Assembly: GCA_947494435.1 (NCBI GenBank)
Contig: CANLUY010000001.1
Coordinates: forward strand, 1,478,001 to 1,542,000
DNA length: 64,000 bases
Reading direction: 5' to 3'
DNA from: an uncultured Litoreibacter sp.
GTDB taxonomy: Bacteria; Pseudomonadota; Alphaproteobacteria; Rhodobacterales; Rhodobacteraceae
The stretch's first letter is position 1. Each line of letters opens with the position of its first letter. The position numbers and the translations under genes are program-made. This document shows, in pieces, positions 1 through 64,000 of the stretch. The notes under the pieces were generated by a model. It was not told where the DNA came from and searched no databases. It saw only the letters and a program-made list of their open reading frames with translations.

Positions 1-1
1 G

Positions 2-271
2 TTTGATGCGGTGGAGATCGTTTCAGAGAAAGTTCCGCAGACTTATATGCGGGCTTTTATGCGGCATGGGGATGGGCCGGAGCGGGCGGTTATGGTGGGC
101 AATTCCATGAAGTCAGATGTTGTGCCCGCGATTGATGCGGGCGGCTGGGGGGTGCATGTGCCAGCTAAATATGAATGGGAGATCGAGCGGGCGGAGGCGC
201 CGGTGGATCATCCCAGATTTCGGGTTTTGAGGGACCTGAGCGGGCTTGTCCCGATGTTGGACGAGCTGTGA
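2..271 (+). CDS. HAD-family hydrolase, C-terminal part (cut by window edge)
   Basis: The reading frame is open from the first bases of the window, so the true start lies upstream and only about 90 C-terminal residues are seen. VMVGNSMKSDVVPAIDAG fits the last HAD motif, in which a GN/GD-x(3-4)-D acidic pair binds Mg2+ in phosphatases and dehalogenases of the family; a hydrophobic stretch and a Pro follow, as is usual. The nucleophile motif DxD would lie in the missing part, so the substrate cannot be named. A GC-rich palindrome follows the stop codon, so the gene probably ends its transcript. The next gene, recR, is convergent. Confidence 0.75.
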   Translation, partial: FDAVEIVSEKVPQTYMRAFMRHGDGPERAVMVGNSMKSDVVPAIDAGGWGVHVPAKYEWEIERAEAPVDHPRFRVLRDLSGLVPMLDEL

Positions 272-278
272 TGCTGAA

Positions 279-296
279 TTCCCCGCGTGCGGGGAA
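279..296 (+). terminator. Palindrome after the HAD gene
   Basis: TTCCCCGC and GCGGGGAA form perfect 8-base arms around GT, followed by AT-rich sequence (AATTTATAAAT). The palindrome sits 8 bases after the HAD stop codon, between two convergent genes. A poly-T run is short, so termination is probable rather than certain. Confidence 0.5.
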
Positions 297-346
297 ATTT
301 ATAAATATCTGATTTTAAAAGATAGTCGTGAATTTTAAGGATTTCT

Positions 347-955
347 TTACATGGCTTTGCGGGCTTTGAGGGCGGCTGTGATTGTACCGTCATCAAGATA
401 GTCCAGCTCGCCACCAATGGGGACGCCTTGGGCAAGCGATGTGACGGTGATGGCGCGTTTTTCCAGCTCGCCTGCGATGTAATGGGCCGTGGTTTGGCCG
501 TCGATGGTGGCGTTGAGCGCCAGAATGACTTCGGTGATGCCCTCGGAGGAGACACGGTCCATCAGTTTGGGAATGCGCAATTCATCGGGGCCTATGGCGT
601 CGAGCGCGCTGAGCGTGCCGCCGAGCACATGATAACGGCCTTTGAAGACGGCGGCGCGTTCCATCGCCCAAAGATCGGCGACATCTTCGACGACGCAAAT
701 CTCGCCATTTGCACGTTTCGGGCTGTCGCAGATATCGCAGGTGTCAGACGTGCCGACATTGCCGCAATTGAGGCACTCACGCGCCGTTGCCGCGACTGTT
801 TGCAAGACATCCGACAGTGGCGTCATGAGAAGCGCACGTTTCTTGATCATGTGCAACACGGCGCGACGCGCCGAGCGGGGCCCGAGGCCGGGTAGTTTGG
901 CCATCATCTCGATCAGGGCGTCTATGTCTTTGGTGTTGGACAATGGAGGTGGCAC
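347..955 (-). CDS. recR: Recombination mediator protein RecR
   Basis: RecR works with RecF and RecO to load RecA on gapped DNA in the cytoplasm. The protein has the N-terminal helix-hairpin-helix ([15 protein letters not shown], residues 21-35), a four-cysteine zinc site (C61, C64, C73, C76) and a Toprim domain ([12 protein letters not shown] onward) ending in [15 protein letters not shown], the typical RecR C-terminus. At 202 residues it is full length. The assigned start is a GTG; a TTG four codons in (MSNTKDID) would also fit the family, and neither has a strong ribosome site. It lies downstream of ybaB in the widely conserved dnaX-ybaB-recR order, separated by a structured 83-base gap. 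Confidence 0.96.
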
Positions 956-970
956 CTAGCTTGGATTGGT

Positions 971-1038
971 GTGGGACTCCGCCAAAATGCTGTGCATTTT
1001 CACTCTGTCCCACCGGTCGCATTGCCGGGCAATGCGAC
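971..1038. repeat. Two stacked hairpins between ybaB and recR
   Basis: Two structures fill most of the ybaB-recR gap. The first is nested: GTGGGAC (971-977) pairs with GTCCCAC (1007-1013), enclosing AAAATGC-TGT-GCATTTT (984-1000). The second is GTCGCATTGCC (1016-1026) and GGCAATGCGAC (1028-1038), perfect 11-base arms ending at the ybaB stop codon. No T-run follows on the minus strand, so they look like processing or attenuation structures, or a dispersed palindromic element, rather than a simple terminator. Confidence 0.55.
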
Positions 1039-1383
1039 TCAAAAAGGCAACTTCATACCAGCGGGGAGACCCATGCCTTCGGTGAGTTTGCCCATCTCTT
1101 CTTGCGCTTTCGTTTGCGCCTTCCCTTGGGCGTCTTTGATGGCCGCGAGGATCAGGTCTTCGACCACTTCTTTTTCTTCGGGATGGAAGATGGAGGGGTC
1201 AATATCGAGCGCGGTGATCACACCTTTGGCCGTGGATGTGGCTTTCACCAGTCCTGCACCGCTTTCGCCGGTGACGGTCATATTTTCCAGCTCTTCCTGC
1301 ATTTCGCCCATTTTGGCCTGCATTTCCTGAGCTTTTTTCATCATTCCGGCCATATCGCCGAGACCGCCTAGTCCTTTGAGCAT
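1039..1383 (-). CDS. ybaB: Nucleoid-associated protein, YbaB/EbfC family
   Basis: A 114-residue protein with the YbaB/EbfC pattern: glycine- and methionine-rich N-terminus (MLKGLGGLGDMAGMMKKAQ), a helix of MQEELEN repeats, the beta strand MTVTGESGAGLVKATSTAKG, and IDPSIFHPEEKEVVEDLILAAIKDAQ. The family forms dimers that bind DNA and coat the nucleoid. The start ATG is preceded by GGAGA at good spacing. It sits between dnaX and recR as in most bacteria, but here an unrelated membrane gene lies between it and dnaX. Confidence 0.95.
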   Translation of the reverse strand: MLKGLGGLGDMAGMMKKAQEMQAKMGEMQEELENMTVTGESGAGLVKATSTAKGVITALDIDPSIFHPEEKEVVEDLILAAIKDAQGKAQTKAQEEMGKLTEGMGLPAGMKLPF

Positions 1384-1399
1384 GAAGTGTCTCCGTGTG

Positions 1400-1948
1400 T
1401 CAGAGCCGCGTCTCGCGCGGCAGGGTGTATAGGATCATTGCGATACATATTGCAGTGACAGCGCTGATGAACAAGATGGGGGAGCCGATACAGCCCTGAG
1501 AAATCGCGAGAGAGCTTGTCATATGTTCACTCGCGAATGTCACGAAGGTGACGAGACCTGACCAGAGCAAAACCACCGCCAAAGCGCCCCATTGGCTGCG
1601 TTTGAAGATGACAATCGCGCTGGCGGCGAGCAACAACAGCGAGGGCAGCATCGTGAAAAGGTAGATGGCTTCCTGCCACGCAGGTGTGGGGGTGCCGGGG
1701 GTCCAGTTTGGTCTGAGTTTGTGACAGACCTCTGCCAGAGCGGGGCCTGGGATGAGGGTTGCGAGTGTAAGGGTTTTTAGGGAGATCGGGTGACGCTCCC
1801 GCTGAAGCGGGTCGCCCCACCCGCCCTCCCGTATGTGCGCGAGAGGGGCGAATAGGTGCCGGCCCGCCAAAAATCTTTGATTTTTCGCTACACCGCACTT
1901 GGTTGATCCGCTGCGCGGCTCAACCATCTTCAAAGGGATCCCACTCAT
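1400..1948 (-). CDS. Small membrane protein of unknown function, start uncertain
   Basis: The C-terminal ~110 residues look real. A signal-like segment LKTLTLATLIPGPALA precedes three hydrophobic spans (FTMLPSLLLLAASAIVIF, WGALAVVLLWSGLVTFVTF and ILFISAVTAICIAMILY). The reading frame upstream of the signal segment runs through a palindrome-rich element (1798-1925) and into the end of dnaX, and holds no ATG, GTG or TTG close to the signal segment. An ATG at 1948 with GGAAG six bases upstream is the best visible start, giving a long non-hydrophobic leader; otherwise the original start may have been lost. The gene is 16 bases from ybaB and interrupts the usual dnaX-ybaB pair. I do not recognise the family. 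Confidence 0.55.
   Translation of the reverse strand: MSGIPLKMVEPRSGSTKCGVAKNQRFLAGRHLFAPLAHIREGGWGDPLQRERHPISLKTLTLATLIPGPALAEVCHKLRPNWTPGTPTPAWQEAIYLFTMLPSLLLLAASAIVIFKRSQWGALAVVLLWSGLVTFVTFASEHMTSSLAISQGCIGSPILFISAVTAICIAMILYTLPRETRL
1798..1925. repeat. Palindrome-rich element at the dnaX 3' end
   Basis: Three separate hairpins occur within about 130 bases: CCCGC-TGAA-GCGGG (1798-1811), AAAAATC-TTT-GATTTTT (1869-1885), and GGTTGA-T-CCGC...GCGG-C-TCAACC (1901-1925). The last one overlaps the dnaX stop codon (1920-1922). The layout suggests an intergenic mosaic element of the kind scattered through bacterial chromosomes. No second copy was noticed in this window, so repetition is not shown here. 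Confidence 0.45.
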
Positions 1949-3656
1949 CTTCAACTTCCGGCAGGGCTTCCACAGCGGCTTCCTGCACCAGCTCTTCCGG
2001 TGTGACGACGTTTAGAATCTCGGCATTCGGGAAGGCTTGCAGGACGGCTTGCATCATCGGATGCGCGCGGGCTTCTTCTTTCAAGGCATTAGCGGCGGCG
2101 TCACGTTCGGAGGCGATGGTTGGCGCGCCGCCTTCATTGACGACGGTAACGGCCCAGCGATTGCCGGTCCATTGTTGCAAGCGTGCGCCCAGTTTTGCAG
2201 CGAGGTCACGCGGGGCGCGGTCTGTCGGGACAAACTCGATCCGGCCCGGGGCGTAGCTGGCCAGTTGTAACGTGGTTTCGACATCAATCAGGAGTTTCGC
2301 GTCACGGTTGGCGCGAATGAGTTCGACCACCTGATCGAAGCGCGCGAAACGGGCGAGCGCGTCTTCGGGGTCTTGGGCCAGTGCGGTGGCAGCACCCGAT
2401 CCTTGAACGGCACCGACGCTGCTTTGCGCGCGTGCGGTGGTCATGCCGCCGGAGCTTTGTGGCGCTTGTCCGCCCGAGGGGGGAGGAGGTGGCGGGGTGT
2501 CTTGGAGTTTGCGCACGAGCTCTTCGGGCGAAGGAAGATCGGCCATGTGTGTAAGGCGGATGATGGCCATTTCAGCGGCCATCATGGCGTTTGGTGCGGC
2601 GGCCACCTCTTCAAGGGCTTTGAGCAGCAATTGCCACATGCGCGACATGGCCCGCATGGGAAGCGCTTCAGCCATGACCTGACCACGAGTGCGTTCGTCG
2701 GGGCCGACCGTTGGATCATCGGCGGCTTCGGGTGTGATCTTGATGACGGAGACCCAGTGGGTGATTTCGGCCAGATCGCGCAGGACGGCCATTGGATCAG
2801 CGCCGTCGGCGTATTGTGAAGACAGTTCTTGCAGCGCGCCAGCGGCGTCGCCTTTCATGATGAGATCGAACAGGTCAAGGACACGACCGCGATCGGCAAG
2901 GCCCAGCATGGCGCGGACTTGCAGGGCGGTGGTTTCGCCTGCGCCGTGGCTTATGGCTTGGTCCATCAGGCTCATCGCATCGCGCACGGAACCTTCGGCG
3001 GCGCGGGTGATGAGGGCCAGCGCGTCCTCGTTGATCTGGGCGTTTTCCTTGGCGGCGACGGAGGCGAGGTGGGCAATCATTACTTCGGGCTCGATCCGGC
3101 GCAGGTCGAAGCGCTGGCAGCGCGACAGGACCGTGACGGGGACTTTGCGGATTTCTGTGGTGGCCATGATGAATTTGGTGTGGCCCATCGGTTCTTCGAG
3201 GGTCTTCAACAGCGCGTTGAACGCGGCTGTCGAGAGCATATGCACCTCGTCGATGATGAAGATTTTGTAGCGGCCTTCGGCGGGACGGGTGTTCGCCATG
3301 GCGTTGAGTTCACGGATATTATCAACGCCGGTCGATGATGCCGCGTCGATTTCGAGGACGTCGAAGAAGCGCCCTTCCGAGATGCCGATGCAGGATTTGC
3401 ACTGGCCGCAAGGCTCCGTCGTGGGGCCACCCTTGCCATCGGGGCCTGTGCAGTTGAGGCCTTTGGCGATGATGCGTGCGGTGGTGGTTTTGCCCGTGCC
3501 ACGGATGCCGGTCATCATGAAAGCATGGGCGATGCGGTCGGCGTCGAACGCGTTTTTCAGGGTGCGCACCATGGCGTCCTGACCGATCAGGTCGGCAAAG
3601 GTGGCGGGGCGGTATTTGCGCGCCAGTACCTGATAGGCTGTTGAAGTCTCGCTCAT
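1920..3656 (-). CDS. dnaX: DNA polymerase III subunits gamma and tau
   Basis: This is the clamp-loader ATPase of the replicase. From the chosen start the protein is 578 residues: YQVLARKYRP at the N-terminus, Walker A GIRGTGKTTT (~50), a four-cysteine zinc module (C...CGQCKSC), Walker B IFIIDEVHML, and sensor 1/SRC motif VTVLSRCQRFDLRR. The C-terminal tau part follows a Pro-rich linker (TPPPPPPSGG) and ends in an acidic tail EVEDEWDPFEDG. The start at 3656 has GAGGGTGG five bases upstream; a longer form from 3686 would add MQSSESMRVD and has no such site. It heads the dnaX-(membrane gene)-ybaB-recR group. Confidence 0.96.
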   Translation of the reverse strand: MSETSTAYQVLARKYRPATFADLIGQDAMVRTLKNAFDADRIAHAFMMTGIRGTGKTTTARIIAKGLNCTGPDGKGGPTTEPCGQCKSCIGISEGRFFDVLEIDAASSTGVDNIRELNAMANTRPAEGRYKIFIIDEVHMLSTAAFNALLKTLEEPMGHTKFIMATTEIRKVPVTVLSRCQRFDLRRIEPEVMIAHLASVAAKENAQINEDALALITRAAEGSVRDAMSLMDQAISHGAGETTALQVRAMLGLADRGRVLDLFDLIMKGDAAGALQELSSQYADGADPMAVLRDLAEITHWVSVIKITPEAADDPTVGPDERTRGQVMAEALPMRAMSRMWQLLLKALEEVAAAPNAMMAAEMAIIRLTHMADLPSPEELVRKLQDTPPPPPPSGGQAPQSSGGMTTARAQSSVGAVQGSGAATALAQDPEDALARFARFDQVVELIRANRDAKLLIDVETTLQLASYAPGRIEFVPTDRAPRDLAAKLGARLQQWTGNRWAVTVVNEGGAPTIASERDAAANALKEEARAHPMMQAVLQAFPNAEILNVVTPEELVQEAAVEALPEVEDEWDPFEDG

Positions 3657-3714
3657 GTCCACCCTCATGGATTCGCTGCTTTGCAAATCTAGGCGGCGGG
3701 GCGGGTAAGGTCCA

Positions 3715-4080
3715 CTAGAGACTCCACAAGATCGCGCCGGTGGCGATTGCTGCGATGGTCATGATCCCCGCGAGCGCGGTGTAGCTTCGGCTGGGTTGGG
3801 CGTTGGCGTCATTGTCATGCAGGCGTTCAAAGGTTTTCATGGCTTGATGGCGCGCGGCCCAGAAGATCGCGATGGCGGCGGCGAGGAAAATCGAGGCGAC
3901 GAGTTTGGCAGCCCACGTGGGTTCGAAATCCCCGAAGACGGCTTTGAGGCCGATGGCGACACCGATTGCGCCCAGCCCGGTGCCCATCCAGCTGGAGAAG
4001 GTGCGCTCGTTGGCCATGAGGGTGCGGTCCTCGGCCCATTTGGTGCGTTGGTCGGCGAGTTTTTCGGTTTCTTTGCTCAT
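3715..4080 (-). CDS. DUF202 (YidH-type) membrane protein
   Basis: The 121-residue protein begins MSKETEKLADQRTKWAEDRT and carries the DUF202 signature LMANERTFSSWMGTGLGAIGVAIGL, followed by three membrane spans (LGAIGVAIGLKAVF, LVASIFLAAAIAIFWAA and ALAGIMTIAAIATGAILWSL). DUF202 proteins are small inner-membrane proteins of unsettled function. The ATG overlaps the stop of the TetR gene (ATGA), so the two are translationally coupled, and the pair is probably controlled by the TetR sites upstream. The longer open frame to 4329 lies inside the TetR gene and is not used. Confidence 0.85.
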   Translation of the reverse strand: MSKETEKLADQRTKWAEDRTLMANERTFSSWMGTGLGAIGVAIGLKAVFGDFEPTWAAKLVASIFLAAAIAIFWAARHQAMKTFERLHDNDANAQPSRSYTALAGIMTIAAIATGAILWSL

Positions 4081-4628
4081 GTGAGATACCTTGGAAGGGT
4101 GCGCAGAACGTCGGACGAGCTGCGGGCGCGGGCGAGGGTCCAGCCGCCTTGGAGGGTGACGAAGAGATGTGTGGCGCGGTCCTCGGCTTCGTTTTCGGGA
4201 ATGCCGAGGCGAATAGCGTGCTGTGAGATGCGGGTGATCCAGGTTTCGAAGATTTGCTCGGACAGCTGGCGGAAGACAGCGTTTTGGGCGCCGGTGAGGA
4301 GCGTGCCAGAGATCGGGCAGCCGTTCCATTTGCCCATAAGGTCAAAGAGTTTGGCGAGTTTGTGGAAGAGGGTGGTCAGGCCAGTTTCGTAGTCGGGCGC
4401 GGGGACGAAAGCGTCGTCGATGACGCGAAGCATTTCGCGGGACGCGAAGTCGGCGGCGGCGATGGCGAGGTCGGATTTGCCTTTTTGGAAATGGTGGTAG
4501 AGCGAGCCTTTGGGCACTTTGGCATTGGCCAAAATCTCAGAAAGGCCGACGCCTTCATAGCCTTTTTCCTGAAACAGTTTTGCTGCGGTCCAGGCGAGTT
4601 TGTCTTTTGTTGTGCGGTTTTTTGCCAT
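4077..4628 (-). CDS. TetR-family repressor (LmrA/YxaF-like)
   Basis: A 183-residue regulator with the TetR helix-turn-helix at residues ~28-50 (VGLSEILANAKVPKGSLYHHFQKGKSDL) and a C-terminal ligand domain of the LmrA/YxaF kind (LMGKWNGCPISGTLLTGAQNAVFRQL). The gene is divergent from an alpha/beta hydrolase. The 75-base gap holds two palindromes, TAGACCGAATGGTCTA and TAGACCGATCAGTCTA, which match the TAGAC...GTCTA style of LmrA/QacR-type operators. It therefore probably represses itself, the coupled DUF202 gene and the hydrolase, with an unknown small-molecule inducer. Confidence 0.9.
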   Translation of the reverse strand: MAKNRTTKDKLAWTAAKLFQEKGYEGVGLSEILANAKVPKGSLYHHFQKGKSDLAIAAADFASREMLRVIDDAFVPAPDYETGLTTLFHKLAKLFDLMGKWNGCPISGTLLTGAQNAVFRQLSEQIFETWITRISQHAIRLGIPENEAEDRATHLFVTLQGGWTLARARSSSDVLRTLPRYLT

Positions 4629-4642
4629 GGTGTGAGTATTTC

Positions 4643-4689
4643 ACCCCTAGACCGAATGGTCTAGGGGTGTTATTAGACCGATCAGTCTA
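4643..4689. promoter_or_regulatory. Twin TetR operators in a divergent promoter
   Basis: Site 1 is ACCCCTAGACC-GAAT-GGTCTAGGGGT (4643-4668), with perfect 11-base arms. Site 2 is TAGACCGATCAGTCTA (4674-4689). Both share the core TAGACCGA and GTCTA, and their centres are 26 bases apart. They lie between the TetR start (4628) and the hydrolase start (4704), so binding would block both promoters. Confidence 0.8.
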
Positions 4690-4703
4690 GAGGGATATTT
4701 GAA

Positions 4704-5582
4704 ATGAATTTCAGGATCGAGACTGTGCCATCGGGTCAACCCATCCGCAAAGAGATCGAGGTCAGATCGGGCGCGTCCAAACTTGCGGGACAATTGTTCC
4801 ATCCATCTGGAAAGCCCAAGGCAGCCGTTATCATCAATGGGGCGACAGGTGTCCGGCAGCGCTATTATGAACCGTTCGCGACATGGCTGGCAGTAGAACA
4901 GGGCCTCGCGGTCATCACCTATGATTACCGTGATTTTGGCGCGTCCCTACGTGGCCCTCTAAGGGCTTCAAAAGCAACGATGGTTGATTGGTGTGTCCAT
5001 GATGCGGCGGCAGTGCGTGATCACGTGTGGAGTTTGTTGCCCGGAGTGCCGATCTGGCATGTGGGCCATTCGATTGGTGGTATGGGATTGGCGTTTCAAG
5101 ACGGCGTCAGCCAACTTGAGCGGGTGATAACTGTGGCCAGTGGACCTGTGCATTTGCGTGATCATCCGTGGCCCTACCGCGCGGTGGCAGGCGCGTTCTG
5201 GTATGGGCCGGGGCCGTTGGCGACGTCTTTGCTTGGCTATCTGCCCGGACGCAGGCTGAGGGTTGGACCGGACTTGCCAGCGGGCGTTTATTGGCAGTGG
5301 CGCAAATGGTGCACATCTGACGGGTTTTTCGCGCCAGATTTTGGTGGAACGATGCCGTATCCTGATTGGAACGCCGTAAAATGCCCCGTGAAGATCGTCA
5401 CGGCGTGTGATGATGATCTTGTGCCGCCGAAAGCGGTATGGCGGAGCATGGATTTTTACCGCTCGGCCGAGGCGAAAACACAGCTGACTTTAAGGCCTGA
5501 GAGATATGGTGTTGCCAAGATTGGGCATGTGGGGATGTTTACGGCGGAAATTGCGGCGTGTTGGGCGGATATAATTTCGTGA
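4704..5582 (+). CDS. Alpha/beta hydrolase, serine type
   Basis: A 292-residue single-domain alpha/beta hydrolase. The nucleophile elbow is GHSIGG (Ser ~123); the acid is probably in CDDDLVPPKAV and the base is the His in KIGHVGMF near the C-terminus. NGATGVRQRYYEPFATWLA gives the oxyanion region. There is no signal peptide, so it acts in the cytoplasm. The substrate is unknown; relatives are annotated as esterases or serine aminopeptidase-like proteins. The gene is under the twin TetR operators, which suggests a detoxifying or ester-cleaving role switched on by a foreign compound. Confidence 0.85.
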   Translation: MNFRIETVPSGQPIRKEIEVRSGASKLAGQLFHPSGKPKAAVIINGATGVRQRYYEPFATWLAVEQGLAVITYDYRDFGASLRGPLRASKATMVDWCVHDAAAVRDHVWSLLPGVPIWHVGHSIGGMGLAFQDGVSQLERVITVASGPVHLRDHPWPYRAVAGAFWYGPGPLATSLLGYLPGRRLRVGPDLPAGVYWQWRKWCTSDGFFAPDFGGTMPYPDWNAVKCPVKIVTACDDDLVPPKAVWRSMDFYRSAEAKTQLTLRPERYGVAKIGHVGMFTAEIAACWADIIS

Positions 5583-5644
5583 AGGAGTAGCGGGGGAGCC
5601 CTCTCGGTAAGTTTTCTGCGAAAACTGACCTGCCGGGGGGTATC

Positions 5645-5670
5645 GGCGCGTTTGCTTTGCAAACGGCGCC
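5645..5670 (-). terminator. Hairpin downstream of the SRP RNA
   Basis: GTTTGC-TTT-GCAAAC (5650-5664) is extended by GGCGC (5645-5649) and GCGCC (5666-5670) across a one-base bulge. It begins 7 bases after the 3' end of the SRP RNA on the minus strand. There is no clear U-run, so it may be a terminator or a 3'-processing boundary. Confidence 0.45.
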
Positions 5671-5676
5671 TTAGGT

Positions 5677-5770
5677 GAGAGGTTGGACATCGACCCAAGT
5701 GGGGCTCGTTGTGGCTGCTTCCTTCCGGACCTGACCAGGTTGGCGAGGCACTTGCCCGCGCCAACCCCTC
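5677..5770 (-). ncRNA. ffs: Signal recognition particle RNA (4.5S type)
   Basis: On the minus strand the sequence contains the near-invariant SRP domain IV core CAGGTCCGGAAGGAAGCAGC, with the GGAA-type tetraloop and the asymmetric internal loop that bind Ffh. The ends GAGGGGTTGG (5770-5761) and CCAACCTCTC (5686-5677) pair with one wobble, giving a single ~94-nt rod of the short proteobacterial type. The RNA forms the targeting particle for inner-membrane proteins. It is antisense to the leader of nudC. Confidence 0.95.
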
Positions 5771-5843
5771 GATCCTTGATATAAGCGGGCCTTGCCATTC
5801 TTGCAAGACGGTGCATTTTGCACTCCGAGAGAAGGGCAGCGAT

Positions 5844-6809
5844 ATGAAAATAGCGGAAACAGTGACCTTTGGCGGATCGGGGTTGGACCGCGCCGCGCAG
5901 TTGCGCGGGAATGCAGAAGCCTTGGCCGGGATGCTGGCCGACACTACTACCGGCGTTTTGCCGATATGGCGTGGAAAACCTTTGATTGCTGGGGAAGAGC
6001 GCACTGCGCCGGGGTGGCTCGCTGCAGATCATGAGATATTCGCCCATGCGGATGAGGCACCGATTTTTCTGGGGCTTGATGAAGGCGTTGCACGGTTTGC
6101 GCGCGATATCTCCACTTGGGAACCGGCAGAAGCCGCGGAAACACTGGGGGCGTTTCTTGACCCGTCCGAGCAGCATTTTCCGGGATTGCCGTCAGATCAC
6201 CGATTCTCAGAATTGCGGGCGATTATGACGGGGCTTAACCCGCGCGATGCGGAGCTGATTGCGACGGCCAAGGCGGTGAGCGCGTGGCACGACACGCATG
6301 GGTTTTGCGCACGCTGCGGAGCCAAGTCGGAGATTACGATGGCGGGGTGGCAGCGCGACTGCGCGGCTTGTGGCGGTCATCATTTCCCGCGCACTGATCC
6401 GGTTGTGATCATGTTGATTACGCGGGGCAATTCCGTGTTGATGGGCCGTTCTCCGGGATGGCCTGAAGGGATGTATTCGCTTTTGGCGGGGTTCATTGAA
6501 CCCGGTGAGACGATGGAAGCAGCTGTGCGGCGTGAGACATTTGAAGAGGCAGGGGTCGAGGTTGGTGCTGTGGAATATCTGGCCTCGCAACCGTGGCCCT
6601 TTCCGGCATCGCTGATGTTTGGCGCGCATGGTCACGCCACCAGTAGCGAGATCAAGATTGATCCCGAAGAGATCGAAGATGCGTTCTGGGTGACGCGTGA
6701 AGAGATGTTAGAGACGTTTGCGGGCAACAATCCGAAAATGAAGCCTGCGCGAGAAGGGGCGATTGCGCATTTCATATTGCTTAACTGGCTGCGGGATAGA
6801 TTAGACTAG
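5844..6809 (+). CDS. nudC: NAD(+) diphosphatase, Nudix family
   Basis: The protein hydrolyses NAD(H) to NMN(H) and AMP and may remove NAD caps from RNA. From the ATG at 5844 it is 321 residues. It has a zinc ribbon (CARC...CAAC) followed by HHFPRTDPVVIML, the Nudix box GFIEPGETMEAAVRRETFEEAG, and the NADH-pyrophosphatase signature SQPWPFPASLMFG after it. An in-frame extension upstream to 5709 runs through the SRP RNA locus on the other strand and is not believed to be coding. Confidence 0.93.
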   Translation: MKIAETVTFGGSGLDRAAQLRGNAEALAGMLADTTTGVLPIWRGKPLIAGEERTAPGWLAADHEIFAHADEAPIFLGLDEGVARFARDISTWEPAEAAETLGAFLDPSEQHFPGLPSDHRFSELRAIMTGLNPRDAELIATAKAVSAWHDTHGFCARCGAKSEITMAGWQRDCAACGGHHFPRTDPVVIMLITRGNSVLMGRSPGWPEGMYSLLAGFIEPGETMEAAVRRETFEEAGVEVGAVEYLASQPWPFPASLMFGAHGHATSSEIKIDPEEIEDAFWVTREEMLETFAGNNPKMKPAREGAIAHFILLNWLRDRLD

Positions 6810-6838
6810 CCCGACACGCGACCAGCCAACGGACCGAC

Positions 6839-7318
6839 ATGAAATTTTCGACCAAAGAAGATCTGGAAGTTCCAATTGATGATGTCTTTGAGATGTTGTC
6901 GGATTTTGAAGGATTCGAACGGGCTGCAATGCGCCATGGGGCCGAAGTGTCGCGCCGAGGCGACGGGCACAGTCTTGACACGGGGCTTGAATGGCAGGTG
7001 AAAGCCACGTTTCGTGGCAAGCTGCGTGAGTTCGACGTGACTTTGGCTGATTATGACAAGCCGAACCATATGAAGTTCGATGCGGTGTCGAATGCAATGC
7101 AAAGCACGTTTCTGGTGGAGCTGGTGGCCCTGTCGCGGAATCGCACGCGGATGCGGGCGGAGCTTGATGTGAGGCCGAAGACACTTTCGGCACGCTTGCT
7201 GATGCAATCCGCAAAGCTGGCACGCAATACGCTCAACCGGCGCTACAAGACCCGAATCGCGCATTTCGCGGAAGATTTGGAAGACCGTCACAAGAAAGCC
7301 CTGCGCGCGACAAGCTGA
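6839..7318 (+). CDS. SRPBCC (START-like) family protein
   Basis: A 159-residue cytoplasmic protein with the helix-grip fold pattern: the N-terminal strand MKFSTKEDLEVPIDDVFEMLSDFEGFE, central strands GLEWQVKATFRGKLREFDV, and a long C-terminal helix. Proteins of this fold bind hydrophobic ligands in a pocket; some act as polyketide cyclases or coenzyme Q chaperones. Nothing visible tells which. It follows nudC by 29 bases and may be cotranscribed. A hairpin 45 bases downstream probably ends the unit. Confidence 0.7.
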   Translation: MKFSTKEDLEVPIDDVFEMLSDFEGFERAAMRHGAEVSRRGDGHSLDTGLEWQVKATFRGKLREFDVTLADYDKPNHMKFDAVSNAMQSTFLVELVALSRNRTRMRAELDVRPKTLSARLLMQSAKLARNTLNRRYKTRIAHFAEDLEDRHKKALRATS

Positions 7319-7362
7319 TCCAAAGGGGCGCCTTGCGGCGCGCACGATGCTTTTGCGTTCTT

Positions 7363-7381
7363 GGGAGAGCTTTGCTCTCCC
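7363..7381. terminator. Hairpin between convergent SRPBCC and pheA genes
   Basis: GGGAGAGC-TTT-GCTCTCCC forms perfect 8-base arms between two convergent genes, so it can serve both strands. Poly-T is not obvious on either side. Confidence 0.5.
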
Positions 7382-7426
7382 GCCACGCGGGCACCCCTCT
7401 CAGCATCTTTTCGGCGAAAAGAAGCG

Positions 7427-8260
7427 TTAGCTGCGGGCGAAGGCGGCCGGGTAGGTGCCCAGAATTTTCAGCTCAGAGGTGAAATAGGCCAGCTCTTCCA
7501 TGGCGCGTTGGACATCGGGGTCATCGGGGTGGCCGGTGATATCTGCGTAGAACTGGGTGGCGGTGAATTCCCCGTCCACCATGTAGCTTTCCAGTTTGAC
7601 CATGTTCACGCCATTTGTCGCAAAGCCGCCCATGGCTTTGTAAAGTGCGGCAGGGATGTTGCGCACGCGGAAGATGAAAGAGGTCAGCATGTGATTGTCG
7701 CCGCGACGGGTCAGGTCTTCGTCGCGCGACATCACGAGGAAACGCGTGGTGTTTGTGTCGTGATCTTCAATCCCGTCGGCCAGCACGTCGAGGCCATAGG
7801 TCTTTGCGGCAAGGGGGGAGGCGAGCGCGCCTGTATCTGTGGCCCCGGATGCAGCCAGTTCTGCGGCGGCCCCTGCATTGTCGGCGGCGGCTTCGCCACG
7901 GATTTTGTGTTTTGACAGGAAGCCACGGCATTGGGGGATCAGCACGAGATGGGCGCGGACGGTTTTGATCTGATCAAGCGTGACGCCTTTATTGGCCAGA
8001 AGTGCGATGCGCACGCGCACAAAGGCTTCATCTATAATGTGCAGGCCAGAGTCGGGCAGCAGCCGGTGCATGTCGGCGACGCGTCCGTAGGTGGTGTTTT
8101 CAACGGGCAGCATCGCGAGATCTGCTTTGCCTTGGCGGACGGCTTCGATCACGTCTTCGAACGTGGCGCAGGGTAGGGGCTCATAATCCGGGCGCGCGGC
8201 GGCGCAGGCCTCGTGTGAGTAGGCTCCAAGCTCTCCTTGGAAGGCGATTTTTGGGGCCAT
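7427..8260 (-). CDS. pheA: Prephenate dehydratase
   Basis: The enzyme converts prephenate to phenylpyruvate in phenylalanine synthesis. The 277 residues comprise a periplasmic-binding-like catalytic domain starting FQGELGAYSHEA and holding the key motif NTTRF (TRF, ~residues 171-175), and a C-terminal ACT domain (SFIFRVRNIPAALYKAMGGFA). In the ACT domain the classic ESRP feedback motif reads ESYM, so phenylalanine control may differ from that of the enteric enzyme. It is monofunctional, with no chorismate mutase domain. It is divergent from the cytochrome c gene. Confidence 0.95.
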   Translation of the reverse strand: MAPKIAFQGELGAYSHEACAAARPDYEPLPCATFEDVIEAVRQGKADLAMLPVENTTYGRVADMHRLLPDSGLHIIDEAFVRVRIALLANKGVTLDQIKTVRAHLVLIPQCRGFLSKHKIRGEAAADNAGAAAELAASGATDTGALASPLAAKTYGLDVLADGIEDHDTNTTRFLVMSRDEDLTRRGDNHMLTSFIFRVRNIPAALYKAMGGFATNGVNMVKLESYMVDGEFTATQFYADITGHPDDPDVQRAMEELAYFTSELKILGTYPAAFARS

Positions 8261-8389
8261 GGGGGAATTCTCGTAAAAATGGGCGTTTCGTCGCGCTTTC
8301 TACACCTTGATAAAGGGTAGGGGAACCCGCTAGATAGCCTCAATCCCTGCGGCCCGATGCGCCGCATTAGCCAAGGTAAGACGCCAGAC

Positions 8390-8911
8390 ATGTTCGACAC
8401 GATGACATTCACAAAAATCCTGGGCGCCGGTTGCGGTGCTCTGTTGCTATTTCTTCTTGGCAACTGGGGGGCTGAGTTAATCTACCACGGAAGCGGTGGT
8501 CACGGTGATGAAGAGCATGCGCAGGGCTATGTGATCGAAGTGGCAGACGCCGAAGAGGCCGCTGAGGAAGAGCCCGAGATTGACTTTGCGGAGCTGATGG
8601 CTGCGGCTGATGTTGGTAAGGGCGAGAAAGTGTTCTCCAAATGCAAGGCTTGTCACAAGCTGGAAGACGGTGCCAATGGCACGGGTCCGCATTTGTACAG
8701 CATCGTTGATCGTCGGATCGCTGCAGTGGACGGGTTCGGATATTCCGAAGTGCTGGCCACGAATGAAGAGGCTTGGACGGTTGAGAACTTGGAAGGGTTC
8801 TTGGCAGATCCGAAAGGCTGGGCGCCGGGCACGAAAATGAGCTTTGCGGGTTTGAAGAAGCCGACGGATCGCGCCAACATCATTGCGTATCTGCAAACGA
8901 TTGGCGGCTAA
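8390..8911 (+). CDS. cycM: Membrane-anchored cytochrome c (c-y/c552 type)
   Basis: The protein is an electron carrier from the bc1 complex to the cytochrome oxidase, tethered to the outer face of the inner membrane. Starting at MFDTMTFTKI (173 residues) it has one N-terminal membrane span (ILGAGCGALLLFLLGNW), a short acidic linker and a single haem domain with CKACH as the haem site and GTKMSF providing the Met ligand. The first residues match cytochrome c-y of Rhodobacter and c552 of Paracoccus as I recall them. The longer open frame from 8357 adds MRRISQGKTPD and is less likely. A clear terminator follows. Confidence 0.92.
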   Translation: MFDTMTFTKILGAGCGALLLFLLGNWGAELIYHGSGGHGDEEHAQGYVIEVADAEEAAEEEPEIDFAELMAAADVGKGEKVFSKCKACHKLEDGANGTGPHLYSIVDRRIAAVDGFGYSEVLATNEEAWTVENLEGFLADPKGWAPGTKMSFAGLKKPTDRANIIAYLQTIGG

Positions 8912-8934
8912 GCCAACGGACAGAAGAATTCGAG

Positions 8935-8962
8935 AGGCCGTTCCAGAGGGAGCGGCCTTTTT
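8935..8962 (+). terminator. Rho-independent terminator after cycM
   Basis: GGCCGTTCC and GGAGCGGCC pair with one wobble around a short loop and are followed by five T residues, 24 bases after the cycM stop. Confidence 0.85.
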
Positions 8963-9093
8963 CATATCTGACGGGTTACAGTGAACACAATTCCGATAAC
9001 ATTCCTGCAATCGGTGCTTGATTGTTAGGTGAAACGGACTTTTTCTGCTCTAACAGACAGATGAAAAATCAGAGCCTCGCAGGAGACCGCCCT

Positions 9094-11010
9094 ATGACCA
9101 AAGCCAAGACCGCGACACGTGCCGCTGTATCTGATGCGCCCATGCGCAATATGCTGAAATGGTCAGGATTGGCTTTGATAAGTGCGATGGCTGTTGGCTT
9201 CGCCGGACAGGTTAAGGCTCAGGATGTCATCGTCTCCCACGGGTATTCCAGTTTTGGCGAGTTGAAATACGGACCGGATATCAAACATCTGGACTATGTG
9301 AATCCTGATGCCCCAAAGGGTGGTGAAATCTCAACGTGGTCGTTGGGCACTTTTGACAGCTTCAATCAATATGCGCGCGATGGGAACCCTGCTGCGTTAA
9401 ACACGATCGGGTCAGAAAGGATTCTGACCAGCACGGGCGATGATCCGTATGGGATGTATTGTTACCTGTGTACGACGCTCGAATATGACAAAGACCTGAC
9501 CTATGTGCAGTTCAATCTGCGTGAGGATGTGCGGTTTTGGGATGGCACGCAGCTGACGGCGCATGACCTGAAATTTACCAATGAGTTGTTCCGCACCAAA
9601 GGTATTCCGGAATATCGCCGTATCGTCGAGAATTTCTTCGAGAAGGTCGAAGTGATTGATGATTTCACGATCAAATTCTACTTCAATCCAGAATCGTCTG
9701 TGCGCGACCGTGTCTCCATCGCGGGGATCACACCGTCCTTCTCAAAGAAATGGTTTGAGGAAACAGGGGCGCAACTGGACAAGGCGACCGACGCGCCGTT
9801 CATGAGCACAGGGCCTTACGTGCTGGATAGCTTCGACTATAACCGCCAAGTGGTCTATCGCCGTCACGACGATTTCTGGGGCAAAGATCACCCGTTTAGT
9901 GTTGGCCATTACAACTTCGATACGATCCGTACAGAATATTTCGCGGACCGCACTGCCGCCTTTGAGGCGTTCAAGACAGGCGCCTATCTCTTCAAAGCTG
10001 AAAGCGATCCGAAAGACTGGGCGACCGGTTACAATTTCGAGAATGTCAAAAATGGCGCGGTGAAGCTGGACACGCCAGTGGATGGCACAGTGGGCCAAGC
10101 GCTGTCTTTCGTGTTCAATCTTGATCGTACGCCTTGGCAAGATGTGCGTGTGCGCGAAGCTGTCGGGCTGGCGTTCAATTTCGAGTGGTCGAACAAAGCG
10201 TTGTTCTACGATCTCTTTGAGCGCCCAGATAGTTTTTGGCCGAACACGGATCTTGCGGCGACAGGAACGCCGAGCGAAGGCGAGATGGCGATTTTGAAAC
10301 CGCTCGTTGAGGAAGGGTTGCTGCCTGAGAGTATTCTGACCGACGAGGTGACAACGCAAGTTGAGCAAGACGCCGAGAAGAACCGCCCATCGCGCCGCGT
10401 GCTGCGTCAGGCGTCGAAATTGCTGGACGAGGCTGGATGGGAGTTTCCGGACGGCAAGCAATTCCGCGAAAAAGACGGTGAAGTTCTTAAGCTCAATATC
10501 ATCCAGTTCAACCCGCTCTATGACCGCGTGGTGAACCCGTACATCGAAAACCTGAAAGCGTTGGGCATTGATGCCAATCTGGAGCGTATTGACCGCGCGC
10601 AATATATCGAGCGCCGCCGTGGTGGCGATTTTGATATGACCAATCAGGGCTTCCAGATGCCCTTCGAGCCATCCCTTGGGATGGAGCAGTGGTTCTCTTC
10701 CAAGACGGCTGACAACAGCTCGCGTAACCTGATGCGTCTGCGTGATCCCGCAGTTGACCGGATTATCCCTGCGATCGTTGATGCACAGAGTTTGGATGAT
10801 CTGAAAACAGCAGTGCATGCGCTGGATCGCGTGTTGCTGTCACTGCGTTTTGCGATCCCGCAATGGTATAAGAAAGAGAACTGGTTGGCCTATTACGATG
10901 TCTATCGTCGTCCGGCTGAATTGCCGCCACTTGCCGTCGGGGTCTATGACTTCTGGTGGTATGATCAGGAGGCGGCAGACAAGCTGAAAGCCTCCGGCGT
11001 ACTTCGGTAA
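9094..11010 (+). CDS. yejA: Peptide ABC transporter binding protein, YejA-like
   Basis: A family-5 (oligopeptide type) extracellular solute-binding protein of 638 residues, with an N-terminal membrane/signal segment (MLKWSGLALISAMAVGFAGQVKAQ) after an unusually long polar leader. VSHGYSSFGELKYGPDIKHLDYVNPDAPKGG is typical of YejA. The start at 9094 has AGGAG nine bases upstream; an earlier frame opening at 9022 lacks one. It is the first gene of a four-gene operon with two permeases and a double ATPase, the layout of yejABEF, whose E. coli version imports microcin C and other peptides. The native substrate here is unknown. Confidence 0.9.
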   Translation: MTKAKTATRAAVSDAPMRNMLKWSGLALISAMAVGFAGQVKAQDVIVSHGYSSFGELKYGPDIKHLDYVNPDAPKGGEISTWSLGTFDSFNQYARDGNPAALNTIGSERILTSTGDDPYGMYCYLCTTLEYDKDLTYVQFNLREDVRFWDGTQLTAHDLKFTNELFRTKGIPEYRRIVENFFEKVEVIDDFTIKFYFNPESSVRDRVSIAGITPSFSKKWFEETGAQLDKATDAPFMSTGPYVLDSFDYNRQVVYRRHDDFWGKDHPFSVGHYNFDTIRTEYFADRTAAFEAFKTGAYLFKAESDPKDWATGYNFENVKNGAVKLDTPVDGTVGQALSFVFNLDRTPWQDVRVREAVGLAFNFEWSNKALFYDLFERPDSFWPNTDLAATGTPSEGEMAILKPLVEEGLLPESILTDEVTTQVEQDAEKNRPSRRVLRQASKLLDEAGWEFPDGKQFREKDGEVLKLNIIQFNPLYDRVVNPYIENLKALGIDANLERIDRAQYIERRRGGDFDMTNQGFQMPFEPSLGMEQWFSSKTADNSSRNLMRLRDPAVDRIIPAIVDAQSLDDLKTAVHALDRVLLSLRFAIPQWYKKENWLAYYDVYRRPAELPPLAVGVYDFWWYDQEAADKLKASGVLR

Positions 11011-11025
11011 GACAGGACCGCATCC

Positions 11026-12111
11026 GTGGCATCCTATATTCTCAGACGGCTTTTGCTGGTTCTGCCAACTTTGTTCGGCATTATGCTGGTCAATTTCACG
11101 CTGACCCAGTTTGTACCGGGTGGCCCGATTGAGCAGATCATTGCCCGCATTGAAGGAGGCGGTGATGCGTTTGTTGGGATCAATGGGGCTGATACCGTAG
11201 AGGCCACCGATCTTGGGGGTGAAGACAGCGGGTATGAGGGCGCGCGTGGCCTGCCGCCCGAGTTTATTGCTGAGCTTGAGAAAGAGTTCGGCTTCGATAA
11301 GCCACCCGTGCAGCGTTTCTTCCTGATGATGTGGAACTATCTGCGCTTCGATTTCGGGGAGAGTTATTTCAGGTCCGAAGGGGTGTTGTCATTGGTGGCC
11401 GATAAGCTGCCCGTGTCGATTACCTTGGGGCTGTGGTCGACCTTGATTACCTATCTTGTCTCCATCCCGTTGGGCATTCGAAAGGCTATCCGAGACGGAT
11501 CGAAATTCGATACGTGGACGTCAGGGGCGATTATCGTGGCTTATGCGATCCCTGGCTTTTTGTTCGCGATCTTGTTGCTTGTGCTTTTCGCCGGTGGGTC
11601 GTTCTATCAGATTTTCCCGTTACGCGGCCTGACGTCGGATAATTGGGAGCAATTGAGCCTTATCGGCAAAGTTCTGGATTACCTGTGGCACATCATCCTG
11701 CCTGTCACGGCTGTGACGATTTCCGGTTTTGCGACGATGACCTTGCTAACCAAGAACAGCTTTCTGGACGAGATATCGAAGCAATATGTGATCACCGCAA
11801 AGGCCAAGGGCCTGTCGGAAAGCAAGGTGCTTTACGGTCACGTGTTCCGTAACGCGATGCTGATTATCATTTCCGGTTTCCCGGCAGTGTTCTTAGGTGT
11901 GTTCATCTCAGGCTCGTTGATCATTGAGACGGTCTTCTCGCTCGATGGGCTCGGGCGGTTGACGTTTGAGGCAGCGGTCGCGCGGGACTATCCGATTGTG
12001 TTTGGTACGCTCTATTTCTTTGGGCTGATCGGTTTGGTGATCGGTATTCTGTCCGACCTGATGTATGTGTTCGTGGACCCGCGTATTGATTTCGAGAGCC
12101 GTGAGACATGA
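11026..12111 (+). CDS. yejB: Peptide ABC transporter permease, YejB-like
   Basis: A 361-residue inner-membrane permease that begins at a GTG with [24 protein letters not shown], the hallmark of DppB/YejB permeases. A ~70-residue periplasmic insertion follows the first span. The coupling (EAA) loop is seen near [32 protein letters not shown], where it contacts the ATPase. It lies 15 bases after yejA and its stop overlaps the start of yejE (ATGA). Confidence 0.93.
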
Positions 12112-13214
12112 GGTTGTCGCCGCTCAATCAACGGCGCTGGTCGAATTTCAAGCGCAATAAGCGGGCGTGGTGGTCGCTTTGGGTTTTCACGACGTTGTTC
12201 GTGTTGTCGTTGTTTGCGGAACTGATCGCCAATGACCGCCCGTTGCTGGTGAAGTATCAGGGTGAGTATTTCACGCCTGTGACGACCTTCTATCCGGAGA
12301 CGGCTTTTGGCGGCGATCTGCGCTCGGAGGCGGTTTACCGCGATATCGAGATACGCTGCCTTATCATCACGGGCGGGCTTGAAGACTGCTGGGATGATCC
12401 TGAGGGCTTTATTGAGGATGCCGCCGATGGTGTCATCAATGGCGAAGAGATCCAGAAGGGGTTCGTGCTGAACCCGTTGCTGCCGTATAGCTACAACACC
12501 ATCAATGATATCGACGGCACCGCACCGTCCGCGCCCGATAGCAATCACCTGCTGGGAACGGATAACTCTGCACGCGATGTGTTGGCGCGGGTGATTTATG
12601 GCTTCCGGTTGTCGATTGTGTTTACGCTGATTGTGACGGTCATTTCTTCCGTCATTGGGATCGCTGCTGGGGCTATTCAGGGGTATTTTGGCGGGCGCAC
12701 AGATTTGATCTTTCAGCGCTTGCTAGAGATATGGGCGTCGACGCCGGGGCTTTATGTCATCATTATCATGTTTGCGATTTTGGGGCGTAGTTTCTGGCTG
12801 CTTGTGTTCCTGACCATTCTGTTCGGCTGGCCTGCGTTGGTGGGCGTGGTGCGGGCTGAATTCCTGCGGGCGCGTAATTTCGAATATGTCCGCGCGGCGC
12901 GCGCTTTGGGTGTGTCGAATGCGGTGATTATGTTCCGCCACATGTTGCCCAACGCGATGGTTGCGACGCTGACAATCCTGCCCTTCATCGTGACGGGTAC
13001 GATTGGGGGGTTGGCGACGTTGGACTTCCTTGGCTTCGGTTTGCCGTCCTCGGCACCCTCATTGGGAGAGCTAACGCTGCAGGCCAAGCAGAACCTCCAA
13101 GCGCCGTGGCTGGCGTTTACGGCATTCTTTACCTTCGCTATTATGCTGTCGTTGCTGGTCTTCATCTTTGAAGGCGTGCGCGATGCGTTCGACCCCAGAA
13201 AGACCTTTCAATGA
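12108..13214 (+). CDS. yejE: Peptide ABC transporter permease, YejE-like
   Basis: The second permease, 368 residues. The N-terminal [19 protein letters not shown] with a single span is followed by a large periplasmic domain ([20 protein letters not shown] onward), which is typical of YejE, then the DppC-like core with [20 protein letters not shown] and the EAA loop [23 protein letters not shown]. It overlaps both neighbours by four bases, so yejB, yejE and yejF should be made together. Confidence 0.93.
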
Positions 13215-14803
13215 CGCGGCTTCTGGATGTGCGCGACCTGCGCGTGAATTTCCGACAGGATGGCGAAACCACTGAGGCCGTGAAAGGCGTCAGCTTTCAT
13301 GTCGATAAGGGGGAGACTGTCGCGCTGGTGGGGGAGTCTGGTTCGGGTAAGTCCGTCTCTGCTCTGAGTACGGTGCAGCTGTTGCCGGGTTCTGCGACCA
13401 CTGAGGGCGCGATCAGCTATGACGGGCGTGACCTAAGCAACGCGAGCGAGCGTGAGTTGATGGCGGTGCGGGGCAATGACATCAGCTTCATTTTCCAAGA
13501 GCCGATGACCTCCCTCAACCCGCTTCACACGCTGGAAAAGCAAATCACGGAGAGCCTGACCTTGCACCAAGGTTTGTCCGGTGAGCCTGCGCGCGCACGG
13601 GTGATTGAACTGCTCAATAAGGTTGGGATCGTCGATCCGGAGGAACGGTTGTCTTCCTATCCGCACCAGCTGTCCGGGGGGCAGCGCCAGCGTGTGATGA
13701 TCGCTATGGCTTTGGCGAACGGGCCGGAATTGTTGATCGCGGATGAGCCGACAACGGCATTGGATGTGACCATTCAGGCGCAGATTCTAGATTTGCTGGC
13801 TGATCTGAAAGACCAAGAAGATATGGGGATGTTGTTCATCACTCATGACCTTGGCGTTGTGCGCAAGATCGCGGACCGCGTGTATGTGATGCAGCACGGC
13901 AAGATCGTGGAGCACGGTCCCACGGCAGAGATTTTCGACAGCCCAAAGCACCCCTATACGCAAATGCTTCTGGCGGCAGAAGCTGCCGGTGAACCTGCGC
14001 CGGTGCCTGCGGATGCGCCAGAGATTGTCAGCACGGACGATTTACGTATCTGGTTCCCGATCTATACTGGGCTGCTGCGCAAGGTGACGGGCCATGTGAA
14101 AGCGGTCAATGCGGCGTCGATCTCTGTCCGTGCTGGGGAGACGCTTGGCATTGTGGGCGAGTCTGGTTCCGGCAAGACGACGTTGGCTTTGGCAGTGATG
14201 CGGCTGATCTCCTCTGAAGGGCCGATTGTGTTTCAAGGGTCGCGGATTGACGGGCTTAGATCAAAGCAATTGCGGCCCTTGCGCGCTGATATGCAGATTG
14301 TGTTTCAAGACCCTTACGGATCGCTCAGCCCGCGCATGACGGTCGAGCAGATCATTGCCGAAGGTTTGTCTGTGCATGGCACGGCGGGCGGTCGGAACAC
14401 GCGCGATATGGTCGCTGAGATCATGGAAGAGGTTGGGCTGAAGCCCGAGATGATGCACCGCTACCCGCACGAATTTTCCGGCGGGCAGCGTCAGCGGATT
14501 GCGATTGCACGCGCGATGATCCTGCGTCCGAAACTGGTTGTGCTGGATGAGCCGACAAGTGCGTTGGACATGACGGTGCAGATGCAGATCGTTGAGTTGT
14601 TGCGTGACTTGCAGAAGAAATACGGGCTGGCTTATTTGTTCATCAGCCACGACCTCAAGGTCGTGCGCGCCTTGAGCCATAAGGTCATGGTGATGAAGCG
14701 GGGTGATGTAGTCGAGACCGGATTAGCGGATGATATCTTCACCAATCCGCAAACTGATTACACGCGTAAGCTGCTGGCCGCAGCCCTTGATCTGAAAAGC
14801 TAA
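13211..14803 (+). CDS. yejF: Peptide ABC transporter double ATPase, YejF-like
   Basis: A fused pair of ATPase domains, 530 residues. Domain 1 (~1-260) has Walker A GESGSGKS, signature LSGGQRQR and Walker B LLIADEP. Domain 2 (~275-530) has [16 protein letters not shown] and LVVLDEP. Each half ends in the oligopeptide-ATPase tail ([10 protein letters not shown] and [12 protein letters not shown]). One chain therefore powers the YejB-YejE pore. It ends the operon; the next gene is convergent with only 6 bases between the stops. Confidence 0.94.
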
Positions 14804-14809
14804 ACCGCT

Positions 14810-16219
14810 CTAGCCCGCGGGTCCGCGTGGCGTACATTCGACACCGCGAGCGGTCAGGCGCGCGCAGGCGAGGCTGGCCCGTTCTTCCGTCATGCCCACA
14901 AAATTCGCTTCCCAACCTTTGGGTTTATTCGCGACTTTGCGTAGGGCGTCGCTGAGCGTTTCAATCTCTTGCAGGGCTGTTTGCAGCAACAGGCGCTCAG
15001 CTGAGTTGCGGGTGTTGTGATAGCCCAGCGAGATGCCCCAATGCCTGCCGCCTGAGGTAGAGGCACGGGTGATGATCTGGCGTTGCGCAGGCTTCGGCTT
15101 GATCGACGGCTGCAAGGTGGCGCTGACCAGATTGCCTGGACGTTTGATTGGCGTAACCGTGGTGATGGAGGCCGCGCGGGCCACTTGGACTTCTTCGCGC
15201 GCTTCGCTGACATTTTCGGATGCGCCTTTCACGGCGGCCAACAGCATTTCAGCGGTTGGTGCGGCTTCGGGCCGTTCGACCGGGCGCGGGCTTGTTGGCA
15301 CAGCGGTGATCGTTGGCTTGACCTTGATGACTTTCGGCGTCGCCTTCACGGTATCGCCTGCATTGCCTTGATATGCGGGTCTTGAGGGCTTGCGCAGCGC
15401 AACGCGAGATGGCGCGCGTTTGAAGCCCATATCAAGCAGTTCCGCGACGCGAGCGTTGCGGGCAGCGGTGGAGCTGCCGCCGAACATTGTCGCGATGATA
15501 CGTTCGTTGCCACGCTCTGCGGAGGCCACAAGGTTAAAGCCTGCGGCGCGGGTGTAGCCTGTTTTGATGCCGTCCGCGCCTTTGTAATTCGCAAGGAACC
15601 TGCGGTTGGTGTTGCGAACCTGTTTGACGCCTGCATGAGTCGTCTGGCGGGAGAACAGATTGTAGTATTGCGGATAGTCATAAAGCAGGTGACGGCCAAG
15701 GATGGTCATGTCACGCGCGGTCGACATATGCCCGCTTTCAGTGAGGCCGTGGGCGTTCTTAAAGGTTGTCTTGGTCATGCCCAATGCTTTTGCCGTCCGC
15801 GTCATACGGCGTGCAAATGCGGCTTCGCTGCCAGAGACGGCTTCGCCGATCGCGGTCGCGGCGTCATTAGCGGATTTCACAGCGGACGCGCGGATCAGAT
15901 AGCGTAACGCGATACGCTGACCGGCTTTCAGACCCAGTTTGGAAGGCTGTTCGGCGGCTGCTTTGCGTGAGATTTTAACCTTGCTGTCGAGAGTCAACTC
16001 GCCCCTGCGGATCGCCTCAAACGCGACATAGAGCGTCATCATCTTGGTCAGCGATGCGGGATGCAGCCTAGTGTCCGCGTTGCGCGCATGCAGCACCTCG
16101 CCGGACCGTGCGTCCATCACCATCGCTGCGTAAGGCGCAGCTCCTGCAGACGATGCGACATGCGCAAACGCCAAAACACATAGGCCCATGCGGACCAATT
16201 CCAAAAGTCGTGGATACAC
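14810..16219 (-). CDS. D-alanyl-D-alanine carboxypeptidase with SPOR domain
   Basis: A penicillin-binding protein of the DacA/DacF type that trims pentapeptides of peptidoglycan in the periplasm. It has a signal peptide (MGLCVLAFAHVASSAGA), SxxK as SLTK, SxN as SAN and KTG as KTG in the order of the family, then a basic, Pro-rich linker. A C-terminal SPOR-like region (WGISLGYHNTRNSAERLLLQ to the end) can bind glycan denuded of peptides at the division site. The start is a GTG at 16219; an ATG ten codons in would also leave a full signal peptide. Confidence 0.9.
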   Translation of the reverse strand: MYPRLLELVRMGLCVLAFAHVASSAGAAPYAAMVMDARSGEVLHARNADTRLHPASLTKMMTLYVAFEAIRRGELTLDSKVKISRKAAAEQPSKLGLKAGQRIALRYLIRASAVKSANDAATAIGEAVSGSEAAFARRMTRTAKALGMTKTTFKNAHGLTESGHMSTARDMTILGRHLLYDYPQYYNLFSRQTTHAGVKQVRNTNRRFLANYKGADGIKTGYTRAAGFNLVASAERGNERIIATMFGGSSTAARNARVAELLDMGFKRAPSRVALRKPSRPAYQGNAGDTVKATPKVIKVKPTITAVPTSPRPVERPEAAPTAEMLLAAVKGASENVSEAREEVQVARAASITTVTPIKRPGNLVSATLQPSIKPKPAQRQIITRASTSGGRHWGISLGYHNTRNSAERLLLQTALQEIETLSDALRKVANKPKGWEANFVGMTEERASLACARLTARGVECTPRGPAG

Positions 16220-16460
16220 GCGACTGCCCGTTTCTGCCTCGAGAGATGTCGTTGCATCCCTCTTTTGTTATATGCCGCTTTTGCGACGATTTGGGGCACC
16301 GTAACATAAACGGCTGTTTCAGAAAACAGTTTAGTTTCAACAGGTTTGTAGTTTTTGTTGAAGCATCAATCGCACATCTTGTGGCGGGCTCGGTGTTTTC
16401 CACTACATGTTGGCATCGCAGGCATGTCTGCCACATTCTTGCCGTAATCGCCGTTAACGA

Positions 16461-16847
16461 TTAGCGCGTGGGATGGGTCAGTTCACACCGCCGCATATCG
16501 CGGAGGGTTCGACTTTGCAGCTCTGCTTCTTTGCGCTTTAGCGAGCGTAGTTTGCGCCGTTCTTCGTTCAGGTCGACGGCGACAGGTTTTTCGCTTGTGA
16601 CAGGTTGGCTGCGATTGCAAAACTGAAAGCCGCCTTTTCTGCCGCCTGTGCCGATGCAGAAGTCGGTATAGATGACATTGCGGGTCTCGGTCTGGATCGC
16701 ATAGCCGCGCGATATCGTGGCTTCGGTGTCAGCGATGAGCGCTTGGACGACGTTCAGGTCCTTGCTCGCTTCCTTCAGGCATGCCTGACGTGGGTCTGTG
16801 CAGGCTGCGAGCATCAAGAGTGCGGTGAGGGCGAGTGGACGGTTCAT
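16461..16847 (-). CDS. Small lipoprotein of unknown function
   Basis: The 128-residue product starts MNRPLALTALLMLAAC, a short lipoprotein signal whose lipobox LAAC puts a lipid on Cys16. The mature part has five further cysteines, a VQALIADTEATISRGYA helix and a basic coiled stretch EERRKLRSLKRKEAELQSRT near the end, ending CELTHPTR. I do not recognise the family. The start at 16847 is chosen because it gives the shortest complete lipoprotein signal; the frame is open back to 16865. Confidence 0.75.
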   Translation of the reverse strand: MNRPLALTALLMLAACTDPRQACLKEASKDLNVVQALIADTEATISRGYAIQTETRNVIYTDFCIGTGGRKGGFQFCNRSQPVTSEKPVAVDLNEERRKLRSLKRKEAELQSRTLRDMRRCELTHPTR

Positions 16848-16908
16848 GGTTCCAGCATATGGCATTGAGGTCGTGAAGAAAGGGTTTCAATCGCCTTTGG
16901 TTCCCGCG

Positions 16909-18312
16909 TTAGCTTTTCTCCGCCAAGAGATCGGTGTTGTTTTCGGGGATCTCGGCTTTGGCGGCGGCAACCTCGACCTCTTCCTGTTCGTTTGACAGGT
17001 TCGTTTCGGCCTCTGAAATACTTGGCTCTTGCGTTGCGGCGTCTTCCACACTGTCACGGATATCGCGATCTGCGAGCGCTTTGGCTTTCTGCTCTGCGGC
17101 GCCGGCCAGTTGGACGATGGGCACGCCTTGCGGGAAGATGACTTCGCGGGCGTCGTCGGGCATGGAGATGCCTTCTTCTGTCAGGACGCGCTTGGCTTGG
17201 CGCAGGATTGCGGACTTGACCTTGAGGACCGAGAAGTTGTGCGCATCGACCCAGAAATAGGCTTTGATGTTGACGGTGGAGGCCCCGAGGGAGTCGACCA
17301 AAACCATCGGCTGCGGCTCTGCGATGACGCCCTCATGACGTTCCAGCATCGCCATGACGATATCTTGCACGCGCGCGACTGAAGCGTCGTAGCCGACGCC
17401 CACATCAATTGTCTCGCGCCGGATCGGGGAAGCGGAATAGTTGACGATAGTGGACTTGAAGATTGTCGCATTGGGAATTTGGATGTGATTGCCTTCGGCT
17501 GAAAGTAGCACGGTAGAGCGCGTGTTCATCGACTGGACCGAGCCCTGTAGACCCGAGACGTCGATATAATCGCCGGAGCGGAACGGACGCCTTATGCTAA
17601 GAAGGAGCGAGGCCAAGAAGTTTTCTGCGATATCGCGGAAGGCGAAACCGACGATGATACCCAAGACACCGGCACCACCGAGAAGGGAAAAAGCAAGTTG
17701 TGTCAAACCTGCGACCTGAAGCACGACGTAAAGGCCGATCAGAAAGATCGGCAGTGCGAGGATGCGAGATGTGATGTCGCGCAAGAGTGGGCTGTCCATA
17801 CCTCCGAGCAACCAACGGCGCATCAATCCCGCGACCCAAGCTGACAGCCACCATGCAACAGGCAAAATGACGATGGCCAAGATGATGAGCGGTAGCGATG
17901 TGGCCGCGCGAACGGTGACCTCTTTCACTTCTTTGAGGGCTGGGGCGAAGGACCAATTGACCGCTTGCAGAACGGTGATGCGGTTCACGACGGCGACGAC
18001 GTCTTGCGTGTTGGACGCGAGATTTCGCGCCCAGACTTTGTGTTCGTCCGAGTTTGTTTGCCCGTCGAGGAAGACAATGCCGTCTGTGACATTGACCTGT
18101 GCGCCGGTGAACCAGCCGGTTGCGCGCAGAATTTCGAGGATCCGCGCCTTGATCTCATCGTCACGTGCGACGGGTTCCACCGCGACGGAAGAGGTGGGTG
18201 CCGTCACCTCGACATCCGTGTCGGCCGTCTCTGCCGCCTGCTCTTGCGCAAAGGCGGGGTTCAGGGAAAAGGCGAAGGTTGCGCACAGCACGCATAAAAT
18301 ACGGATCAACAT
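16909..18312 (-). CDS. MscS-family mechanosensitive channel with BON domain
   Basis: An inner-membrane channel of 467 residues. It has a signal peptide (MLIRILCVLCATFAFSLNPAFA), then a BON domain (DDEIKARILEILRATGWFTGAQVNVTDG...VAVVNRITVL), three membrane spans, and the pore-lining helix and MscS beta domain (GGAGVLGIIVGFAFRDIAENFLASLLLSIRRPFRSGDYIDV). The C-terminal ~80 residues are charged and variable. BON domains usually bind lipid or the cell envelope, so the fusion may sense envelope strain. It is the only gene between the lipoprotein and the FAD oxidoreductase, all on the same strand. Confidence 0.9.
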   Translation of the reverse strand: MLIRILCVLCATFAFSLNPAFAQEQAAETADTDVEVTAPTSSVAVEPVARDDEIKARILEILRATGWFTGAQVNVTDGIVFLDGQTNSDEHKVWARNLASNTQDVVAVVNRITVLQAVNWSFAPALKEVKEVTVRAATSLPLIILAIVILPVAWWLSAWVAGLMRRWLLGGMDSPLLRDITSRILALPIFLIGLYVVLQVAGLTQLAFSLLGGAGVLGIIVGFAFRDIAENFLASLLLSIRRPFRSGDYIDVSGLQGSVQSMNTRSTVLLSAEGNHIQIPNATIFKSTIVNYSASPIRRETIDVGVGYDASVARVQDIVMAMLERHEGVIAEPQPMVLVDSLGASTVNIKAYFWVDAHNFSVLKVKSAILRQAKRVLTEEGISMPDDAREVIFPQGVPIVQLAGAAEQKAKALADRDIRDSVEDAATQEPSISEAETNLSNEQEEVEVAAAKAEIPENNTDLLAEKS

Positions 18313-18361
18313 GCGCCAAGTTTAAAGGCAGGCGCGACGGAGGCGCCAGCCGAAATTGTGG

Positions 18362-19774
18362 TTAGGCCAGCGGAATTACTTTGCCGGGGTTCATGATGTT
18401 CTGCGGATCAAGCGCTGTTTTGATTGCGCGCATGACTTCCATGCTGACCGCGTCTTTGTTGCGCGACATGCTTGGCAGTTTGGTCAGACCGATCCCGTGT
18501 TCGGCGGAAAAGCTGCCACCAAGCTCACGGACGACTTCTTCTACTTGCTGGCGGAGCATGTCGCGATGTGCAGTCTCTTCGTTGGTGGGATAGATTGTGT
18601 AGTGCAGATTGCCATCCCCGAGGTGGGACACTGTGAGTTCCTGCGCGCCGGGGTCGAGTTTTTGCACGCGCTCTGTGATGCGGTCCAAGAAGGTCGCAAC
18701 CTTATCGACGGGGACAGAGACATCGCTGTCAACGAGCATCGGGGTGGTCAAAGTGATCTCCGCCGCTTGTTCGCGTCGATCCCACATTTGCCGCCTTTGT
18801 TGATCCGACTTGGCGACGACTGCGTCGCTTACGGTGCCTTCTTCCAGCATCCCAGCCAAGACGGTTTCCAGGTAGCCGGTGATCGGGATAGAGCCGTCTT
18901 CCAGCGGGGTCGCGTCGCGCGGTGCTGTGGTGCCGACCTCAACCAGAATGTTGACGTCATGCGGCGCCTCAAATGGTTCTGCCGCGCCGTCGATATGGGC
19001 GATGTGACGTTCGATATAGGCGCGGGGCATATATTCGAACGCCTCGACCGCGCCGCCCGTGGCCTCTTGCAGGCTGTTGAGCAAGTGGAGCGCGTCGTCG
19101 AGTTTTGGTGTCGCGACCATGGCAGTGGCGTAAGCCAGTGGTTTAGGGCTGAGTTTCAGAACGGCGGCAGTGATCAGGCCGAGCGTGCCTTCTGCGCCGA
19201 TCATAAGATGTTTGAGGTCGTAGCCTGTATTGTCTTTATGTAGCTCGCTCATCAGGTTCATAATCCGGCCATCCGGCAGCACCACTTCCAGCCCCAAACA
19301 CAGGGCGCGCGTGTTACCATAGCGCAGGACATTTGAGCCGCCTGCATTGGTGGACAATACACCGCCAATCATGGCTGAGCCGCGCGCGCCAAAGATGAGG
19401 GGGAAGACAAGGCCATGATCATCCACGGCGTTGTGTAGATTGGCGAGGATCACGCCGGCATCAACAACCGCGACCCGTGCGTCAGGCCGGATTTCGCGGA
19501 TTGTGTTCATCCGCGCCAGCGAGATCATTATAGCGTCTTGCGCATAACCACCGCCGGACAGGCCAGTGTTGCCGGAGATCGGGACGATTGCTGTACCTTT
19601 TGCTGCGCAGGCTTTTACGACTTGGCTGACCTCTTGCGTGTTTGCGGGGCGAACAACCGCACGCGGTGAGGAGATATATTTTCCAGTCCAGTCTTTGCCG
19701 TAAGGAGCGGCTTCTTTTCCGGTGAGAACATGTGGCTGGCCAACGATGGATTTGAGTGTGTCGAGCAGTTCCAA
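18362..19774 (-). CDS. FAD-linked 2-hydroxyacid dehydrogenase (GlcD/D-2-HGDH type)
   Basis: The protein is a ~470-residue flavoprotein that oxidises a D-2-hydroxyacid (D-lactate, glycolate or D-2-hydroxyglutarate type). The FAD PCMH domain shows RPANTQEVSQVVKACAAKGTAIVPISGNTGLSGGG, and the C-terminal cap has SHLGDGNLHY and SAEHGIGLTKLP, which carry the metal and substrate residues of the family. No signal peptide is seen. The TTG at 19774 has AGGGA eight bases upstream and gives MELLDTLKSIVG; a TTG at 19801 is the other option. The exact substrate cannot be told from sequence alone. Confidence 0.9.
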   Translation of the reverse strand: MELLDTLKSIVGQPHVLTGKEAAPYGKDWTGKYISSPRAVVRPANTQEVSQVVKACAAKGTAIVPISGNTGLSGGGYAQDAIMISLARMNTIREIRPDARVAVVDAGVILANLHNAVDDHGLVFPLIFGARGSAMIGGVLSTNAGGSNVLRYGNTRALCLGLEVVLPDGRIMNLMSELHKDNTGYDLKHLMIGAEGTLGLITAAVLKLSPKPLAYATAMVATPKLDDALHLLNSLQEATGGAVEAFEYMPRAYIERHIAHIDGAAEPFEAPHDVNILVEVGTTAPRDATPLEDGSIPITGYLETVLAGMLEEGTVSDAVVAKSDQQRRQMWDRREQAAEITLTTPMLVDSDVSVPVDKVATFLDRITERVQKLDPGAQELTVSHLGDGNLHYTIYPTNEETAHRDMLRQQVEEVVRELGGSFSAEHGIGLTKLPSMSRNKDAVSMEVMRAIKTALDPQNIMNPGKVIPLA

Positions 19775-19866
19775 GTCGGTGTCCCTTCGGATTGTGCGCA
19801 ATTGCCGGAGATGTGCCGCGATTCAGGCTTGACCCCGCCCCGTGCTTTTCATATCCCCCGCCCATT

Positions 19867-19943
<77 letters not shown>

Positions 19944-19944
19944 G

Positions 19945-19977
19945 AAAACCCATGCAGTTTCGCTGCGTGGGTTTTTT
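19945..19977 (+). terminator. Rho-independent terminator after the tRNA
   Basis: AACCCATGCAG and CTGCGTGGGTT (one wobble) flank a TTTCG loop and are followed by a run of T residues, two bases after the tRNA. It also lies next to the stop codon of the convergent beta-galactosidase gene. Confidence 0.88.
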
Positions 19978-19978
19978 G

Positions 19979-21880
19979 TTACTTGGGGATCCAATAGACG
20001 CCAGCGGGGGGAATGGTTTGGCCGTCAAAGCTCGCCCCTTCCGGCCCGTAATTGAAGGCGAAGAGGTACGTATCTGTGCGTCTGATCCGTAACCCGCCTT
20101 GAAGCGGCGTCGTCTGAATATGTTCTGCGTCGCAAAGCGTCTGCAAAATTCGGTTCAGGGCTGCTTCATCCGGCCAACCAGCTAGGTATTTGACAGGACC
20201 AGACCCAATGAGGACTGGATCACCTGCTGTTGTCGCCTCGGTAATCTCTTCTGACGTTTCCACGTGATCCAGCCAGTGCCGGATTGCGCCACCTTTTTGC
20301 AGCGGGCGGTCCATATCAGCGCGGAATGTTTCTGAGCGTGTGATGGTTGCCGCCAGCCCCGGCAGGTTGGGGGGCAGTGGCTCGAGTATGGTCAGCTCAG
20401 AGGTTTTTGAGTTGCTGCGTGGTCCGATAAGGCCGGTGCCTTGGAACGACTTCAGCGCGGAGCGCAGCGGGTCTGAGAGGGTCAGCAGACCGGGGGCCAG
20501 CACCAGTTTGTAGGCGGACAGATCGCCGCTGTCAGGCGGTAGGATGTCCATGTCGAGGCCAAGTTTGCGCAAGCCGCGATAGACTTCGAACACGATGCGG
20601 AAATAGTCAAAGCCTGTGCCTTGAGGTTGGACCTGCCACGCCCATGCTGAGGCGTAGTCAAAGACCAGACCAACTGGTGCTTGTGTGGTTCCGACCTCTG
20701 CCATTTTGGTCAGTTCGCGCGCCACTTGAGCGGCTTCCGCCAATGCCGGTGCATCGCCTCGGTCGGAGCGTAAGAGGCCGGCATGCATCTGTTCTTGCGC
20801 AAAGGGTGCTTGTCGCCAGCGGAAATACAGAACGGATTCTGCGCCATGTGCGAAGGCTTCCCAGGCCCACAGGCGGCACATACCGGGCAAGGGTGCGGGA
20901 TTGACGGGGGCCCAGTTTACGGGGCCGGGTTGTTGTTCCATGACCCACCAGCGGCCTTTGCCAACGGCGCGATAAAGGTCGTGATGGAACGCTTGAAAAT
21001 CCGGATCGCCCTGTTGTGCATAGGCGCGTTTATGGGCGTCATCGTCTTCCATGCGGTCTTCGAGAAATCCTAGCGGGTAGCTGTCCCATGAGGCGATATC
21101 GAGGTCCGCGCCGACATCATAATGATCGAACTCGACCGTCCGGCCCATGTAGTTGTGAATGAGAGGTGCGTCGGAATATGCTTTGAGGATCTGGGCCTGT
21201 TCGCGGTTGAACGCGACCACTTGACCGGAACTGAACCGCCGGAAGGCGAGCGCGTGGGAAGGGTTTGGTTCTGTGACGGTCAGGTTGGGCAGCTCGATCT
21301 GGTCGAAGCTGTCATAGTCCATCGACCAGAACACATTGCCCCATGCGCGGTTGAGCGCATCGGTGCTTTGATATTTCTGAGCAAGCCAGTCCTGAAACGC
21401 GTGGCGCGCGGCGTTGGAATAGCTGATCGTCGTGTCGTGGCAGCCATATTCATTGTCCGTTTGCCACGCGGCGACATGGGGGTTCTTGCCGTAGCGCTTT
21501 GCCAGGATTTCTGTGATCCGACGGCTTTCCTTGCGGTAGCCCTCATGGCTGAAACAGTAATGCCGCCGCGAGCCAAATTTGCGGGGGTGACCGTTTTCAT
21601 CGACCGCCAGCATGTCGGGGTGTTTGTCGATCATCCAGCGGGGCGGTGTGGCCGTTGGCGTGCCCAGAATGACTTGCAGGCCCGCCGTTCCCAAAACCTC
21701 AATCGCGCGGTCGAGCCAATCAAGCTGGAGGGTGCCGGGCGTAGGCTCCATGCGGGACCACGCAAACTCCCCGATGCGGACCCAAGTCAGGCCGTTTTCC
21801 ACCATCTTCGTGGCATCTTCGGACCATTGCTCTTCCGGCCAGTGTTCGGGGTAATAGCAGACGCCAAGTGCGCGTTTCAT
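19979..21880 (-). CDS. Beta-galactosidase, GH42
   Basis: A 633-residue cytoplasmic glycoside hydrolase. The N-terminus GVCYYPEHWPEEQWSEDA is the GH42 hallmark; the acid/base is the Glu of WQTDNEYG (~147) and the nucleophile the Glu of VMEQQPGPVNW (~310). A trimerisation domain and a small beta domain follow. It removes terminal beta-galactose from lactose-like or galactosyl-glycerol-like substrates. It is the last gene of a nine-gene minus-strand operon that also holds an alpha-galactosidase, a sugar importer and oxidative galactose genes, and it overlaps the lactonase gene by four bases. Confidence 0.94.
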   Translation of the reverse strand: MKRALGVCYYPEHWPEEQWSEDATKMVENGLTWVRIGEFAWSRMEPTPGTLQLDWLDRAIEVLGTAGLQVILGTPTATPPRWMIDKHPDMLAVDENGHPRKFGSRRHYCFSHEGYRKESRRITEILAKRYGKNPHVAAWQTDNEYGCHDTTISYSNAARHAFQDWLAQKYQSTDALNRAWGNVFWSMDYDSFDQIELPNLTVTEPNPSHALAFRRFSSGQVVAFNREQAQILKAYSDAPLIHNYMGRTVEFDHYDVGADLDIASWDSYPLGFLEDRMEDDDAHKRAYAQQGDPDFQAFHHDLYRAVGKGRWWVMEQQPGPVNWAPVNPAPLPGMCRLWAWEAFAHGAESVLYFRWRQAPFAQEQMHAGLLRSDRGDAPALAEAAQVARELTKMAEVGTTQAPVGLVFDYASAWAWQVQPQGTGFDYFRIVFEVYRGLRKLGLDMDILPPDSGDLSAYKLVLAPGLLTLSDPLRSALKSFQGTGLIGPRSNSKTSELTILEPLPPNLPGLAATITRSETFRADMDRPLQKGGAIRHWLDHVETSEEITEATTAGDPVLIGSGPVKYLAGWPDEAALNRILQTLCDAEHIQTTPLQGGLRIRRTDTYLFAFNYGPEGASFDGQTIPPAGVYWIPK

Positions 21881-22725
21881 AGGATGACCTGATATTCGGG
21901 CAGACCTTTGATCTGGGTCTGGATGCTGAATGTCTGGCCTGCGAGTCGTTCTGCGTTGAGCTGTTCTTCGCTGAGGCCTTGCCGTGCGGAGGTTGCAATC
22001 AAGGTGGTCATATCAGGACCGCCAAAGGCGGGACAGGTGATGTGCGATGTCGGGAACTGGAAGGCTTCTATGAACTGCCCGTCGGAACCGTATCGCGCAA
22101 TCCGCGACGCGCCCCATTGCGCATTGAGGACGCTTCCATCTACGGCGACGATAGCGCCATCAGGGTTCAGCCCGTGTTCTTTCATATCAAGGAAAACTAT
22201 CGGTGGCGCGGCTGGCCATCCGTCGTCATCAAGGACGGTCTTGAACACTTTTGCGGCCGCCGTGTCGCCCCAATAGGCGCAGCTTTTGTCAGGCGCAAAA
22301 CAGATCGCATTGGTGATTGTGAGTGGCGCGAAGAGTTGACGCAGCTCACCTTGATAATACCGATAAATCGCACCGGAGGCCGGGCGTGCTTCCTTATGCA
22401 TGGTGCCAATCCAGAACCCGCCCCATGGATCTGCGCGGCCATCATTGCTGCGGGTGCTTGGATCGTCTGCTTCCAGTGCACATAGCTCCGTCTGCTCGCC
22501 CGTCTCGAGGTTGAATTTGAGCAAGGCTGTTTCGCTGGCGATCAGCAGGTGGTCCTTGTCGACCCATGCAGCGGCGCTGACATGTTCGTCAAATTGCCAC
22601 ATGCGGTCATCGTCGCAATGCAGTTGTTTTGAGAGGATGTCGAACCAGAACAACTTCTCCAGTTCAGGATGCCATAACGGGCCTTCGCCCAATTGGCAGG
22701 GGCGGGAATCAAAGACTTCGGCCAT
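21877..22725 (-). CDS. SMP-30/gluconolaconase-family sugar lactonase
   Basis: A 282-residue six-bladed beta-propeller. The metal-binding signatures are present: CQLGEGPLWHPE (Glu ligand), RSNDGRADPWGGFWIGTM (Asn and substrate-binding Arg region) and NPDGAIVAVDGSVLNAQWG (Asp). Members hydrolyse sugar-acid lactones such as galactono-, glucono- or arabinono-lactone. Its place between the KDPGal aldolase and GH42 genes points to galactonolactone. The ATG at 22725 shares its A with the stop of dgoA (TGATG) and has GGAG just upstream; a TTG three codons earlier is possible. Confidence 0.9.
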   Translation of the reverse strand: MAEVFDSRPCQLGEGPLWHPELEKLFWFDILSKQLHCDDDRMWQFDEHVSAAAWVDKDHLLIASETALLKFNLETGEQTELCALEADDPSTRSNDGRADPWGGFWIGTMHKEARPASGAIYRYYQGELRQLFAPLTITNAICFAPDKSCAYWGDTAAAKVFKTVLDDDGWPAAPPIVFLDMKEHGLNPDGAIVAVDGSVLNAQWGASRIARYGSDGQFIEAFQFPTSHITCPAFGGPDMTTLIATSARQGLSEEQLNAERLAGQTFSIQTQIKGLPEYQVIL

Positions 22726-23330
22726 CAACTCCAAGCCGCGTCATAGGCTGCGACCATGTCGCGCGCGATGGGTGCGATTTCCTCGGGTGTGCGGCCGGGT
22801 TTGTAAAGTGCGGACCCGATGCCGAAGCCATCTGCGCCAGCGGCTTTCCATTCGGCGAACCCTTCAGGGCCGACGCCTCCGACCATATAAACTTGGGTTT
22901 CGGCGGGCAAAACGGCGCGAATGGCTTTCAGACCGTCAATGCCCATAGCGAAGCCGGGGAAGACTTTCAGACCGGTCGCCCCGGCTTTGAGAGCGGCGAA
23001 GCATTCGGTGGGGGTCAGCACGCCGGGCCAGCTTTCGAGGCCTGCGGATTTTGTCGCTGAGATAACCTCAGGATCAGCATTGGGGGAGACGATGAGTTTG
23101 CCGCCTACCTGCGCAACCGCAGCAACATCAGCGGTGCTGAGAACTGTGCCCGCACCAATCAAGGCTTGGTCGCCAAACGCATCTGCCATGGCACCGATGC
23201 TGTCGAGCGGTTGCGGTGAATTCATCGGCACTTCGATCTTTGTGAAGCCCGCTTCAATGAGGGCTGTGCAGACCGGAATTGCTTCGGCCGGTGTGATGCC
23301 GCGTAGGATGGCGATCAAGTTTCTGCTCAT
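22725..23330 (-). CDS. dgoA: 2-dehydro-3-deoxy-6-phosphogalactonate aldolase
   Basis: A 201-residue class I aldolase of the KDPG/KDPGal family that splits KDPGal into pyruvate and glyceraldehyde 3-phosphate. The Schiff-base lysine is in TGLKVFPG (~122), the proton-transfer Glu in [11 protein letters not shown] (~33), and the phosphate-binding end is [12 protein letters not shown]. The start [13 protein letters not shown] is typical. The substrate is assigned as KDPGal rather than KDPG because the neighbour is a KDGal kinase and the locus is for galactosides. It overlaps dgoK by four bases. Confidence 0.92.
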
Positions 23331-24232
23331 GAAATCAATTCCTTATAGGCAGCGGTCAGCCCGGTAATAGTCAAGGCATCTCCTGTATGGGACTGGGTTT
23401 CAAGCCCCTGTGCCTTGAACGCTGCTGCGTAAATTTCGTTCAACGCGGGATCACCAATCAGCGCGATGTTCTGGCCGAGCCAATAGGGCTTGGTCGCGGC
23501 GAGTTCGGCACCGATGAGCATCCCAGAAAGTTTCGCTTTCGAGACGGCTGGTTCCGTTCCGTCCAGCAAGTGCGACGCACGGATTTGGAAGAGGTTCGCG
23601 GCGAGGCTTTCCGGGCGCGATGTGGCAGTTGAGACAGCGTTGATGAACGCGTCGTCGTCCCAGTCTTTGCTGTCAACCGAATGACGCAGGACGGAATGTT
23701 TTGAGAGCAGGGCGAAAAGCTCTCCGGTCATAACGGTCTGAAATGAAACGATTTCCTTGGCGGAAATATGAACCCACTTGGTGTGGGTGCCGGGCATGCA
23801 AAGCACGCCATCGAAGTCGGGATTGTCAGACAGGAATCCAGCGATCTGGGTTTCTTCGCCGCGCATGACGTCGGGCGATTTGTCCTGTTTCAGACCTGGC
23901 AGGATATGCAGTGTGATGCGGCTGTCTTTGGTCGCGCAAAGGCTCAGCGTGCCGTGAGGTGTCGTGGGGACGGTGCGATATGGTGCTTCGGACCAGCCTT
24001 GGCGGGATCCGACCATGCCGCAGGCGATAATGGGCGTTTCGGAGGTGCCAAGCCATTGTTCTATTTGGGAAATTAGTGTGGGTTCGAACTCGTTTTGGGC
24101 AAGGCCGGACATGCCTTTGTCGCAGGCGATCTTGTCTTTGATCGTGCCATCAGCGGTCATCGCCCAAGCGCGCATGTTGGAGGTGCCCCAGTCTACGGCG
24201 ATCCAGTCAGCATATGATTTTTCCCCTGACAT
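23327..24232 (-). CDS. dgoK: 2-dehydro-3-deoxygalactonokinase
   Basis: A 301-residue ASKHA-fold kinase that phosphorylates KDGal at O6 in the oxidative galactose route. [16 protein letters not shown] is the phosphate-1 motif of the DgoK family, and [31 protein letters not shown] and [12 protein letters not shown] are family signatures. The ATG at 24232 shares its A with the stop of the SDR gene (TGATG); a TTG one codon before is ignored. The next gene is the aldolase that uses its product. Confidence 0.94.
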
Positions 24233-25002
24233 CAACCGGTTACCACGACGCCGCCGTCGATGACGAGGGCTTGGCCGGTCATCATTTTGGAGGTGTTGGA
24301 GGCGAGGAAAAGAACGCCGTTGATCATGTCGTCGGGGTCCAAAGTGTCCTTAAGGCATTGACGGGAAAGGTGATTTTCTAATCCTTCGGGGGTGACCCAG
24401 AGGTCTTTTTGCTTTTGAGTCAAGACCCAGCCGGGGGCCAAAGCGTTAACGCGGATTTTGTCGGGACCGAACTCGCGGGCGAGGCTTCGGGTCATTCCGT
24501 TAATACCTGAGTTGGCTGCAGTGTAGAGCGGATAGCCTGCGTTGCCCATCATGTAGCTGATCGAGGAGAAGTTGATGATCGAGCCGAAACCGGCTTTTTT
24601 CATATGCGGAACAATGGCTTGGCAGGCGAAAAAGTAGGCTTTCAAGTTGATCGCCATCATCCAGTCGAAGAACTCGCTATCGACTTCTTCTGTTGTGTGG
24701 CGCTTGTCGTTGGCGGCGTTGTTAACCAAACAGGTGATCGGGCCGTGGGCTTCGGCGGATTGGTCGATGGCTGCGGTCAGTACGTCGGTGTCGGTGATGT
24801 CACCTTGAATGAAAAGTGGGCTAACCCCATGTTTTTCAGTCATTTCATCAACAAATTCTGACGCATCAGAGCGGCCGATAAAGGCGGTTTTAGCGCCTTG
24901 GGCCATAAACCCATCTGTTAACGAGGCACCGATGCCGGAGCCGCCGCCGGTGATGAAGACGGAGGCGTCTTTCAGATCGTGGAATGTTGCAACTTTTGTC
25001 AT
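24232..25002 (-). CDS. SDR dehydrogenase, probable galactose 1-dehydrogenase, catalytic Lys replaced
   Basis: A 256-residue classical SDR: nucleotide site TGGGSGIG (~19-26), NNAAN (~92), and Ser in FSSISYMM. The active-site Tyr is in YPLYTAANSG, but the position of the usual YxxxK lysine is Asn (codon AAC in the sequence). The C-terminal part (RVNALAPGWVLTQKQKDLW...RQCLKDTL) resembles rhizobial galactose dehydrogenase as I recall it, which keeps Lys. In an oxidative galactose operon the expected job is galactose to galactonolactone. The Asn makes normal catalysis doubtful, so activity is not assured. Confidence 0.8.
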   Translation of the reverse strand: MTKVATFHDLKDASVFITGGGSGIGASLTDGFMAQGAKTAFIGRSDASEFVDEMTEKHGVSPLFIQGDITDTDVLTAAIDQSAEAHGPITCLVNNAANDKRHTTEEVDSEFFDWMMAINLKAYFFACQAIVPHMKKAGFGSIINFSSISYMMGNAGYPLYTAANSGINGMTRSLAREFGPDKIRVNALAPGWVLTQKQKDLWVTPEGLENHLSRQCLKDTLDPDDMINGVLFLASNTSKMMTGQALVIDGGVVVTG

Positions 25003-25014
25003 GAGATCCCCTTT

Positions 25015-25063
25015 TTGTACAAATTGGGGTAAGTCTTTTTGGTCTCTAACCCAAGTTGTACAA
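25015..25063. promoter_or_regulatory. Paired TTGTACAA palindromes before the SDR gene
   Basis: The palindrome TTGTACAA occurs at 25015-25022 and 25056-25063, each within a longer A/T flank (TTTTTGTACAAA and GTTGTACAAAA), with centres 41 bases apart. The pair fills the only sizeable gap in the operon, between the alpha-galactosidase and SDR genes, so it may be an internal promoter with a regulator site. The regulator is not known. Confidence 0.45.
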
Positions 25064-25108
25064 AATTTCGAAGGCCGATTGCAGCCTGATTTCTTAAGAA
25101 TGTGTTCA

Positions 25109-27208
25109 TCAGAGACGTTCCCCTTCGAGGACCCACATTGATTCCGGGAAGGACCACGGAAGGGTGACGCCTTGGGTCATCAACCATGTGCCGGAGACCT
25201 CGATTGCTTTCTCTTTCAAGATCGGATTTCCGCGCGACAATGTCGGCGGTGCCATGTTGTTGCGATTTGCGAGCCGGACGCGGTAGCGGGCGTCGGGGTC
25301 GAGGCGGGTCAAACGCAAGGGGCGGGGTGCGATTTGGGATGAGGTTTCGGCTTTGCCAGCGAAAACCACGAAGCGGGAACCATCGCGCGCGGATTGCTGT
25401 TCGGCGATGACCGCGGGATCGGCTGAATCGAGACGGAGGATGTCGGCGAGCGTCATCCAGTCGCGATTGTATTTCCACCAGCTTGTGACCTCGCTCAACA
25501 CCGCTTCTTCCCGTTCGTCGAGTTCGCGGGGGTCCATCTCGAACCCCATGTGGCGCTGTGCGGCGACCCATGCGCGGAAGGAGATGCCGAGGATGCGGCC
25601 GGACGTGTGGCACTTGCGCGGACCGACATGGGAGCCGGTGACTGAGAGCGGCAGGAACAGTGCTGCGTTGTGCTGCATCTTGAGGCGCTCAAGCGCGTCG
25701 TTGCTGTCGGACAGCCAGACGCGTTGGGTGCGTTTGAGGATGCCGAAGTCGATGCGGCCCCCACCGGAGGCGCAGCTTTCAATTTCGACATGCGGAAAGT
25801 CCGCGCGCAGGCGGTCAAGCAAAGCGTAGGAGCCGCGGGTTTGGTCGGCATCAGGTGCCGGCAGGACGCGGTTGTGATCCCATTTGATGTAGTCAATTGG
25901 GTATTCCGACAGGATCGCGGCCATGCGGTCATAGATGAAATCGCGGACTTCCGGCAGCCCCATGTTGAGCGCTTTTTGCTGGCGGCCGAGGGTTTGATCC
26001 TCGGATCCCAAGGCCCAATCGGGGTGGGCGCGGTGGATGTCGCTGTCGGGGTTGATCATTTCCGGCTCAAACCAGATGCCGAAGGTCATGCCTTCGCCAT
26101 GAACGTGGTCGATCAGGGGGCCGAGGCCGTCAGGGTATTTGCGCGGATCGACCTGCCAGTCAGAGAGTGATGTCGTGTCATCATCGCGCTGGCCGAACCA
26201 GCCATCATCGAGGACGAAGCGCTCTGCACCCAGTTTTGCAGCACGGGTGGCGATGTCCTTTAGGACGTCGAGCTTGTGGTCGAAATAGACGGCTTCCCAG
26301 CAGTTGTAATGCACAGGGCGCGGTTTGTCGTTGGCCGGTGTGATGATGCGGTCGCGCAGGTGTCGTTGGAAAGCGACGGCGCAGCCGTTCAGCCCGTCGT
26401 CCGAGAAGGTGATGTAGAGCGAGGCGCTTTCGAAATGGGTGGCGGCGTGGACTTCCATGCGGGCGGCGTGGCCGAACTGGATTTGGCGGCGGCCGTCGGG
26501 GAGTTCCTCGGCGATCATTTTGTGGCCGCCGGACCATCCGTAGTGGAAGGCGTAGGCGTGGCCTTGGGTGTTTGTGGCACCACGGCAGGGCACGATTAGG
26601 CCGGGGAAATGTTCGTGACCCGTGCGGCCTGTGCGGTTTTCGCGGTAGCGCATGCCCGGCGACCATGCGGTGCGGTTGAGTTGGAACTCGCCGGTCCAGC
26701 GGCCCGCGACGTCGATCATCTCGTCACTGAGTTGTGGGCCGGGAATGACAGGGGCAGACAGCCAGTGCAGATGCACGGGCGTGTCGCTATCCAGCATGGC
26801 TTTGGTGGTGATGATCCGTGTGTCGGGATCGGTTTGGAAAATCGCTTTGTAGCGCAGCCCGCAATCGGCGTCTTTGTAATGCAGCGTCAGCGTGTCGGTG
26901 GTTTGATCCGCGCCATCGAAGCAGAATTTTGGCAGCATAGGCGTGCCGTCTTTTGCGCGCAGGATCAGGCCGGGCTGGCCGGGAAAGGTACGTGCGGCTT
27001 CGGGCAGGATGGAGAGGTCAGGGTTCTCGTCCAGCATGCCGCCGGTCACATCCAGCGCGTGCGCGTGATAGAGCGTGCCGAGGTCTTCATCCTCGGGCAG
27101 GGGTGGACCCCAATAGACAACTTCGGGCAGCCGTGTCCGACGTGCGGCCAGCACGAAAGTCTGCCGCACATCGTCCAAGCGCCATGCTTGGAATGTTTCG
27201 TCGATCAT
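25109..27208 (-). CDS. Alpha-galactosidase, GH36
   Basis: A 699-residue enzyme that removes terminal alpha-galactose (raffinose family, melibiose, floridoside or digalactosyl-glycerol type substrates). It has an N-terminal beta-sandwich, then the barrel with FVLDDGWFGQRDDDTTSLSDW, the nucleophile Asp in YIKWDHNR, ESCASGGGR, and the acid/base Asp in LSDSND. A C-terminal beta domain ends WSFPESMWVLEG. No signal peptide is seen, so substrates must be imported intact. It stands between the permease genes (9-base gap) and the SDR. Confidence 0.95.
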   Translation of the reverse strand: MIDETFQAWRLDDVRQTFVLAARRTRLPEVVYWGPPLPEDEDLGTLYHAHALDVTGGMLDENPDLSILPEAARTFPGQPGLILRAKDGTPMLPKFCFDGADQTTDTLTLHYKDADCGLRYKAIFQTDPDTRIITTKAMLDSDTPVHLHWLSAPVIPGPQLSDEMIDVAGRWTGEFQLNRTAWSPGMRYRENRTGRTGHEHFPGLIVPCRGATNTQGHAYAFHYGWSGGHKMIAEELPDGRRQIQFGHAARMEVHAATHFESASLYITFSDDGLNGCAVAFQRHLRDRIITPANDKPRPVHYNCWEAVYFDHKLDVLKDIATRAAKLGAERFVLDDGWFGQRDDDTTSLSDWQVDPRKYPDGLGPLIDHVHGEGMTFGIWFEPEMINPDSDIHRAHPDWALGSEDQTLGRQQKALNMGLPEVRDFIYDRMAAILSEYPIDYIKWDHNRVLPAPDADQTRGSYALLDRLRADFPHVEIESCASGGGRIDFGILKRTQRVWLSDSNDALERLKMQHNAALFLPLSVTGSHVGPRKCHTSGRILGISFRAWVAAQRHMGFEMDPRELDEREEAVLSEVTSWWKYNRDWMTLADILRLDSADPAVIAEQQSARDGSRFVVFAGKAETSSQIAPRPLRLTRLDPDARYRVRLANRNNMAPPTLSRGNPILKEKAIEVSGTWLMTQGVTLPWSFPESMWVLEGERL

Positions 27209-27217
27209 GACGTTCTC

Positions 27218-28063
27218 TTATTTGACGGCACCGAGGGTCAGACCCGCGATGAAGTGTTTCTGCATCAGGAAGAACATGGCGACCGGTGGCAATGCTGCCA
27301 CGATGGAGCCAGCGCTCATCAGGTGATATGCCGCACGGAATTGCGCATTGAAAGAGGTAATGCCCGCTGTAACAGGTTGTGATTCAACGCCCTGCGTCAG
27401 CACGACGGCCCAGAAGTAATCGTTCCAGATGAAGGTGAAGATCAGCACGGCCATGGCGGCCAGCGCGGGCTTCATCAGCGGCATGATGACGAACCAGAAG
27501 ATACGGAATTCTGAGATGCCTTCGACGCGTGCGGCTTCGACCAATTCGAACGGAAGTGCGCGGATAAAGTTGCGCATGAAAAGGGTACAGAAGCCTGTCT
27601 GAAAAGCGATGTGGAACAGGACGAGGCCGGGGATCGTGTTGTAGAGGCCCATATCGAGGGTCAGGTCACGCACGGGGACCATGAGGATTTGGAACGGCAC
27701 GAAGTTGCCCGCGACGAACATGAAGAAGACCCAGATATTCGCTTTGAACTTGTAGATGCCCAGCGCGAAGCCGGTCATTGAGCTGAGGATCACGCAGCCG
27801 ATCATCGTGGGTACGGTGATCAGGATCGAGTTCAGCATGTAGCGCGGCATGTCTGACCCGAAGACGAGGCCGTAATTGGTGAAGCCTTCGAAGCTGCTTG
27901 GCAGGCCCCAGTAATTCCCGGTGGTGAAATCCGCATCCGGTTTGATGGAGAAGAGCGCCACGGCGAGCAGCGGTGCGAGCCAGACCAGCAGGGCCACGGG
28001 CAGCATGACTTTGTAAGCAACTTGGACGCCGGGGGTCGACTTTTCGATAGGGGTCGGAAACAT
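27218..28063 (-). CDS. Sugar ABC transporter permease (MalG-type)
   Basis: A 281-residue inner-membrane permease, the second of the pair. It starts MFPTPIEKSTPGVQ and has six spans, with the coupling loop ELVEAARVEGISEFRIFWFVIMPLMKPALA matching the EAA motif of carbohydrate permeases; it ends HFIAGLTLGAVK, which is typical of the MalG/UgpE group. The upstream frame to 28240 lies inside the other permease gene and is not used. It is one base from that gene and nine bases from the alpha-galactosidase gene. Confidence 0.93.
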   Translation of the reverse strand: MFPTPIEKSTPGVQVAYKVMLPVALLVWLAPLLAVALFSIKPDADFTTGNYWGLPSSFEGFTNYGLVFGSDMPRYMLNSILITVPTMIGCVILSSMTGFALGIYKFKANIWVFFMFVAGNFVPFQILMVPVRDLTLDMGLYNTIPGLVLFHIAFQTGFCTLFMRNFIRALPFELVEAARVEGISEFRIFWFVIMPLMKPALAAMAVLIFTFIWNDYFWAVVLTQGVESQPVTAGITSFNAQFRAAYHLMSAGSIVAALPPVAMFFLMQKHFIAGLTLGAVK

Positions 28064-28064
28064 C

Positions 28065-28985
28065 TTAGCGTCCCTTCTCTTCGTTATACATCGAGTAGAG
28101 GAAGTAGGTGATGAACACCAACATGATGAGGAACAGGACGACCGCGATGGCCGCGCCGTAGCCCATGCGGAAGCCGTATTCGCTGAGTGCGACTTCGAAC
28201 ATGTAGAAGGAGAGCACGCGGCTGGAGCCGAACGGACCACCGTTTGTCATGATGGAGATCAGGTCGAAGGACCGCAGCGCGCCGATGATCGTTACGACGA
28301 AGGCGATGAATGTGGCGGGCTTGAGTTGTGGGACGACGACGTACCAGAGCATCTTGAGGCGCTTTGCCCCGTCGAGGCGCGCAGCTTCGATCTGCTCTGG
28401 GTCCACGGCGTTGAGGCCGGTCAGGTAGAGGATCATGCAATAGGCTGTTTGCGGCCAAAGGCCTGCGGCAATGATGCCGTAGGTCACGTAAGCCTCGTCG
28501 CCCAGCACGTTGATCGGGCCGAGGCCGATGGCGCCGAGCGCGATGTTAAAGAGGCCGAAGGTGGGGTCGTAGAACCAGCCGAAGACGAGGCCCACGACCA
28601 CTTGTGAGATCACGAAGGGGAAGAAGAACAGCGACTTATAAAGGCGGATGCCCCAGATGGTTTGGTTCAATAAAAGCGCGATAAAGAGGCCCGCGGGGAT
28701 GGCCAGAAGATACAGGGCCAGCCAGATAAAGTTGTTCCAAAGCGAGGTGTAGAAAGCGTCGTCGTCCCAAAGTTCGGCATAGTTGGCCATGCCAATGTTC
28801 TGCGGTTCGCCGAGGCCGTCCCATGACAGGGTGGAATAGTAGAAAGATTGGAAGATCGGGATGATCACGTAGACCATGAAGAAGATGATGCCGGGGATCA
28901 GGAACAGCCACGGGGTGACGGCGATCTCGTTACGTTTATACCAGCTGCGTTGGCTGGTGCCGGTTGAGACTGTTGTGTCTGCCAT
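28065..28985 (-). CDS. Sugar ABC transporter permease (MalF-type)
   Basis: A 306-residue permease starting MADTTVSTG with GGGAGGA six bases upstream. Six membrane spans follow (first: AVTPWLFLIPGIIFFMVYVII), with coupling loop DPEQIEAARLDGAKRLKMLWYVVVPQLKPA. It pairs with the downstream permease and the divergently encoded ATPase at 31316. The GTG at 29000 would add only MGGSV made from the ribosome site and is rejected. Confidence 0.93.
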   Translation of the reverse strand: MADTTVSTGTSQRSWYKRNEIAVTPWLFLIPGIIFFMVYVIIPIFQSFYYSTLSWDGLGEPQNIGMANYAELWDDDAFYTSLWNNFIWLALYLLAIPAGLFIALLLNQTIWGIRLYKSLFFFPFVISQVVVGLVFGWFYDPTFGLFNIALGAIGLGPINVLGDEAYVTYGIIAAGLWPQTAYCMILYLTGLNAVDPEQIEAARLDGAKRLKMLWYVVVPQLKPATFIAFVVTIIGALRSFDLISIMTNGGPFGSSRVLSFYMFEVALSEYGFRMGYGAAIAVVLFLIMLVFITYFLYSMYNEEKGR

Positions 28986-29073
28986 GACAGATCCTCCCAC
29001 GGGTCAGTCTGATGCGGTGTAAAATCAGCGCATGTGAAAAAGCCTGAACGGGCGTTTTCAGATGGGCTGGGAT

Positions 29074-29101
29074 GTCAGGCCGGAGATGTCCCCGGCCTGA
29101 C
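29074..29101 (-). terminator. Stem-loop between binding-protein and permease genes
   Basis: GTCAGGCCGG (29074-29083) and CCGGCCTGAC (29092-29101) form a perfect 10-base stem with an 8-base loop, 15 bases after the binding-protein stop. No U-run follows. Such intercistronic stems usually protect the upstream message and let the binding protein be made in excess over the permeases. Confidence 0.6.
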
Positions 29102-29116
29102 GATAGTCAAAGTGGC

Positions 29117-30376
29117 TTACTTGTAGATACGCTCTGCCGCTTTATCCAAACGGGCGAGGATCTTGTCCAAGTTGTCTGGCTTGACCATGAACTCTTGCAG
29201 GCCTTCCATGCCGACCTTCGCCATTTCAGCAGGTGCGTCACGGTCGAAGAACTGTGCCACGCCGCCCGGGCTGTTGGAGGAGAGCATTTCAAAGCCTTCT
29301 TTCAAGAACTTGTCGTCATCCACGGAGGAGTTCGCGTTCACTGGAAGCTGGCCAAGGTTTGCGCCGTTGTTGATCAGCGTTTGGTTCTCAGCAGATGTCA
29401 CGAACTTCAAGAACGCTTTTGCGTTGTCTTTGTTCGCCGCACCCGATGGGATGTGGAACGTGTCTGTTGGCGCATCTTCTGCCAAAGCCACATCACCATT
29501 GATGGATGGGAACTGGTAGAAGTCCAGTTTGCTGTCATCCAGACCTGCTTCGCGCAGCGGAGCCACGGCGAAGTTGCCTTTCAGGATCGCTGCAGCTTCA
29601 CCGGAAACGATGAACGGCAGGGATTCTTGCCAGCTGTAGGATGTGTGGTTGTCCACAAATGCGCCCATGTCGAGCAGCTCACGCCAGTTGGCGAATGTTG
29701 CGCGCACTTCGTCGCTGTCCCACTTGTGCTTGCCGGCCATCAGCTCCGAGTGGAAGTCATAGCCGTTGGTGCGCATGTTCAGGTAGTCGAACCAGCCGCC
29801 AGCAGTCCAAAGGAACTTTGTGCCGATGGTGTAGCATTTCTTGCCGGAGTCCAGAATGGCTTGGCAGTTGGACTTCATCTCGTCGAAGGTTGCAGGCTCT
29901 TTCAGGCCCAGCTCTTCATAGATGTCTTTGCGGTAGTAGACGCCCCACTGGTAGTATGTGTACGGAACACCCCACTGTTTGCCATCGAGGGTCATAGCCC
30001 CTTTTGTCGATGCCAGCTCTTCTGACAGTGTGCCTTCCCAAACATCGGAGATGTCTTCGAACAGGCCTGCGTCCACATATGGGCGCATGCGGTTTGCAGC
30101 GTACCAGTTGGCAACGTCAGGTGTGTTCGCTGTCAGGAAGTTGCGGATCTGAGTTTTATACGCTTCACGATCAATGATCGTCAGTTCGATGTTCAGATCT
30201 GGGTGCATCTCGCCGAAACGAGCCGCCATGTCTTCCATTGTCGCGCGTGGCGCTGGGTTAGACATGTCGGAGAAGATGACGAGGTCACCGGACAGCGCGT
30301 GGCCGTCTGCGTTCGCGCCGGTCGCCGCAACGGCCAATGCGAGCGTCGCTGTCGACGCTTTCAAAAATTTATGCAT
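29117..30376 (-). CDS. Sugar ABC transporter binding protein
   Basis: A family-1 (MalE/UgpB-like) periplasmic binding protein of 419 residues. The signal peptide is MHKFLKASTATLALAVAATGANA, followed by ALSGDLVIFSDMSNPAPRATMEDMAARFGEMHP. Aromatic residues for sugar stacking are plentiful (TYYQWGVYYRK, TAGGWFDYLNMR). The ATG at 30376 has GGGAGGA at good spacing. It is the first gene of the galactoside operon and is divergent from the IclR regulator. The ligand is inferred to be an alpha- or beta-galactoside because both hydrolases are in the same operon. Confidence 0.93.
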   Translation of the reverse strand: MHKFLKASTATLALAVAATGANADGHALSGDLVIFSDMSNPAPRATMEDMAARFGEMHPDLNIELTIIDREAYKTQIRNFLTANTPDVANWYAANRMRPYVDAGLFEDISDVWEGTLSEELASTKGAMTLDGKQWGVPYTYYQWGVYYRKDIYEELGLKEPATFDEMKSNCQAILDSGKKCYTIGTKFLWTAGGWFDYLNMRTNGYDFHSELMAGKHKWDSDEVRATFANWRELLDMGAFVDNHTSYSWQESLPFIVSGEAAAILKGNFAVAPLREAGLDDSKLDFYQFPSINGDVALAEDAPTDTFHIPSGAANKDNAKAFLKFVTSAENQTLINNGANLGQLPVNANSSVDDDKFLKEGFEMLSSNSPGGVAQFFDRDAPAEMAKVGMEGLQEFMVKPDNLDKILARLDKAAERIYK

Positions 30377-30411
30377 GTAGTCCTCCCTAGGTAAGTTCCA
30401 AATAGTGAAAC

Positions 30412-30435
30412 TTAGTTTTGCATATTGAAAACTAA
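30412..30435. promoter_or_regulatory. Inverted repeat in the divergent galactoside promoter
   Basis: TTAGTTTT-GCATATTG-AAAACTAA has perfect 8-base arms and lies between the binding-protein gene and the IclR gene. It is the best candidate for the IclR operator, able to control both directions. Confidence 0.6.
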
Positions 30436-30496
30436 ACCGCGACTCGGTTAGGGTTGTCAACAGGCTTCTCAGGGAGGAGAGGTCTTGGGAGGACAT

Positions 30497-31294
30497 ATGA
30501 CCGAGCGCTCAAACGAGGCGGGAACAGTAGGTAAAGCATTGAATGTGCTGGACCAAGTTGCTGCGTTTGGCCGACCGGTCAAGTTCTCGGAACTGCTCGA
30601 ATCAAGTGAATATCCGAAAGCGACTCTGTACCGGCTTTTGCAAACTTTGGCGCGGCAGGGGATGATTTCGTTTGATGCCGGCACAGGAGCCTATTCGCTT
30701 GGTGTGCGGTTGGTGCGGCTTGCGCATCAGGCGTGGAAGTCCGCATCGCTGGCCCCTGTGGCGCGGCCCTATCTTGACGCTTTGTCGCTTGAGATTGGTG
30801 AAACGGTTCACTTGGCGCAGCTTGATCACGCGCAGGTTTTGTATGTCGACAAGCGCAACGCCGCTGTTCCGGTTGAAATGTATAGTCAGGCCGGTAAAGT
30901 GGGACCTGTTTACTGTACCGGTGTTGGCAAAGCGATGTTGGCGTGGAGCCATATCAACGCTCAAACGCGGATCATTGAACAACAGAGCTACCACAAATTT
31001 ACCGAACACACTTTGACCAGCCGGAACGCATTGCGTGCGGAGTTGGACATAATCTGCAGCCGTGGTTTTGCTTATGACAATGAAGAACATGAGCCCGGTA
31101 TTATTTGTGTAGCGCTGCCGATCCTTTCGCAGGGCGGTCGGGTTTTGGGCGGACTGTCTGTCACCTCTACCACGGCGCGCCATTCGCTTGAGTCGCTGGC
31201 TAAGCTGGTGCCGCATATGAAAACCACGGTTGGCCGCATTGCCGAAGACGCCGAAAGCTGGCGTTTCCCCGATCAAATTGAAGAACACGCCTAA
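30497..31294 (+). CDS. IclR-family regulator of the galactoside locus
   Basis: A 265-residue regulator with an N-terminal winged helix (TVGKALNVLDQVAAFGRPVKFSELLESSEYPKATLYRLLQTLARQGMI) and the C-terminal IclR effector domain (VLYVDKRNAAVPVEMYSQAGKVGPVYCTGVGKAMLAW ... GLSVTST). The ATG at 30497 has GGGAGG five bases upstream; the TTG at 30485 includes the ribosome site and is rejected. It is divergent from the galactoside operon and 21 bases ahead of the transporter ATPase, so it probably controls all of them. Its ligand may be galactose, galactonate or KDGal. Confidence 0.92.
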   Translation: MTERSNEAGTVGKALNVLDQVAAFGRPVKFSELLESSEYPKATLYRLLQTLARQGMISFDAGTGAYSLGVRLVRLAHQAWKSASLAPVARPYLDALSLEIGETVHLAQLDHAQVLYVDKRNAAVPVEMYSQAGKVGPVYCTGVGKAMLAWSHINAQTRIIEQQSYHKFTEHTLTSRNALRAELDIICSRGFAYDNEEHEPGIICVALPILSQGGRVLGGLSVTSTTARHSLESLAKLVPHMKTTVGRIAEDAESWRFPDQIEEHA

Positions 31295-31315
31295 GCTCCA
31301 GAAAGGGAGATTTCC

Positions 31316-32374
31316 ATGTCCGGATTGACCATCAGAAACGTGATTAAACGCTACGGCGACGTGCAGGTCATGCACGGTGTCGATCTTGACATCGGCGATG
31401 GCGAGTTCTGCGTCTTCGTTGGTCCCTCGGGCTGCGGTAAGTCGACTTTGCTGCGGATGATTGCGGGTCTCGAAGAGATCACGGAGGGCTCGGTTGCGAT
31501 TGGCGAGCGCGACGTGACGCGCATGGACCCGTCCGAACGTGGCGTGGCGATGGTGTTCCAAACCTATGCGTTGTACCCGCACATGACCGTAAAAGAGAAT
31601 ATGGGCTTCGGTCTGAAAATGAACGGTCACCCGAAGAAAGTGATCGACGAAAAAGTGGCGGAGGCCACGCGGATCCTGAAGCTGGAAGAGTATTTGTCAC
31701 GCAAACCGGCGGCTTTGTCCGGTGGTCAGCGTCAGCGTGTCTCCATCGGGCGGGCGATTGTTCGCGGGCCCGAAGTGTTCCTGTTTGACGAGCCGCTGTC
31801 GAACCTTGATGCCGAGCTGCGTGTTGAAATGCGGGTGGAGATTGCGCGCCTGCACAAAGAAATTGGTGCCACGATGATTTATGTGACCCATGATCAGGTC
31901 GAGGCGATGACGCTTGCCGACAAGATCGTGGTCCTGCGGGCGGGCCAGATTGAACAGGTTGGTGCGCCGTTGGAACTGTACCGGAACCCTGATAACAAGT
32001 TTGTGGCTGGCTTCATTGGCTCGCCAGCGATGAACTTCCTTGAGGGCAAAGTATCTGGCGGCAAGATCGACGTGCCTGCTTTGCGTCAGTCCTGTGCGGT
32101 TGATGTGAACCTGCCTGCGGATGGCACGCCAGTGTCCATCGGTTTGCGGCCCGAGCATCTGGTCATTGATCCTGCGGGCGACACGCATTCGGTCGATCTG
32201 ACCGAAGCCTTGGGCGGCGTGTCTTACGCCTATCTGATGAGCGATACGGGTGAGAAGATTATCGTCGAAGAGCGCGGCGATATCCGGTCGGAGGAAGGCA
32301 CGCGTGTTGGTCTGACGCTGGATCTGGCGCGCGCGATGGTGTTTGACGGAGCCACGGAAGCGCGTATCCGCTGA
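31316..32374 (+). CDS. Sugar ABC transporter ATPase (MalK/UgpC type)
   Basis: A 352-residue ATPase. It has Walker [10 protein letters not shown] (~37), Q-loop [17 protein letters not shown], signature [14 protein letters not shown], Walker [15 protein letters not shown]-loop [11 protein letters not shown], and a C-terminal regulatory (TOBE) domain with [12 protein letters not shown] and IGLRPEHL. This MalK-type tail is standard for sugar importers. It is cotranscribed with the IclR gene and supplies the ATPase missing from the divergent operon. Ribosome site GAAAGGGAG lies just before the ATG. Confidence 0.94.
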
Positions 32375-32491
32375 TCCCGATCAAAAAGGCGTGGGTGCGA
32401 CAATTTTCTCGGGAATTTTCCCCCGTCTTAACTTGCCAGTAGCAAGAGAAGGCCCATCTGTAGGTCGTTCCAATCCTCAAAAGGGCGGCCC

Positions 32492-33190
32492 ATGAATAAG
32501 TTTGTTTTGATCACTGCCACGTTTGGCGTTCCTCTGCTTGTCTTCTTGATCGCGCAGGATGCGTCGAAGACGTTTTATAAGGCGGAGGGGGAAGGGCTGT
32601 CCTATGTGATTGTCGACCCTGAAGATCTAGCCGCTGAGGAGGCCGCTGCTGAAGAAGCAGTTGTTGAGGACGAGGCTGTTGAGGAAGAAGTTGCTGAAGC
32701 TGAGGTGGCCGAGGAAGAGGGCGCTGATGAAGCGGCCGTCGAAGAGGAAGCCATTGCTGCAGTAGAGGAAGAACCCGCAGAAGACGCGCCTGCAGAAGAG
32801 GTTGCGGAGGCCGAAGCTGAGGGCGAGGCTTCGGAGGCTGTTGAGGCGCCGATTGAGCTGGCCGCGCTGAGTGATGACGAAATGAAAGCAGCGGCCCGCG
32901 AAGTGCGTAAATGCACCTCCTGTCACCAGCTTGAGAAAGAAGGCAAAGGCGTCGGGCCGCATCTCGTGGGCGTTGTTGGACGGCCTGTCGGGAGCATTGA
33001 AGATTTCAGGTATTCAGATGCCTTGGTCGAACTTGGCGAAGCCGGGCAGGTCTGGACCCAAGAGGAATTGATCGCTTGGCTTGAGGACCCGCGTGACTAC
33101 GCGCCGGGAACCAAAATGAATTTCAAAGTGCGCGATGCCGAGGATCGCCGCTTGATCGCGGGATGGCTGGCGGCGAACCCCGCGCAATAG
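32492..33190 (+). CDS. Membrane-anchored cytochrome c with a long acidic linker
   Basis: The 232-residue protein has one N-terminal span (FVLITATFGVPLLVFLIA), then about 95 residues almost wholly Glu, Ala and Val (~48-135), then one cytochrome c domain with CTSCH and the Met ligand in GTKMNF. The haem domain is close in plan to that of the cycM product in this window. It probably shuttles electrons at the periplasmic face while tethered. The linker is long and very negative, which suggests a flexible arm or electrostatic steering. A good terminator follows, so it is a single-gene unit. Confidence 0.88.
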   Translation: MNKFVLITATFGVPLLVFLIAQDASKTFYKAEGEGLSYVIVDPEDLAAEEAAAEEAVVEDEAVEEEVAEAEVAEEEGADEAAVEEEAIAAVEEEPAEDAPAEEVAEAEAEGEASEAVEAPIELAALSDDEMKAAAREVRKCTSCHQLEKEGKGVGPHLVGVVGRPVGSIEDFRYSDALVELGEAGQVWTQEELIAWLEDPRDYAPGTKMNFKVRDAEDRRLIAGWLAANPAQ

Positions 33191-33217
33191 AAGTAGCGAC
33201 CTGCTGAAAGATAACGC

Positions 33218-33243
33218 GGCGCCCGGTTCGGGCGCTGTTTTTC
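33218..33243 (+). terminator. Rho-independent terminator after the cytochrome gene
   Basis: GCGCCCG-GTT-CGGGCGC (33219-33235) is followed by TGTTTTT, 28 bases after the stop. Confidence 0.85.
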
Positions 33244-33261
33244 TTTGTGCGGGGTTCTTAA

Positions 33262-33305
33262 TTCGAAACTTCGACATCACGCTATGCTTTCGTTTCTTTC
33301 GTTTT
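33262..33305 (+). promoter_or_regulatory. TTTCG-type repeats upstream of the DeoR gene
   Basis: TTCGAAAC (33262-33269) is followed by a tandem TTTCGTTTC-TTTCGTTTT (33288-33305), and another TTCGAT lies at 33311. The same TTTCGA/TCGAAA words make the palindrome at 34129-34155 before the TRAP genes, which suggests one regulator, the DeoR protein, binds both places. Confidence 0.55.
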
Positions 33306-33332
33306 TATGCTTCGATGGAATGCGGAGGCGTC

Positions 33333-34094
33333 ATGCTCAGTCAGCGGCAACGGAAAATTCTGAATTTGATCGAAGCGCAGGCCCGCGTTCGTGTGGAGGA
33401 TTTGGCGGAGCAATTTGCAACCTCTCCGCAGACCATTCGTAAAGACCTGCAAGTGCTCGCAGAGCTGCACCATGTAGTGCGGTTTCACGGTGGTGCGACT
33501 GTTGTGGGTGGGGTGGAATATACGGCACCGGCAGAGCGAGCGGGCGATGCGCAAGCGGCCAAGCAGGCGATTGGCGCGGCGGTTGCGGGGCGCATACCGC
33601 AGACCTGTGCGGTGTTCTTGAATGCTGGGACGACAACAGCGCAAGTGGCGCGGATGTTGTCGGGGCATCAGCAATTGCGAGTGATTACGGATAACGTTGA
33701 TTTGGCCGCCGAAATGCGTGTGTTTCCAGGGCTTGAAGTGATTGTGCCGGGGGGTGCTGTGCGCCGGTCGGATGGTGCGATCCTTGGGGCGGAGGCGGTG
33801 GATTACATCCGGCAATTCCGCGTGGATTACGCAGTGATCGGGGCGGCTGCCTTGGCGGAAGATGGCACGTTGTTGGACTATGATCTGGCGGAGGTGCAAG
33901 TGTGCCGCGCGATGATGTCCCATGCGCGCCATGTAATTTTGGCGATTGATGCGGGTAAGTTCGGGCGGTCTGCCCCGGTGAAGCTGGGGCATTTGGCGGA
34001 TGTGCATACGGTCGTGACGGATAGTCTGTTTGATCCATGGGCGGCACCCCTGTGCAAAGCCCATGAGGTGGAGCTGGTTCTGGCGGATCGCTGA
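33333..34094 (+). CDS. DeoR-family regulator of the TRAP/sugar locus
   Basis: A 253-residue repressor: N-terminal helix-turn-helix MLSQRQRKILNLIEAQARVRVEDLAEQFATSPQTIRKDL with RFHGGA, then the DeoR sensor domain (NAGTTTAQVARML, GAEAVDYIRQFRVDYAVIGAAALAEDGTLLDYD, MMSHARHVILAIDAGKFGRSAPVKLG). The sensor domain is most like GlpR and CsqR (YihW), the latter being the regulator of the E. coli sulfoquinovose operon. The ATG at 33333 has GGAGG five bases upstream; an ATG at 33315 lacks one. DeoR sensors usually bind sugar phosphates, here perhaps a sulfosugar or its phosphate. Confidence 0.92.
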   Translation: MLSQRQRKILNLIEAQARVRVEDLAEQFATSPQTIRKDLQVLAELHHVVRFHGGATVVGGVEYTAPAERAGDAQAAKQAIGAAVAGRIPQTCAVFLNAGTTTAQVARMLSGHQQLRVITDNVDLAAEMRVFPGLEVIVPGGAVRRSDGAILGAEAVDYIRQFRVDYAVIGAAALAEDGTLLDYDLAEVQVCRAMMSHARHVILAIDAGKFGRSAPVKLGHLADVHTVVTDSLFDPWAAPLCKAHEVELVLADR

Positions 34095-34128
34095 AATCGT
34101 GTCTTGACTCAGAGTTTCGACTTGGCGC

Positions 34129-34155
34129 TAATCGAAAGTAACGCGCTTTCGATTA
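34129..34155 (+). promoter_or_regulatory. Palindromic operator before the TRAP operon
   Basis: TAATCGAAAG (34129-34138) and CTTTCGATTA (34146-34155) are perfect 10-base arms around a 7-base spacer, 40 bases before the first TRAP gene. The CGAAA/TTTCG words match those before the DeoR gene. Confidence 0.75.
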
Positions 34156-34194
34156 AGGGCGCTGGGAAAGATCGCGAAAGATCTCGGGAGGATC

Positions 34195-34785
34195 ATGGCA
34201 CTTATTCTGGGGGCAGCTCGATTGCTGGCGCTGATCAACAGCGTGTTGCTGGCCATTGGCCGGCATCTGGCGATCTGGATGATGGGCCTGATGGTAGTGT
34301 TCATTCTGATCCAAGTTTTCTACCGCTACGCTTTGAACAACGCTTTGCCTTGGCCGGACGAGGCGGCGCGCTTCATGATGTTGTGGCTGACAGGCTTGGT
34401 TGCGCCCACGGCGTATCGTCGAGGTGGGTTCGTCGCGATTGATATGGTCTTGCTGATGATGCCCAAGAAAGTTGGTGCGATCCTTTCGATGCTGTTGTTG
34501 TTCATCGCGTTGATGGTGCTGGTCACGGCGGTGCAGATCGGCTGGGGCGAGGTGACGGGCTTTGGTGGCAGGTTCAAAACGGCCGCGCTTTGGTTGCCGA
34601 CGAATTTCGCCTTCACCGAGTGGTTTCGTGTGCCACGCTCTTGGATGATGGGCTCCCTTTTGGTGGGCGTGACGCTGATGGCGATGGTCAATGTCGAGTT
34701 GATCTTGCGCCAGATCGCGACGCTTCTCGGTCGAGAGGATGATCTGCCGATCATCCCGGAAGCCGCAACATTAGGGGCCGATTGA
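34195..34785 (+). CDS. TRAP transporter small permease (DctQ type)
   Basis: A 196-residue membrane protein with four spans and the DctQ pattern: VFILIQVFYRYALNNALPWPDEAARFMMLWLTGLVAPTAYRRGGFVAIDMV. The C-terminus extends past the last span. GGGAGGATC precedes the ATG. It is the first of three genes of a complete TRAP transporter, which imports carboxylates, sulfonates or acidic sugars using the Na+ gradient and a periplasmic binding protein. Confidence 0.93.
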   Translation: MALILGAARLLALINSVLLAIGRHLAIWMMGLMVVFILIQVFYRYALNNALPWPDEAARFMMLWLTGLVAPTAYRRGGFVAIDMVLLMMPKKVGAILSMLLLFIALMVLVTAVQIGWGEVTGFGGRFKTAALWLPTNFAFTEWFRVPRSWMMGSLLVGVTLMAMVNVELILRQIATLLGREDDLPIIPEAATLGAD

Positions 34786-34786
34786 T

Positions 34787-36073
34787 ATGCTGGTCTGGTT
34801 CCTTCCGCTTTTCCTTTTGTTCCTCTGCATCGGACTGCCGGTCTTCTTCGGACTGGTCGCAGCGCCGGGTATCATGCTGTGGCTGAACGGGCAGGAGAAG
34901 GACATCACGCTGCTCTATCGCAACGTCTACAATGGTATGGACAGCTTCCCGCTGATGGCGATCCCGTTCTTCATGTTGGCCGGCGAGATGATGAACCGTG
35001 GCGGCATCACGATGCGGCTGGTTGAGTTCAGCCAAGCTTGTGTGGGCCACTTCAAAGGCGGCTTGGCGCAGGTGAATATTCTGTCGTCGATGTTGTTTGC
35101 GGGGCTTTCGGGCTCTGCGGTCGCCGATACCTCTGCGCTGGGGTCCATGCTGATCCCGGCGATGGAGAAAGAGGGCTACACGCGGCGGTTTGCGGCGGCG
35201 ATCACGGCGGCGTCTTCGGTCATTGGGCCAATCATTCCGCCGTCAGGCATCATGATTATTTACGCTTATGTGATGGGCGAGTCAGTCGCCGCGTTGTTCC
35301 TTGCGGGCATCGTGCCGGGTGTGATGGTGGGCGTGGGCTTGATGATGATGACGTCCTACATGGCCAATTCCGCGGACTTCCCAAAATCGCGTGAGCGGGC
35401 GACGTGGTCAGAAAAAGGCCAAGCCTCGATCAAAGCCTTCTTCCCGCTTCTGACGCCTGTGATCATTCTGGGCGGCATCTTGGGCGGTGTGTTCACCCCG
35501 ACAGAGGCCGCTGCAGTGGCGGTGTTCTACGCGTTCATCATTTCCATCTTCGTGCTGCGGGAAATGTCGTTGAAAGACCTACCGGATGTGCTGTTGAAAG
35601 CATCGCTGACCTCGTCGGTGGTGCTGCTGCTGGTGGGTGCCGCGATGGCGTTCAAGACAGTTGTGTCCTTGAGTCATGCGCCGGAGACCTTGGCGGCCTA
35701 TATCCTGTCGCTGTCGTCTAACCCGCTGATCTTGCTGTTCCTGATCAACCTACTGCTTTTTATCGTCGGCATGTTCCTTGATGCGGGTCCCGCGATCATC
35801 ATTCTGGGGCCAATCTTGGCACCAATTTTCACCTCGCTGGGCGTCGATCCGGTGCATTTCGCGATCATCATGTCGGTCAACCTGACTGTGGGGCTGGCGA
35901 CGCCGCCGATGGGGCTGGTGCTGTTTGTGGCCTCCTCCGTCTCGGGGGAACGGGTCGAGGCGATCGCGAAAGCAATTTTGCCTTTCCTCGCAATCGAAAT
36001 TGCGGTGATATTCTTGATAACATACATCCCGGCGATTTCGCTGTTCGTGCCCGGGCTGTTCGGCTTTCTGTAA
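34787..36073 (+). CDS. TRAP transporter large permease (DctM type)
   Basis: A 428-residue transport subunit with about 12 spans. Signatures include LSSMLFAGLSGSAVADTSALGSMLIPAMEKEGY, ASSVIGPIIPPSGIMIIYAY, and FTPTEAAAVAVFYAF, and the repeat NLTVGLATPPMGLVLFVASSVSG near the end. It starts one base after the small permease gene stops, so the two are translated together. The fold carries the substrate by an elevator mechanism. Confidence 0.95.
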   Translation: MLVWFLPLFLLFLCIGLPVFFGLVAAPGIMLWLNGQEKDITLLYRNVYNGMDSFPLMAIPFFMLAGEMMNRGGITMRLVEFSQACVGHFKGGLAQVNILSSMLFAGLSGSAVADTSALGSMLIPAMEKEGYTRRFAAAITAASSVIGPIIPPSGIMIIYAYVMGESVAALFLAGIVPGVMVGVGLMMMTSYMANSADFPKSRERATWSEKGQASIKAFFPLLTPVIILGGILGGVFTPTEAAAVAVFYAFIISIFVLREMSLKDLPDVLLKASLTSSVVLLLVGAAMAFKTVVSLSHAPETLAAYILSLSSNPLILLFLINLLLFIVGMFLDAGPAIIILGPILAPIFTSLGVDPVHFAIIMSVNLTVGLATPPMGLVLFVASSVSGERVEAIAKAILPFLAIEIAVIFLITYIPAISLFVPGLFGFL

Positions 36074-36100
36074 ATAACCAAAAGATCCAATGGGAGGATT

Positions 36101-37177
36101 ATGATGAAACTAGGAACCACTTTGAAGGCGCTTGGCCTTGCCGCGATGATGGCAAGCACAAGTGTTGCGGCTTGGGCGGACGGTCATGCGATGACCATTC
36201 GTGCGACTGCGAACTCGAACGAAAACGACGAGGATTATGACGGTCTGGTCGTGTTTAAGAACTACGTGGAAGCGGCCTCCAACGGCGCGATCACGGTTGA
36301 GCTGTTTATCGGTACGCAGCTTTGCGGCAACGGTGCGGAATGTCTGCAAGGCATCGCGGATGGCACGATTGATGTATATGTCTCCACCTCTGGTGGTGCG
36401 TCAGGCATCTTCCCGTTCATTCAGGTTTTGGACCTGCCTTACTTGATGAGCGATGACCGGATTGCTGAGGCTGCATTGGCCAATGGTTCGGAGTTCATCA
36501 CGACGATGCAGGGCATGGTCAAAGAGGCGTCCGGCGACGCGATCCGTCTGATGACCATCGGCAACACGGGCGGCTGGCGCAACTTTGCCAACACGAAGCG
36601 CCGTGTGGCTGAGCCTGCGGATATGGAAGGTCTGAAAATCCGGACTGTTGTGGCTGACCTGCCGCAAGAGCTGGTCAAAGCACTTGGTGCGGCCCCGACG
36701 CCGATCCCATGGCCTGAGCTGTTTACATCGTTCCAGACGGGCGTTGTGGAAGGATCGAAGAACGGGATCACCGACATCATGGGCATGAAATTCCCCGATG
36801 CGGGTCTGCAATATGTGACGCTGGACGGGCACGCATACATGGGTGCGCTGTGGTTCATGAACAACGAGAAGTTCCAGTCCATGGATGATGGCCTGAAGCG
36901 CGTTGTTGTGGACGGGTTCTACCAGTTGCAGCAGGCAACATTTGCGTCACCGAAGCGTAAGTCGATCCAAGCCTATGAAGATTTCGTCGCCGGTGGTGGT
37001 GATCTTTATGTGCCGACACCAGAGCAGAAAGCTGCGTTCAAAGCGGCGGCTGAGCCTGTGTATGGTTGGTTCAAGGACAATGTTGACGGTGGACCAGCGG
37101 CCTTTGATGCGCTGACGGCCTCTGTTGCGGCGGCGGAAGAATCCGTTGGTGCGGCGCGTGATGCGGACTTGAACTAA
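36101..37177 (+). CDS. TRAP transporter binding protein (DctP type)
   Basis: A 358-residue periplasmic protein with signal peptide LKALGLAAMMASTSVAAWA. The DctP family pattern is clear: GTIDVYVSTSGGASGIFPFIQVLDLPYL, MEGLKIRTVVADLPQELVKALGAAPTPIPWPELFTSFQTGVVEGSKNGITDI. The Arg in LKIRT normally pairs with an acidic group of the ligand, which would also suit a sulfonate. Ribosome site GGGAGG precedes two adjacent ATG codons. The DctP ligand cannot be read off, but the locus suggests sulfoquinovose or its glyceride. Confidence 0.93.
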   Translation: MMKLGTTLKALGLAAMMASTSVAAWADGHAMTIRATANSNENDEDYDGLVVFKNYVEAASNGAITVELFIGTQLCGNGAECLQGIADGTIDVYVSTSGGASGIFPFIQVLDLPYLMSDDRIAEAALANGSEFITTMQGMVKEASGDAIRLMTIGNTGGWRNFANTKRRVAEPADMEGLKIRTVVADLPQELVKALGAAPTPIPWPELFTSFQTGVVEGSKNGITDIMGMKFPDAGLQYVTLDGHAYMGALWFMNNEKFQSMDDGLKRVVVDGFYQLQQATFASPKRKSIQAYEDFVAGGGDLYVPTPEQKAAFKAAAEPVYGWFKDNVDGGPAAFDALTASVAAAEESVGAARDADLN

Positions 37178-37183
37178 GATACT

Positions 37184-37214
37184 TGGCGCGGCGGGCTTTG
37201 GGCTTGCCGCGCCA
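37184..37214 (+). terminator. Stem-loop after the TRAP operon
   Basis: TGGCGCGGC (37184-37192) and GCCGCGCCA (37206-37214) form a perfect 9-base stem, seven bases after the binding-protein stop and ahead of a convergent gene. A T-run is lacking, apart from ACTTCTT. Confidence 0.6.
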
Positions 37215-37241
37215 CTTCTTGCGGATCGGTCGTGTGCCGGT

Positions 37242-37709
37242 TCAGCGAAACGGATACATCCAAACTTTGTAATCGGCGATCAGCTCATGCGCGTGGTCAA
37301 TCTGCTCTTTGGTCATCTTCTTGACCACTTCCTCTTGGGAAATCGCCGCGTCGGGGTCGCCTCCGATCGCGCTGAGGGCGTACCACATGTAAGCGCGGGT
37401 CAGATCTGGGGCCGGCATGCCGATGCCCTCCTCGTAGTACCAGCCGATACCCGATTGCGCGCCGGGATGGCCCTTCATGGAGCTTCTGAGATACCACTCA
37501 AACGCGCGGACGGGGTCTTTTTCGACGCCCAAACCCAGCGCGTACATGACGCCGATCAGCTCCTCCGCGTCGGCATTGCCGGAGCGGGCGGCGGGCCAAA
37601 GTGCCTCCCGCGCTTCTTCGAATTTATTGGCTTCCATCAGATCGCGGGCTTGTTCGATATCAGCCGTCGCGGGAAGCGTCATGAGGGCAAGGATGGCAAG
37701 AACGCGCAT
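37242..37709 (-). CDS. Secreted Sel1/TPR-repeat protein
   Basis: A 155-residue protein starting MRVLAILALMTLPATADIEQ, with a short signal peptide and GGAG upstream of the ATG. Three Sel1-like repeats follow: AEELIGVMYALGLGVEKDPVRAFEWYLRSSMKGHPGAQSGIGWYYEEGIGMPAPDLTRAYMWYALSA. Sel1 repeats mediate protein contacts, often in the periplasm. It is encoded antisense between the TRAP operon and the catabolic operon, and its start is only 15 bases from the start of the peroxidase gene on the other strand, so that operon's promoter must lie within this gene or be shared. Confidence 0.85.
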   Translation of the reverse strand: MRVLAILALMTLPATADIEQARDLMEANKFEEAREALWPAARSGNADAEELIGVMYALGLGVEKDPVRAFEWYLRSSMKGHPGAQSGIGWYYEEGIGMPAPDLTRAYMWYALSAIGGDPDAAISQEEVVKKMTKEQIDHAHELIADYKVWMYPFR

Positions 37710-37724
37710 GTCAGTCTCCGTCTG

Positions 37725-38975
37725 TTGGGCGCAGTTTGGCTTGGCTTTGCCGCGCCTGCAATGGGGGACGTGCCTGAGGGCATGTTTGATCCCATCGACG
37801 AGGATATGGCCGCGATTGGGCAGTTGCTGTTTTACGATCCGATCCTGTCGGGGAACCGGAACATCAGCTGTGGGACCTGCCACAACCATGATCATTTCAG
37901 CGCGGATGGCGTCAGCCTAGGCATTGGCGAGGGCGGTCGTGGTGTGGGGCCGAAACGGGTCGCGGTTAAGGGCGAGAACCAGATCAGGAAGCGCATTCCG
38001 CGCAATGCGCAGGCTCTGTTTAATGTTGGTGCGTTGGAGGTGTTCTTTCACGATGGGCGCTTGGGCGCCTCGCCGGATTACGGCAATGGCGTGAACTCCC
38101 CTGCAGAGGAATGGTTGCCGGAGGGGTTGGACTCGCTGCTCGCCGCTCAGGCGCTGTTTCCGATGACCTCGCAATTCGAGATGGCGGGCAACCCAAAAGA
38201 GAACGAGGTCGCAGGCGCAATTCATGACCGTATTGATGCGGCTTGGCCGATTATCGCGAAGCGTGTTCGGGAGATTGATGCCTACGCAGGGATGTTCGCG
38301 GAGCAAGGCATTGAGGAGGCCACAATTGCCGATATCGGCAATGCGCTGGCGGCGTTCATGGATGCGGAATGGCGGTCTTTTGACAGCCCCTATGATCTGG
38401 GCACGATGAATGAAGCGCAGTCGCGCGGGGCGGATTTGTTCTTTGGAGAGGCCGAGTGCAGCACGTGCCACGAGGGGCCGCTGTTTACAGATGAGGATTT
38501 CCATTCCATCGGGCTGCCGCCTTTTGGTCCCGGTCGCACGCGCCGCTTTGATCCGATGCCGCGCGATGTGGGGCGGATGGCGGAAAGTGACGCGTTGGAG
38601 GATGCCTACCGGTTCCGCACGCCGTCTTTGCGCAATGTCGCTATGACAGGACCCTACGGGCATAACGGGGCCTATCCGACGCTGGAGGGGATTATTCGCC
38701 ACCATGCCGCCCCGCTGGAAAGTCTGGATGCGTGGCGGCCTGAGTGGGCGCAATTGCCTTCCGTTCCGTGGCTTCAGAAGGCGGATTTCATCATTCATGA
38801 CGATGTGAGGGAAATGGCGCGGGTGCGGGCGAATATTGACGTCGATATCAAGGCGCTCAGTGATGATGAGATTGCCGATCTGATCGCGTTTCTTGGTGCC
38901 TTGACTGGCAAAACGTCGATCCATGGACGGTTGGGTAAGCCAAGCGCTGTGCCCAGCGGCTTGGAGGTCGACTGA
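37725..38975 (+). CDS. Di-haem cytochrome c peroxidase family protein
   Basis: A periplasmic CCP/MauG-family protein of about 416 residues with two haem sites, CGTCH and CSTCH, the early stretch AIGQLLFYDPILSGNRNISC, RNAQALFNVGALEVFFHDGR, and a C-terminal YRFRTPSLRNVAMTGPYGHNGAYPTLEGIIRHH. The signal peptide LLGAVWLGFAAPAMG is clear, but no ATG or GTG lies in front of it; a TTG at 37725 is the best start. It reduces peroxide or oxidises a partner protein or small molecule. The stop shares its A with the kinase ATG (TGATG), so it is the first gene of the sugar operon. Confidence 0.88.
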   Translation: MGAVWLGFAAPAMGDVPEGMFDPIDEDMAAIGQLLFYDPILSGNRNISCGTCHNHDHFSADGVSLGIGEGGRGVGPKRVAVKGENQIRKRIPRNAQALFNVGALEVFFHDGRLGASPDYGNGVNSPAEEWLPEGLDSLLAAQALFPMTSQFEMAGNPKENEVAGAIHDRIDAAWPIIAKRVREIDAYAGMFAEQGIEEATIADIGNALAAFMDAEWRSFDSPYDLGTMNEAQSRGADLFFGEAECSTCHEGPLFTDEDFHSIGLPPFGPGRTRRFDPMPRDVGRMAESDALEDAYRFRTPSLRNVAMTGPYGHNGAYPTLEGIIRHHAAPLESLDAWRPEWAQLPSVPWLQKADFIIHDDVREMARVRANIDVDIKALSDDEIADLIAFLGALTGKTSIHGRLGKPSAVPSGLEVD

Positions 38976-39835
38976 TGGCTTCGGTTTTGGTTGCGGGATC
39001 CGCCGCGTTGGACTTTGTTTATCAGGTCGACAGCCTACCGGAACGCGCTGAAAAATACGCGGCGGAGGCTGTGGATATAGTTGGGGGCGGATGCGCGGCG
39101 AATGCAGCGGTGGCAATAGCCCGCTTAGGCGGAAAGTCCCAATTATTAGCGAGATTCGGCAAGGATGACGTTTGTGAGATCGTTCTTGGGGATATATTGG
39201 CAGAAAATGTTGACACCTTCCCTTGCGTCATCTCGGAAGGCGCGCGCTCGGCGATGTCATCCGTCTATGTGGATAAATCGGGTGAGCGTCAGATCATGGC
39301 CTTTCGGGGCGCGGGATTGGCGACTGATCCGGCGTTGGACGTCCTGACGGCAGATGCTGTTTTGGCGGATACGCGCTGGCCAGAGGCCGCGAAACGGGCT
39401 TTGGAATTGGCGGTCTCAAAAGGGGTGCCTGCGGTTTTGGACGGCGAAGCGCCGGTGCCGCGTGATATCGCCGGGATCGCGACACATGTGGTTTTTTCCG
39501 AACAGGGTCTTCTCGACTTCACGGGGGTCGGCGATGTGCACGCTGCATATGCCGCATTGGACTTGCCTGGCTGGTGTGCGGTGACTTTGGGAAGCGCAGG
39601 CGTTTTGCATCCGGGCGGCGTGCTGGCGGGGTTCGAGGTTGATGTGAAAGACACGCTGGGCGCGGGGGATGTGTGGCACGGGGTGTTCACGCTGCGGCTC
39701 GCTGAGGGCGCGGATGAGATGGAGGCGATGCGGTATGCCAATGCCGCCGCCGCTTTGAAATGTACGGGGTTCGGGGGGCGCAAAGCTGCGCCTTCGCGCG
39801 CCGCCGTGGAACAGTTTTTGAAAGAGAGAGACTAG
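38975..39835 (+). CDS. PfkB-family sugar kinase, probable 6-deoxy-6-sulfofructose kinase
   Basis: A 286-residue ribokinase-fold enzyme. PfkB signatures are present: GGGCAANAAVAIARLG near the N-terminus and DTLGAGDVWHGVF with the catalytic Asp. Several stretches line up with E. coli YihV (sulfofructose kinase) as I recall it: VLADTRW (YihV VLADVRW), VLDGEAP (VLDGDIT), VVFSEQGLLDFTG (AAFSEPGLARLTG) and AALKCTGFGGR (AALKCTRPGGR). The product would be sulfofructose 1-phosphate, the substrate of the next gene. It starts within the peroxidase stop and abuts the aldolase ATG with no gap. Confidence 0.88.
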   Translation: MASVLVAGSAALDFVYQVDSLPERAEKYAAEAVDIVGGGCAANAAVAIARLGGKSQLLARFGKDDVCEIVLGDILAENVDTFPCVISEGARSAMSSVYVDKSGERQIMAFRGAGLATDPALDVLTADAVLADTRWPEAAKRALELAVSKGVPAVLDGEAPVPRDIAGIATHVVFSEQGLLDFTGVGDVHAAYAALDLPGWCAVTLGSAGVLHPGGVLAGFEVDVKDTLGAGDVWHGVFTLRLAEGADEMEAMRYANAAAALKCTGFGGRKAAPSRAAVEQFLKERD

Positions 39836-40861
39836 ATGCAGCTGACAGCAGGCAAACTTTGGGGCATGCGGCGCATGGCCGACGAAAACGGGTTGTTCAA
39901 GATGACAGCCGTGGACCAGCGCCCGCCGATCAAGGGACCGATTGCGGCGCACTATGGAACCGATGAGGCGCCTTATGAGGATGTCGCGCGGTTCAAAGCG
40001 ATGCTTGTGGAGACGTTGCAGGGGGGTTCCTCAGCGATGCTGTTGGACCCGCATTACGCGATCCCGGTGGGGTTGAAGCATCTGTCGCCCACGAAGGGGC
40101 TGATCGTGACGCTGGAGGATTCTCTGTTTGAGGAGACAGGGATGGGGCGCAAATCGTCACGGATTGATGATTGGGACGTTGGCAAGATCAAGCGGATGGG
40201 CGGGGATGCTGTCAAGGTGCTGGCATGGTACCGGCCGGATGCGTCGGATGAGGTGAACAAGCATCAGAAAGACTGGACGAAGCGCATTGGCGAGGCCTGT
40301 GCGAAGTATGACATCCCGTTCTTGTTTGAGCTGTTGGTGCATCCGTTGGACAGTGATGCGGAGCAGACGTCGGAATATATCGAGATGAATACGAAGCGCG
40401 CGGATGATGTGTTGAAATCCGTGGAGGAGTTTGCCGCGCCTGATTATGGTGTTGACGTGTTCAAGCTGGAAAGCCCGGTGCCTGCAAAGGATGTGACCTC
40501 CACCGACGGCGTGCAGGCGATGTTTGACGAGATGGGGCGCTTGGCCGGCCGGCCTTGGGTGATGCTGTCAGCGGGCGCGGGTAAGCCGGAGTTCAAGCAG
40601 ATTTTGGAGCATGCGTTCGCAGCGGGGGCCTCTGGCTTCTTGGCAGGGCGTGCGATTTGGCTTGATGCGTTTCAAGCCTTCCCCGATTGGGACGCGATCC
40701 GCGTGGGGCTTGAGGGGGAAAGTGCGGCTTATATGGCTGAGATTTCGGCTTTGGCGGATGCGAAGGCTTTGGCGTGGGATCAGCATGCGTGTTGGGGCGC
40801 TGGTGGCGCGCAGTTTGCGCCGGCGGATGCGTCGTTCCGGCATGGGTATGAGGGTCTCTAG
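39836..40861 (+). CDS. LacD/YihT-type class I aldolase, probable sulfofructose-1-phosphate aldolase
   Basis: A 341-residue class I aldolase of the tagatose-bisphosphate/YihT group. FKMTAVDQRPP carries the conserved DQR; the Schiff-base lysine is in DVFKLESPVP (~205); WVMLSAGAGKPEFKQIL and AGASGFLAGRAIWLDA match the phosphate-binding end of YihT (AGASGFLAGRAVW). The expected reaction is sulfofructose 1-phosphate to dihydroxyacetone phosphate plus 3-sulfolactaldehyde. An ordinary tagatose-bisphosphate aldolase is the alternative. The ATG directly follows the kinase stop, and its own stop is followed at once by the isomerase ATG. Confidence 0.88.
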   Translation: MQLTAGKLWGMRRMADENGLFKMTAVDQRPPIKGPIAAHYGTDEAPYEDVARFKAMLVETLQGGSSAMLLDPHYAIPVGLKHLSPTKGLIVTLEDSLFEETGMGRKSSRIDDWDVGKIKRMGGDAVKVLAWYRPDASDEVNKHQKDWTKRIGEACAKYDIPFLFELLVHPLDSDAEQTSEYIEMNTKRADDVLKSVEEFAAPDYGVDVFKLESPVPAKDVTSTDGVQAMFDEMGRLAGRPWVMLSAGAGKPEFKQILEHAFAAGASGFLAGRAIWLDAFQAFPDWDAIRVGLEGESAAYMAEISALADAKALAWDQHACWGAGGAQFAPADASFRHGYEGL

Positions 40862-42214
40862 ATGAAAATCGGATTGCTGCCGCTGGGGCGGCCCACTTTT
40901 GATGTGCCCTATGCCGAAGAGAAGCTGGCGGGCATGTTGGCGGATATTGATGCGTTGGCCTCTCAAGAGGGCCACGAGGTCATCGGGCCGCGCGCGCTGC
41001 TGATGGAGGCGTCGCCGGAAGCATTATCGGAAGTGGCGTCAGCTGATCTGATGTTGGTGTTGCAGGTCACGTTCACAGATGCGTCTTTCGTGGTGGAGGC
41101 CGCCGGATTGGGCGTGCCTTTGGCGATTTGGGCGGTGCCGGAGCCTCGGTTGGGCGGGCGGCTGCGGTTGAATGCGTTTTGCGGGCTGAACTTGGCGGGC
41201 CATGCGTTGGGGCGCAACGGTGTTGGCTTTGGCTGGCTCTATGCTGATCCCGGTGCTGCGGATTTGCCGGGGTTGTTGGCGGGACTCTACAATGTGGCGC
41301 GGTTGGACGGGTTGGCGCCGGGCGTTGAGGCTGTGGAGATGCCGGTGCCCGATTTGAAGATCGCAAGGATCGGGGAGCGTCCGGTTGGGTTTGATACCTG
41401 TGATTACGACAAGGCCGCGTTGAAGGCTTTGACCGGCGCTTCGGTAGATGAGTTGGCTTTGGACGACATGTTCGACGCGGCGCGCGGATTGGACGATGCG
41501 GCTGTTGCGCCCTATCGCGCGAAAGTGGCTGATGTGCCGAACCTTGAGGACATGGATGCGGGCGAGTTGGACCGGTCATTGCGGCTGGCTGGCGCGCTGG
41601 AAATGCTGCGCAGCGAGAACAGCTATGATGCCTTTGCGATCCGCTGCTGGCCGGAGACGTTTACGGAATATGGCGGGGCTGTCTGTGGTCCTGTTTCGAT
41701 GATGGGAGAGGCACGGGTGCCGTGTGCTTGTGAGGCGGATGTCTACGGCGCGGTAACGCAGGCGATCTTGCAGAAGATTGCGGATGCTCCTGTTTTCTTG
41801 GCTGATTTGGTCGATATTGACATGAACGACGACACAGGCGTCGTGTGGCATTGTGGGCAGGCGCCGCTGTCGATGACGGATGATGAGCCGATGGCGACGG
41901 TGCATACGAACCGCAAACAGGCACTCTTGTATGAGTTCACATTGAAGCCGGGACGCGTGACGTTTTTCCGGCTGTCGCAAGCTTATGGTGAGCCGAAAAT
42001 CGTGCTCGGCGGCGGTGAAATGCTGCGCAGCGAAATGGCTTTTACGGGGACCTCGGGCGTGGTGCGGTTCGACGGCGGTGCGGCACGTGTTTTGAGCGAC
42101 GTCATGAACAGTGGTCTGGAGCATCACTTGGCGATTGCCTATGGCGATCACCGCGAGGCTTTGCGCGGGATTGCAGCCGGGATGAGCCTGAACGTGGTGG
42201 AGCTAGGCGCGTGA
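40862..42214 (+). CDS. FucI/AraA-fold ketol isomerase, candidate sulfoquinovose isomerase
   Basis: A 450-residue member of the L-fucose isomerase-related group. The N-terminal domain (MKIGLLPLGRPTFDVPYAEE...ADLMLVLQVTFTDAS) is followed by the catalytic part: AIRCWPETFTEYGGAVCGPVSMM, PCACEADVYGAVTQAIL (metal-binding Glu), DLVDIDMNDDTGVVWHCGQAP (Asp and His). Such enzymes use Mn2+ to interconvert aldoses and ketoses. In this operon the reaction needed is sulfoquinovose to sulfofructose, done in E. coli by the unrelated YihS; FucI-like sulfoquinovose isomerases (SqvD) have been reported as I recall. The stop overlaps the next GTG start (GTGA). Confidence 0.82.
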   Translation: MKIGLLPLGRPTFDVPYAEEKLAGMLADIDALASQEGHEVIGPRALLMEASPEALSEVASADLMLVLQVTFTDASFVVEAAGLGVPLAIWAVPEPRLGGRLRLNAFCGLNLAGHALGRNGVGFGWLYADPGAADLPGLLAGLYNVARLDGLAPGVEAVEMPVPDLKIARIGERPVGFDTCDYDKAALKALTGASVDELALDDMFDAARGLDDAAVAPYRAKVADVPNLEDMDAGELDRSLRLAGALEMLRSENSYDAFAIRCWPETFTEYGGAVCGPVSMMGEARVPCACEADVYGAVTQAILQKIADAPVFLADLVDIDMNDDTGVVWHCGQAPLSMTDDEPMATVHTNRKQALLYEFTLKPGRVTFFRLSQAYGEPKIVLGGGEMLRSEMAFTGTSGVVRFDGGAARVLSDVMNSGLEHHLAIAYGDHREALRGIAAGMSLNVVELGA

Positions 42215-43302
42215 TCAGATACGGAATTATCGGCTCTGGCATGATGGGGCAGGAGCATATTCGCAATATCGCTCTGTTGGATGGTGCGCAGGTCGCGGCT
42301 GTGGCTGATCCAAATGAAGAAATGCGTGCGCTGTCGGTGAAGAACTCAGGCGGTGTCGGTTATGCCTCCATGGAGGAGATGCTCGCGGCGGATGCGTGCG
42401 ACGTGGTGCTGATCGCGGCGCCGAATGATACGCATGCGGGGATCATGCAAAAGTTGCTGGCGACGGATAAGCCGATCCTCGTGGAGAAACCGCTGGCCAC
42501 GACCAGCGCGGATTGCCGCGATCTGTTGAACATGTCGAAGGGCCGTGTGGCGCCGGTTTGGGTGGCGATGGAGTATCGTTACATGCCGCCATTGCAGCGG
42601 TTGATGCAGGCGGTGGATCAAGGGGCGGTGGGGACGCCGCGCATGATGTCGATCCGCGAGCACCGCTTTCCGTTTTTGCCAAAGGTTGATGATTGGAACC
42701 GGTTTAATGCACGGACCGGCGGGACCTTGACTGAGAAATGTTGCCATTTCTGGGACCTGATGCGTCTGGTTTTGAAGTCTGATCCGGTGCGGGTCTATGC
42801 CTCCGCCGGGGTGGATGTGAACCACCGCGACGAGCGCTATATGGGCCAGATGCCGGATATTATCGACAATGCATATGTCGTGGTGGATTTCGAGAATGGC
42901 GCGCGGGGCATGCTGGATTTGTGCATGTTCGCGGAAGGCTCCTTCTGGCAAGAAACCATTGCTGTCACAGGCGAAAAGGCGCGGGTGGAGGCATTTGTGC
43001 CGGGGCCTGCACGGTTCTCTCCGGATGGGAAAGAGCGTGAGGCGGAGTTCGTGATGTCCTTGCGTGCGTTGAAGGAAGAGGTGCGCGAGGTGGTGCATGT
43101 GCCGGAACATATTCTGGCGGCAGGGGATCACCATGGATCGACCTTTTTCCAGCATGAGAAATTCTTGGAACTGGTCCGCACGGGCAAAGGTGTACCTGAA
43201 GTGTCTTTGATGGATGGATACTGGTCTGTGCTGGTGGGCGAGGCGGCAGAGGAATCTGCGCGGTCTGGCCAAGCGATTGATCTTAGAGGGAAAGGGCCAT
43301 GA
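42211..43302 (+). CDS. Gfo/Idh/MocA-family protein, candidate NAD-dependent sulfoquinovosidase
   Basis: A 363-residue Gfo/Idh/MocA enzyme: Rossmann start YGIIGSGMMGQEHIRNI, the EKP motif in ILVEKPLATT (catalytic Lys), and a C-terminal alpha/beta domain with RTGGTLTEKCCHFWDLMRLVL. There is no secretion signal. Most members oxidise sugars with NAD(P), but one branch (GH188) cleaves sulfoquinovosides by transient oxidation with bound NAD+. This locus has no GH31 sulfoquinovosidase, so this gene is the natural candidate for releasing sulfoquinovose from its glyceride. A plain sugar dehydrogenase is the alternative. GTG start, overlaps on both sides. Confidence 0.82.
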   Translation: MIRYGIIGSGMMGQEHIRNIALLDGAQVAAVADPNEEMRALSVKNSGGVGYASMEEMLAADACDVVLIAAPNDTHAGIMQKLLATDKPILVEKPLATTSADCRDLLNMSKGRVAPVWVAMEYRYMPPLQRLMQAVDQGAVGTPRMMSIREHRFPFLPKVDDWNRFNARTGGTLTEKCCHFWDLMRLVLKSDPVRVYASAGVDVNHRDERYMGQMPDIIDNAYVVVDFENGARGMLDLCMFAEGSFWQETIAVTGEKARVEAFVPGPARFSPDGKEREAEFVMSLRALKEEVREVVHVPEHILAAGDHHGSTFFQHEKFLELVRTGKGVPEVSLMDGYWSVLVGEAAEESARSGQAIDLRGKGP

Positions 43303-44285
43303 GCTTTGGGGTAATGCCGGACGGGTCAGAAGTTGCGCGGCACCGGATAGAAGGCGGCGGGCTGGTCGCGCATGTCCTCAGCTATGGGGCGGTTTTGCAA
43401 GATTTGCGGCTGGAAGGCCATGATGCACCGCTGGTCTTGGGCTTTGAGGAGTTTGCGCCTTATCTGACGGATTCGCCCTATTTTGGAGCCATTGCGGGAC
43501 GTTGTGCGAACCGGATCGGCGAAGGGCAATTCAACGTGGATGGCAAAAGCTACCAACTGGATCGCAACTTTCAGGAGCGGCACCATTTGCATGGGGGACG
43601 TGCGGGCGTTGGTAAGCGCAACTGGACGGTCGAGAATGTTGCCAAAGACCGGATCACGCTGAAGATTGAGCTGGCAGATGGTGAGATGGGGTATCCCGGC
43701 AATATGATTGCGCGGGTGAGCTATGCCTGCCTTGAGGGCGGGGTTTTTGACATTCAGATCAGCGCGGAAACTGATGCGCCGACGCTCTGTAACTTTGCGC
43801 ATCATACCTACTGGAATCTCGATGGCGGTTTGACGACTGATGATCATGAGATGCAGGTCGATGCGGATCGCTGGACCGTGGTGGATGAGGGCTTCATTCC
43901 AACGGGTGAGAGCCGTGACGTGACCGGCACTCGGTACGATTTCCGCAAGATGCGGCCGATCAAGGATGACGTGTTTATTGACCACAACCTGTGCGTTTCT
44001 GATACCCGGCAGAGCTTACGGAAAATTGGCGTTTTGGTGTCGCGGAAATCGGGGGTCTCGATGGAAATGCGCTCGACGGAGGCGGGGTTGCAGGTCTATG
44101 ACGGGTTCAAGATGGATGTGGAACCGACAGGGCTTGGTGGGCGTTCCTACGGTAAGAATTCAGGCGTCGCGCTGGAACCACAAGTTTGGCCCGATGCGAT
44201 CAATCATGAGGGGTTCCCGAGCGCGGTTCTGCGACCCGGTGAGACCTACAACCAACATACGCAATTTGCGTTTTCCAAGGGGTAA
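43299..44285 (+). CDS. Aldose 1-epimerase (mutarotase), YihR-like role
   Basis: A 328-residue GalM-family enzyme that speeds anomer interconversion. The catalytic pair is seen as the His in NFAHHTYWNL (~170) and a Glu near the end in VALEPQVWPDAIN; NRIGEGQFNVDGKSYQLDRNFQERHHLHGG is the family's substrate-binding stretch. In E. coli the sulfoquinovose operon has the mutarotase YihR. It could also serve galactose from the neighbouring locus. The ATG overlaps the stop of the Gfo/Idh/MocA gene (ATGA). Confidence 0.9.
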   Translation: MSFGVMPDGSEVARHRIEGGGLVAHVLSYGAVLQDLRLEGHDAPLVLGFEEFAPYLTDSPYFGAIAGRCANRIGEGQFNVDGKSYQLDRNFQERHHLHGGRAGVGKRNWTVENVAKDRITLKIELADGEMGYPGNMIARVSYACLEGGVFDIQISAETDAPTLCNFAHHTYWNLDGGLTTDDHEMQVDADRWTVVDEGFIPTGESRDVTGTRYDFRKMRPIKDDVFIDHNLCVSDTRQSLRKIGVLVSRKSGVSMEMRSTEAGLQVYDGFKMDVEPTGLGGRSYGKNSGVALEPQVWPDAINHEGFPSAVLRPGETYNQHTQFAFSKG

Positions 44286-44291
44286 GTGGCG

Positions 44292-45734
44292 ATGAGCTAT
44301 ACGAAATATCTGAAAGAAGCGAACCTGATTGACGGCGCATGGGTCGGCGCGGATAGCGGCGAGACGATTGATGTGACCAACCCCGCGACTGGCGAGCTGG
44401 TCGGCACGGTGCCCAATTGCGGTGACGCAGAAACCGGCCGCGCGATTGATGCGGCGGCGGCGGCGTTTGACGGGCTGGCAGGCATGGCGCTGATCGAGCG
44501 CGTTGGTTTGCTTTGGAAAATGCATGACGCGCTGATGGATAATCAGAAGTCGCTGGCCGAGTTGCTGACCATCGAGATGGGTAAACCCTTGGCGGAAGCT
44601 ATGGGCGAGATCGGCATTGGCGCGGCTTATGTGCGTTGGTTCGCTGAGGAAGTCCGCCGTGCCAAGGGCGAGATTGTGCCTGCGCCGACGAATGGCCGCC
44701 GGTTCCTTGTGACGAAGCACCCGATTGGTGTGGTGGGGATGATCACGCCTTGGAACTTCCCGTCCTCAATGCTTGCGCGCAAGATTGCGCCCGCTCTGGC
44801 GATTGGCTGTTCGGTGGTGGCGAAACCTGCGACGGCGACACCCTATAGCGGGTTGGCTTGGGGCGCATTGGCCGAGGAGGTTGGTTTCCCGAAAGGCGCT
44901 GTGAACATCCTGACGGGCTCCGCGCGCAAAATCGGCGGCACGATCATGGCCGATGCGCGGGTGCGCAAGGTAACGTTCACAGGCTCGACAGACGTGGGCA
45001 AGGAATTGATCCGGCAGTCGGCGGATACGGTCAAGAAAGTCTCCATGGAGTTGGGCGGCAACGCGCCATTCCTTGTGTTTGACGATGCGGATGTGGATGC
45101 GGCGGTGCAGGGCGCGATGGTGTCGAAGTTCCGCAATTCCGGCCAGACTTGTGTCTGTGCGAACCGGATTTACGTCCAGGCGGGTGTCTATGATGAATTC
45201 GTTGAGAAGCTGAAAATGGCGACGGCTGCGATGAAGGTCGGCAACGGTCTTGAGGACGGGGTCGAGCAGGGGCCGTTGATTGATATGGATGCAGTCGAGA
45301 AGGTCGAAGAGTTCATTGAAGATGCGAAAGCCAAGGGTGGCAAGGTCGTGCAAGGTGGCGCGCGGCATGGCAATGGGCACAGCTTCTTTGATCCGACGAT
45401 TATCACCGAGGCGACGCAGGACATGATGTTTGCCAAGGACGAGATTTTCGGCCCCTTGGCACCTGTCTTCCGGTTTGAAGACGAGGACGATGCGATTGCC
45501 TGGGCGAATGACACGGATTTCGGGCTGGCTTCTTATGCCTACACACGCGACGTGGGCCGTATCTTTAAGCTGAATGAAAAGCTGCAATATGGCATGATCG
45601 GGATTAATTCCGGGCTGATCACAACCGTTGAGGCTCCGTTTGGTGGCGTTAAGGACAGTGGGCTGGGCAAAGAAGGCGGCAGCCAAGGTCTAGAAGACTA
45701 CATGGACACGAAATACACGGCTGTGGATTTCTGA
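44292..45734 (+). CDS. Aldehyde dehydrogenase (GabD-like), candidate sulfolactaldehyde dehydrogenase
   Basis: A 480-residue NAD(P)-dependent aldehyde dehydrogenase of the succinate-semialdehyde group: VVGMITPWNFPSSMLARK, FTGSTDVGKELI, general-base Glu in MELGGNAPFLVF, and nucleophile Cys in NSGQTCVCANRI. GabD-like enzymes oxidise 3-sulfolactaldehyde to sulfolactate in the sulfo-ED pathway, and this gene ends the operon whose aldolase should release that aldehyde. Succinate semialdehyde is the alternative substrate. The ATG at 44292 has GGGG nine bases upstream; a GTG two codons earlier is closer to the stop of the epimerase. Confidence 0.87.
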   Translation: MSYTKYLKEANLIDGAWVGADSGETIDVTNPATGELVGTVPNCGDAETGRAIDAAAAAFDGLAGMALIERVGLLWKMHDALMDNQKSLAELLTIEMGKPLAEAMGEIGIGAAYVRWFAEEVRRAKGEIVPAPTNGRRFLVTKHPIGVVGMITPWNFPSSMLARKIAPALAIGCSVVAKPATATPYSGLAWGALAEEVGFPKGAVNILTGSARKIGGTIMADARVRKVTFTGSTDVGKELIRQSADTVKKVSMELGGNAPFLVFDDADVDAAVQGAMVSKFRNSGQTCVCANRIYVQAGVYDEFVEKLKMATAAMKVGNGLEDGVEQGPLIDMDAVEKVEEFIEDAKAKGGKVVQGGARHGNGHSFFDPTIITEATQDMMFAKDEIFGPLAPVFRFEDEDDAIAWANDTDFGLASYAYTRDVGRIFKLNEKLQYGMIGINSGLITTVEAPFGGVKDSGLGKEGGSQGLEDYMDTKYTAVDF

Positions 45735-45744
45735 TCTGACTGGA

Positions 45745-45769
45745 GAGAGGCGCTGCGGCGCCTCTTTTT
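45745..45769 (+). terminator. Rho-independent terminator ending the sugar operon
   Basis: GAGGCGC-TGCG-GCGCCTC (45747-45764) is followed by five T residues, 12 bases after the aldehyde dehydrogenase stop. Confidence 0.9.
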
Positions 45770-45805
45770 CTTGCATGTGTTAATTTTTGTGACAGGGTGC
45801 GAGGT

Positions 45806-46786
45806 ATGAAGCCGCCTGTCATTGATAACCTGCAATATGTGAATTGGTCTGAGACAGCTTTCCGCCAGCTGCGGGAAGGTGGTGTCGATGCGATCCATGT
45901 GACAATCGCCTATCACGAGAGTTTTCGCGAGGCGGTGTTGAATGTCTCGCAGTGGAACCGGTGGTTTGAGCAATACCCTGATCTGATCATGCGCGGGACG
46001 TCTGCTGCGGATGTGCGTGTGGCGCAGGAACGTGGCGTGACGGCGGTGTTTTTCGGGTTTCAGAACCCCTCGCCCATTGAAGACGATATCGGCTTGATTG
46101 AGGTCTGGCATCAGCTTGGTGTGCGGTTCATGCAGCTGACCTATAACAACCAATCGCTGCTGGCGACGGGCTGTTATGAAGACGATGACACGGGGCTGAC
46201 GCGGTTTGGCAAGCAGGCTGTGGCGGAGATGAACCGTGTGGGATTGGTCGTGGATATGAGCCACTCGGCGGATCGTTCGACCTTGGAAGCGATTGAACAT
46301 TCGACGCGGCCGATTGCAATCACGCATGCCAATCCAGATTGGTGGCATCCGGCGCTGCGCAACAAATCGGATGAGGTCATTCGCGCGCTGACTGAAGCGG
46401 GCGGGATGCTCGGGTTCTCTATGTATCCGCATCATTTGAAAGATGGAACGGACTGCACGTTGGAAAGCTTTTGCGAGATGATCGCGGAGGCGGCGCGGCG
46501 CTATGGGGCGGAGCATCTGGGGATCGGTTCTGACTTATGTCAGGATCAGCCCGATAGTGTGGTCACGTGGATGCGCAATGGGCGCTGGTCGAAGGAAATG
46601 GATTACGGCGAAGGGTCTGCTGCTGCGGCGGGGTTCCCGGCCCAGCCGGACTGGTTTGTGGATAATCGCGATATGCCGAACTTGCCGAAAGGTTTGCTGG
46701 CGGCGGGGCTGTCGCAAGCAGATGTGGACGGAATCATGGGTGGTAATTGGTTGCGCTTCTATGAAACCTCCTTCGGTGCGGCATGA
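45806..46786 (+). CDS. Peptidase M19 (membrane dipeptidase-like) protein with altered metal site
   Basis: A 326-residue TIM-barrel protein of the M19 family: LGVRFMQLTYNNQSLLATGCYE, GLVVDMSHSADRSTLEAIEHS, AITHANPD and GIGSDLCQ match the renal dipeptidase plan. The usual N-terminal HxD (as in DGHND) reads VIDNLQY, and the bridging Glu is replaced (FFGFQNPSP), so the dinuclear zinc site is incomplete. No signal peptide is seen. It is coupled by four-base overlap to the following unknown gene. Peptidase activity is doubtful; another amidohydrolase-type reaction is possible. Confidence 0.8.
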   Translation: MKPPVIDNLQYVNWSETAFRQLREGGVDAIHVTIAYHESFREAVLNVSQWNRWFEQYPDLIMRGTSAADVRVAQERGVTAVFFGFQNPSPIEDDIGLIEVWHQLGVRFMQLTYNNQSLLATGCYEDDDTGLTRFGKQAVAEMNRVGLVVDMSHSADRSTLEAIEHSTRPIAITHANPDWWHPALRNKSDEVIRALTEAGGMLGFSMYPHHLKDGTDCTLESFCEMIAEAARRYGAEHLGIGSDLCQDQPDSVVTWMRNGRWSKEMDYGEGSAAAAGFPAQPDWFVDNRDMPNLPKGLLAAGLSQADVDGIMGGNWLRFYETSFGAA

Positions 46787-48426
46787 CCATCGCGCTGCCC
46801 CCTCAGGAGCCTTTGCGGCCCGCCTCTGATGTCATGCGGCTCGCGCGTATGGGGGCGATGTTTCCGACGCGGCTGAGTTTTATGCGGACGCTGATGCGCA
46901 GGCTGTCTTCTGAGCAGGTCGAGGTGACGCGGCCCGTCTGGGAGATGGATGCGGAGGGCTTTGGCCACGGCGTATACTCCCTTGATCTTGGCGGGTTCAC
47001 CTATTCGCTGGTTGCGTTTTCGAACCGGCTTGACCCTGATCAGCGCACAGATCGTGTGATCGCGGAGGCGTGGGACAGCGCGTTTGTGCTTTATGACGGC
47101 GTGCCAGATGCAGGCGAGATTGCCAGGTTGAAATCCAATGCGCCGTTGCAAGAGGCCGGGCGGTTCAGCGAGAAGGATTTGGTGCTGAGCCGGGCAAATA
47201 AGTCGGTACGGCTGTTTGCACATGTCGTTGATGCTTTGCGGAACGGTACCGAGATTGACGAGGAGATGGTCGCGCGGATTGGCTATCTGATGCGCACGAC
47301 GGCGGTCTATGGCAACGGTAAGTTTGGAATCGCGGATCGCGATGTGATTGCCGCGCGCCCCGGTCTCGATGGGCCGTTTATGGCCGAGATGCTGACGGTG
47401 TGGCTGATCCGGGGCTTCACGCATGATCTGGTGGAGCATGTCGGCGGCGCGGAATTGGACCGGCGTTTGAAACGCCATATTGGCGTGGGCAATTCCACGG
47501 GGCTTGGGATGGCGCCGTTTTTGGTCTCTCACCCGGAACTTCTGAACAACTGGATGATGGTGCGGGAGACCGCTTTGGCGCGGGTGCGTGCTTTGCCGCG
47601 CTTAGATAAGGCGCAGACCGCGCGGCTGATTGCGCTTGCGGATCGTGTGACGCGGCATTTGCGGGAATGGATCGTGCCAGACCCGGACCATCAGGCGCGG
47701 ATTGCGGAATTGCAGCGCGACTGGGACGATTTGACGAGCGGGTTGCCTGAGATTTTGGACCAGAAAAAGCCGCTCGATCAATTGGTGCGGGTCAGCGAGG
47801 CCTTCGGGCTCGACTGTCAGGAATTGGTTGTAAGCTTGGTTCTTGAGCCGTTTGGCGATCTGATAGACGGGCTGACGGAATGTATGGGTATGGCTGACCC
47901 CGTGCCGCTTGATCCACGTATGGATATGAGCGTCCTGCGTGATCTCGTGGATCAGCATTTTGGCTGGGCTCTGCCGATTGATTTCGCAACACAGAAGGAC
48001 TCGGCACAGTTTTGGTATGTCTCCGAAGAGAAGCTGGAGCCGCGTCTGGGGCTGCGCTACGAAGAACCGGGCGGTGAACTGGAAAGCCCGTTGGATATCG
48101 GGCGACAGGTGCAAGCGATGTCGTTTGATCTGAATGATTATGCAGGCAGCTTACCGGATTTCTTGCGCGCCTTCCCACAACACAGGGCGGCGATCCAGCG
48201 GGTACAGCGTTTGGTGACGCACCCTTATGCGGAGATCAGGGACAATTTGATTTGCAAGACCTGCAAACCTATCGACATGTTGCGCTGTAAGCTGTCCTTT
48301 TTCGGGGCTGCGAAATTCGATCCTAAGTCGGATCGCTGGACGCGGATCACGCTGGCACAGGGGGCTCCGCTGCGCGACGAGTTGGAGCAGGCAGATGATT
48401 GGTGGCTGCCGGTTTTCGCAAAATGA
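46783..48426 (+). CDS. Protein of unknown function (547 residues)
   Basis: A soluble-looking protein, 547 residues, without signal peptide or membrane spans. Visible features: LARMGAMFPTRLSFMRTLMRRL near the start, FGHGVYSLDLGGFTYSLVAFSNRL, GKFGIADRDVIAARPGLDGPFMAEMLTVWLIRGFTHDLVEHVGG, and a C-terminal NLICKTCKPIDMLRCKLSFFGAAKFDP with three cysteines. I do not recognise a family. It overlaps its two neighbours by four bases each, so it works with the M19-like protein and the DUF3726-like protein. Confidence 0.8.
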   Translation: MTIALPPQEPLRPASDVMRLARMGAMFPTRLSFMRTLMRRLSSEQVEVTRPVWEMDAEGFGHGVYSLDLGGFTYSLVAFSNRLDPDQRTDRVIAEAWDSAFVLYDGVPDAGEIARLKSNAPLQEAGRFSEKDLVLSRANKSVRLFAHVVDALRNGTEIDEEMVARIGYLMRTTAVYGNGKFGIADRDVIAARPGLDGPFMAEMLTVWLIRGFTHDLVEHVGGAELDRRLKRHIGVGNSTGLGMAPFLVSHPELLNNWMMVRETALARVRALPRLDKAQTARLIALADRVTRHLREWIVPDPDHQARIAELQRDWDDLTSGLPEILDQKKPLDQLVRVSEAFGLDCQELVVSLVLEPFGDLIDGLTECMGMADPVPLDPRMDMSVLRDLVDQHFGWALPIDFATQKDSAQFWYVSEEKLEPRLGLRYEEPGGELESPLDIGRQVQAMSFDLNDYAGSLPDFLRAFPQHRAAIQRVQRLVTHPYAEIRDNLICKTCKPIDMLRCKLSFFGAAKFDPKSDRWTRITLAQGAPLRDELEQADDWWLPVFAK

Positions 48427-49028
48427 ACGGGCGCGATTGGTTCGACTGGTTCGTCAGCACAGGACCGGGCTACGCAGCGCAGCGCGTGACGGTGGCAGAG
48501 ATGCAGGCACTTTTGCTGAAAGCGGGGCGCGGTGCAGGGTTGCCATTGGGGCATGCGCAAGATCTGTCTGTTTTGGCGCCGTTGTTGATGAGCGATCCGC
48601 ATCTGCTGGCGATGGCCGTCGCGGCGCTGGATGGGCATCATCATCCCGCGGTTATGGAAGGCACCGACGAACATGCGGTGGTAGAGGCGGCGAAGGTACT
48701 TATGGCAGCACCGGTTGTGGTCGATGCGCTGGTTACTGGGGCCAAACGTGTTGTGCTGCATGACATGGATTGGCCGTTGTTGTTGTGGCCGTATTTGGTG
48801 CATGGGCAAAAGGTGTATGGTCAGTGTTTTGAACTGATCGCGGGCAATAAAGGAACGGTGATGATTTCACCCTCGCAAAGCGATACGCTCGATCCGTTTG
48901 AGCCGGTCGGACCTGTGCCAGACGCGATCATCGAACGGCTGTCGGCCTATGCTGCCAAGACCTATGTGCCTGCGACCGAAGCGTCCCGGATTGCGGGTGC
49001 TGGGGCTGGTTTAACGGATAACGACTAG
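48423..49028 (+). CDS. DUF3726-like protein
   Basis: A 201-residue protein starting MNGRDWFDWFVSTGPGYAAQR. The stretch VTVAEMQALLLKAGRGAGLPLGHAQDLSVLAPLLM fits the start of DUF3726 as I recall it (KAARGAG...G.A). The function of that family is not known. The ATG overlaps the stop of the 547-residue gene; the frame is open back to 48399 but inside that gene. It ends a three-gene coupled set. Confidence 0.7.
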   Translation: MNGRDWFDWFVSTGPGYAAQRVTVAEMQALLLKAGRGAGLPLGHAQDLSVLAPLLMSDPHLLAMAVAALDGHHHPAVMEGTDEHAVVEAAKVLMAAPVVVDALVTGAKRVVLHDMDWPLLLWPYLVHGQKVYGQCFELIAGNKGTVMISPSQSDTLDPFEPVGPVPDAIIERLSAYAAKTYVPATEASRIAGAGAGLTDND

Positions 49029-49032
49029 TTTC

Positions 49033-49047
49033 TGGCAGAAATAGTCA
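49033..49047. promoter_or_regulatory. Possible iron-regulator site before the iron permease
   Basis: TGGCAGAAATAGTCA lies upstream of the iron-type permease gene and shares the 9-mer GAAATAGTC with a site before the iron-binding protein gene at 51912-51928. The TGN...TCA spacing resembles RirA or iron-Rhodo boxes. Evidence is weak. Confidence 0.3.
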
Positions 49048-49123
49048 ATCTCATAAAACGGTGCTATATCCTGCCTCGAAACGGGTCGTGACCCGTAGTC
49101 AGAACGCAGGCAAGACCCGTCAG

Positions 49124-50761
49124 ATGAAATCAGCCCTCCGCAAAGTGAGTCACCACAGTTCGTTGCTGGCGACGGTCCTGATCGCGCTGCTTTGTGCTTT
49201 GCCGCATGTGGGCGTTCTGGTTGCGGCATTTTCTGGCACGCTAGAGACGTTGTCTCATTTGGCTGAGACGGTCCTGACGCGCTACACGCTGACAACGCTG
49301 GCTCTGGTAGTAATGGTCGGCGCGGGGACTTGCGCGTTGGGCACCGGTGCTGCGTGGCTGGTGACGATGACGGAGTTTCCGGGGCGCAAGTGGCTGGAAG
49401 TGGCCTTGGTCATCCCGCTGGCGTTTCCGGCATATGTTTTGGCTTATGCGTATACGCATATCTTAGATCATCCCGGCATTGTGCAATCGACTTTGCGTGA
49501 CGTCATGGGATGGGGGCCGCGGGACTATTGGTTCCCTGAAGTCCGCTCCGTCGGAGGGGCGGCGGTGATGTTGATCTTGGTGCTGTACCCTTATGTCTAT
49601 CTGCTCGCGCGGACCTCGTTTCACGGGCAAAGTGCGACGATGTTTTACGCTGCACGCTCATTGGGCAAATCAGCGTTCGGCACATTTGTGTCTGTGTCCT
49701 TGCCGATGGCGCGGCCCGCGATTGCGGCGGGCGTATTGCTGACGGCGATGGAGACCATCGCGGATTTTGGGACGGTGTCTTATTTTGGCGTGCAGACCTT
49801 TGCGACGGGTATTTACACCAGCTGGTTTTCCATGGCCGACCGCGCGGCAGCGGCGCAGTTGTCGCTGGGCTTACTCGCCTTTGCGTTGTTGTTGGCGATG
49901 CTGGAACGCAGCAATCGCGGCAATGCGCGTTACACGGCAATTGCAGCGAAAGAGCCGTTGGAACGTGTGCAGCTACGCGGCAGTAACGCCGTTGGAGCCA
50001 CTGTGCTGTGCTTGATTCCGGTGGTCTGCGGTGTGTTGATTCCTGCAATTGCTTTGTTCGTGATGGCGTTGGACTCCGAGCAAAACCTTTTAAGCAGCCG
50101 GTATCTGGGTTTCATTCAGAACACCGTGACCTTGGCTTTGATCGCGGCCCTGCTGACGGTGTGTGCCGCTTTGCTGCTAGGCGCGTTCCATCGCAGCTTC
50201 GGGGGACGGGCGGCGTCGGCTGCGCTTTACGTTGGGCGGCTGGGTTATGCCGTCCCGGGTGGCGTCATCGCGGTCGGGTTGCTGATCCCCTTCGCCAGCT
50301 TCGACAACGCGTTGGACGCATGGATGCGAGAGACGTTTGACGTCTCGACCGGGCTGCTCTTCACCGGCTCGATCTGGGTGCTGATTGCGGCCTATATGAT
50401 CCGGTTTCTGGCAGCCGCGCTTGGGGCTTATGAGGGCGGGATTTCGGCCATCAGCCGGAATATGGACGCGGCAGCGCGGGTGTTGGGGCAGAACATGTGG
50501 GGCGTCGTGCGGCGTGTGCATATGCCGATCCTGACCCCGAGCCTTTTGACGGCGGCGCTGATCGTCTTTGTCGATGTGATGAAAGAGCTGCCTGCGACGC
50601 TGATCATGCGGCCGTTCAACTATGACACGCTCGCCGTGCAGGCCTACCGGCTGGCGGCGGATGAGCGGTTGGAAGGTGCGGCGGTGCCCAGTTTGGTGAT
50701 CGCTGCCATCGGGCTGTTACCGGTGATCCTGCTGTGCCGGAAAGTGCGGCGTCAGACGTGA
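49124..50761 (+). CDS. fbpB: Iron(III) ABC transporter permease (FbpB type)
   Basis: A 545-residue double permease with about 12 spans. Each half carries a coupling loop: YAARSLGKSAFGTFVSVSLPMARPAI and DAAARVLGQNMWGVVRRVHMPILTPSLL. This fused architecture is typical of FbpB/SfuB iron permeases. The ATG at 49124 (MKSALRKVSHH) is chosen because it leads straight into the first span; a GTG at 49061 would add a polar leader. It is convergent with the iron-binding protein gene. No ATPase gene is next to either. Confidence 0.88.
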   Translation: MKSALRKVSHHSSLLATVLIALLCALPHVGVLVAAFSGTLETLSHLAETVLTRYTLTTLALVVMVGAGTCALGTGAAWLVTMTEFPGRKWLEVALVIPLAFPAYVLAYAYTHILDHPGIVQSTLRDVMGWGPRDYWFPEVRSVGGAAVMLILVLYPYVYLLARTSFHGQSATMFYAARSLGKSAFGTFVSVSLPMARPAIAAGVLLTAMETIADFGTVSYFGVQTFATGIYTSWFSMADRAAAAQLSLGLLAFALLLAMLERSNRGNARYTAIAAKEPLERVQLRGSNAVGATVLCLIPVVCGVLIPAIALFVMALDSEQNLLSSRYLGFIQNTVTLALIAALLTVCAALLLGAFHRSFGGRAASAALYVGRLGYAVPGGVIAVGLLIPFASFDNALDAWMRETFDVSTGLLFTGSIWVLIAAYMIRFLAAALGAYEGGISAISRNMDAAARVLGQNMWGVVRRVHMPILTPSLLTAALIVFVDVMKELPATLIMRPFNYDTLAVQAYRLAADERLEGAAVPSLVIAAIGLLPVILLCRKVRRQT

Positions 50762-50793
50762 AAAAGGCGCGACCCTGAGGGCCACGCCTTTTC
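50761..50793. terminator. Bidirectional terminator between fbpB and fbpA
   Basis: AAAAGGCG...CCCTGAGGG...CGCCTTTT forms a long stem with A-run and T-run on the two sides, so it can stop transcription in both directions between two convergent genes. Confidence 0.88.
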
Positions 50794-50813
50794 CGAGCCG
50801 ATGAAGCGGGAGA

Positions 50814-51842
50814 TTACTTCCAGCCGGCTTCGTTCAGGATTTTCTGGGCTTCAGGCACGTTCTTGGCGACGGCGGACAGGTCTACCGCATCGGCTTTGAA
50901 CTCGCCCAGTTTGGCGACACTTTCGCTAAGCGCTACGCTTGGGACGGCAGGGAATTCGTCGTTCCCGGCAGAAAAGTACTGTTGCGCTTGGTCGGAGGCG
51001 AGATACTCAAGGAACTTGATCGCGTTGTCCTTGTTTGGCGCATGTGCGGCCACGCCGCCACCTGACAAGTTCATATGCGCGCCTTCAGCTTCCTGAGCGG
51101 GGAAGACCCAGCCGATTTTGTCGATCTCGGCCGACAGGCCTTTGACGTCTTTGCGCAGACCACGTGCGAAGTAGTAGCTGTTGGCCACGGCAATTTTGCA
51201 CTCGCCGGAGATGATGCCGCGCAGCTGATCTGTGTCGCCGCCTTCAGGGTCACGGGCGAAGTTTGCCACGAAGCCTTCAGCCCAACCTTTGGCCGCATCT
51301 GCGCCGTGGTTTTCGACGACGGCGGCGGTCAGTGTCTGGGTGTAGACGTTGGAAGAAGAGCGGTGGCAGACCATGCCCTTATAGGCCGGGTCCGCGAGAG
51401 AGACGTAGTCCATTGGCGGGTTATCGACGGACGCTTTGTCGTAGAAGATGATCCGCGCGCGTTGCGAGAAACCGAACCATTGGTTGTCGCTGTCTTGCAG
51501 GTTTGCGGGGATGCGTTCTTCGAGCACTGCGCTCTCGATGGATTGCAGAACGCCTGCGTCTTTTGCGCGCTCAAGGCGCGAGGTGTCGACGGTCAAAAGG
51601 ATGTCGGCGGGCGAGTTTGCGCCTTCGGCTTCCATCCGCGCAATCAGCTCGTCTGCTTTGCCTTCGATGCGGTTGATGGTGATGCCAGTGGCCTCGGTGA
51701 AATCGGAATAGAGGCGTTCGTCTGTGTCGTAGTGGCGCGAGGAGTAAAGGTTTAGCTCACCTTCGGCGAAGGTCGCAAAGGAGCTGCCAAGTAGGGTTGC
51801 TGCGGCCAAGGTGAGCGTTGTTGTTTTGGTGTTCAGTGACAT
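50814..51842 (-). CDS. fbpA: Iron(III) ABC transporter binding protein (FbpA type)
   Basis: A 342-residue periplasmic protein with signal peptide TLTLAAATLLGSSFATFA. The iron site pattern is present: ELNLYSSRHYDTDERLY near the mature start and the tyrosine pair in VANSYYFARG (~215). The family delivers Fe3+ to the FbpB permease. Ribosome site AGGAGAC precedes the ATG. The gene is encoded convergently to its presumed permease, which is an unusual arrangement; most FbpABC sets are one operon. Confidence 0.92.
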   Translation of the reverse strand: MSLNTKTTTLTLAAATLLGSSFATFAEGELNLYSSRHYDTDERLYSDFTEATGITINRIEGKADELIARMEAEGANSPADILLTVDTSRLERAKDAGVLQSIESAVLEERIPANLQDSDNQWFGFSQRARIIFYDKASVDNPPMDYVSLADPAYKGMVCHRSSSNVYTQTLTAAVVENHGADAAKGWAEGFVANFARDPEGGDTDQLRGIISGECKIAVANSYYFARGLRKDVKGLSAEIDKIGWVFPAQEAEGAHMNLSGGGVAAHAPNKDNAIKFLEYLASDQAQQYFSAGNDEFPAVPSVALSESVAKLGEFKADAVDLSAVAKNVPEAQKILNEAGWK

Positions 51843-51911
51843 GGAAGTCTCCTAAAGAGTATATCTTACTGTTTTACTCAATTACCCGAATCTAAATGGA
51901 ATGCAAGATTG

Positions 51912-51928
51912 TTGATTGAAATAGTCGG
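51912..51928. promoter_or_regulatory. Possible iron-regulator site before fbpA
   Basis: TTGATTGAAATAGTCGG lies 70-86 bases upstream of the fbpA start and shares GAAATAGTC with the site before fbpB. It could be a RirA/iron-Rhodo box, weakly supported. Confidence 0.35.
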
Positions 51929-51954
51929 AAAATATTTCCATGACGTTTTGCCAG

Positions 51955-51989
51955 CAAAAAAGCCGCCCCCAAAAGTTGGGAGCGGCTTT
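51955..51989 (-). terminator. Terminator after the sulfite dehydrogenase operon
   Basis: On the minus strand AAAGCCGCTCCCAA, a short loop and TTGGGGGCGGCTTT form a stem followed by T residues, 20 bases after the soeC stop. It ends the xsc-soeABC transcript before the fbpA promoter. Confidence 0.88.
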
Positions 51990-52009
51990 CATCAGAGTTT
52001 CGCTATTGC

Positions 52010-52885
52010 TCAGCGTTGGCCGTAATAGAGCCCGACCGTGTGTTCCGCCTCTGCGAAAAACAGCCAACGCGTGGTCAGCGCACCTGCGATATGTAGCAGC
52101 ATGGCCAGCAAGACCGTCAGGTGACTTGCGCCCACGACAAGCAGTAGGATCAGTGGCAGAAGGCTCAGCAGAAGCGATCCGACGATGCGCAATTTGCTGG
52201 CGTGCTTGCGGCCGATGACGTGGACCATTTCTTTCATCAGATAGTTCTTCGATGAATGCGGTGCCTCGAACATGCGGACCTTGCCGATGCGGCCAAGGCC
52301 GGTTGCCGTCTCGATCGTGGAGCCTTCCTCAGCGAAGCGTTTGTCGCCGATCACCCATGCCGCAATTTGCAGCAGGCCGATGATCATCAGTAGGGGGATT
52401 GCCAAGTAAAGTTGGTTTGTCAGCATCGCGCCGCCAGTGACCGCATAGCCCACAAAGATCAGTGGGGTGGTCCAATGGTGCCAGCGTGGGACGGTTTTGA
52501 TCTGCGTGTAGATCATGGACGTGCCGATAACCGTCAGCAGTGACAAGGCCGCGCCCAAGAGACCGAGTATGCCGATGCGGACGTTCCAGAAGACCAGCGC
52601 GGCACCATAGACCGCCATGACCGTCAGGGTCAGAACGGCGAGGCAGCCTTCGCGGGACAGCCAGCTGGTTTTCCACTGGCTGAATGCTTTCAGCGCGCGT
52701 TTTGGGTTTCCAAGGTGGAAGGTCGATGAGATCAGGCCACCAACCGCCAAGATATACGCGATGGCGAAGAAGACGAAGGCGGTGAAGCCGGAGACATCGG
52801 GTTTGCCGAGGCCCAGAAACATCAGCATGCCGAAGCCGAGGCCGGAGAAGACGGTGAAGAAGATAATGGAAGGTGCGGGATGCAT
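52010..52885 (-). CDS. soeC: Sulfite dehydrogenase membrane anchor, DmsC family
   Basis: A 291-residue integral membrane protein with eight spans, of the DmsC/SoeC family (PSIIFFTVFSGLGFGMLMFLG; STFHLGNPKRALKAFSQWKTSWLSREG). It anchors the catalytic and iron-sulfur subunits on the inner face of the membrane and passes electrons to the quinone pool. The ATG shares its last bases with the stop of soeB (TGATG). Reading the trio as SoeABC rather than a DMSO or polysulfide reductase rests on the neighbouring xsc, pta and exporter genes and the missing Tat signal on the large subunit. Confidence 0.88.
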   Translation of the reverse strand: MHPAPSIIFFTVFSGLGFGMLMFLGLGKPDVSGFTAFVFFAIAYILAVGGLISSTFHLGNPKRALKAFSQWKTSWLSREGCLAVLTLTVMAVYGAALVFWNVRIGILGLLGAALSLLTVIGTSMIYTQIKTVPRWHHWTTPLIFVGYAVTGGAMLTNQLYLAIPLLMIIGLLQIAAWVIGDKRFAEEGSTIETATGLGRIGKVRMFEAPHSSKNYLMKEMVHVIGRKHASKLRIVGSLLLSLLPLILLLVVGASHLTVLLAMLLHIAGALTTRWLFFAEAEHTVGLYYGQR

Positions 52886-53625
52886 CAGAGTTTCTCCAGC
52901 GTTTTGTCGAGCCAGCCGAGGAAACCTTTGGGCTCAGCGGCTACGGGTTCCAAGAGAGGGGCGAGGATGTCGATCTGCTCGTCCTTGGGACGCGGTGGCA
53001 GGTATTTGTTGACGGGCTTGGTGCCTTGTTCGGGCATCAGGTCGAAACCGCCGCGTTCTTTTACCAGCTTGCTGACGTCGGAGGTTTCGTCGCCAAGGTC
53101 GCCGAAATGGCGCGCGCCTGCGGGGCAGGTGCGTACGCACGCCGGCTGGCGGTCTTCCTCGGGCAGGTTTTCATTGTAGATACGGTCGACGCAGAGGGTG
53201 CATTTCTTCATTACGCCTTCGGCTTGGTCCAGCTCCCGCGCGCCGTAAGGGCAGGCCCATGCGCAGAGGCCGCAGCCGATGCAGTCGCTCTCGTTGACCA
53301 GCACGATGCCGTCTTCGACGCGTTTGTAGCTGGCGCCCGTGGGGCAGACGGTGACGCAAGGTGCGTCTTCGCAATGCAGGCAGCTTTTCGGGAAGTGGAT
53401 GGTCTGCGCGGCACCTTGGTCCGGCTGTACTTCGTAGCTGTGGACGCGGTTCAGGAAGGTGCCCGACGGGTCCTTGCCATAGGCGTTTTGGTCGGACAAA
53501 GCCGCGCCGTAGTTTTCTGTGTTCCAGCCTTTGCAGGACACAACGCAGGCATGGCAGCCGACGCAAGTGTCGAGGTCGATGACAAGGCCGAGCTTCTTCT
53601 CGGTGTGAGCGGGGAGTTGGGTCAT
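52885..53625 (-). CDS. soeB: Sulfite dehydrogenase iron-sulfur subunit
   Basis: A 246-residue ferredoxin-like subunit with four [4Fe-4S] motifs: CVGCHACVVSCKGWN, CLHCEDAPCVTVCPTG, CIGCGLCAWACPYG and CTLCVDRI...CVRTCPAG. No signal peptide. It wires the molybdenum subunit to the membrane anchor. The ATG at 53625 (MTQLPAHTEKK) overlaps the soeA stop (ATGA); the frame is open five codons further but into soeA. Confidence 0.93.
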   Translation of the reverse strand: MTQLPAHTEKKLGLVIDLDTCVGCHACVVSCKGWNTENYGAALSDQNAYGKDPSGTFLNRVHSYEVQPDQGAAQTIHFPKSCLHCEDAPCVTVCPTGASYKRVEDGIVLVNESDCIGCGLCAWACPYGARELDQAEGVMKKCTLCVDRIYNENLPEEDRQPACVRTCPAGARHFGDLGDETSDVSKLVKERGGFDLMPEQGTKPVNKYLPPRPKDEQIDILAPLLEPVAAEPKGFLGWLDKTLEKL

Positions 53626-56438
53626 TTGCCGAGCTTCCATGTCAGATTTTCAGGACCCTTGCCGACGGGCGACTTTTGGGCCGGGATGTTGGGCTGCGAT
53701 TGCGTGTCTGCTGGCGCGTCTGCGCGGGTCACGCGGACCTTGAGATCGAACCACGCGGCTTGGCCGGTAATCGGGTCGGAGTTGGACCAGCGCAGGCCGT
53801 CGCCTTTGGGGGGCAGCAGCTCGTGGATCAGGTGGTTGAGCAGGAAGCCTTTGGTGGTTTCTGGTGCGTCGTCTTCCAGCGCCCAGGCGCCTTTGCGTTT
53901 GCCGATGGCGTTCCAGGTCCAGATGGTGTTTTCGTTCAGCGCCGCTTGGTGCGCGACGGGGACGGTGATTTCGCCGTGAGGGCTGGTGACCTTGGCCCAA
54001 TCGCCCTCTTTGAAGTTGTTCTCTTCCCAGATTTTCGTGGGCACGTAGAGCGGGTTGTGGCCGTGGATTTGTCTGAGCCACGCGTTTTGTGAGCCCCATG
54101 AATGGTACATCGCCATCGGGCGTTGGGTCAGGGCGGTGACGGGGTATTCGTCGGCCTTGTTCTCGTCCTCGTTCGAGTACCAGATGGGCAAGGGATCCAT
54201 TGTCGCTTTGATGCGCTCGCGCAGGTGGTCCGGGGGCTGGCGGGTGCCATAGCCTTCGGCGGCGAGTTGGAATTTGCGCATGGGTTCAACATAGAGGTTG
54301 AACAGGTAGGGCATTGGTTTGTCGAAGAAGCTCTTCTTCACGGCCCAGTCTTGGTAGTTCATGTTCCACGGTTTGAAGAAGGCGGCGTCCTCGGGGACGT
54401 GCTCCATCCAGAAGCCGCCGTTTTCAATGTAGGCGTCAAGCTGGCCGGGGTTGGATTCGCCGCGCCCGTGTTCATCGCCATTGCCACGGAAGCCCGCGAG
54501 CGGGCCCACACCGGGGCGGCGGATGTGGTTGGTGATGTAGTCGGCGTAATCCTGGTATTTCTGGCTGCCGTCTTCGTTCACAAAGCCCGGCAGGCCAAGG
54601 CGACCGCCCAGATCACACAGGGCGGACTGGAAGCCTTTGACGTCACGGTCCGGCTCGACGACAGGCCAGCGGATGGCGTCGGCGACGGCGTCGGCCTCGC
54701 AAATTGGCCGGTCGAGGAGCGAGATGCAGTCGTGGCGTTCAAGGTATGTGGTGTCGGGCAGGATCAGGTCGGCGTAGCTGACCATCTCGGAGCTATAGGC
54801 GTCGGAGTAGATGATGTTGGGGATGACGTAGTCGCCGTTTTCATCCTTGTCGGTCAGCATGTCGATCACGCCGCGCGTGTTCATGGAAGAGTTCCACGAC
54901 ATGTTCGCCATATACATGAACAGCGTGTCGATCTTGTAGGGCACCCCGGCATGGGCGTTGGAGATGACCATGTGCATCATGCCGTGCGACGACATTGGAT
55001 TTTCCCAGGTGAATGCTTTGTCGATGCGGGCGGGAGAGCCGTCTTCTTTGAGGGCCAGATCGTCGGGGCCGTGGGTGAAGCCGAGGTGCGGGCCGTCGAG
55101 GGCTTGGCCGGGTGTCACCTTGCAATGAGGCTTTGGGTGCGCCTCAGGCGGCTTGGGGTAGGGCGGCTTGAAGCGCATGCCGCCGGGGGTCTCAACCGTG
55201 CCGAGGATGATCTGCAGCATGTGCAGCGCCCGGCAGGTCTGGAAGCCGTTGGCATGGGCGGAGATACCGCGCATGGAGTGGAAGCTTACCGGGCGGCCGA
55301 CGAATTTGTCATGGGTTTCGCCGCGGAAATCGGTCCATTCCTGCTTGACCTCGATGGCTTGGTTGAAAGCCACGTCGGCAAGTTCAGCCGCGATGCGTTT
55401 GATGCGCTCGGCGGTTATGCCGGTTTTTTCCGCCACGGCTTCGGGGGCGTATTGCGGGTCGAGATATTTTTCCGCCATGTGCTGGAAGACGGAGCGGTGG
55501 GTGACGCCTTTGACGCGTTGCGATCCGGCGAGGTCAGGTTTGACGCCCTTTTTGTCGAAGGCGGCGGGTTTGCCGGTGGTGCGGTCGATGACCATCAGCT
55601 TGTTGTCTTTGTCGCGCATCAGGAGGCCGAAATCTTCGGACTTTTCGTCGCCGTTCACTAAGACGGGCGCGTTGGTCCATTGGGCGAGGTAGTGCAGGTC
55701 GATCTTGCCGGCTTTGAACAGCTCGTGAACCAATGATAGGATGAACAGCCCGTCGGTGCCGGGGGTGATGCCGACCCATTCGTCAGCGACGGCGTTGTAG
55801 CCCGACCGGATCGGATTGACGCCGTAGACCTTTGCGCCGCGTGCTTTGACCTTGCCGAGGCCCATCTTGATTGGGTTGGAATCGTGGTCTTCCGCGACAC
55901 CGAAGATCATCACCATCTTGGTGCGGTCCCAGTCGGGCTGGCCGAATTCCCAGAAGGCGCCGCCCATGGTGTAGATGCCGGCTGCGGCCATATTGACGGA
56001 GCAGAAGCCGCCATGCGCCGCGTAGTTGGGCGTGCCGAAGCCCTGTGCCCAGAGGGAGGTGAACGATTGCGACTGGTCGCGGCCGGTGAAGAAGGCCAGT
56101 TTTTCGGGGTTATCGCGGCGCACGGGTTCCAAGATGCCGACGGCGATGTCGTAGGCTTCTTCCCATGTGATCTCTTCGAACTCGCCCGATCCGCGCGGGC
56201 CTGTGCGTTTCATCGGGGCTTTCAACCGTGAGGGCGCGTTGTGCTGCATGATCCCAGCAGACCCTTTGGCACAAAGGACGCCTTGGTTCACGGGGTGATC
56301 TTTGTTGCCCTCGATATAGGCGACCTTACCGTCTTTCATATGCACGTTGATCCCGCAGCGGCAGGCGCACATGTAGCAGGTGGTCTTGCGCACCTCGTCG
56401 GAGACTTTTGGCGACAGATTGATCACTGGCTGGTTCAT
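53622..56438 (-). CDS. soeA: Sulfite dehydrogenase molybdopterin subunit
   Basis: A 938-residue molybdopterin oxidoreductase of the DMSO reductase superfamily. The N-terminal [4Fe-4S] site is C21-x2-C24-x3-C28-x27-C56 (CYMCACRCG...GVLCAKG), followed by the molybdopterin domains (FFTGRDQSQSFTSLWAQGFGTPNYAAHGGFCSVN; GITPGTDGLFILSLVHELF) and a C-terminal dinucleotide-binding domain. It begins MNQPVINLSPK with no twin-arginine leader, so the enzyme is cytoplasmic, as expected of SoeA, which oxidises sulfite formed inside the cell. It is cotranscribed after xsc, pta and the exporter gene. Confidence 0.9.
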   Translation of the reverse strand: MNQPVINLSPKVSDEVRKTTCYMCACRCGINVHMKDGKVAYIEGNKDHPVNQGVLCAKGSAGIMQHNAPSRLKAPMKRTGPRGSGEFEEITWEEAYDIAVGILEPVRRDNPEKLAFFTGRDQSQSFTSLWAQGFGTPNYAAHGGFCSVNMAAAGIYTMGGAFWEFGQPDWDRTKMVMIFGVAEDHDSNPIKMGLGKVKARGAKVYGVNPIRSGYNAVADEWVGITPGTDGLFILSLVHELFKAGKIDLHYLAQWTNAPVLVNGDEKSEDFGLLMRDKDNKLMVIDRTTGKPAAFDKKGVKPDLAGSQRVKGVTHRSVFQHMAEKYLDPQYAPEAVAEKTGITAERIKRIAAELADVAFNQAIEVKQEWTDFRGETHDKFVGRPVSFHSMRGISAHANGFQTCRALHMLQIILGTVETPGGMRFKPPYPKPPEAHPKPHCKVTPGQALDGPHLGFTHGPDDLALKEDGSPARIDKAFTWENPMSSHGMMHMVISNAHAGVPYKIDTLFMYMANMSWNSSMNTRGVIDMLTDKDENGDYVIPNIIYSDAYSSEMVSYADLILPDTTYLERHDCISLLDRPICEADAVADAIRWPVVEPDRDVKGFQSALCDLGGRLGLPGFVNEDGSQKYQDYADYITNHIRRPGVGPLAGFRGNGDEHGRGESNPGQLDAYIENGGFWMEHVPEDAAFFKPWNMNYQDWAVKKSFFDKPMPYLFNLYVEPMRKFQLAAEGYGTRQPPDHLRERIKATMDPLPIWYSNEDENKADEYPVTALTQRPMAMYHSWGSQNAWLRQIHGHNPLYVPTKIWEENNFKEGDWAKVTSPHGEITVPVAHQAALNENTIWTWNAIGKRKGAWALEDDAPETTKGFLLNHLIHELLPPKGDGLRWSNSDPITGQAAWFDLKVRVTRADAPADTQSQPNIPAQKSPVGKGPENLTWKLGK

Positions 56439-56449
56439 GGCGAGATCTC

Positions 56450-57211
56450 CTAGTTGGATACGGTGCGGATGAGCCCGAGCGAGGCGAGGCCAAGCAAGAG
56501 CGTCAGGCAGAAAGGTTTGTAATAAGTCTCCAAGCGCGGAATGAAGAGCGCGCGGCCTGCGTAAAGGCCAAGAAGCGTCGGGATGATGAAGAACAGACCG
56601 CGTGCGATGGCGGTTTGGTCCATGGTGCCGATGGTGATGTGCGTGATGAGACCGAGGATGCCTGCGCCCAGAAGGTAGATGCTGAGCGTGCCGCGCATTG
56701 TGCGGGCGGGCAGATTGCGTGCCAGCGTGTAGAGCGCGATCAGCATGCCACCTGCACCCGCGAAACCGGTGACGATCCCTGCGCTTAGGCCAGTGCCATA
56801 AGTGCCTAGCGTTGTTGCAAGAAAAGGTAGTTTGACCTTCGCAAGCTGGCTGATCGCGAGCACGATCAGGATCGACAGGGCAAGCGCTTTGGACGTGCTG
56901 GTGGCCAACTGCATGTTGATCAGCAGGCCGATGGGCAAACCGACTGCGGAGCCGATGATGAGACCCTTTGCTGTCGGCTTATCTGCATCCGCGATGCCGC
57001 CTTTGAACATGGCCAGCGAGCCCGCCATTTCCAAGAACCATAGCATCGGGATCAGGGCGAGTGGGGGCAAGATGAATAGGGCGGAGGCCATGACGACCGC
57101 CGAGAGGCCGAAACCGGAAAAGCCACGCACCATGGCTGCCACAAAAACGATGGCGCTGAGCAGCAGCACCTCGACCTGTGTCAGATTGGTGAGATCGGCC
57201 AGCAGGTTCAT
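56450..57211 (-). CDS. tauE: TauE/SafE-family anion exporter
   Basis: A 253-residue membrane protein with about eight spans and the two-fold repeat of the family: VAAMVRGFSGFGLSAVVMASALFI and GIVTGFAGAGGMLIALYTLA. TauE/SafE proteins are thought to export sulfite, sulfate or sulfoacetate. Between pta and soeA it offers a second way to remove sulfite, next to oxidation. The ATG of this gene overlaps the pta stop by four bases. Confidence 0.9.
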   Translation of the reverse strand: MNLLADLTNLTQVEVLLLSAIVFVAAMVRGFSGFGLSAVVMASALFILPPLALIPMLWFLEMAGSLAMFKGGIADADKPTAKGLIIGSAVGLPIGLLINMQLATSTSKALALSILIVLAISQLAKVKLPFLATTLGTYGTGLSAGIVTGFAGAGGMLIALYTLARNLPARTMRGTLSIYLLGAGILGLITHITIGTMDQTAIARGLFFIIPTLLGLYAGRALFIPRLETYYKPFCLTLLLGLASLGLIRTVSN

Positions 57212-58146
57212 TTTGCGGCGTTCACGATTGAAGCAAGACAGATGGAGGCCATGCGTGCCGCAGGCGGGTCCGCGCGTGAGGTTAGAAGGATCGGGACTTT
57301 CGCGCCCATCACGATGCCCGCGGCGCAGCCACCTGTGAGGTAGACGAAGGATTTGAACAGCCCGTTGCCGGACACGATGTCAGGGACCATGATCGCGTCG
57401 GCTTTGCCCGCGACTGGATCAGCGCTGAGGCCCTTGGTTGCAACAGCGTCGGGGCTGAGAATGAGGTCAATGGCGAGCGGGCCTGAGAAATCCGCGCCTT
57501 CGACGTTTTCTTTCGCCCAAGTAGCGAGCGCGTCGGCATCTACAGAGCTTGGGACAGACGGGATCACGCTTTCTGTTGCTGACAGGAACGCCACTTTTGG
57601 GCGATCATTGCCTACGAGATGCAGCAGTTTGACGACTTCGCGGGTGGCGTCTTGGCGTGTTTCCATATTGGGGGAGACGTTAACGGCGGCGTCGGAGATG
57701 AGGATTGGCTTGCCGCCATCCGGGTGGCTGATGTGGAAGATATGCACAAGACGATTGCCGGTGCGCAGGCCCGCGTCGCGGTTGAGCGCGGATTTCATAA
57801 AGACGTCCGTGTGCAGTTGGCCCTTCATCAACACGTCAGCCTTGCCTTCGCCGCACGCAAATGCAGCGGCTTTGCCGCTTTCCTCTTCGCCTTCGGCCTC
57901 GATGATGTCGAACTGGGAAATGTCCCAACCCAGCTTTTCAGCTTCGGCCTCGATCATCGCGCGTTCGCCGCAGAAGACGGGCTCCATGATATCGGCCTCA
58001 GCCGCATCGCGGGCGGCTTCCATGGGCAGGGGTGCGCCTGCGCGTGCGATTGCGACGCGCGGGTTTTTCACCTTCTTGGCCATGTGGAGCAGGTTTTCTG
58101 GGCAGACAGCGTCGCGGGTGGACAGGAATGGATTATCTGAACTCAC
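57208..58146 (-). CDS. pta: Phosphate acetyltransferase
   Basis: A 312-residue enzyme of the Pta/Ptb family, single catalytic domain, that turns the acetyl phosphate made by Xsc into acetyl-CoA. Signatures: ADVLMKGQLHTDVFMKSAL, PILISDAAVNVSPN, GKADAIMVPDIVSGNGLFKSFVYLTGGCAAGIVMGAKVPILLTSRAD. The start is a GTG at 58146 (MSSDNPF) with GGGAGAG seven bases upstream; a TTG at 58161 lies before that ribosome site. Xsc-pta pairs are usual in taurine and sulfolactate users. Confidence 0.92.
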   Translation of the reverse strand: MSSDNPFLSTRDAVCPENLLHMAKKVKNPRVAIARAGAPLPMEAARDAAEADIMEPVFCGERAMIEAEAEKLGWDISQFDIIEAEGEEESGKAAAFACGEGKADVLMKGQLHTDVFMKSALNRDAGLRTGNRLVHIFHISHPDGGKPILISDAAVNVSPNMETRQDATREVVKLLHLVGNDRPKVAFLSATESVIPSVPSSVDADALATWAKENVEGADFSGPLAIDLILSPDAVATKGLSADPVAGKADAIMVPDIVSGNGLFKSFVYLTGGCAAGIVMGAKVPILLTSRADPPAARMASICLASIVNAAK

Positions 58147-58184
58147 GGTGGTCTCTCCCAAAACACGGCCTTTTCACCGCGAAA

Positions 58185-58208
58185 CCCGCCCCAATTTCTT
58201 GGGACGGG
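58185..58208 (-). terminator. Stem-loop between xsc and pta
   Basis: CCCGCCCCAA (58185-58194) and TTGGGACGGG (58199-58208) pair with one mismatch around TTTC. It lies 25 bases after the xsc stop, without a U-run, and may lower expression of pta and the later genes relative to xsc. Confidence 0.55.
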
Positions 58209-58232
58209 TAAGGTCGTCGTATGGCGCGAGAT

Positions 58233-60002
58233 TTACTCTGCGGCCATATCCGATGCGGAGACACCAGCCACTGCGACAGGCTTCTTCATTGCGTCACGGC
58301 GGAATGGCTCGCCCAGCTCTTTGTTCAACAGAACTTCGATGAAGGTTGTGACATTGCCTTCCATCTGACCTTTGATCGCTTCGTTCAAAGCGTCGGTCAG
58401 CGCGTCCATGCTGTCAACCTGTACGCCTTTCAGGCCACAGGCATCTGCAATTTTCGCATAGGACACGTTTGTGTCCAGCTCGGTGCCGACGAAGTTGTCA
58501 TCGAACCACAGTGTCGTGTTACGCTTCTCAGCACCCCATTGGTAGTTGCGGAAGATGATCATTGTCATCGGTGGCCAGTCGCCACGACCAACGGAGACCA
58601 TTTCGTTCATCGAGATACCGAACGCGCCGTCGCCAGCGAAACCGACCACTGGAACATCCGGGCAGCCAATTTTTGCGCCCGCGATTGCTGGGAAGCCGTA
58701 GCCACACGGGCCAAACAGGCCAGGTGCCAGATATTTGCGGCTTTCCTCAAAGGATGGGTAAGCGTTTCCGATGGCGCAGTTATTGCCGATGTCGGAGGAG
58801 ATGATTGCGTTCTTCGGCAATGCCGATTGGATCGCGCGCCATGCTTGGCGTGGAGACATTTTGTTTGGCTCAGCGGTGCGTGCGCGCTCGTTCCATGTGG
58901 TGCCCGGATCGTCCTCTTCGTGATCCAGAGAGGTCAGTTCCTGTGCCCAAGCGGATTTGGTTTGTGCGATCAGGTTCTTGCGGTCCGCGCGACCTGCGTC
59001 GCCTGCACCATCTGCAAGATTGGCCAAGATACCTTCGGCAACCTTTTTGGCGTCGCCCACGATGCCGACGGTGACTTTCTTAGTCAGGCCAATGCGGTCA
59101 GGGTTCAGGTCAACCTGGATGATCTTCGCGTCTGTTGGCCAGTAATCAATGCCGTAGCCCGGCAGAGTGGAGAACGGGTTCAAGCGTGTGCCCAAGGCCA
59201 GCACGACGTCAGCTTTGGAGATGAGCTCCATGCCTGCTTTCGAGCCGTTATAGCCAAGTGGGCCAGCGAAGAGTGGGTGGTTGCCCGGGAACGCGTCATT
59301 GTGCTGGTAGCCAACGCAAACCGGAGCGTCGAGTGTTTCAGCCAGTTTGGCAGAGGCTTCGATGCCGCCAGCCAGAACAACGCCAGCGCCGTTCAAGATC
59401 ACTGGGAATTTGGCGGAAGACAGAAGTTCGGCAGCTTTCTTGACGGCCTCTTCGCCGCCTGCTGGGCGCTCAAAATCTACTGCGACGGGCAGTTCGATGT
59501 CGATGACTTGTGTCCAGAAGTCGCGTGGGATGTTGATCTGTGCAGGTGCGGACGCACGGTAGGCTTGCATGATCACGCGGTTCAGTGTCTCGGCGATACG
59601 TGACGGGTCGCGGACTTCTTCTTGGTAAGCAACGCAGTCAGCGAACAGGTTCATCTGTTCCATTTCCTGGAAACCACCTTGGCCGATGGTTTTGTTGGCC
59701 GCTTGTGGTGTCACCAGCAGAAGCGGTGTGTGGTTCCAGTAAGCAGTTTTAACGGAAGTCACGAAGTTGGTGATGCCCGGGCCGTTTTGCGCGATCATCA
59801 TCGACATTTCGCCGGTTGCGCGGGTGTAGCCGTCTGCCATCATGCCAGCAGTCATCTCGTGGGCGCAGTCCCAGAACTTGATGCCGGATGTTGGGAACAG
59901 GTCGGAAATCGGCATCATGGCCGAACCGATAATCCCGAATGCATGGCGGATGCCGTGCATTTGCAGCGTTTTGACGAAAGCTTCTTCGGTCGTCATCTTC
60001 AT
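58233..60002 (-). CDS. xsc: Sulfoacetaldehyde acetyltransferase
   Basis: A 589-residue thiamine diphosphate enzyme that converts sulfoacetaldehyde and phosphate to acetyl phosphate and sulfite. The catalytic Glu is in DCAHEMTAGMMADGYTR (~49). The ThDP/Mg2+ motif is GDGAFGISMNEMVSVGRGDWPPMTMIIFRN. Stretches such as FPTSGIKFWDCAHEM, HNDAFPGNHPLFAGPLGYNGSKAGMELI and NYQWGAEKRNTTLWFDDNFVGTELD are characteristic of Xsc and not of acetolactate synthase. Ribosome site AGGGAGAG precedes the ATG. It is the key enzyme linking C2 sulfonates to central metabolism. Confidence 0.97.
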   Translation of the reverse strand: MKMTTEEAFVKTLQMHGIRHAFGIIGSAMMPISDLFPTSGIKFWDCAHEMTAGMMADGYTRATGEMSMMIAQNGPGITNFVTSVKTAYWNHTPLLLVTPQAANKTIGQGGFQEMEQMNLFADCVAYQEEVRDPSRIAETLNRVIMQAYRASAPAQINIPRDFWTQVIDIELPVAVDFERPAGGEEAVKKAAELLSSAKFPVILNGAGVVLAGGIEASAKLAETLDAPVCVGYQHNDAFPGNHPLFAGPLGYNGSKAGMELISKADVVLALGTRLNPFSTLPGYGIDYWPTDAKIIQVDLNPDRIGLTKKVTVGIVGDAKKVAEGILANLADGAGDAGRADRKNLIAQTKSAWAQELTSLDHEEDDPGTTWNERARTAEPNKMSPRQAWRAIQSALPKNAIISSDIGNNCAIGNAYPSFEESRKYLAPGLFGPCGYGFPAIAGAKIGCPDVPVVGFAGDGAFGISMNEMVSVGRGDWPPMTMIIFRNYQWGAEKRNTTLWFDDNFVGTELDTNVSYAKIADACGLKGVQVDSMDALTDALNEAIKGQMEGNVTTFIEVLLNKELGEPFRRDAMKKPVAVAGVSASDMAAE

Positions 60003-60344
60003 GGGGTCTCTCCCTTAAAAGTGCGGTGGAACGTACGGACAAATGTCCTGTGATTGACGTTGCGGCTAACCTAGTGCGCAAGTTCTGTCTAGGTTAGTGC
60101 CAGTTGAGGTGGTGATTATATCCAGAAATTTACAGAACTGCGTGCGTTCTTGTAAAATTGGGACTTTGCAGCGTCTTCGATTTTGGTGTTTTCGTTTGTC
60201 ACCCCGAGAAACGCTTGAGTGTTAGAGAATCAATTAATGGAACTTTAAGCTCTCACTTTTAGATTTTCTTGTGCTCTTGGTTTCAGTGCGTCAATGCGGC
60301 GCCGAGCGGTGTTTAGCAGACTGCGGCCACCAAGTCCTAAGGGC
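60003..60344 (-). promoter_or_regulatory. Promoter region of xsc with two inverted repeats
   Basis: This 342-base gap separates tauR from xsc on the same strand, so xsc should have its own promoter here. Two palindromes stand out: GGACAAATGTCC (60037-60048), and CTAACCTAG (60066-60074) with CTAGGTTAG (60089-60097), perfect 9-base arms 14 bases apart. No copy of the CTGGACTTAA-type repeat known for Rhodobacter TauR was noticed. The distal half (60180-60344) is AT-rich and shows no gene. Confidence 0.55.
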
Positions 60345-61814
60345 TTAGACGGCACGTTTTTGAGTCTCAATCGCATCAGCAATCTTCGCGATTCCCGGCG
60401 CAATCTGTGCTGCAGAGATTGAGGAATAGGCTAGGCGATAGTGACGGTAAATCCGTCCGGTCCCCTCGCAAAACGGTGCGCCCGGCTCGATCAAGACAGA
60501 CTGTTCTTTCAACCTGTCAGCGAGCAAAGCAGTGTCCACCCCTTCGGGCGACCTCATCCAATAGCTTGAGCCGCCAAAAGTGCCGACGCCTGCCACATCA
60601 AGCCCGTTCTCCTTGATGGCATTGTCCATCAGGCGGCGACGGTCATGGAAAGCATTTCGTAACCGGCGGATCAGCGCGTCATAATGGCCCAGCGACAGGA
60701 AATAGGCGGCGGTGCGCTGCATATGACCGGGCGGATGGCGCAAGACTGCAGAGCGCAAGGCGCGCGCTTCACGGATGAAAGGCGCAGGGCCTACGAGATA
60801 GCCCAGACGCAATCCAGGGAAGAGGGATTTTGAGAAAGAGCCGATATAGATCACCCGACCGTCTTCATCGAGGGACTTGAGCGCAGGAGAGGGCGGCTTG
60901 AGGAATGACATCTCAAATTCGTAGTCATCTTCCACGATCAGGAAGTCATCCTCGTTGGCGCGGCGCAACAGTTCCTTGCGTCGGTCGACTGGCATTGTTG
61001 CAGTAGTCGGGCATTGGTGGCTTGGAGTTGTAAACAACACGTCTGTTTCAGCTGGAACCAGATCGGGCAAGATTCCGCCTTGGTCCACAGTTATCGGCAC
61101 GCGGTGGCAGCGTGATTGTTTCAGGATGTGGCGCAAGCCCGGGTAACAAGGGTCTTCGTGTGTTGCCATGCGGCGTTGTGTCAGCAGCACTTGCGCTGTG
61201 AGCCAAAGGGCATTTTGCGCACCGACAGTGACAAGAATTTCGTCTGGCTTGGCAAGGATACCCCGCCGGGGCAGAGTGTTACGGGCGATGAACTCAAGAA
61301 GTTGAGGGTCGTCGCGGTCCACTTGATCGGCCGTCAGGCTATCGAAGTCACGTTGCCCCAAAGCGCGGATAGCACAGAGCCGCCAGTTTTGTCGGTCGAA
61401 GAGGGACGGATCGACCTGACCATACAGAAACGGATACTTGTATTTTCGCCAATTGACGGGCTTTTCAACCTGCAATGCGCCAGAAAACCTATTCCCGATG
61501 GCGCGGGACCAATCAACTGTGTCCTGGCTTGCGCGTTGCGTGATTTGGGGCGGCTCTGGTGCATTCTCCGAAACATAGTAACCGGATCGCCCGGCTGAGG
61601 TCAGGTAATCATCAGCCATCAACTCGTTATAGGCCAGCGTGACGGTGATCCGGCTGACGCCCAGATGTTTCGCCAATCTGCGCGATGACGGTAGTTTTTC
61701 GCCTGGCCGAAAGCGCCCCGACAACACACCACCTGCAACCATCTGCTGGATTTGTTGTTGTAAGGTGCCCTCAAATGTCGGGTCCAAAAAGAACGTCTCT
61801 ACAGCGATGGGCAT
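60345..61814 (-). CDS. tauR: MocR-family regulator, TauR-like
   Basis: A 489-residue chimeric regulator. The GntR-type winged helix (LQQQIQQMVAGGVLSGRFRPGEKLPSSRRLAKHLGVSRITVTLAYNELMADDYL) is fused to an aminotransferase-like domain with the PLP lysine in GSFSKSLFPGLRLGY (~315). TauR activates taurine genes in Rhodobacter when taurine and PLP are bound. Here it stands upstream of xsc on the same strand, but taurine-pyruvate aminotransferase and tauABC are absent from the window, so the inducer may be taurine or another sulfonate-related amine. Confidence 0.88.
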   Translation of the reverse strand: MPIAVETFFLDPTFEGTLQQQIQQMVAGGVLSGRFRPGEKLPSSRRLAKHLGVSRITVTLAYNELMADDYLTSAGRSGYYVSENAPEPPQITQRASQDTVDWSRAIGNRFSGALQVEKPVNWRKYKYPFLYGQVDPSLFDRQNWRLCAIRALGQRDFDSLTADQVDRDDPQLLEFIARNTLPRRGILAKPDEILVTVGAQNALWLTAQVLLTQRRMATHEDPCYPGLRHILKQSRCHRVPITVDQGGILPDLVPAETDVLFTTPSHQCPTTATMPVDRRKELLRRANEDDFLIVEDDYEFEMSFLKPPSPALKSLDEDGRVIYIGSFSKSLFPGLRLGYLVGPAPFIREARALRSAVLRHPPGHMQRTAAYFLSLGHYDALIRRLRNAFHDRRRLMDNAIKENGLDVAGVGTFGGSSYWMRSPEGVDTALLADRLKEQSVLIEPGAPFCEGTGRIYRHYRLAYSSISAAQIAPGIAKIADAIETQKRAV

Positions 61815-61823
61815 GTTTTGGCC

Positions 61824-61849
61824 TTATAGCGGTTTCAAATTGGCTATAA
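61824..61849. promoter_or_regulatory. Inverted repeat before tauR
   Basis: TTATAGC (61824-61830) and GCTATAA (61843-61849) are perfect arms 12 bases apart, ending 10 bases upstream of the tauR start. It could be an autoregulatory site overlapping the promoter. Confidence 0.4.
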
Positions 61850-61928
61850 AGGTCTGCGGGGTATTACGGAAGGGCTTTCAGGTTGTAGCTGTTTGCGCTG
61901 GCCCGAAGAACCAGCGCAATCCAACCAC

Positions 61929-62633
61929 TCAGTTCGTTTCCACGACCAACAGTTTGCAGCGTTTGCTGCGCTCCGGGAAAATTGTTCGGGTCATGAAGTG
62001 CGATTTCACATCAAGATGTGCACAGATCTTGTCAGCGCGATCCTGCGTGATGACGTCATCAAACACATAGGTGCAACCTTTACCACCGAGCGTCACGAGG
62101 CGTGGCAAGTTATCCTTGATCTCTGTGTCGTCATGCGTGGCATCGCAAAAGATCATCTTATACTTACGCGACATCGGGCAGGTGTTGAAATCACCGCGAA
62201 CAATGTTCGTGACATAGGGGAGAAGCCTGTTTTCTTTCAGGTTGCGGATTAAAACGGCGATAGTGCCGCCCGGATGGTAGACGGCATCCATAACCCGGCC
62301 TTGGTCTTTATTGGGCTTGAGTTGTTCATCAAAGCGTTCACGCCATTCCGCAACACTGGTGATGCCGTAGTCGATCGTGTCGAAGTAAACAGGTTTGCCG
62401 CCTGCCGCCTCACGCTCGCGCAAGCCAAGAAGCATGGCTGTCGTAGAGCGCCCGAGCCAAGGCCCGACTTCAAGGACTGGTCCAGTGGTCTTGCGTGCGA
62501 CGTTGAACAGTAAGCGCAGGTCGTTGGCTGACATCCACCCATTGGGCCAATTGGTCGTGAGGTTTGGAAGGCCATGTTCGAAGTACGCACCTATGTCGGG
62601 TGCGACCAGTTTGTTTACATCTTGTTTGCTCAT
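61929..62633 (-). CDS. Class I SAM-dependent methyltransferase
   Basis: A 234-residue protein of the Methyltransf_24 kind. The SAM-binding motif I is VLEVGPWLGRSTTAML (~53-68), with an acidic residue in VYFDTIDYG (motif II), VRGDFN (motif III) and MIFCDATHDDTEIKDNLPRL (motif IV, a DxxH-like stretch also seen in this group). The target is unknown. It is divergent from the PilJ-domain gene and 115 bases upstream of tauR on the same strand. Confidence 0.85.
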   Translation of the reverse strand: MSKQDVNKLVAPDIGAYFEHGLPNLTTNWPNGWMSANDLRLLFNVARKTTGPVLEVGPWLGRSTTAMLLGLREREAAGGKPVYFDTIDYGITSVAEWRERFDEQLKPNKDQGRVMDAVYHPGGTIAVLIRNLKENRLLPYVTNIVRGDFNTCPMSRKYKMIFCDATHDDTEIKDNLPRLVTLGGKGCTYVFDDVITQDRADKICAHLDVKSHFMTRTIFPERSKRCKLLVVETN

Positions 62634-62992
62634 TATGTGCTCCTGCTCAAAATAGATATGCGTTTGCCCGGCTGGGGCCGGAGCAAAACACGTGCCGAAT
62701 TGGCTTTGGTTCTTAATGCGAATTTATCGTTTCAAATTAGGCGACAATTCGACTGACATGGGGTGTCTGTTGGGCAATTTGGAGCGACAAGCGAGGGCTG
62801 GTGCGTGCGTTAGCTCGGGCTTGGAGTGGGGCGGCTTTTGGGCCGAAATGTGTCGAAACTTTGTTGCCGGATGCGAAACGCTTAGTTTCATCGAGTTTTC
62901 TATAGAAAAATGTTAGGCATTTTTGTGTCACGTTTCGTGTGCTGTCCGAACGACTCGACAGGGCCGAACGAAATACACTGGGGATGTAGACC
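62634..62992. other. Divergent intergenic region
   Basis: This 359-base region separates the methyltransferase and PilJ-domain genes, which are divergent, so it must hold two promoters. Visible structure is limited to a weak AT-rich hairpin AAAAATG-TTAGG-CATTTTT (62916-62934). No convincing gene or RNA was seen. Confidence 0.5.
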
Positions 62993-63931
62993 ATGCGGAA
63001 TTTGAACTGGCGTAAGTCGATAGGCGCATGCGTGCTAATTTTCGGACAGACTTCTTCCGTGTCGCTGGCGGACAGCGTTGGGGGTCAGGCGTGGGATAAC
63101 ATCGCCTTGAATGTGACTGTGGAGGCGGATGCGCCTTTGGCCACAGATGACTTGGTTGCTGCAGACCGCTTGAGACACTTGAGCCGTGAGATACCAGCGC
63201 TTGCGTGTTTGAGCGCTTTGCCGAATATGCGCGGTAGAATCGAGCCGCGCATGGTGAGCGCAAATGAAGAGTTCGTACATGCGCTGACAGTTTTGGAATA
63301 CGGGCATTACGGAAACTTTGACAGACGCAACGATTTGAAGCCGGGCGTGCTGCGCGACATCTCGGCTGTAAAAGACATGTGGCGGCCGATCAGCAGAGCT
63401 GTGCGTGATGTCGGCTCTGATAGGTCTGAGGCGTCTGCGTCACTTGTTGAGGCGGGAAGTGTTGTGCTTCATGACCTGACGCTGGACCTTTATGCACAGG
63501 TCCAAACGCTTAACAGCAATTCGTTTGAGTTAAGCACGCGCAATGCGGTTCTTATCGATGTGGCTGGAAGGCCCGAGATGCTGTTGCATGAGATGATTCA
63601 GGTCAGTTGTGATTTGGCGACTGGCAATGACGACTTGGCAAAATTGGAGCATCTCAAAACGCTTGCGACGCGCTTTGAGCAGACTTTGACGGTTCTATCC
63701 GCGGGCATGCCGCAAGCGGGTGTGGTACCGCCCCCGACAGAAGCAATTGTAGATAAGCTTCAGCTTGTTCAAAATGTGTGGGAGTGGATGGATGTATCTG
63801 GCGATCTGTCAAACAGTTCCAAAACGGAAGATGTGCGATGGAGTGAGTTCTGCCATCACCTGACACAGATTGATAAGGTGCTTGCTGGTTTGGTTGAGCT
63901 TTATGCCGATCAGTCCAAGCCAGTCCTCTAG
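62993..63931 (+). CDS. Periplasmic protein with PilJ/NarX-like N-terminal sensor domain
   Basis: A 312-residue protein with signal peptide (SIGACVLIFGQTSSVSLA). Two weakly similar halves each carry an E-x-(V/H)-type helix set; the second shows NAVLIDVAGRPEMLLHEMIQVSCDLATG, which resembles the AGRQRMLSQRM core of the type IV pilus chemotaxis (PilJ) and NarX sensor domain, with the usual Gln-Arg replaced. No kinase or transducer part follows, so it is a stand-alone ligand-binding or periplasmic accessory protein. Only a remote family match is claimed. A terminator follows. Confidence 0.7.
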   Translation: MRNLNWRKSIGACVLIFGQTSSVSLADSVGGQAWDNIALNVTVEADAPLATDDLVAADRLRHLSREIPALACLSALPNMRGRIEPRMVSANEEFVHALTVLEYGHYGNFDRRNDLKPGVLRDISAVKDMWRPISRAVRDVGSDRSEASASLVEAGSVVLHDLTLDLYAQVQTLNSNSFELSTRNAVLIDVAGRPEMLLHEMIQVSCDLATGNDDLAKLEHLKTLATRFEQTLTVLSAGMPQAGVVPPPTEAIVDKLQLVQNVWEWMDVSGDLSNSSKTEDVRWSEFCHHLTQIDKVLAGLVELYADQSKPVL

Positions 63932-63951
63932 CAACTCGGTATACTCAAACG

Positions 63952-63990
63952 AAAAAGGGCCTATGGCAGTTCAACCATAGGCCCTTTTCG
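63952..63990 (+). terminator. Strong terminator after the PilJ-domain gene
   Basis: AAAAGGGCCTATGG and CCATAGGCCCTTTT form a perfect 14-base stem around CAGTTCAA, followed by CG. The A and T tracts let it act in both directions. Confidence 0.9.
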
Positions 63991-64000
63991 TATGGTTTGA

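Follow-up and report, generated by a model that had tools for sequence, protein, structure and literature searches.

A probable hybrid sulfo-EMP operon for sulfoquinovose and its glycosides in a Litoreibacter-like genome

The segment 33315–45769 of a 64,000-nucleotide stretch of DNA (hereafter, the window) from the Litoreibacter-like genome of a marine bacterium holds a DeoR gene, a TRAP importer, seven closely packed genes and a terminator, and is very probably an operon of hybrid sulfo-EMP type that serves the breakdown of sulfoquinovose (SQ) and SQ glycosides. SQ is an abundant sulfur-containing sugar in the membranes of plants and algae. As the substrate of this locus it is well supported: the sequence provides the protein families, the SQ-contact residues of a GH188 enzyme and a conserved gene set, and from these we infer every substrate and reaction. 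A first-pass annotation had proposed a sulfo-EMP variant with replacements from other families for the isomerase, the glycosidase, the final step and the importer, and this now appears very likely in view of SqgA, the SftI match and the YihV-clade kinase.

In the proposed route, the TRAP system would import SQ or an SQ glycoside, GH188 SqgA would free SQ via transient oxidation at C3 with NAD+, and a GalM-type mutarotase would provide the reactive form of the sugar. A FucI-fold isomerase, presumably metal-dependent, would convert SQ to sulfofructose, which the YihV-clade kinase would phosphorylate to sulfofructose 1-phosphate; a class I aldolase would cleave this to DHAP and sulfolactaldehyde, and a GabD-like enzyme would oxidise the latter to sulfolactate. 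The DeoR protein is the likely repressor. Since the genome also encodes sulfopyruvate decarboxylase (ComDE) and Xsc, both above their cut-offs (ComD narrowly), and holds a Soe-like sulfite dehydrogenase candidate, full mineralisation is plausible. A SuyAB route is unlikely, as the sole PF04295 match in the genome is a 501-residue protein, read as UxaA-like.

Layout and boundaries of the locus

Open frames were found at all the positions given by the first-pass annotation, from the DeoR gene through the GabD-like gene, and Pfam families agreed for the ten proteins tested, as well as for the CCP_MauG domain of the di-haem gene. On the forward strand, the DeoR-family regulator (33315–34094), which shares 35% identity with E. 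coli CsqR (YihW), is followed by a complete TRAP transporter, consisting of the small permease DctQ (34195–34785), the large permease DctM (34787–36073), also recognised by NCBIfam, and the solute-binding protein DctP (36101–37177), a predicted binder of SQ or an SQ glycoside with homologues in sulfo-SMO loci. The seven-gene run on the same strand begins with a MauG/CCP-like di-haem cytochrome c enzyme containing two CxxCH motifs (37722–38975), the start of which is approximate, with the frame open from 37287 and a secreted-protein-like start near 37722. There follow the PfkB-family kinase (38975–39835), the aldolase (39836–40861), the isomerase (40862–42214), the Gfo/Idh/MocA-family protein (42211–43302), a GalM-type aldose 1-epimerase and putative SQ mutarotase (43299–44285), and a GabD-like aldehyde dehydrogenase (44286–45734), probably acting on sulfolactaldehyde, the last two assigned by Pfam and NCBIfam. 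Within the run, adjacent genes either overlap by 1 or 4 bases or abut without a gap, just as had been described. Because the same gene order recurs in related genomes, it is not due to chance.

The operon ends, again as described, in a rho-independent terminator (45742–45769, forward strand), which was read directly past 45734. Its predicted folding energy is −20 kcal/mol (z −3.65), and none of 200 shuffles was equally stable. This site was not listed by a consensus scan that returned 15 terminator-like sites against 14.3 expected. On the reverse strand, a gene for a Sel1-repeat protein (37242–37709), overlooked in the first-pass annotation, diverges from the CCP gene; its product has, judged by eye, a signal-like N-terminal segment.

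Enzymes of the proposed pathway

The strongest evidence for a sulfoquinovose locus is the identity of the Gfo/Idh/MocA protein, which is, by predicted activity, the GH188 NAD+-dependent sulfoquinovosidase SqgA. Against solved structures it scored 393 bits to 8zn9, 369 to 8qc3 and 364 to 8qc2, the latter two being deposited SqgA structures, and the next solved protein after the SqgA-like matches scored 88 bits. The SQ contacts given for ArSqgA (K107, Y136, R166, L170, K172, E189, H193 and H321; PMC10755693) were mapped by hand with an alignment offset of 13, and all eight positions, together with one nearby glutamate, were invariant in 71 of 71 sequences; Glu163 lay one position off and is outside the eight. 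These contacts are known from gluco-configured SQ; by sequence, sulfofucose is an improbable but conceivable substrate, a point counted against the best explanation. The family of this protein had been named correctly before, without recognition of its glycosidase identity.

The isomerase appears to be of the SftI/SqvD kind, with SQ as its predicted substrate. Its sole NCBIfam match was the SQ isomerase SftI, at 232 bits against a curated cut-off of 700, a shortfall that was counted against the best explanation, and two distant paralogues scored 89 and 91. Neither phmmer nor a profile search against solved structures gave a match, but a fold search with its AlphaFold model (pLDDT 91.5) did, recovering AraA (E 1.7e-20, TM up to 0.59) and FucI (E 2e-13, TM up to 0.53). 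With a threshold of 1e-5, neither the window nor any of 80 named loci gave a match to YihS. Among 295 genomes from the family of the window, 25 contain the isomerase (>400 bits), each of them together with SqgA. The aldolase (>500 bits) occurs in 20 of the 295, always with the isomerase. Five of the 25 isomerase genomes are without such an aldolase at E 1e-20, and among the 80 named loci five have no kinase match and eight no aldolase match, all of which was counted against the best explanation. A substitute aldolase was sought by eye in three of these five genomes (L060, L061 and L062), and in the gene listings of the aldolase-less named loci L103, L117, L125, L141 and L142, and none was seen.

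In a phylogenetic tree, the kinase groups with YihV (support 95/91), apart from RbsK and LacC, the branch of the latter being very long. The genome has eight other PfkB matches, of which the seven in the tree all fall outside this clade, and the clade also holds kinases of Shinella and Neorhizobium. The earlier reading of the kinase as YihV-like is thus borne out by the tree, in which it joins YihV and not LacC, and its four motifs (LADxRW, VLDG, FSExGL and ALKCTxxGGR) were indeed present in YihV. Possession of these motifs was not treated as decisive by itself, because 2rbc shares much of them; this structure, named 'Sugar kinase', presumably an Agrobacterium protein and not in the tree, scored 160 bits, compared with 162 for YihV. 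Of the YihV residues K27, N109 and R138, which we take to bind the sulfonate, the first is found in 20/20 sampled cluster kinases, the third in 19/20 and N109 in 15/20; the kinase of the window has A at the N109 position, which was counted against the best explanation. A function as sulfofructose kinase is predicted.

The aldolase, the putative sulfofructose-1-phosphate aldolase of the route, belongs by sequence to the class I PRK12858 family of the DeoC/LacD superfamily, separate from both the YihT orthologues and LacD. It had been described as YihT-like, and the motif AGASGFLAGRA-W does occur in YihT, whereas LacD has GVLCGRATW instead; orthology is not supported, the two proteins being 27% identical (76 bits). 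The placement of YihT in the tree is unreliable (end branch 7.49). Against structures, the aldolase scored at most 66 bits with YihT, 121 with LacD and 311 with 8tnf, which has no named function, and the fact that LacD outscores YihT here was counted against the best explanation.

The most credible rival, although improbable, is an EMP-like degradation of sulfofucose, in which this sugar would be isomerised to sulfotagatose, phosphorylated and cleaved by an enzyme resembling tagatose-bisphosphate aldolases. The nearest non-orthologues of the aldolase include one (50% identical) in a Shinella locus of sulfofucolytic appearance, adjoining genes for a sugar kinase, an SDR dehydrogenase, an enzyme of the mandelate-racemase type and a TSUP transporter; the ten window proteins tested include neither an SDR nor a mandelate-racemase protein. 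A Paracoccus PfkB and PF01791 pair has been considered for such a route, but, according to the same source, the pair showed no induction and the route demonstrated was of the ED type (PMC12421959). The cluster, moreover, has GH188 SqgA, which recurs with the same TRAP system in sulfo-SMO loci. It is still more improbable that the genes serve tagatose or another ordinary sugar phosphate, with an accidental link to sulfonates: NCBIfam does name the aldolase 'tagatose 1,6-diphosphate aldolase' (PRK12858 subfamily, 325 bits, cut-off 184), but it reached only 126 bits against the cut-off of 432 for the equivalog TIGR01232 lacD, the kinase did not group with the long-branched LacC, and SqgA accompanies the isomerase in all 25 genomes that have it. 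A sulfo-EMP2 cluster proper (SqvD, SqiK and class II SqiA), suggested by the SqvD/SftI-like isomerase, is the least credible, its strict label being refuted because the cluster's aldolase belongs to a class I family (DeoC/LacD) and not to class II; the mutarotase is GalM-type and not SqvB (DUF4867).

Relation to known sulfoglycolytic systems

The hybrid sulfo-EMP operon proposed here shares with the E. coli yih system a DeoR/CsqR-type regulator, a YihV-clade kinase and a class I aldolase, but the window has no match to YihS, YihQ, YihU or YihP. With the sulfo-EMP system of Arthrobacter AK01, as reported for that strain, it shares SqgA and the GabD-like dehydrogenase; the importer is of the TRAP type, in contrast to MFS in E. 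coli and ABC in AK01. The predicted fold of the isomerase is the FucI/AraA fold of SqvD (SftI) from sulfo-EMP2 and sulfo-TAL, but its SftI score lies far under the curated cut-off, and the aldolase and mutarotase are of families other than SqiA and SqvB. In Aliiruegeria haliotis, a sulfolactaldehyde 3-reductase (61% identical to YihU; 424 bits, cut-off 348) adjoins the DeoR gene.

The composition of the cluster, once thought new, is not wholly so, and its enzyme types are known from other combinations. Hybrids of sulfo-EMP and sulfo-EMP2 parts have been described (PMC9594981; PMC12890257), and a nearly identical gene set occurs in Jannaschia faecimaris DSM 100420 (locus L091), with homologues of DctQMP, Sel1, CCP, PfkB, aldolase, isomerase (65%), SqgA (77%), mutarotase and ALDH, but no DeoR match in the stretch examined. 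This species is named in the legend of Figure 5c of a 2023 paper on GH188 (PMC10755693), and L091 may be the cluster drawn there.

A putative uptake module and its significance

The same TRAP importer and divergent MauG-like di-haem/Sel1-repeat pair also stand beside sulfo-SMO-type clusters of related genomes (e.g., L165), which likewise hold the SqgA family; there, SmoABC-type genes replace the isomerase, kinase, aldolase and ALDH, and the regulator is GntR/UTRA. SmoA, SmoB, SmoC and GntR, named here from Pfam families and gene order and not from comparison with characterised Smo proteins, occur together in 27 of 40 Sel1 loci examined, all 27 with the same DctP. With a threshold of 1e-10, the 80 named loci gave no match to SmoA, SmoB or SmoC, and none of these was seen in the ten tested proteins of the window. 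Genomes with the Sel1 gene nearly always have SqgA as well (76 of 77), though 68 SqgA genomes are without a Sel1 gene.

This recurrence suggests a shared SQ uptake module. We tentatively propose, from gene neighbourhoods, that the importer and the pair might form an alphaproteobacterial module dedicated to SQ uptake, serving either of two unrelated breakdown routes, hybrid sulfo-EMP or sulfo-SMO. The haem enzyme and Sel1 protein would then add a new part to the periplasmic machinery for using sulfosugars; they might, for example, oxidise a sulfolipid-derived substrate or a partner protein, either ahead of uptake or in the course of it. The sharing of the importer and pair between the two kinds of loci is possibly new. 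An incomplete search of the literature, judged by abstracts, found no report of SQ import through a TRAP system, and an earlier one is possible. If real, the module would provide a genetic marker for SQ uptake, as well as an enzyme for knock-out. The presence of the sulfo-EMP-type isomerase in 25 of the 295 genomes indicates that a second, sulfoglycolytic route recurs in the family, which would release C3 sulfonates or pass them on through Xsc.

Composition of the gene cluster

The cluster at 33315-45769 is best explained, with considerable confidence, as a hybrid sulfo-EMP operon. The gene run described in the first-pass annotation is present in open frames of the + strand, and comprises a DeoR regulator (33315-34094), a TRAP importer (34195-37177) and seven tightly packed genes (about 37722-45734), with a terminator (45742-45769) directly 3' of them that is absent from the listing of a consensus terminator scan. 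A Sel1-repeat protein, which the annotation had not listed, is encoded on the - strand (37242-37709), divergently from the gene for the MauG-like di-haem enzyme (CCP). Between 37287 and 37722 the CCP frame stays open antisense to the Sel1 gene, as it does in many relatives; this is probably due to codon bias, and it obscures the CCP start. The genome containing the window measures 3.89 Mb, and its closest named relatives, as judged by the isomerase (identity up to 90%), are Litoreibacter. The composition had been put forward as new, but hybrid sulfo-EMP clusters already appear in parts of two published papers (PMC9594981, PMC12890257), and Jannaschia faecimaris, named in a legend of the GH188 paper (PMC10755693), has a genome with nearly the same gene set.

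Glycosidase, isomerase, kinase and aldolase

The strongest single argument for sulfoquinovose (SQ) as the substrate comes from the putative glycosidase SqgA and its invariant SQ contacts. This Gfo/Idh/MocA protein scores 369 (8qc3) and 364 bits (8qc2) against solved SqgA of GH188 and 393 bits against 8zn9, with the next solved protein at just 88 bits. The SQ-touching residues of ArSqgA given in PMC10755693, namely K107, Y136, R166, L170, K172, E189, H193 and H321, correspond to K93, Y122, R152, L156, K158, E175, H179 and H307 in the window, and all eight positions are invariant in 71/71 sequences (the window sequence and 70 complete homologues from the relatives' loci kept for comparison).

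In Pfam, the isomerase matches the FucI C-terminal domain only. In NCBIfam it matches a single model, that of the sulfoquinovose isomerase SftI, with 232 bits, far short of the cut-off of 700; three cluster homologues score 239 to 285 bits with this model, and two distant paralogues 89 and 91. The AlphaFold model (pLDDT 91.5, built from 42 sequences) points to a fold like that of arabinose isomerases (E 1.7e-20, TM 0.59) and of the fucose isomerase 1fui (E 2e-13, TM 0.53). A section of PMC9594981 describes SqvD, which isomerises SQ in sulfo-EMP2, as homologous to FucI and gives it a modelled Mn2+ site. Isomerase paralogues of about 30% identity lie at two loci (L063, L064) beside ABC-type genes and genes for an aldehyde dehydrogenase and a different class I aldolase, and these loci probably serve a different, unassigned pathway.

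The annotation had likened the kinase to YihV and the aldolase to YihT, as opposed to tagatose enzymes, and half of this has held. In a tree of 33 kinases, with several long end branches, LacC's in particular, the cluster kinases form one clade (support 95/91) with YihV and the kinases of Shinella, Neorhizobium and one family genome (G149). Outside it fall RbsK, LacC and seven further PfkB proteins encoded in the window's own genome. Among the cluster kinases sampled, YihV positions 27 and 138, which we take to be sulfonate contacts, are K in 20/20 and R in 19/20; at position 109, 15/20 have N and the window kinase has A. These residues are no proof of SQ, because the Shinella, Neorhizobium and G149 kinases, of unassigned substrate, carry the same ones at all three positions.

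The aldolase groups with neither LacD nor, demonstrably, YihT: in the tree it is separate from LacD, and the YihT branch is too long for placement. Among class I enzymes, it belongs to the PRK12858 subfamily (325 bits against a cut-off of 184); its identity is 27% with YihT and about 30% with Lactococcus LacD. Its top solved match is 8tnf (311 bits), named merely as a DUF2090 protein, followed by LacD (121) and YihT (66). The motif AGASGFLAGRA-W is indeed common to the aldolase and YihT, the LacD equivalent being GVLCGRATW. The nearest non-orthologues (about 50%) adjoin sugar kinase and ABC importer genes in one family genome and, in Shinella and Neorhizobium, on plasmids; the Shinella locus additionally contains an SDR, a mandelate-racemase-type enzyme and a TSUP transporter.

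Fate of the sulfur and conservation of the gene set

The GabD-like enzyme would yield sulfolactate. In Aliiruegeria haliotis, DeoR has as its divergent neighbour a YihU-like protein (61% identity to the E. coli enzyme) that scores 424 bits with the NCBIfam model of sulfolactaldehyde 3-reductase, above the cut-off of 348; the only YihU match among 80 loci, it supports sulfolactaldehyde as the product. The window's genome also encodes ComD (149.7 bits, cut-off 147.95) and ComE (248, cut-off 221.5), in the vicinity of HisD-like (presumably HpsN-type), SDR, ADH and LldD-like genes (L234, G000:C1:328500-345000, 5807-11067), probably a DHPS/sulfolactate locus. SuyAB, looked for in the genome via PF04295, was not found. 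On the - strand, 6 kb downstream of the cluster, lies a likely sulfoacetaldehyde/sulfite operon (52010-61814) with xsc (58233-60002, above its cut-off), a pta-like gene and, by eye, a TSUP-like permease and a MocR-type regulator. Three of its genes (52010-56438) code for a molybdopterin enzyme, an iron-sulfur and a membrane protein, which we take to be a Soe-like sulfite dehydrogenase; no NCBIfam model names them as Soe.

Among 295 genomes sampled from the family (own genome included, mostly one per genus), the isomerase occurs at 400 bits or more in 25 (39 match at E 0.001), SqgA (E 1e-70) in 144 and the aldolase, at a score above 500 bits, in 20. The isomerase accompanies the aldolase in each of these 20, and SqgA accompanies the isomerase in each of the 25; in 5/25 isomerase genomes (G201, G256, G014, G209, G059; loci L050, L057, L060, L061, L062), which do carry the kinase, no PRK12858 aldolase is found at E 1e-20. 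A GTDB scan gave 253 relatives, and tblastn at 1e-8 on the best 80 of 253 (by title Rhodobacterales, Hyphomicrobiales and a few others) found PfkB in 75, aldolase 72, SqgA 71, DctP 65, DctM 63, Sel1 61, CCP 61, DctQ 59, DeoR 47, mutarotase 46 and ALDH 46, rough counts because many loci end at contig edges and a few weak matches may be paralogues. Isomerase, kinase, aldolase and SqgA are all present in 63 of these best 80 loci.

A possible TRAP, Sel1 and MauG-like module

The literature searched yielded no report of a TRAP, Sel1 and MauG-like module as a common part of SQ loci. Sel1 homologues of at least 190 bits occur in 77/295 genomes, and SqgA is found in 76/77 of these vs 68/218 others (odds ratio 168, from counts that ignore kinship). 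Xsc, a sulfonate enzyme encoded in the same window, served as the shared-ancestry control; its odds ratios of 1.8 with SqgA (102/188 vs 42/107) and 4.2 with Sel1 (65/77 Sel1 genomes vs 123/218) indicate some ancestry signal, far weaker than the association of Sel1 with SqgA. Linkage alone does not explain the association, since the two genes lie on separate contigs in 14/76 genomes (draft assemblies). Sel1 is missing from 68/144 SqgA and 3/25 isomerase genomes, and is therefore not essential to SqgA-type SQ use.

The haem enzyme has a MauG-like family as its best NCBIfam match (231 bits, below the cut-off of 340). At 40 Sel1 loci, read away from the isomerase in 40 of the 77 genomes, a MauG/CCP-like gene lies opposite in strand to Sel1 without exception (40/40), with DctP in 33/40 and SqgA in 24/40 within the stretch read. 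A PhyH-type dioxygenase gene, possibly an alternative SQ oxygenase, lies between DctP and the CCP-like gene at L157:7631-8353 and L062:13913-14605, with further matches in L047, L069, L077, L100, L172, L176, L178 and L188.

SmoA-, SmoB-, SmoC- and GntR-type genes, named by Pfam families and gene order, occur together at 27/40 Sel1 loci, DctP being present in 27/27 of these; one such locus (L165) reads SqgA, GntR, SmoC, SmoB, SmoA, DctQMP, CCP/Sel1. SmoC is nearby at 28/34 Sel1 loci of isomerase-free genomes and 0/6 of isomerase genomes. Leaving out one 40-residue match at a contig end, DctP of the Sel1 loci shares 68 to 84% identity with the window's DctP. The same importer thus occurs with either of two unrelated SQ routes, and this provides good evidence, at the level of sequence, for its predicted role in carrying SQ or SQ glycosides.
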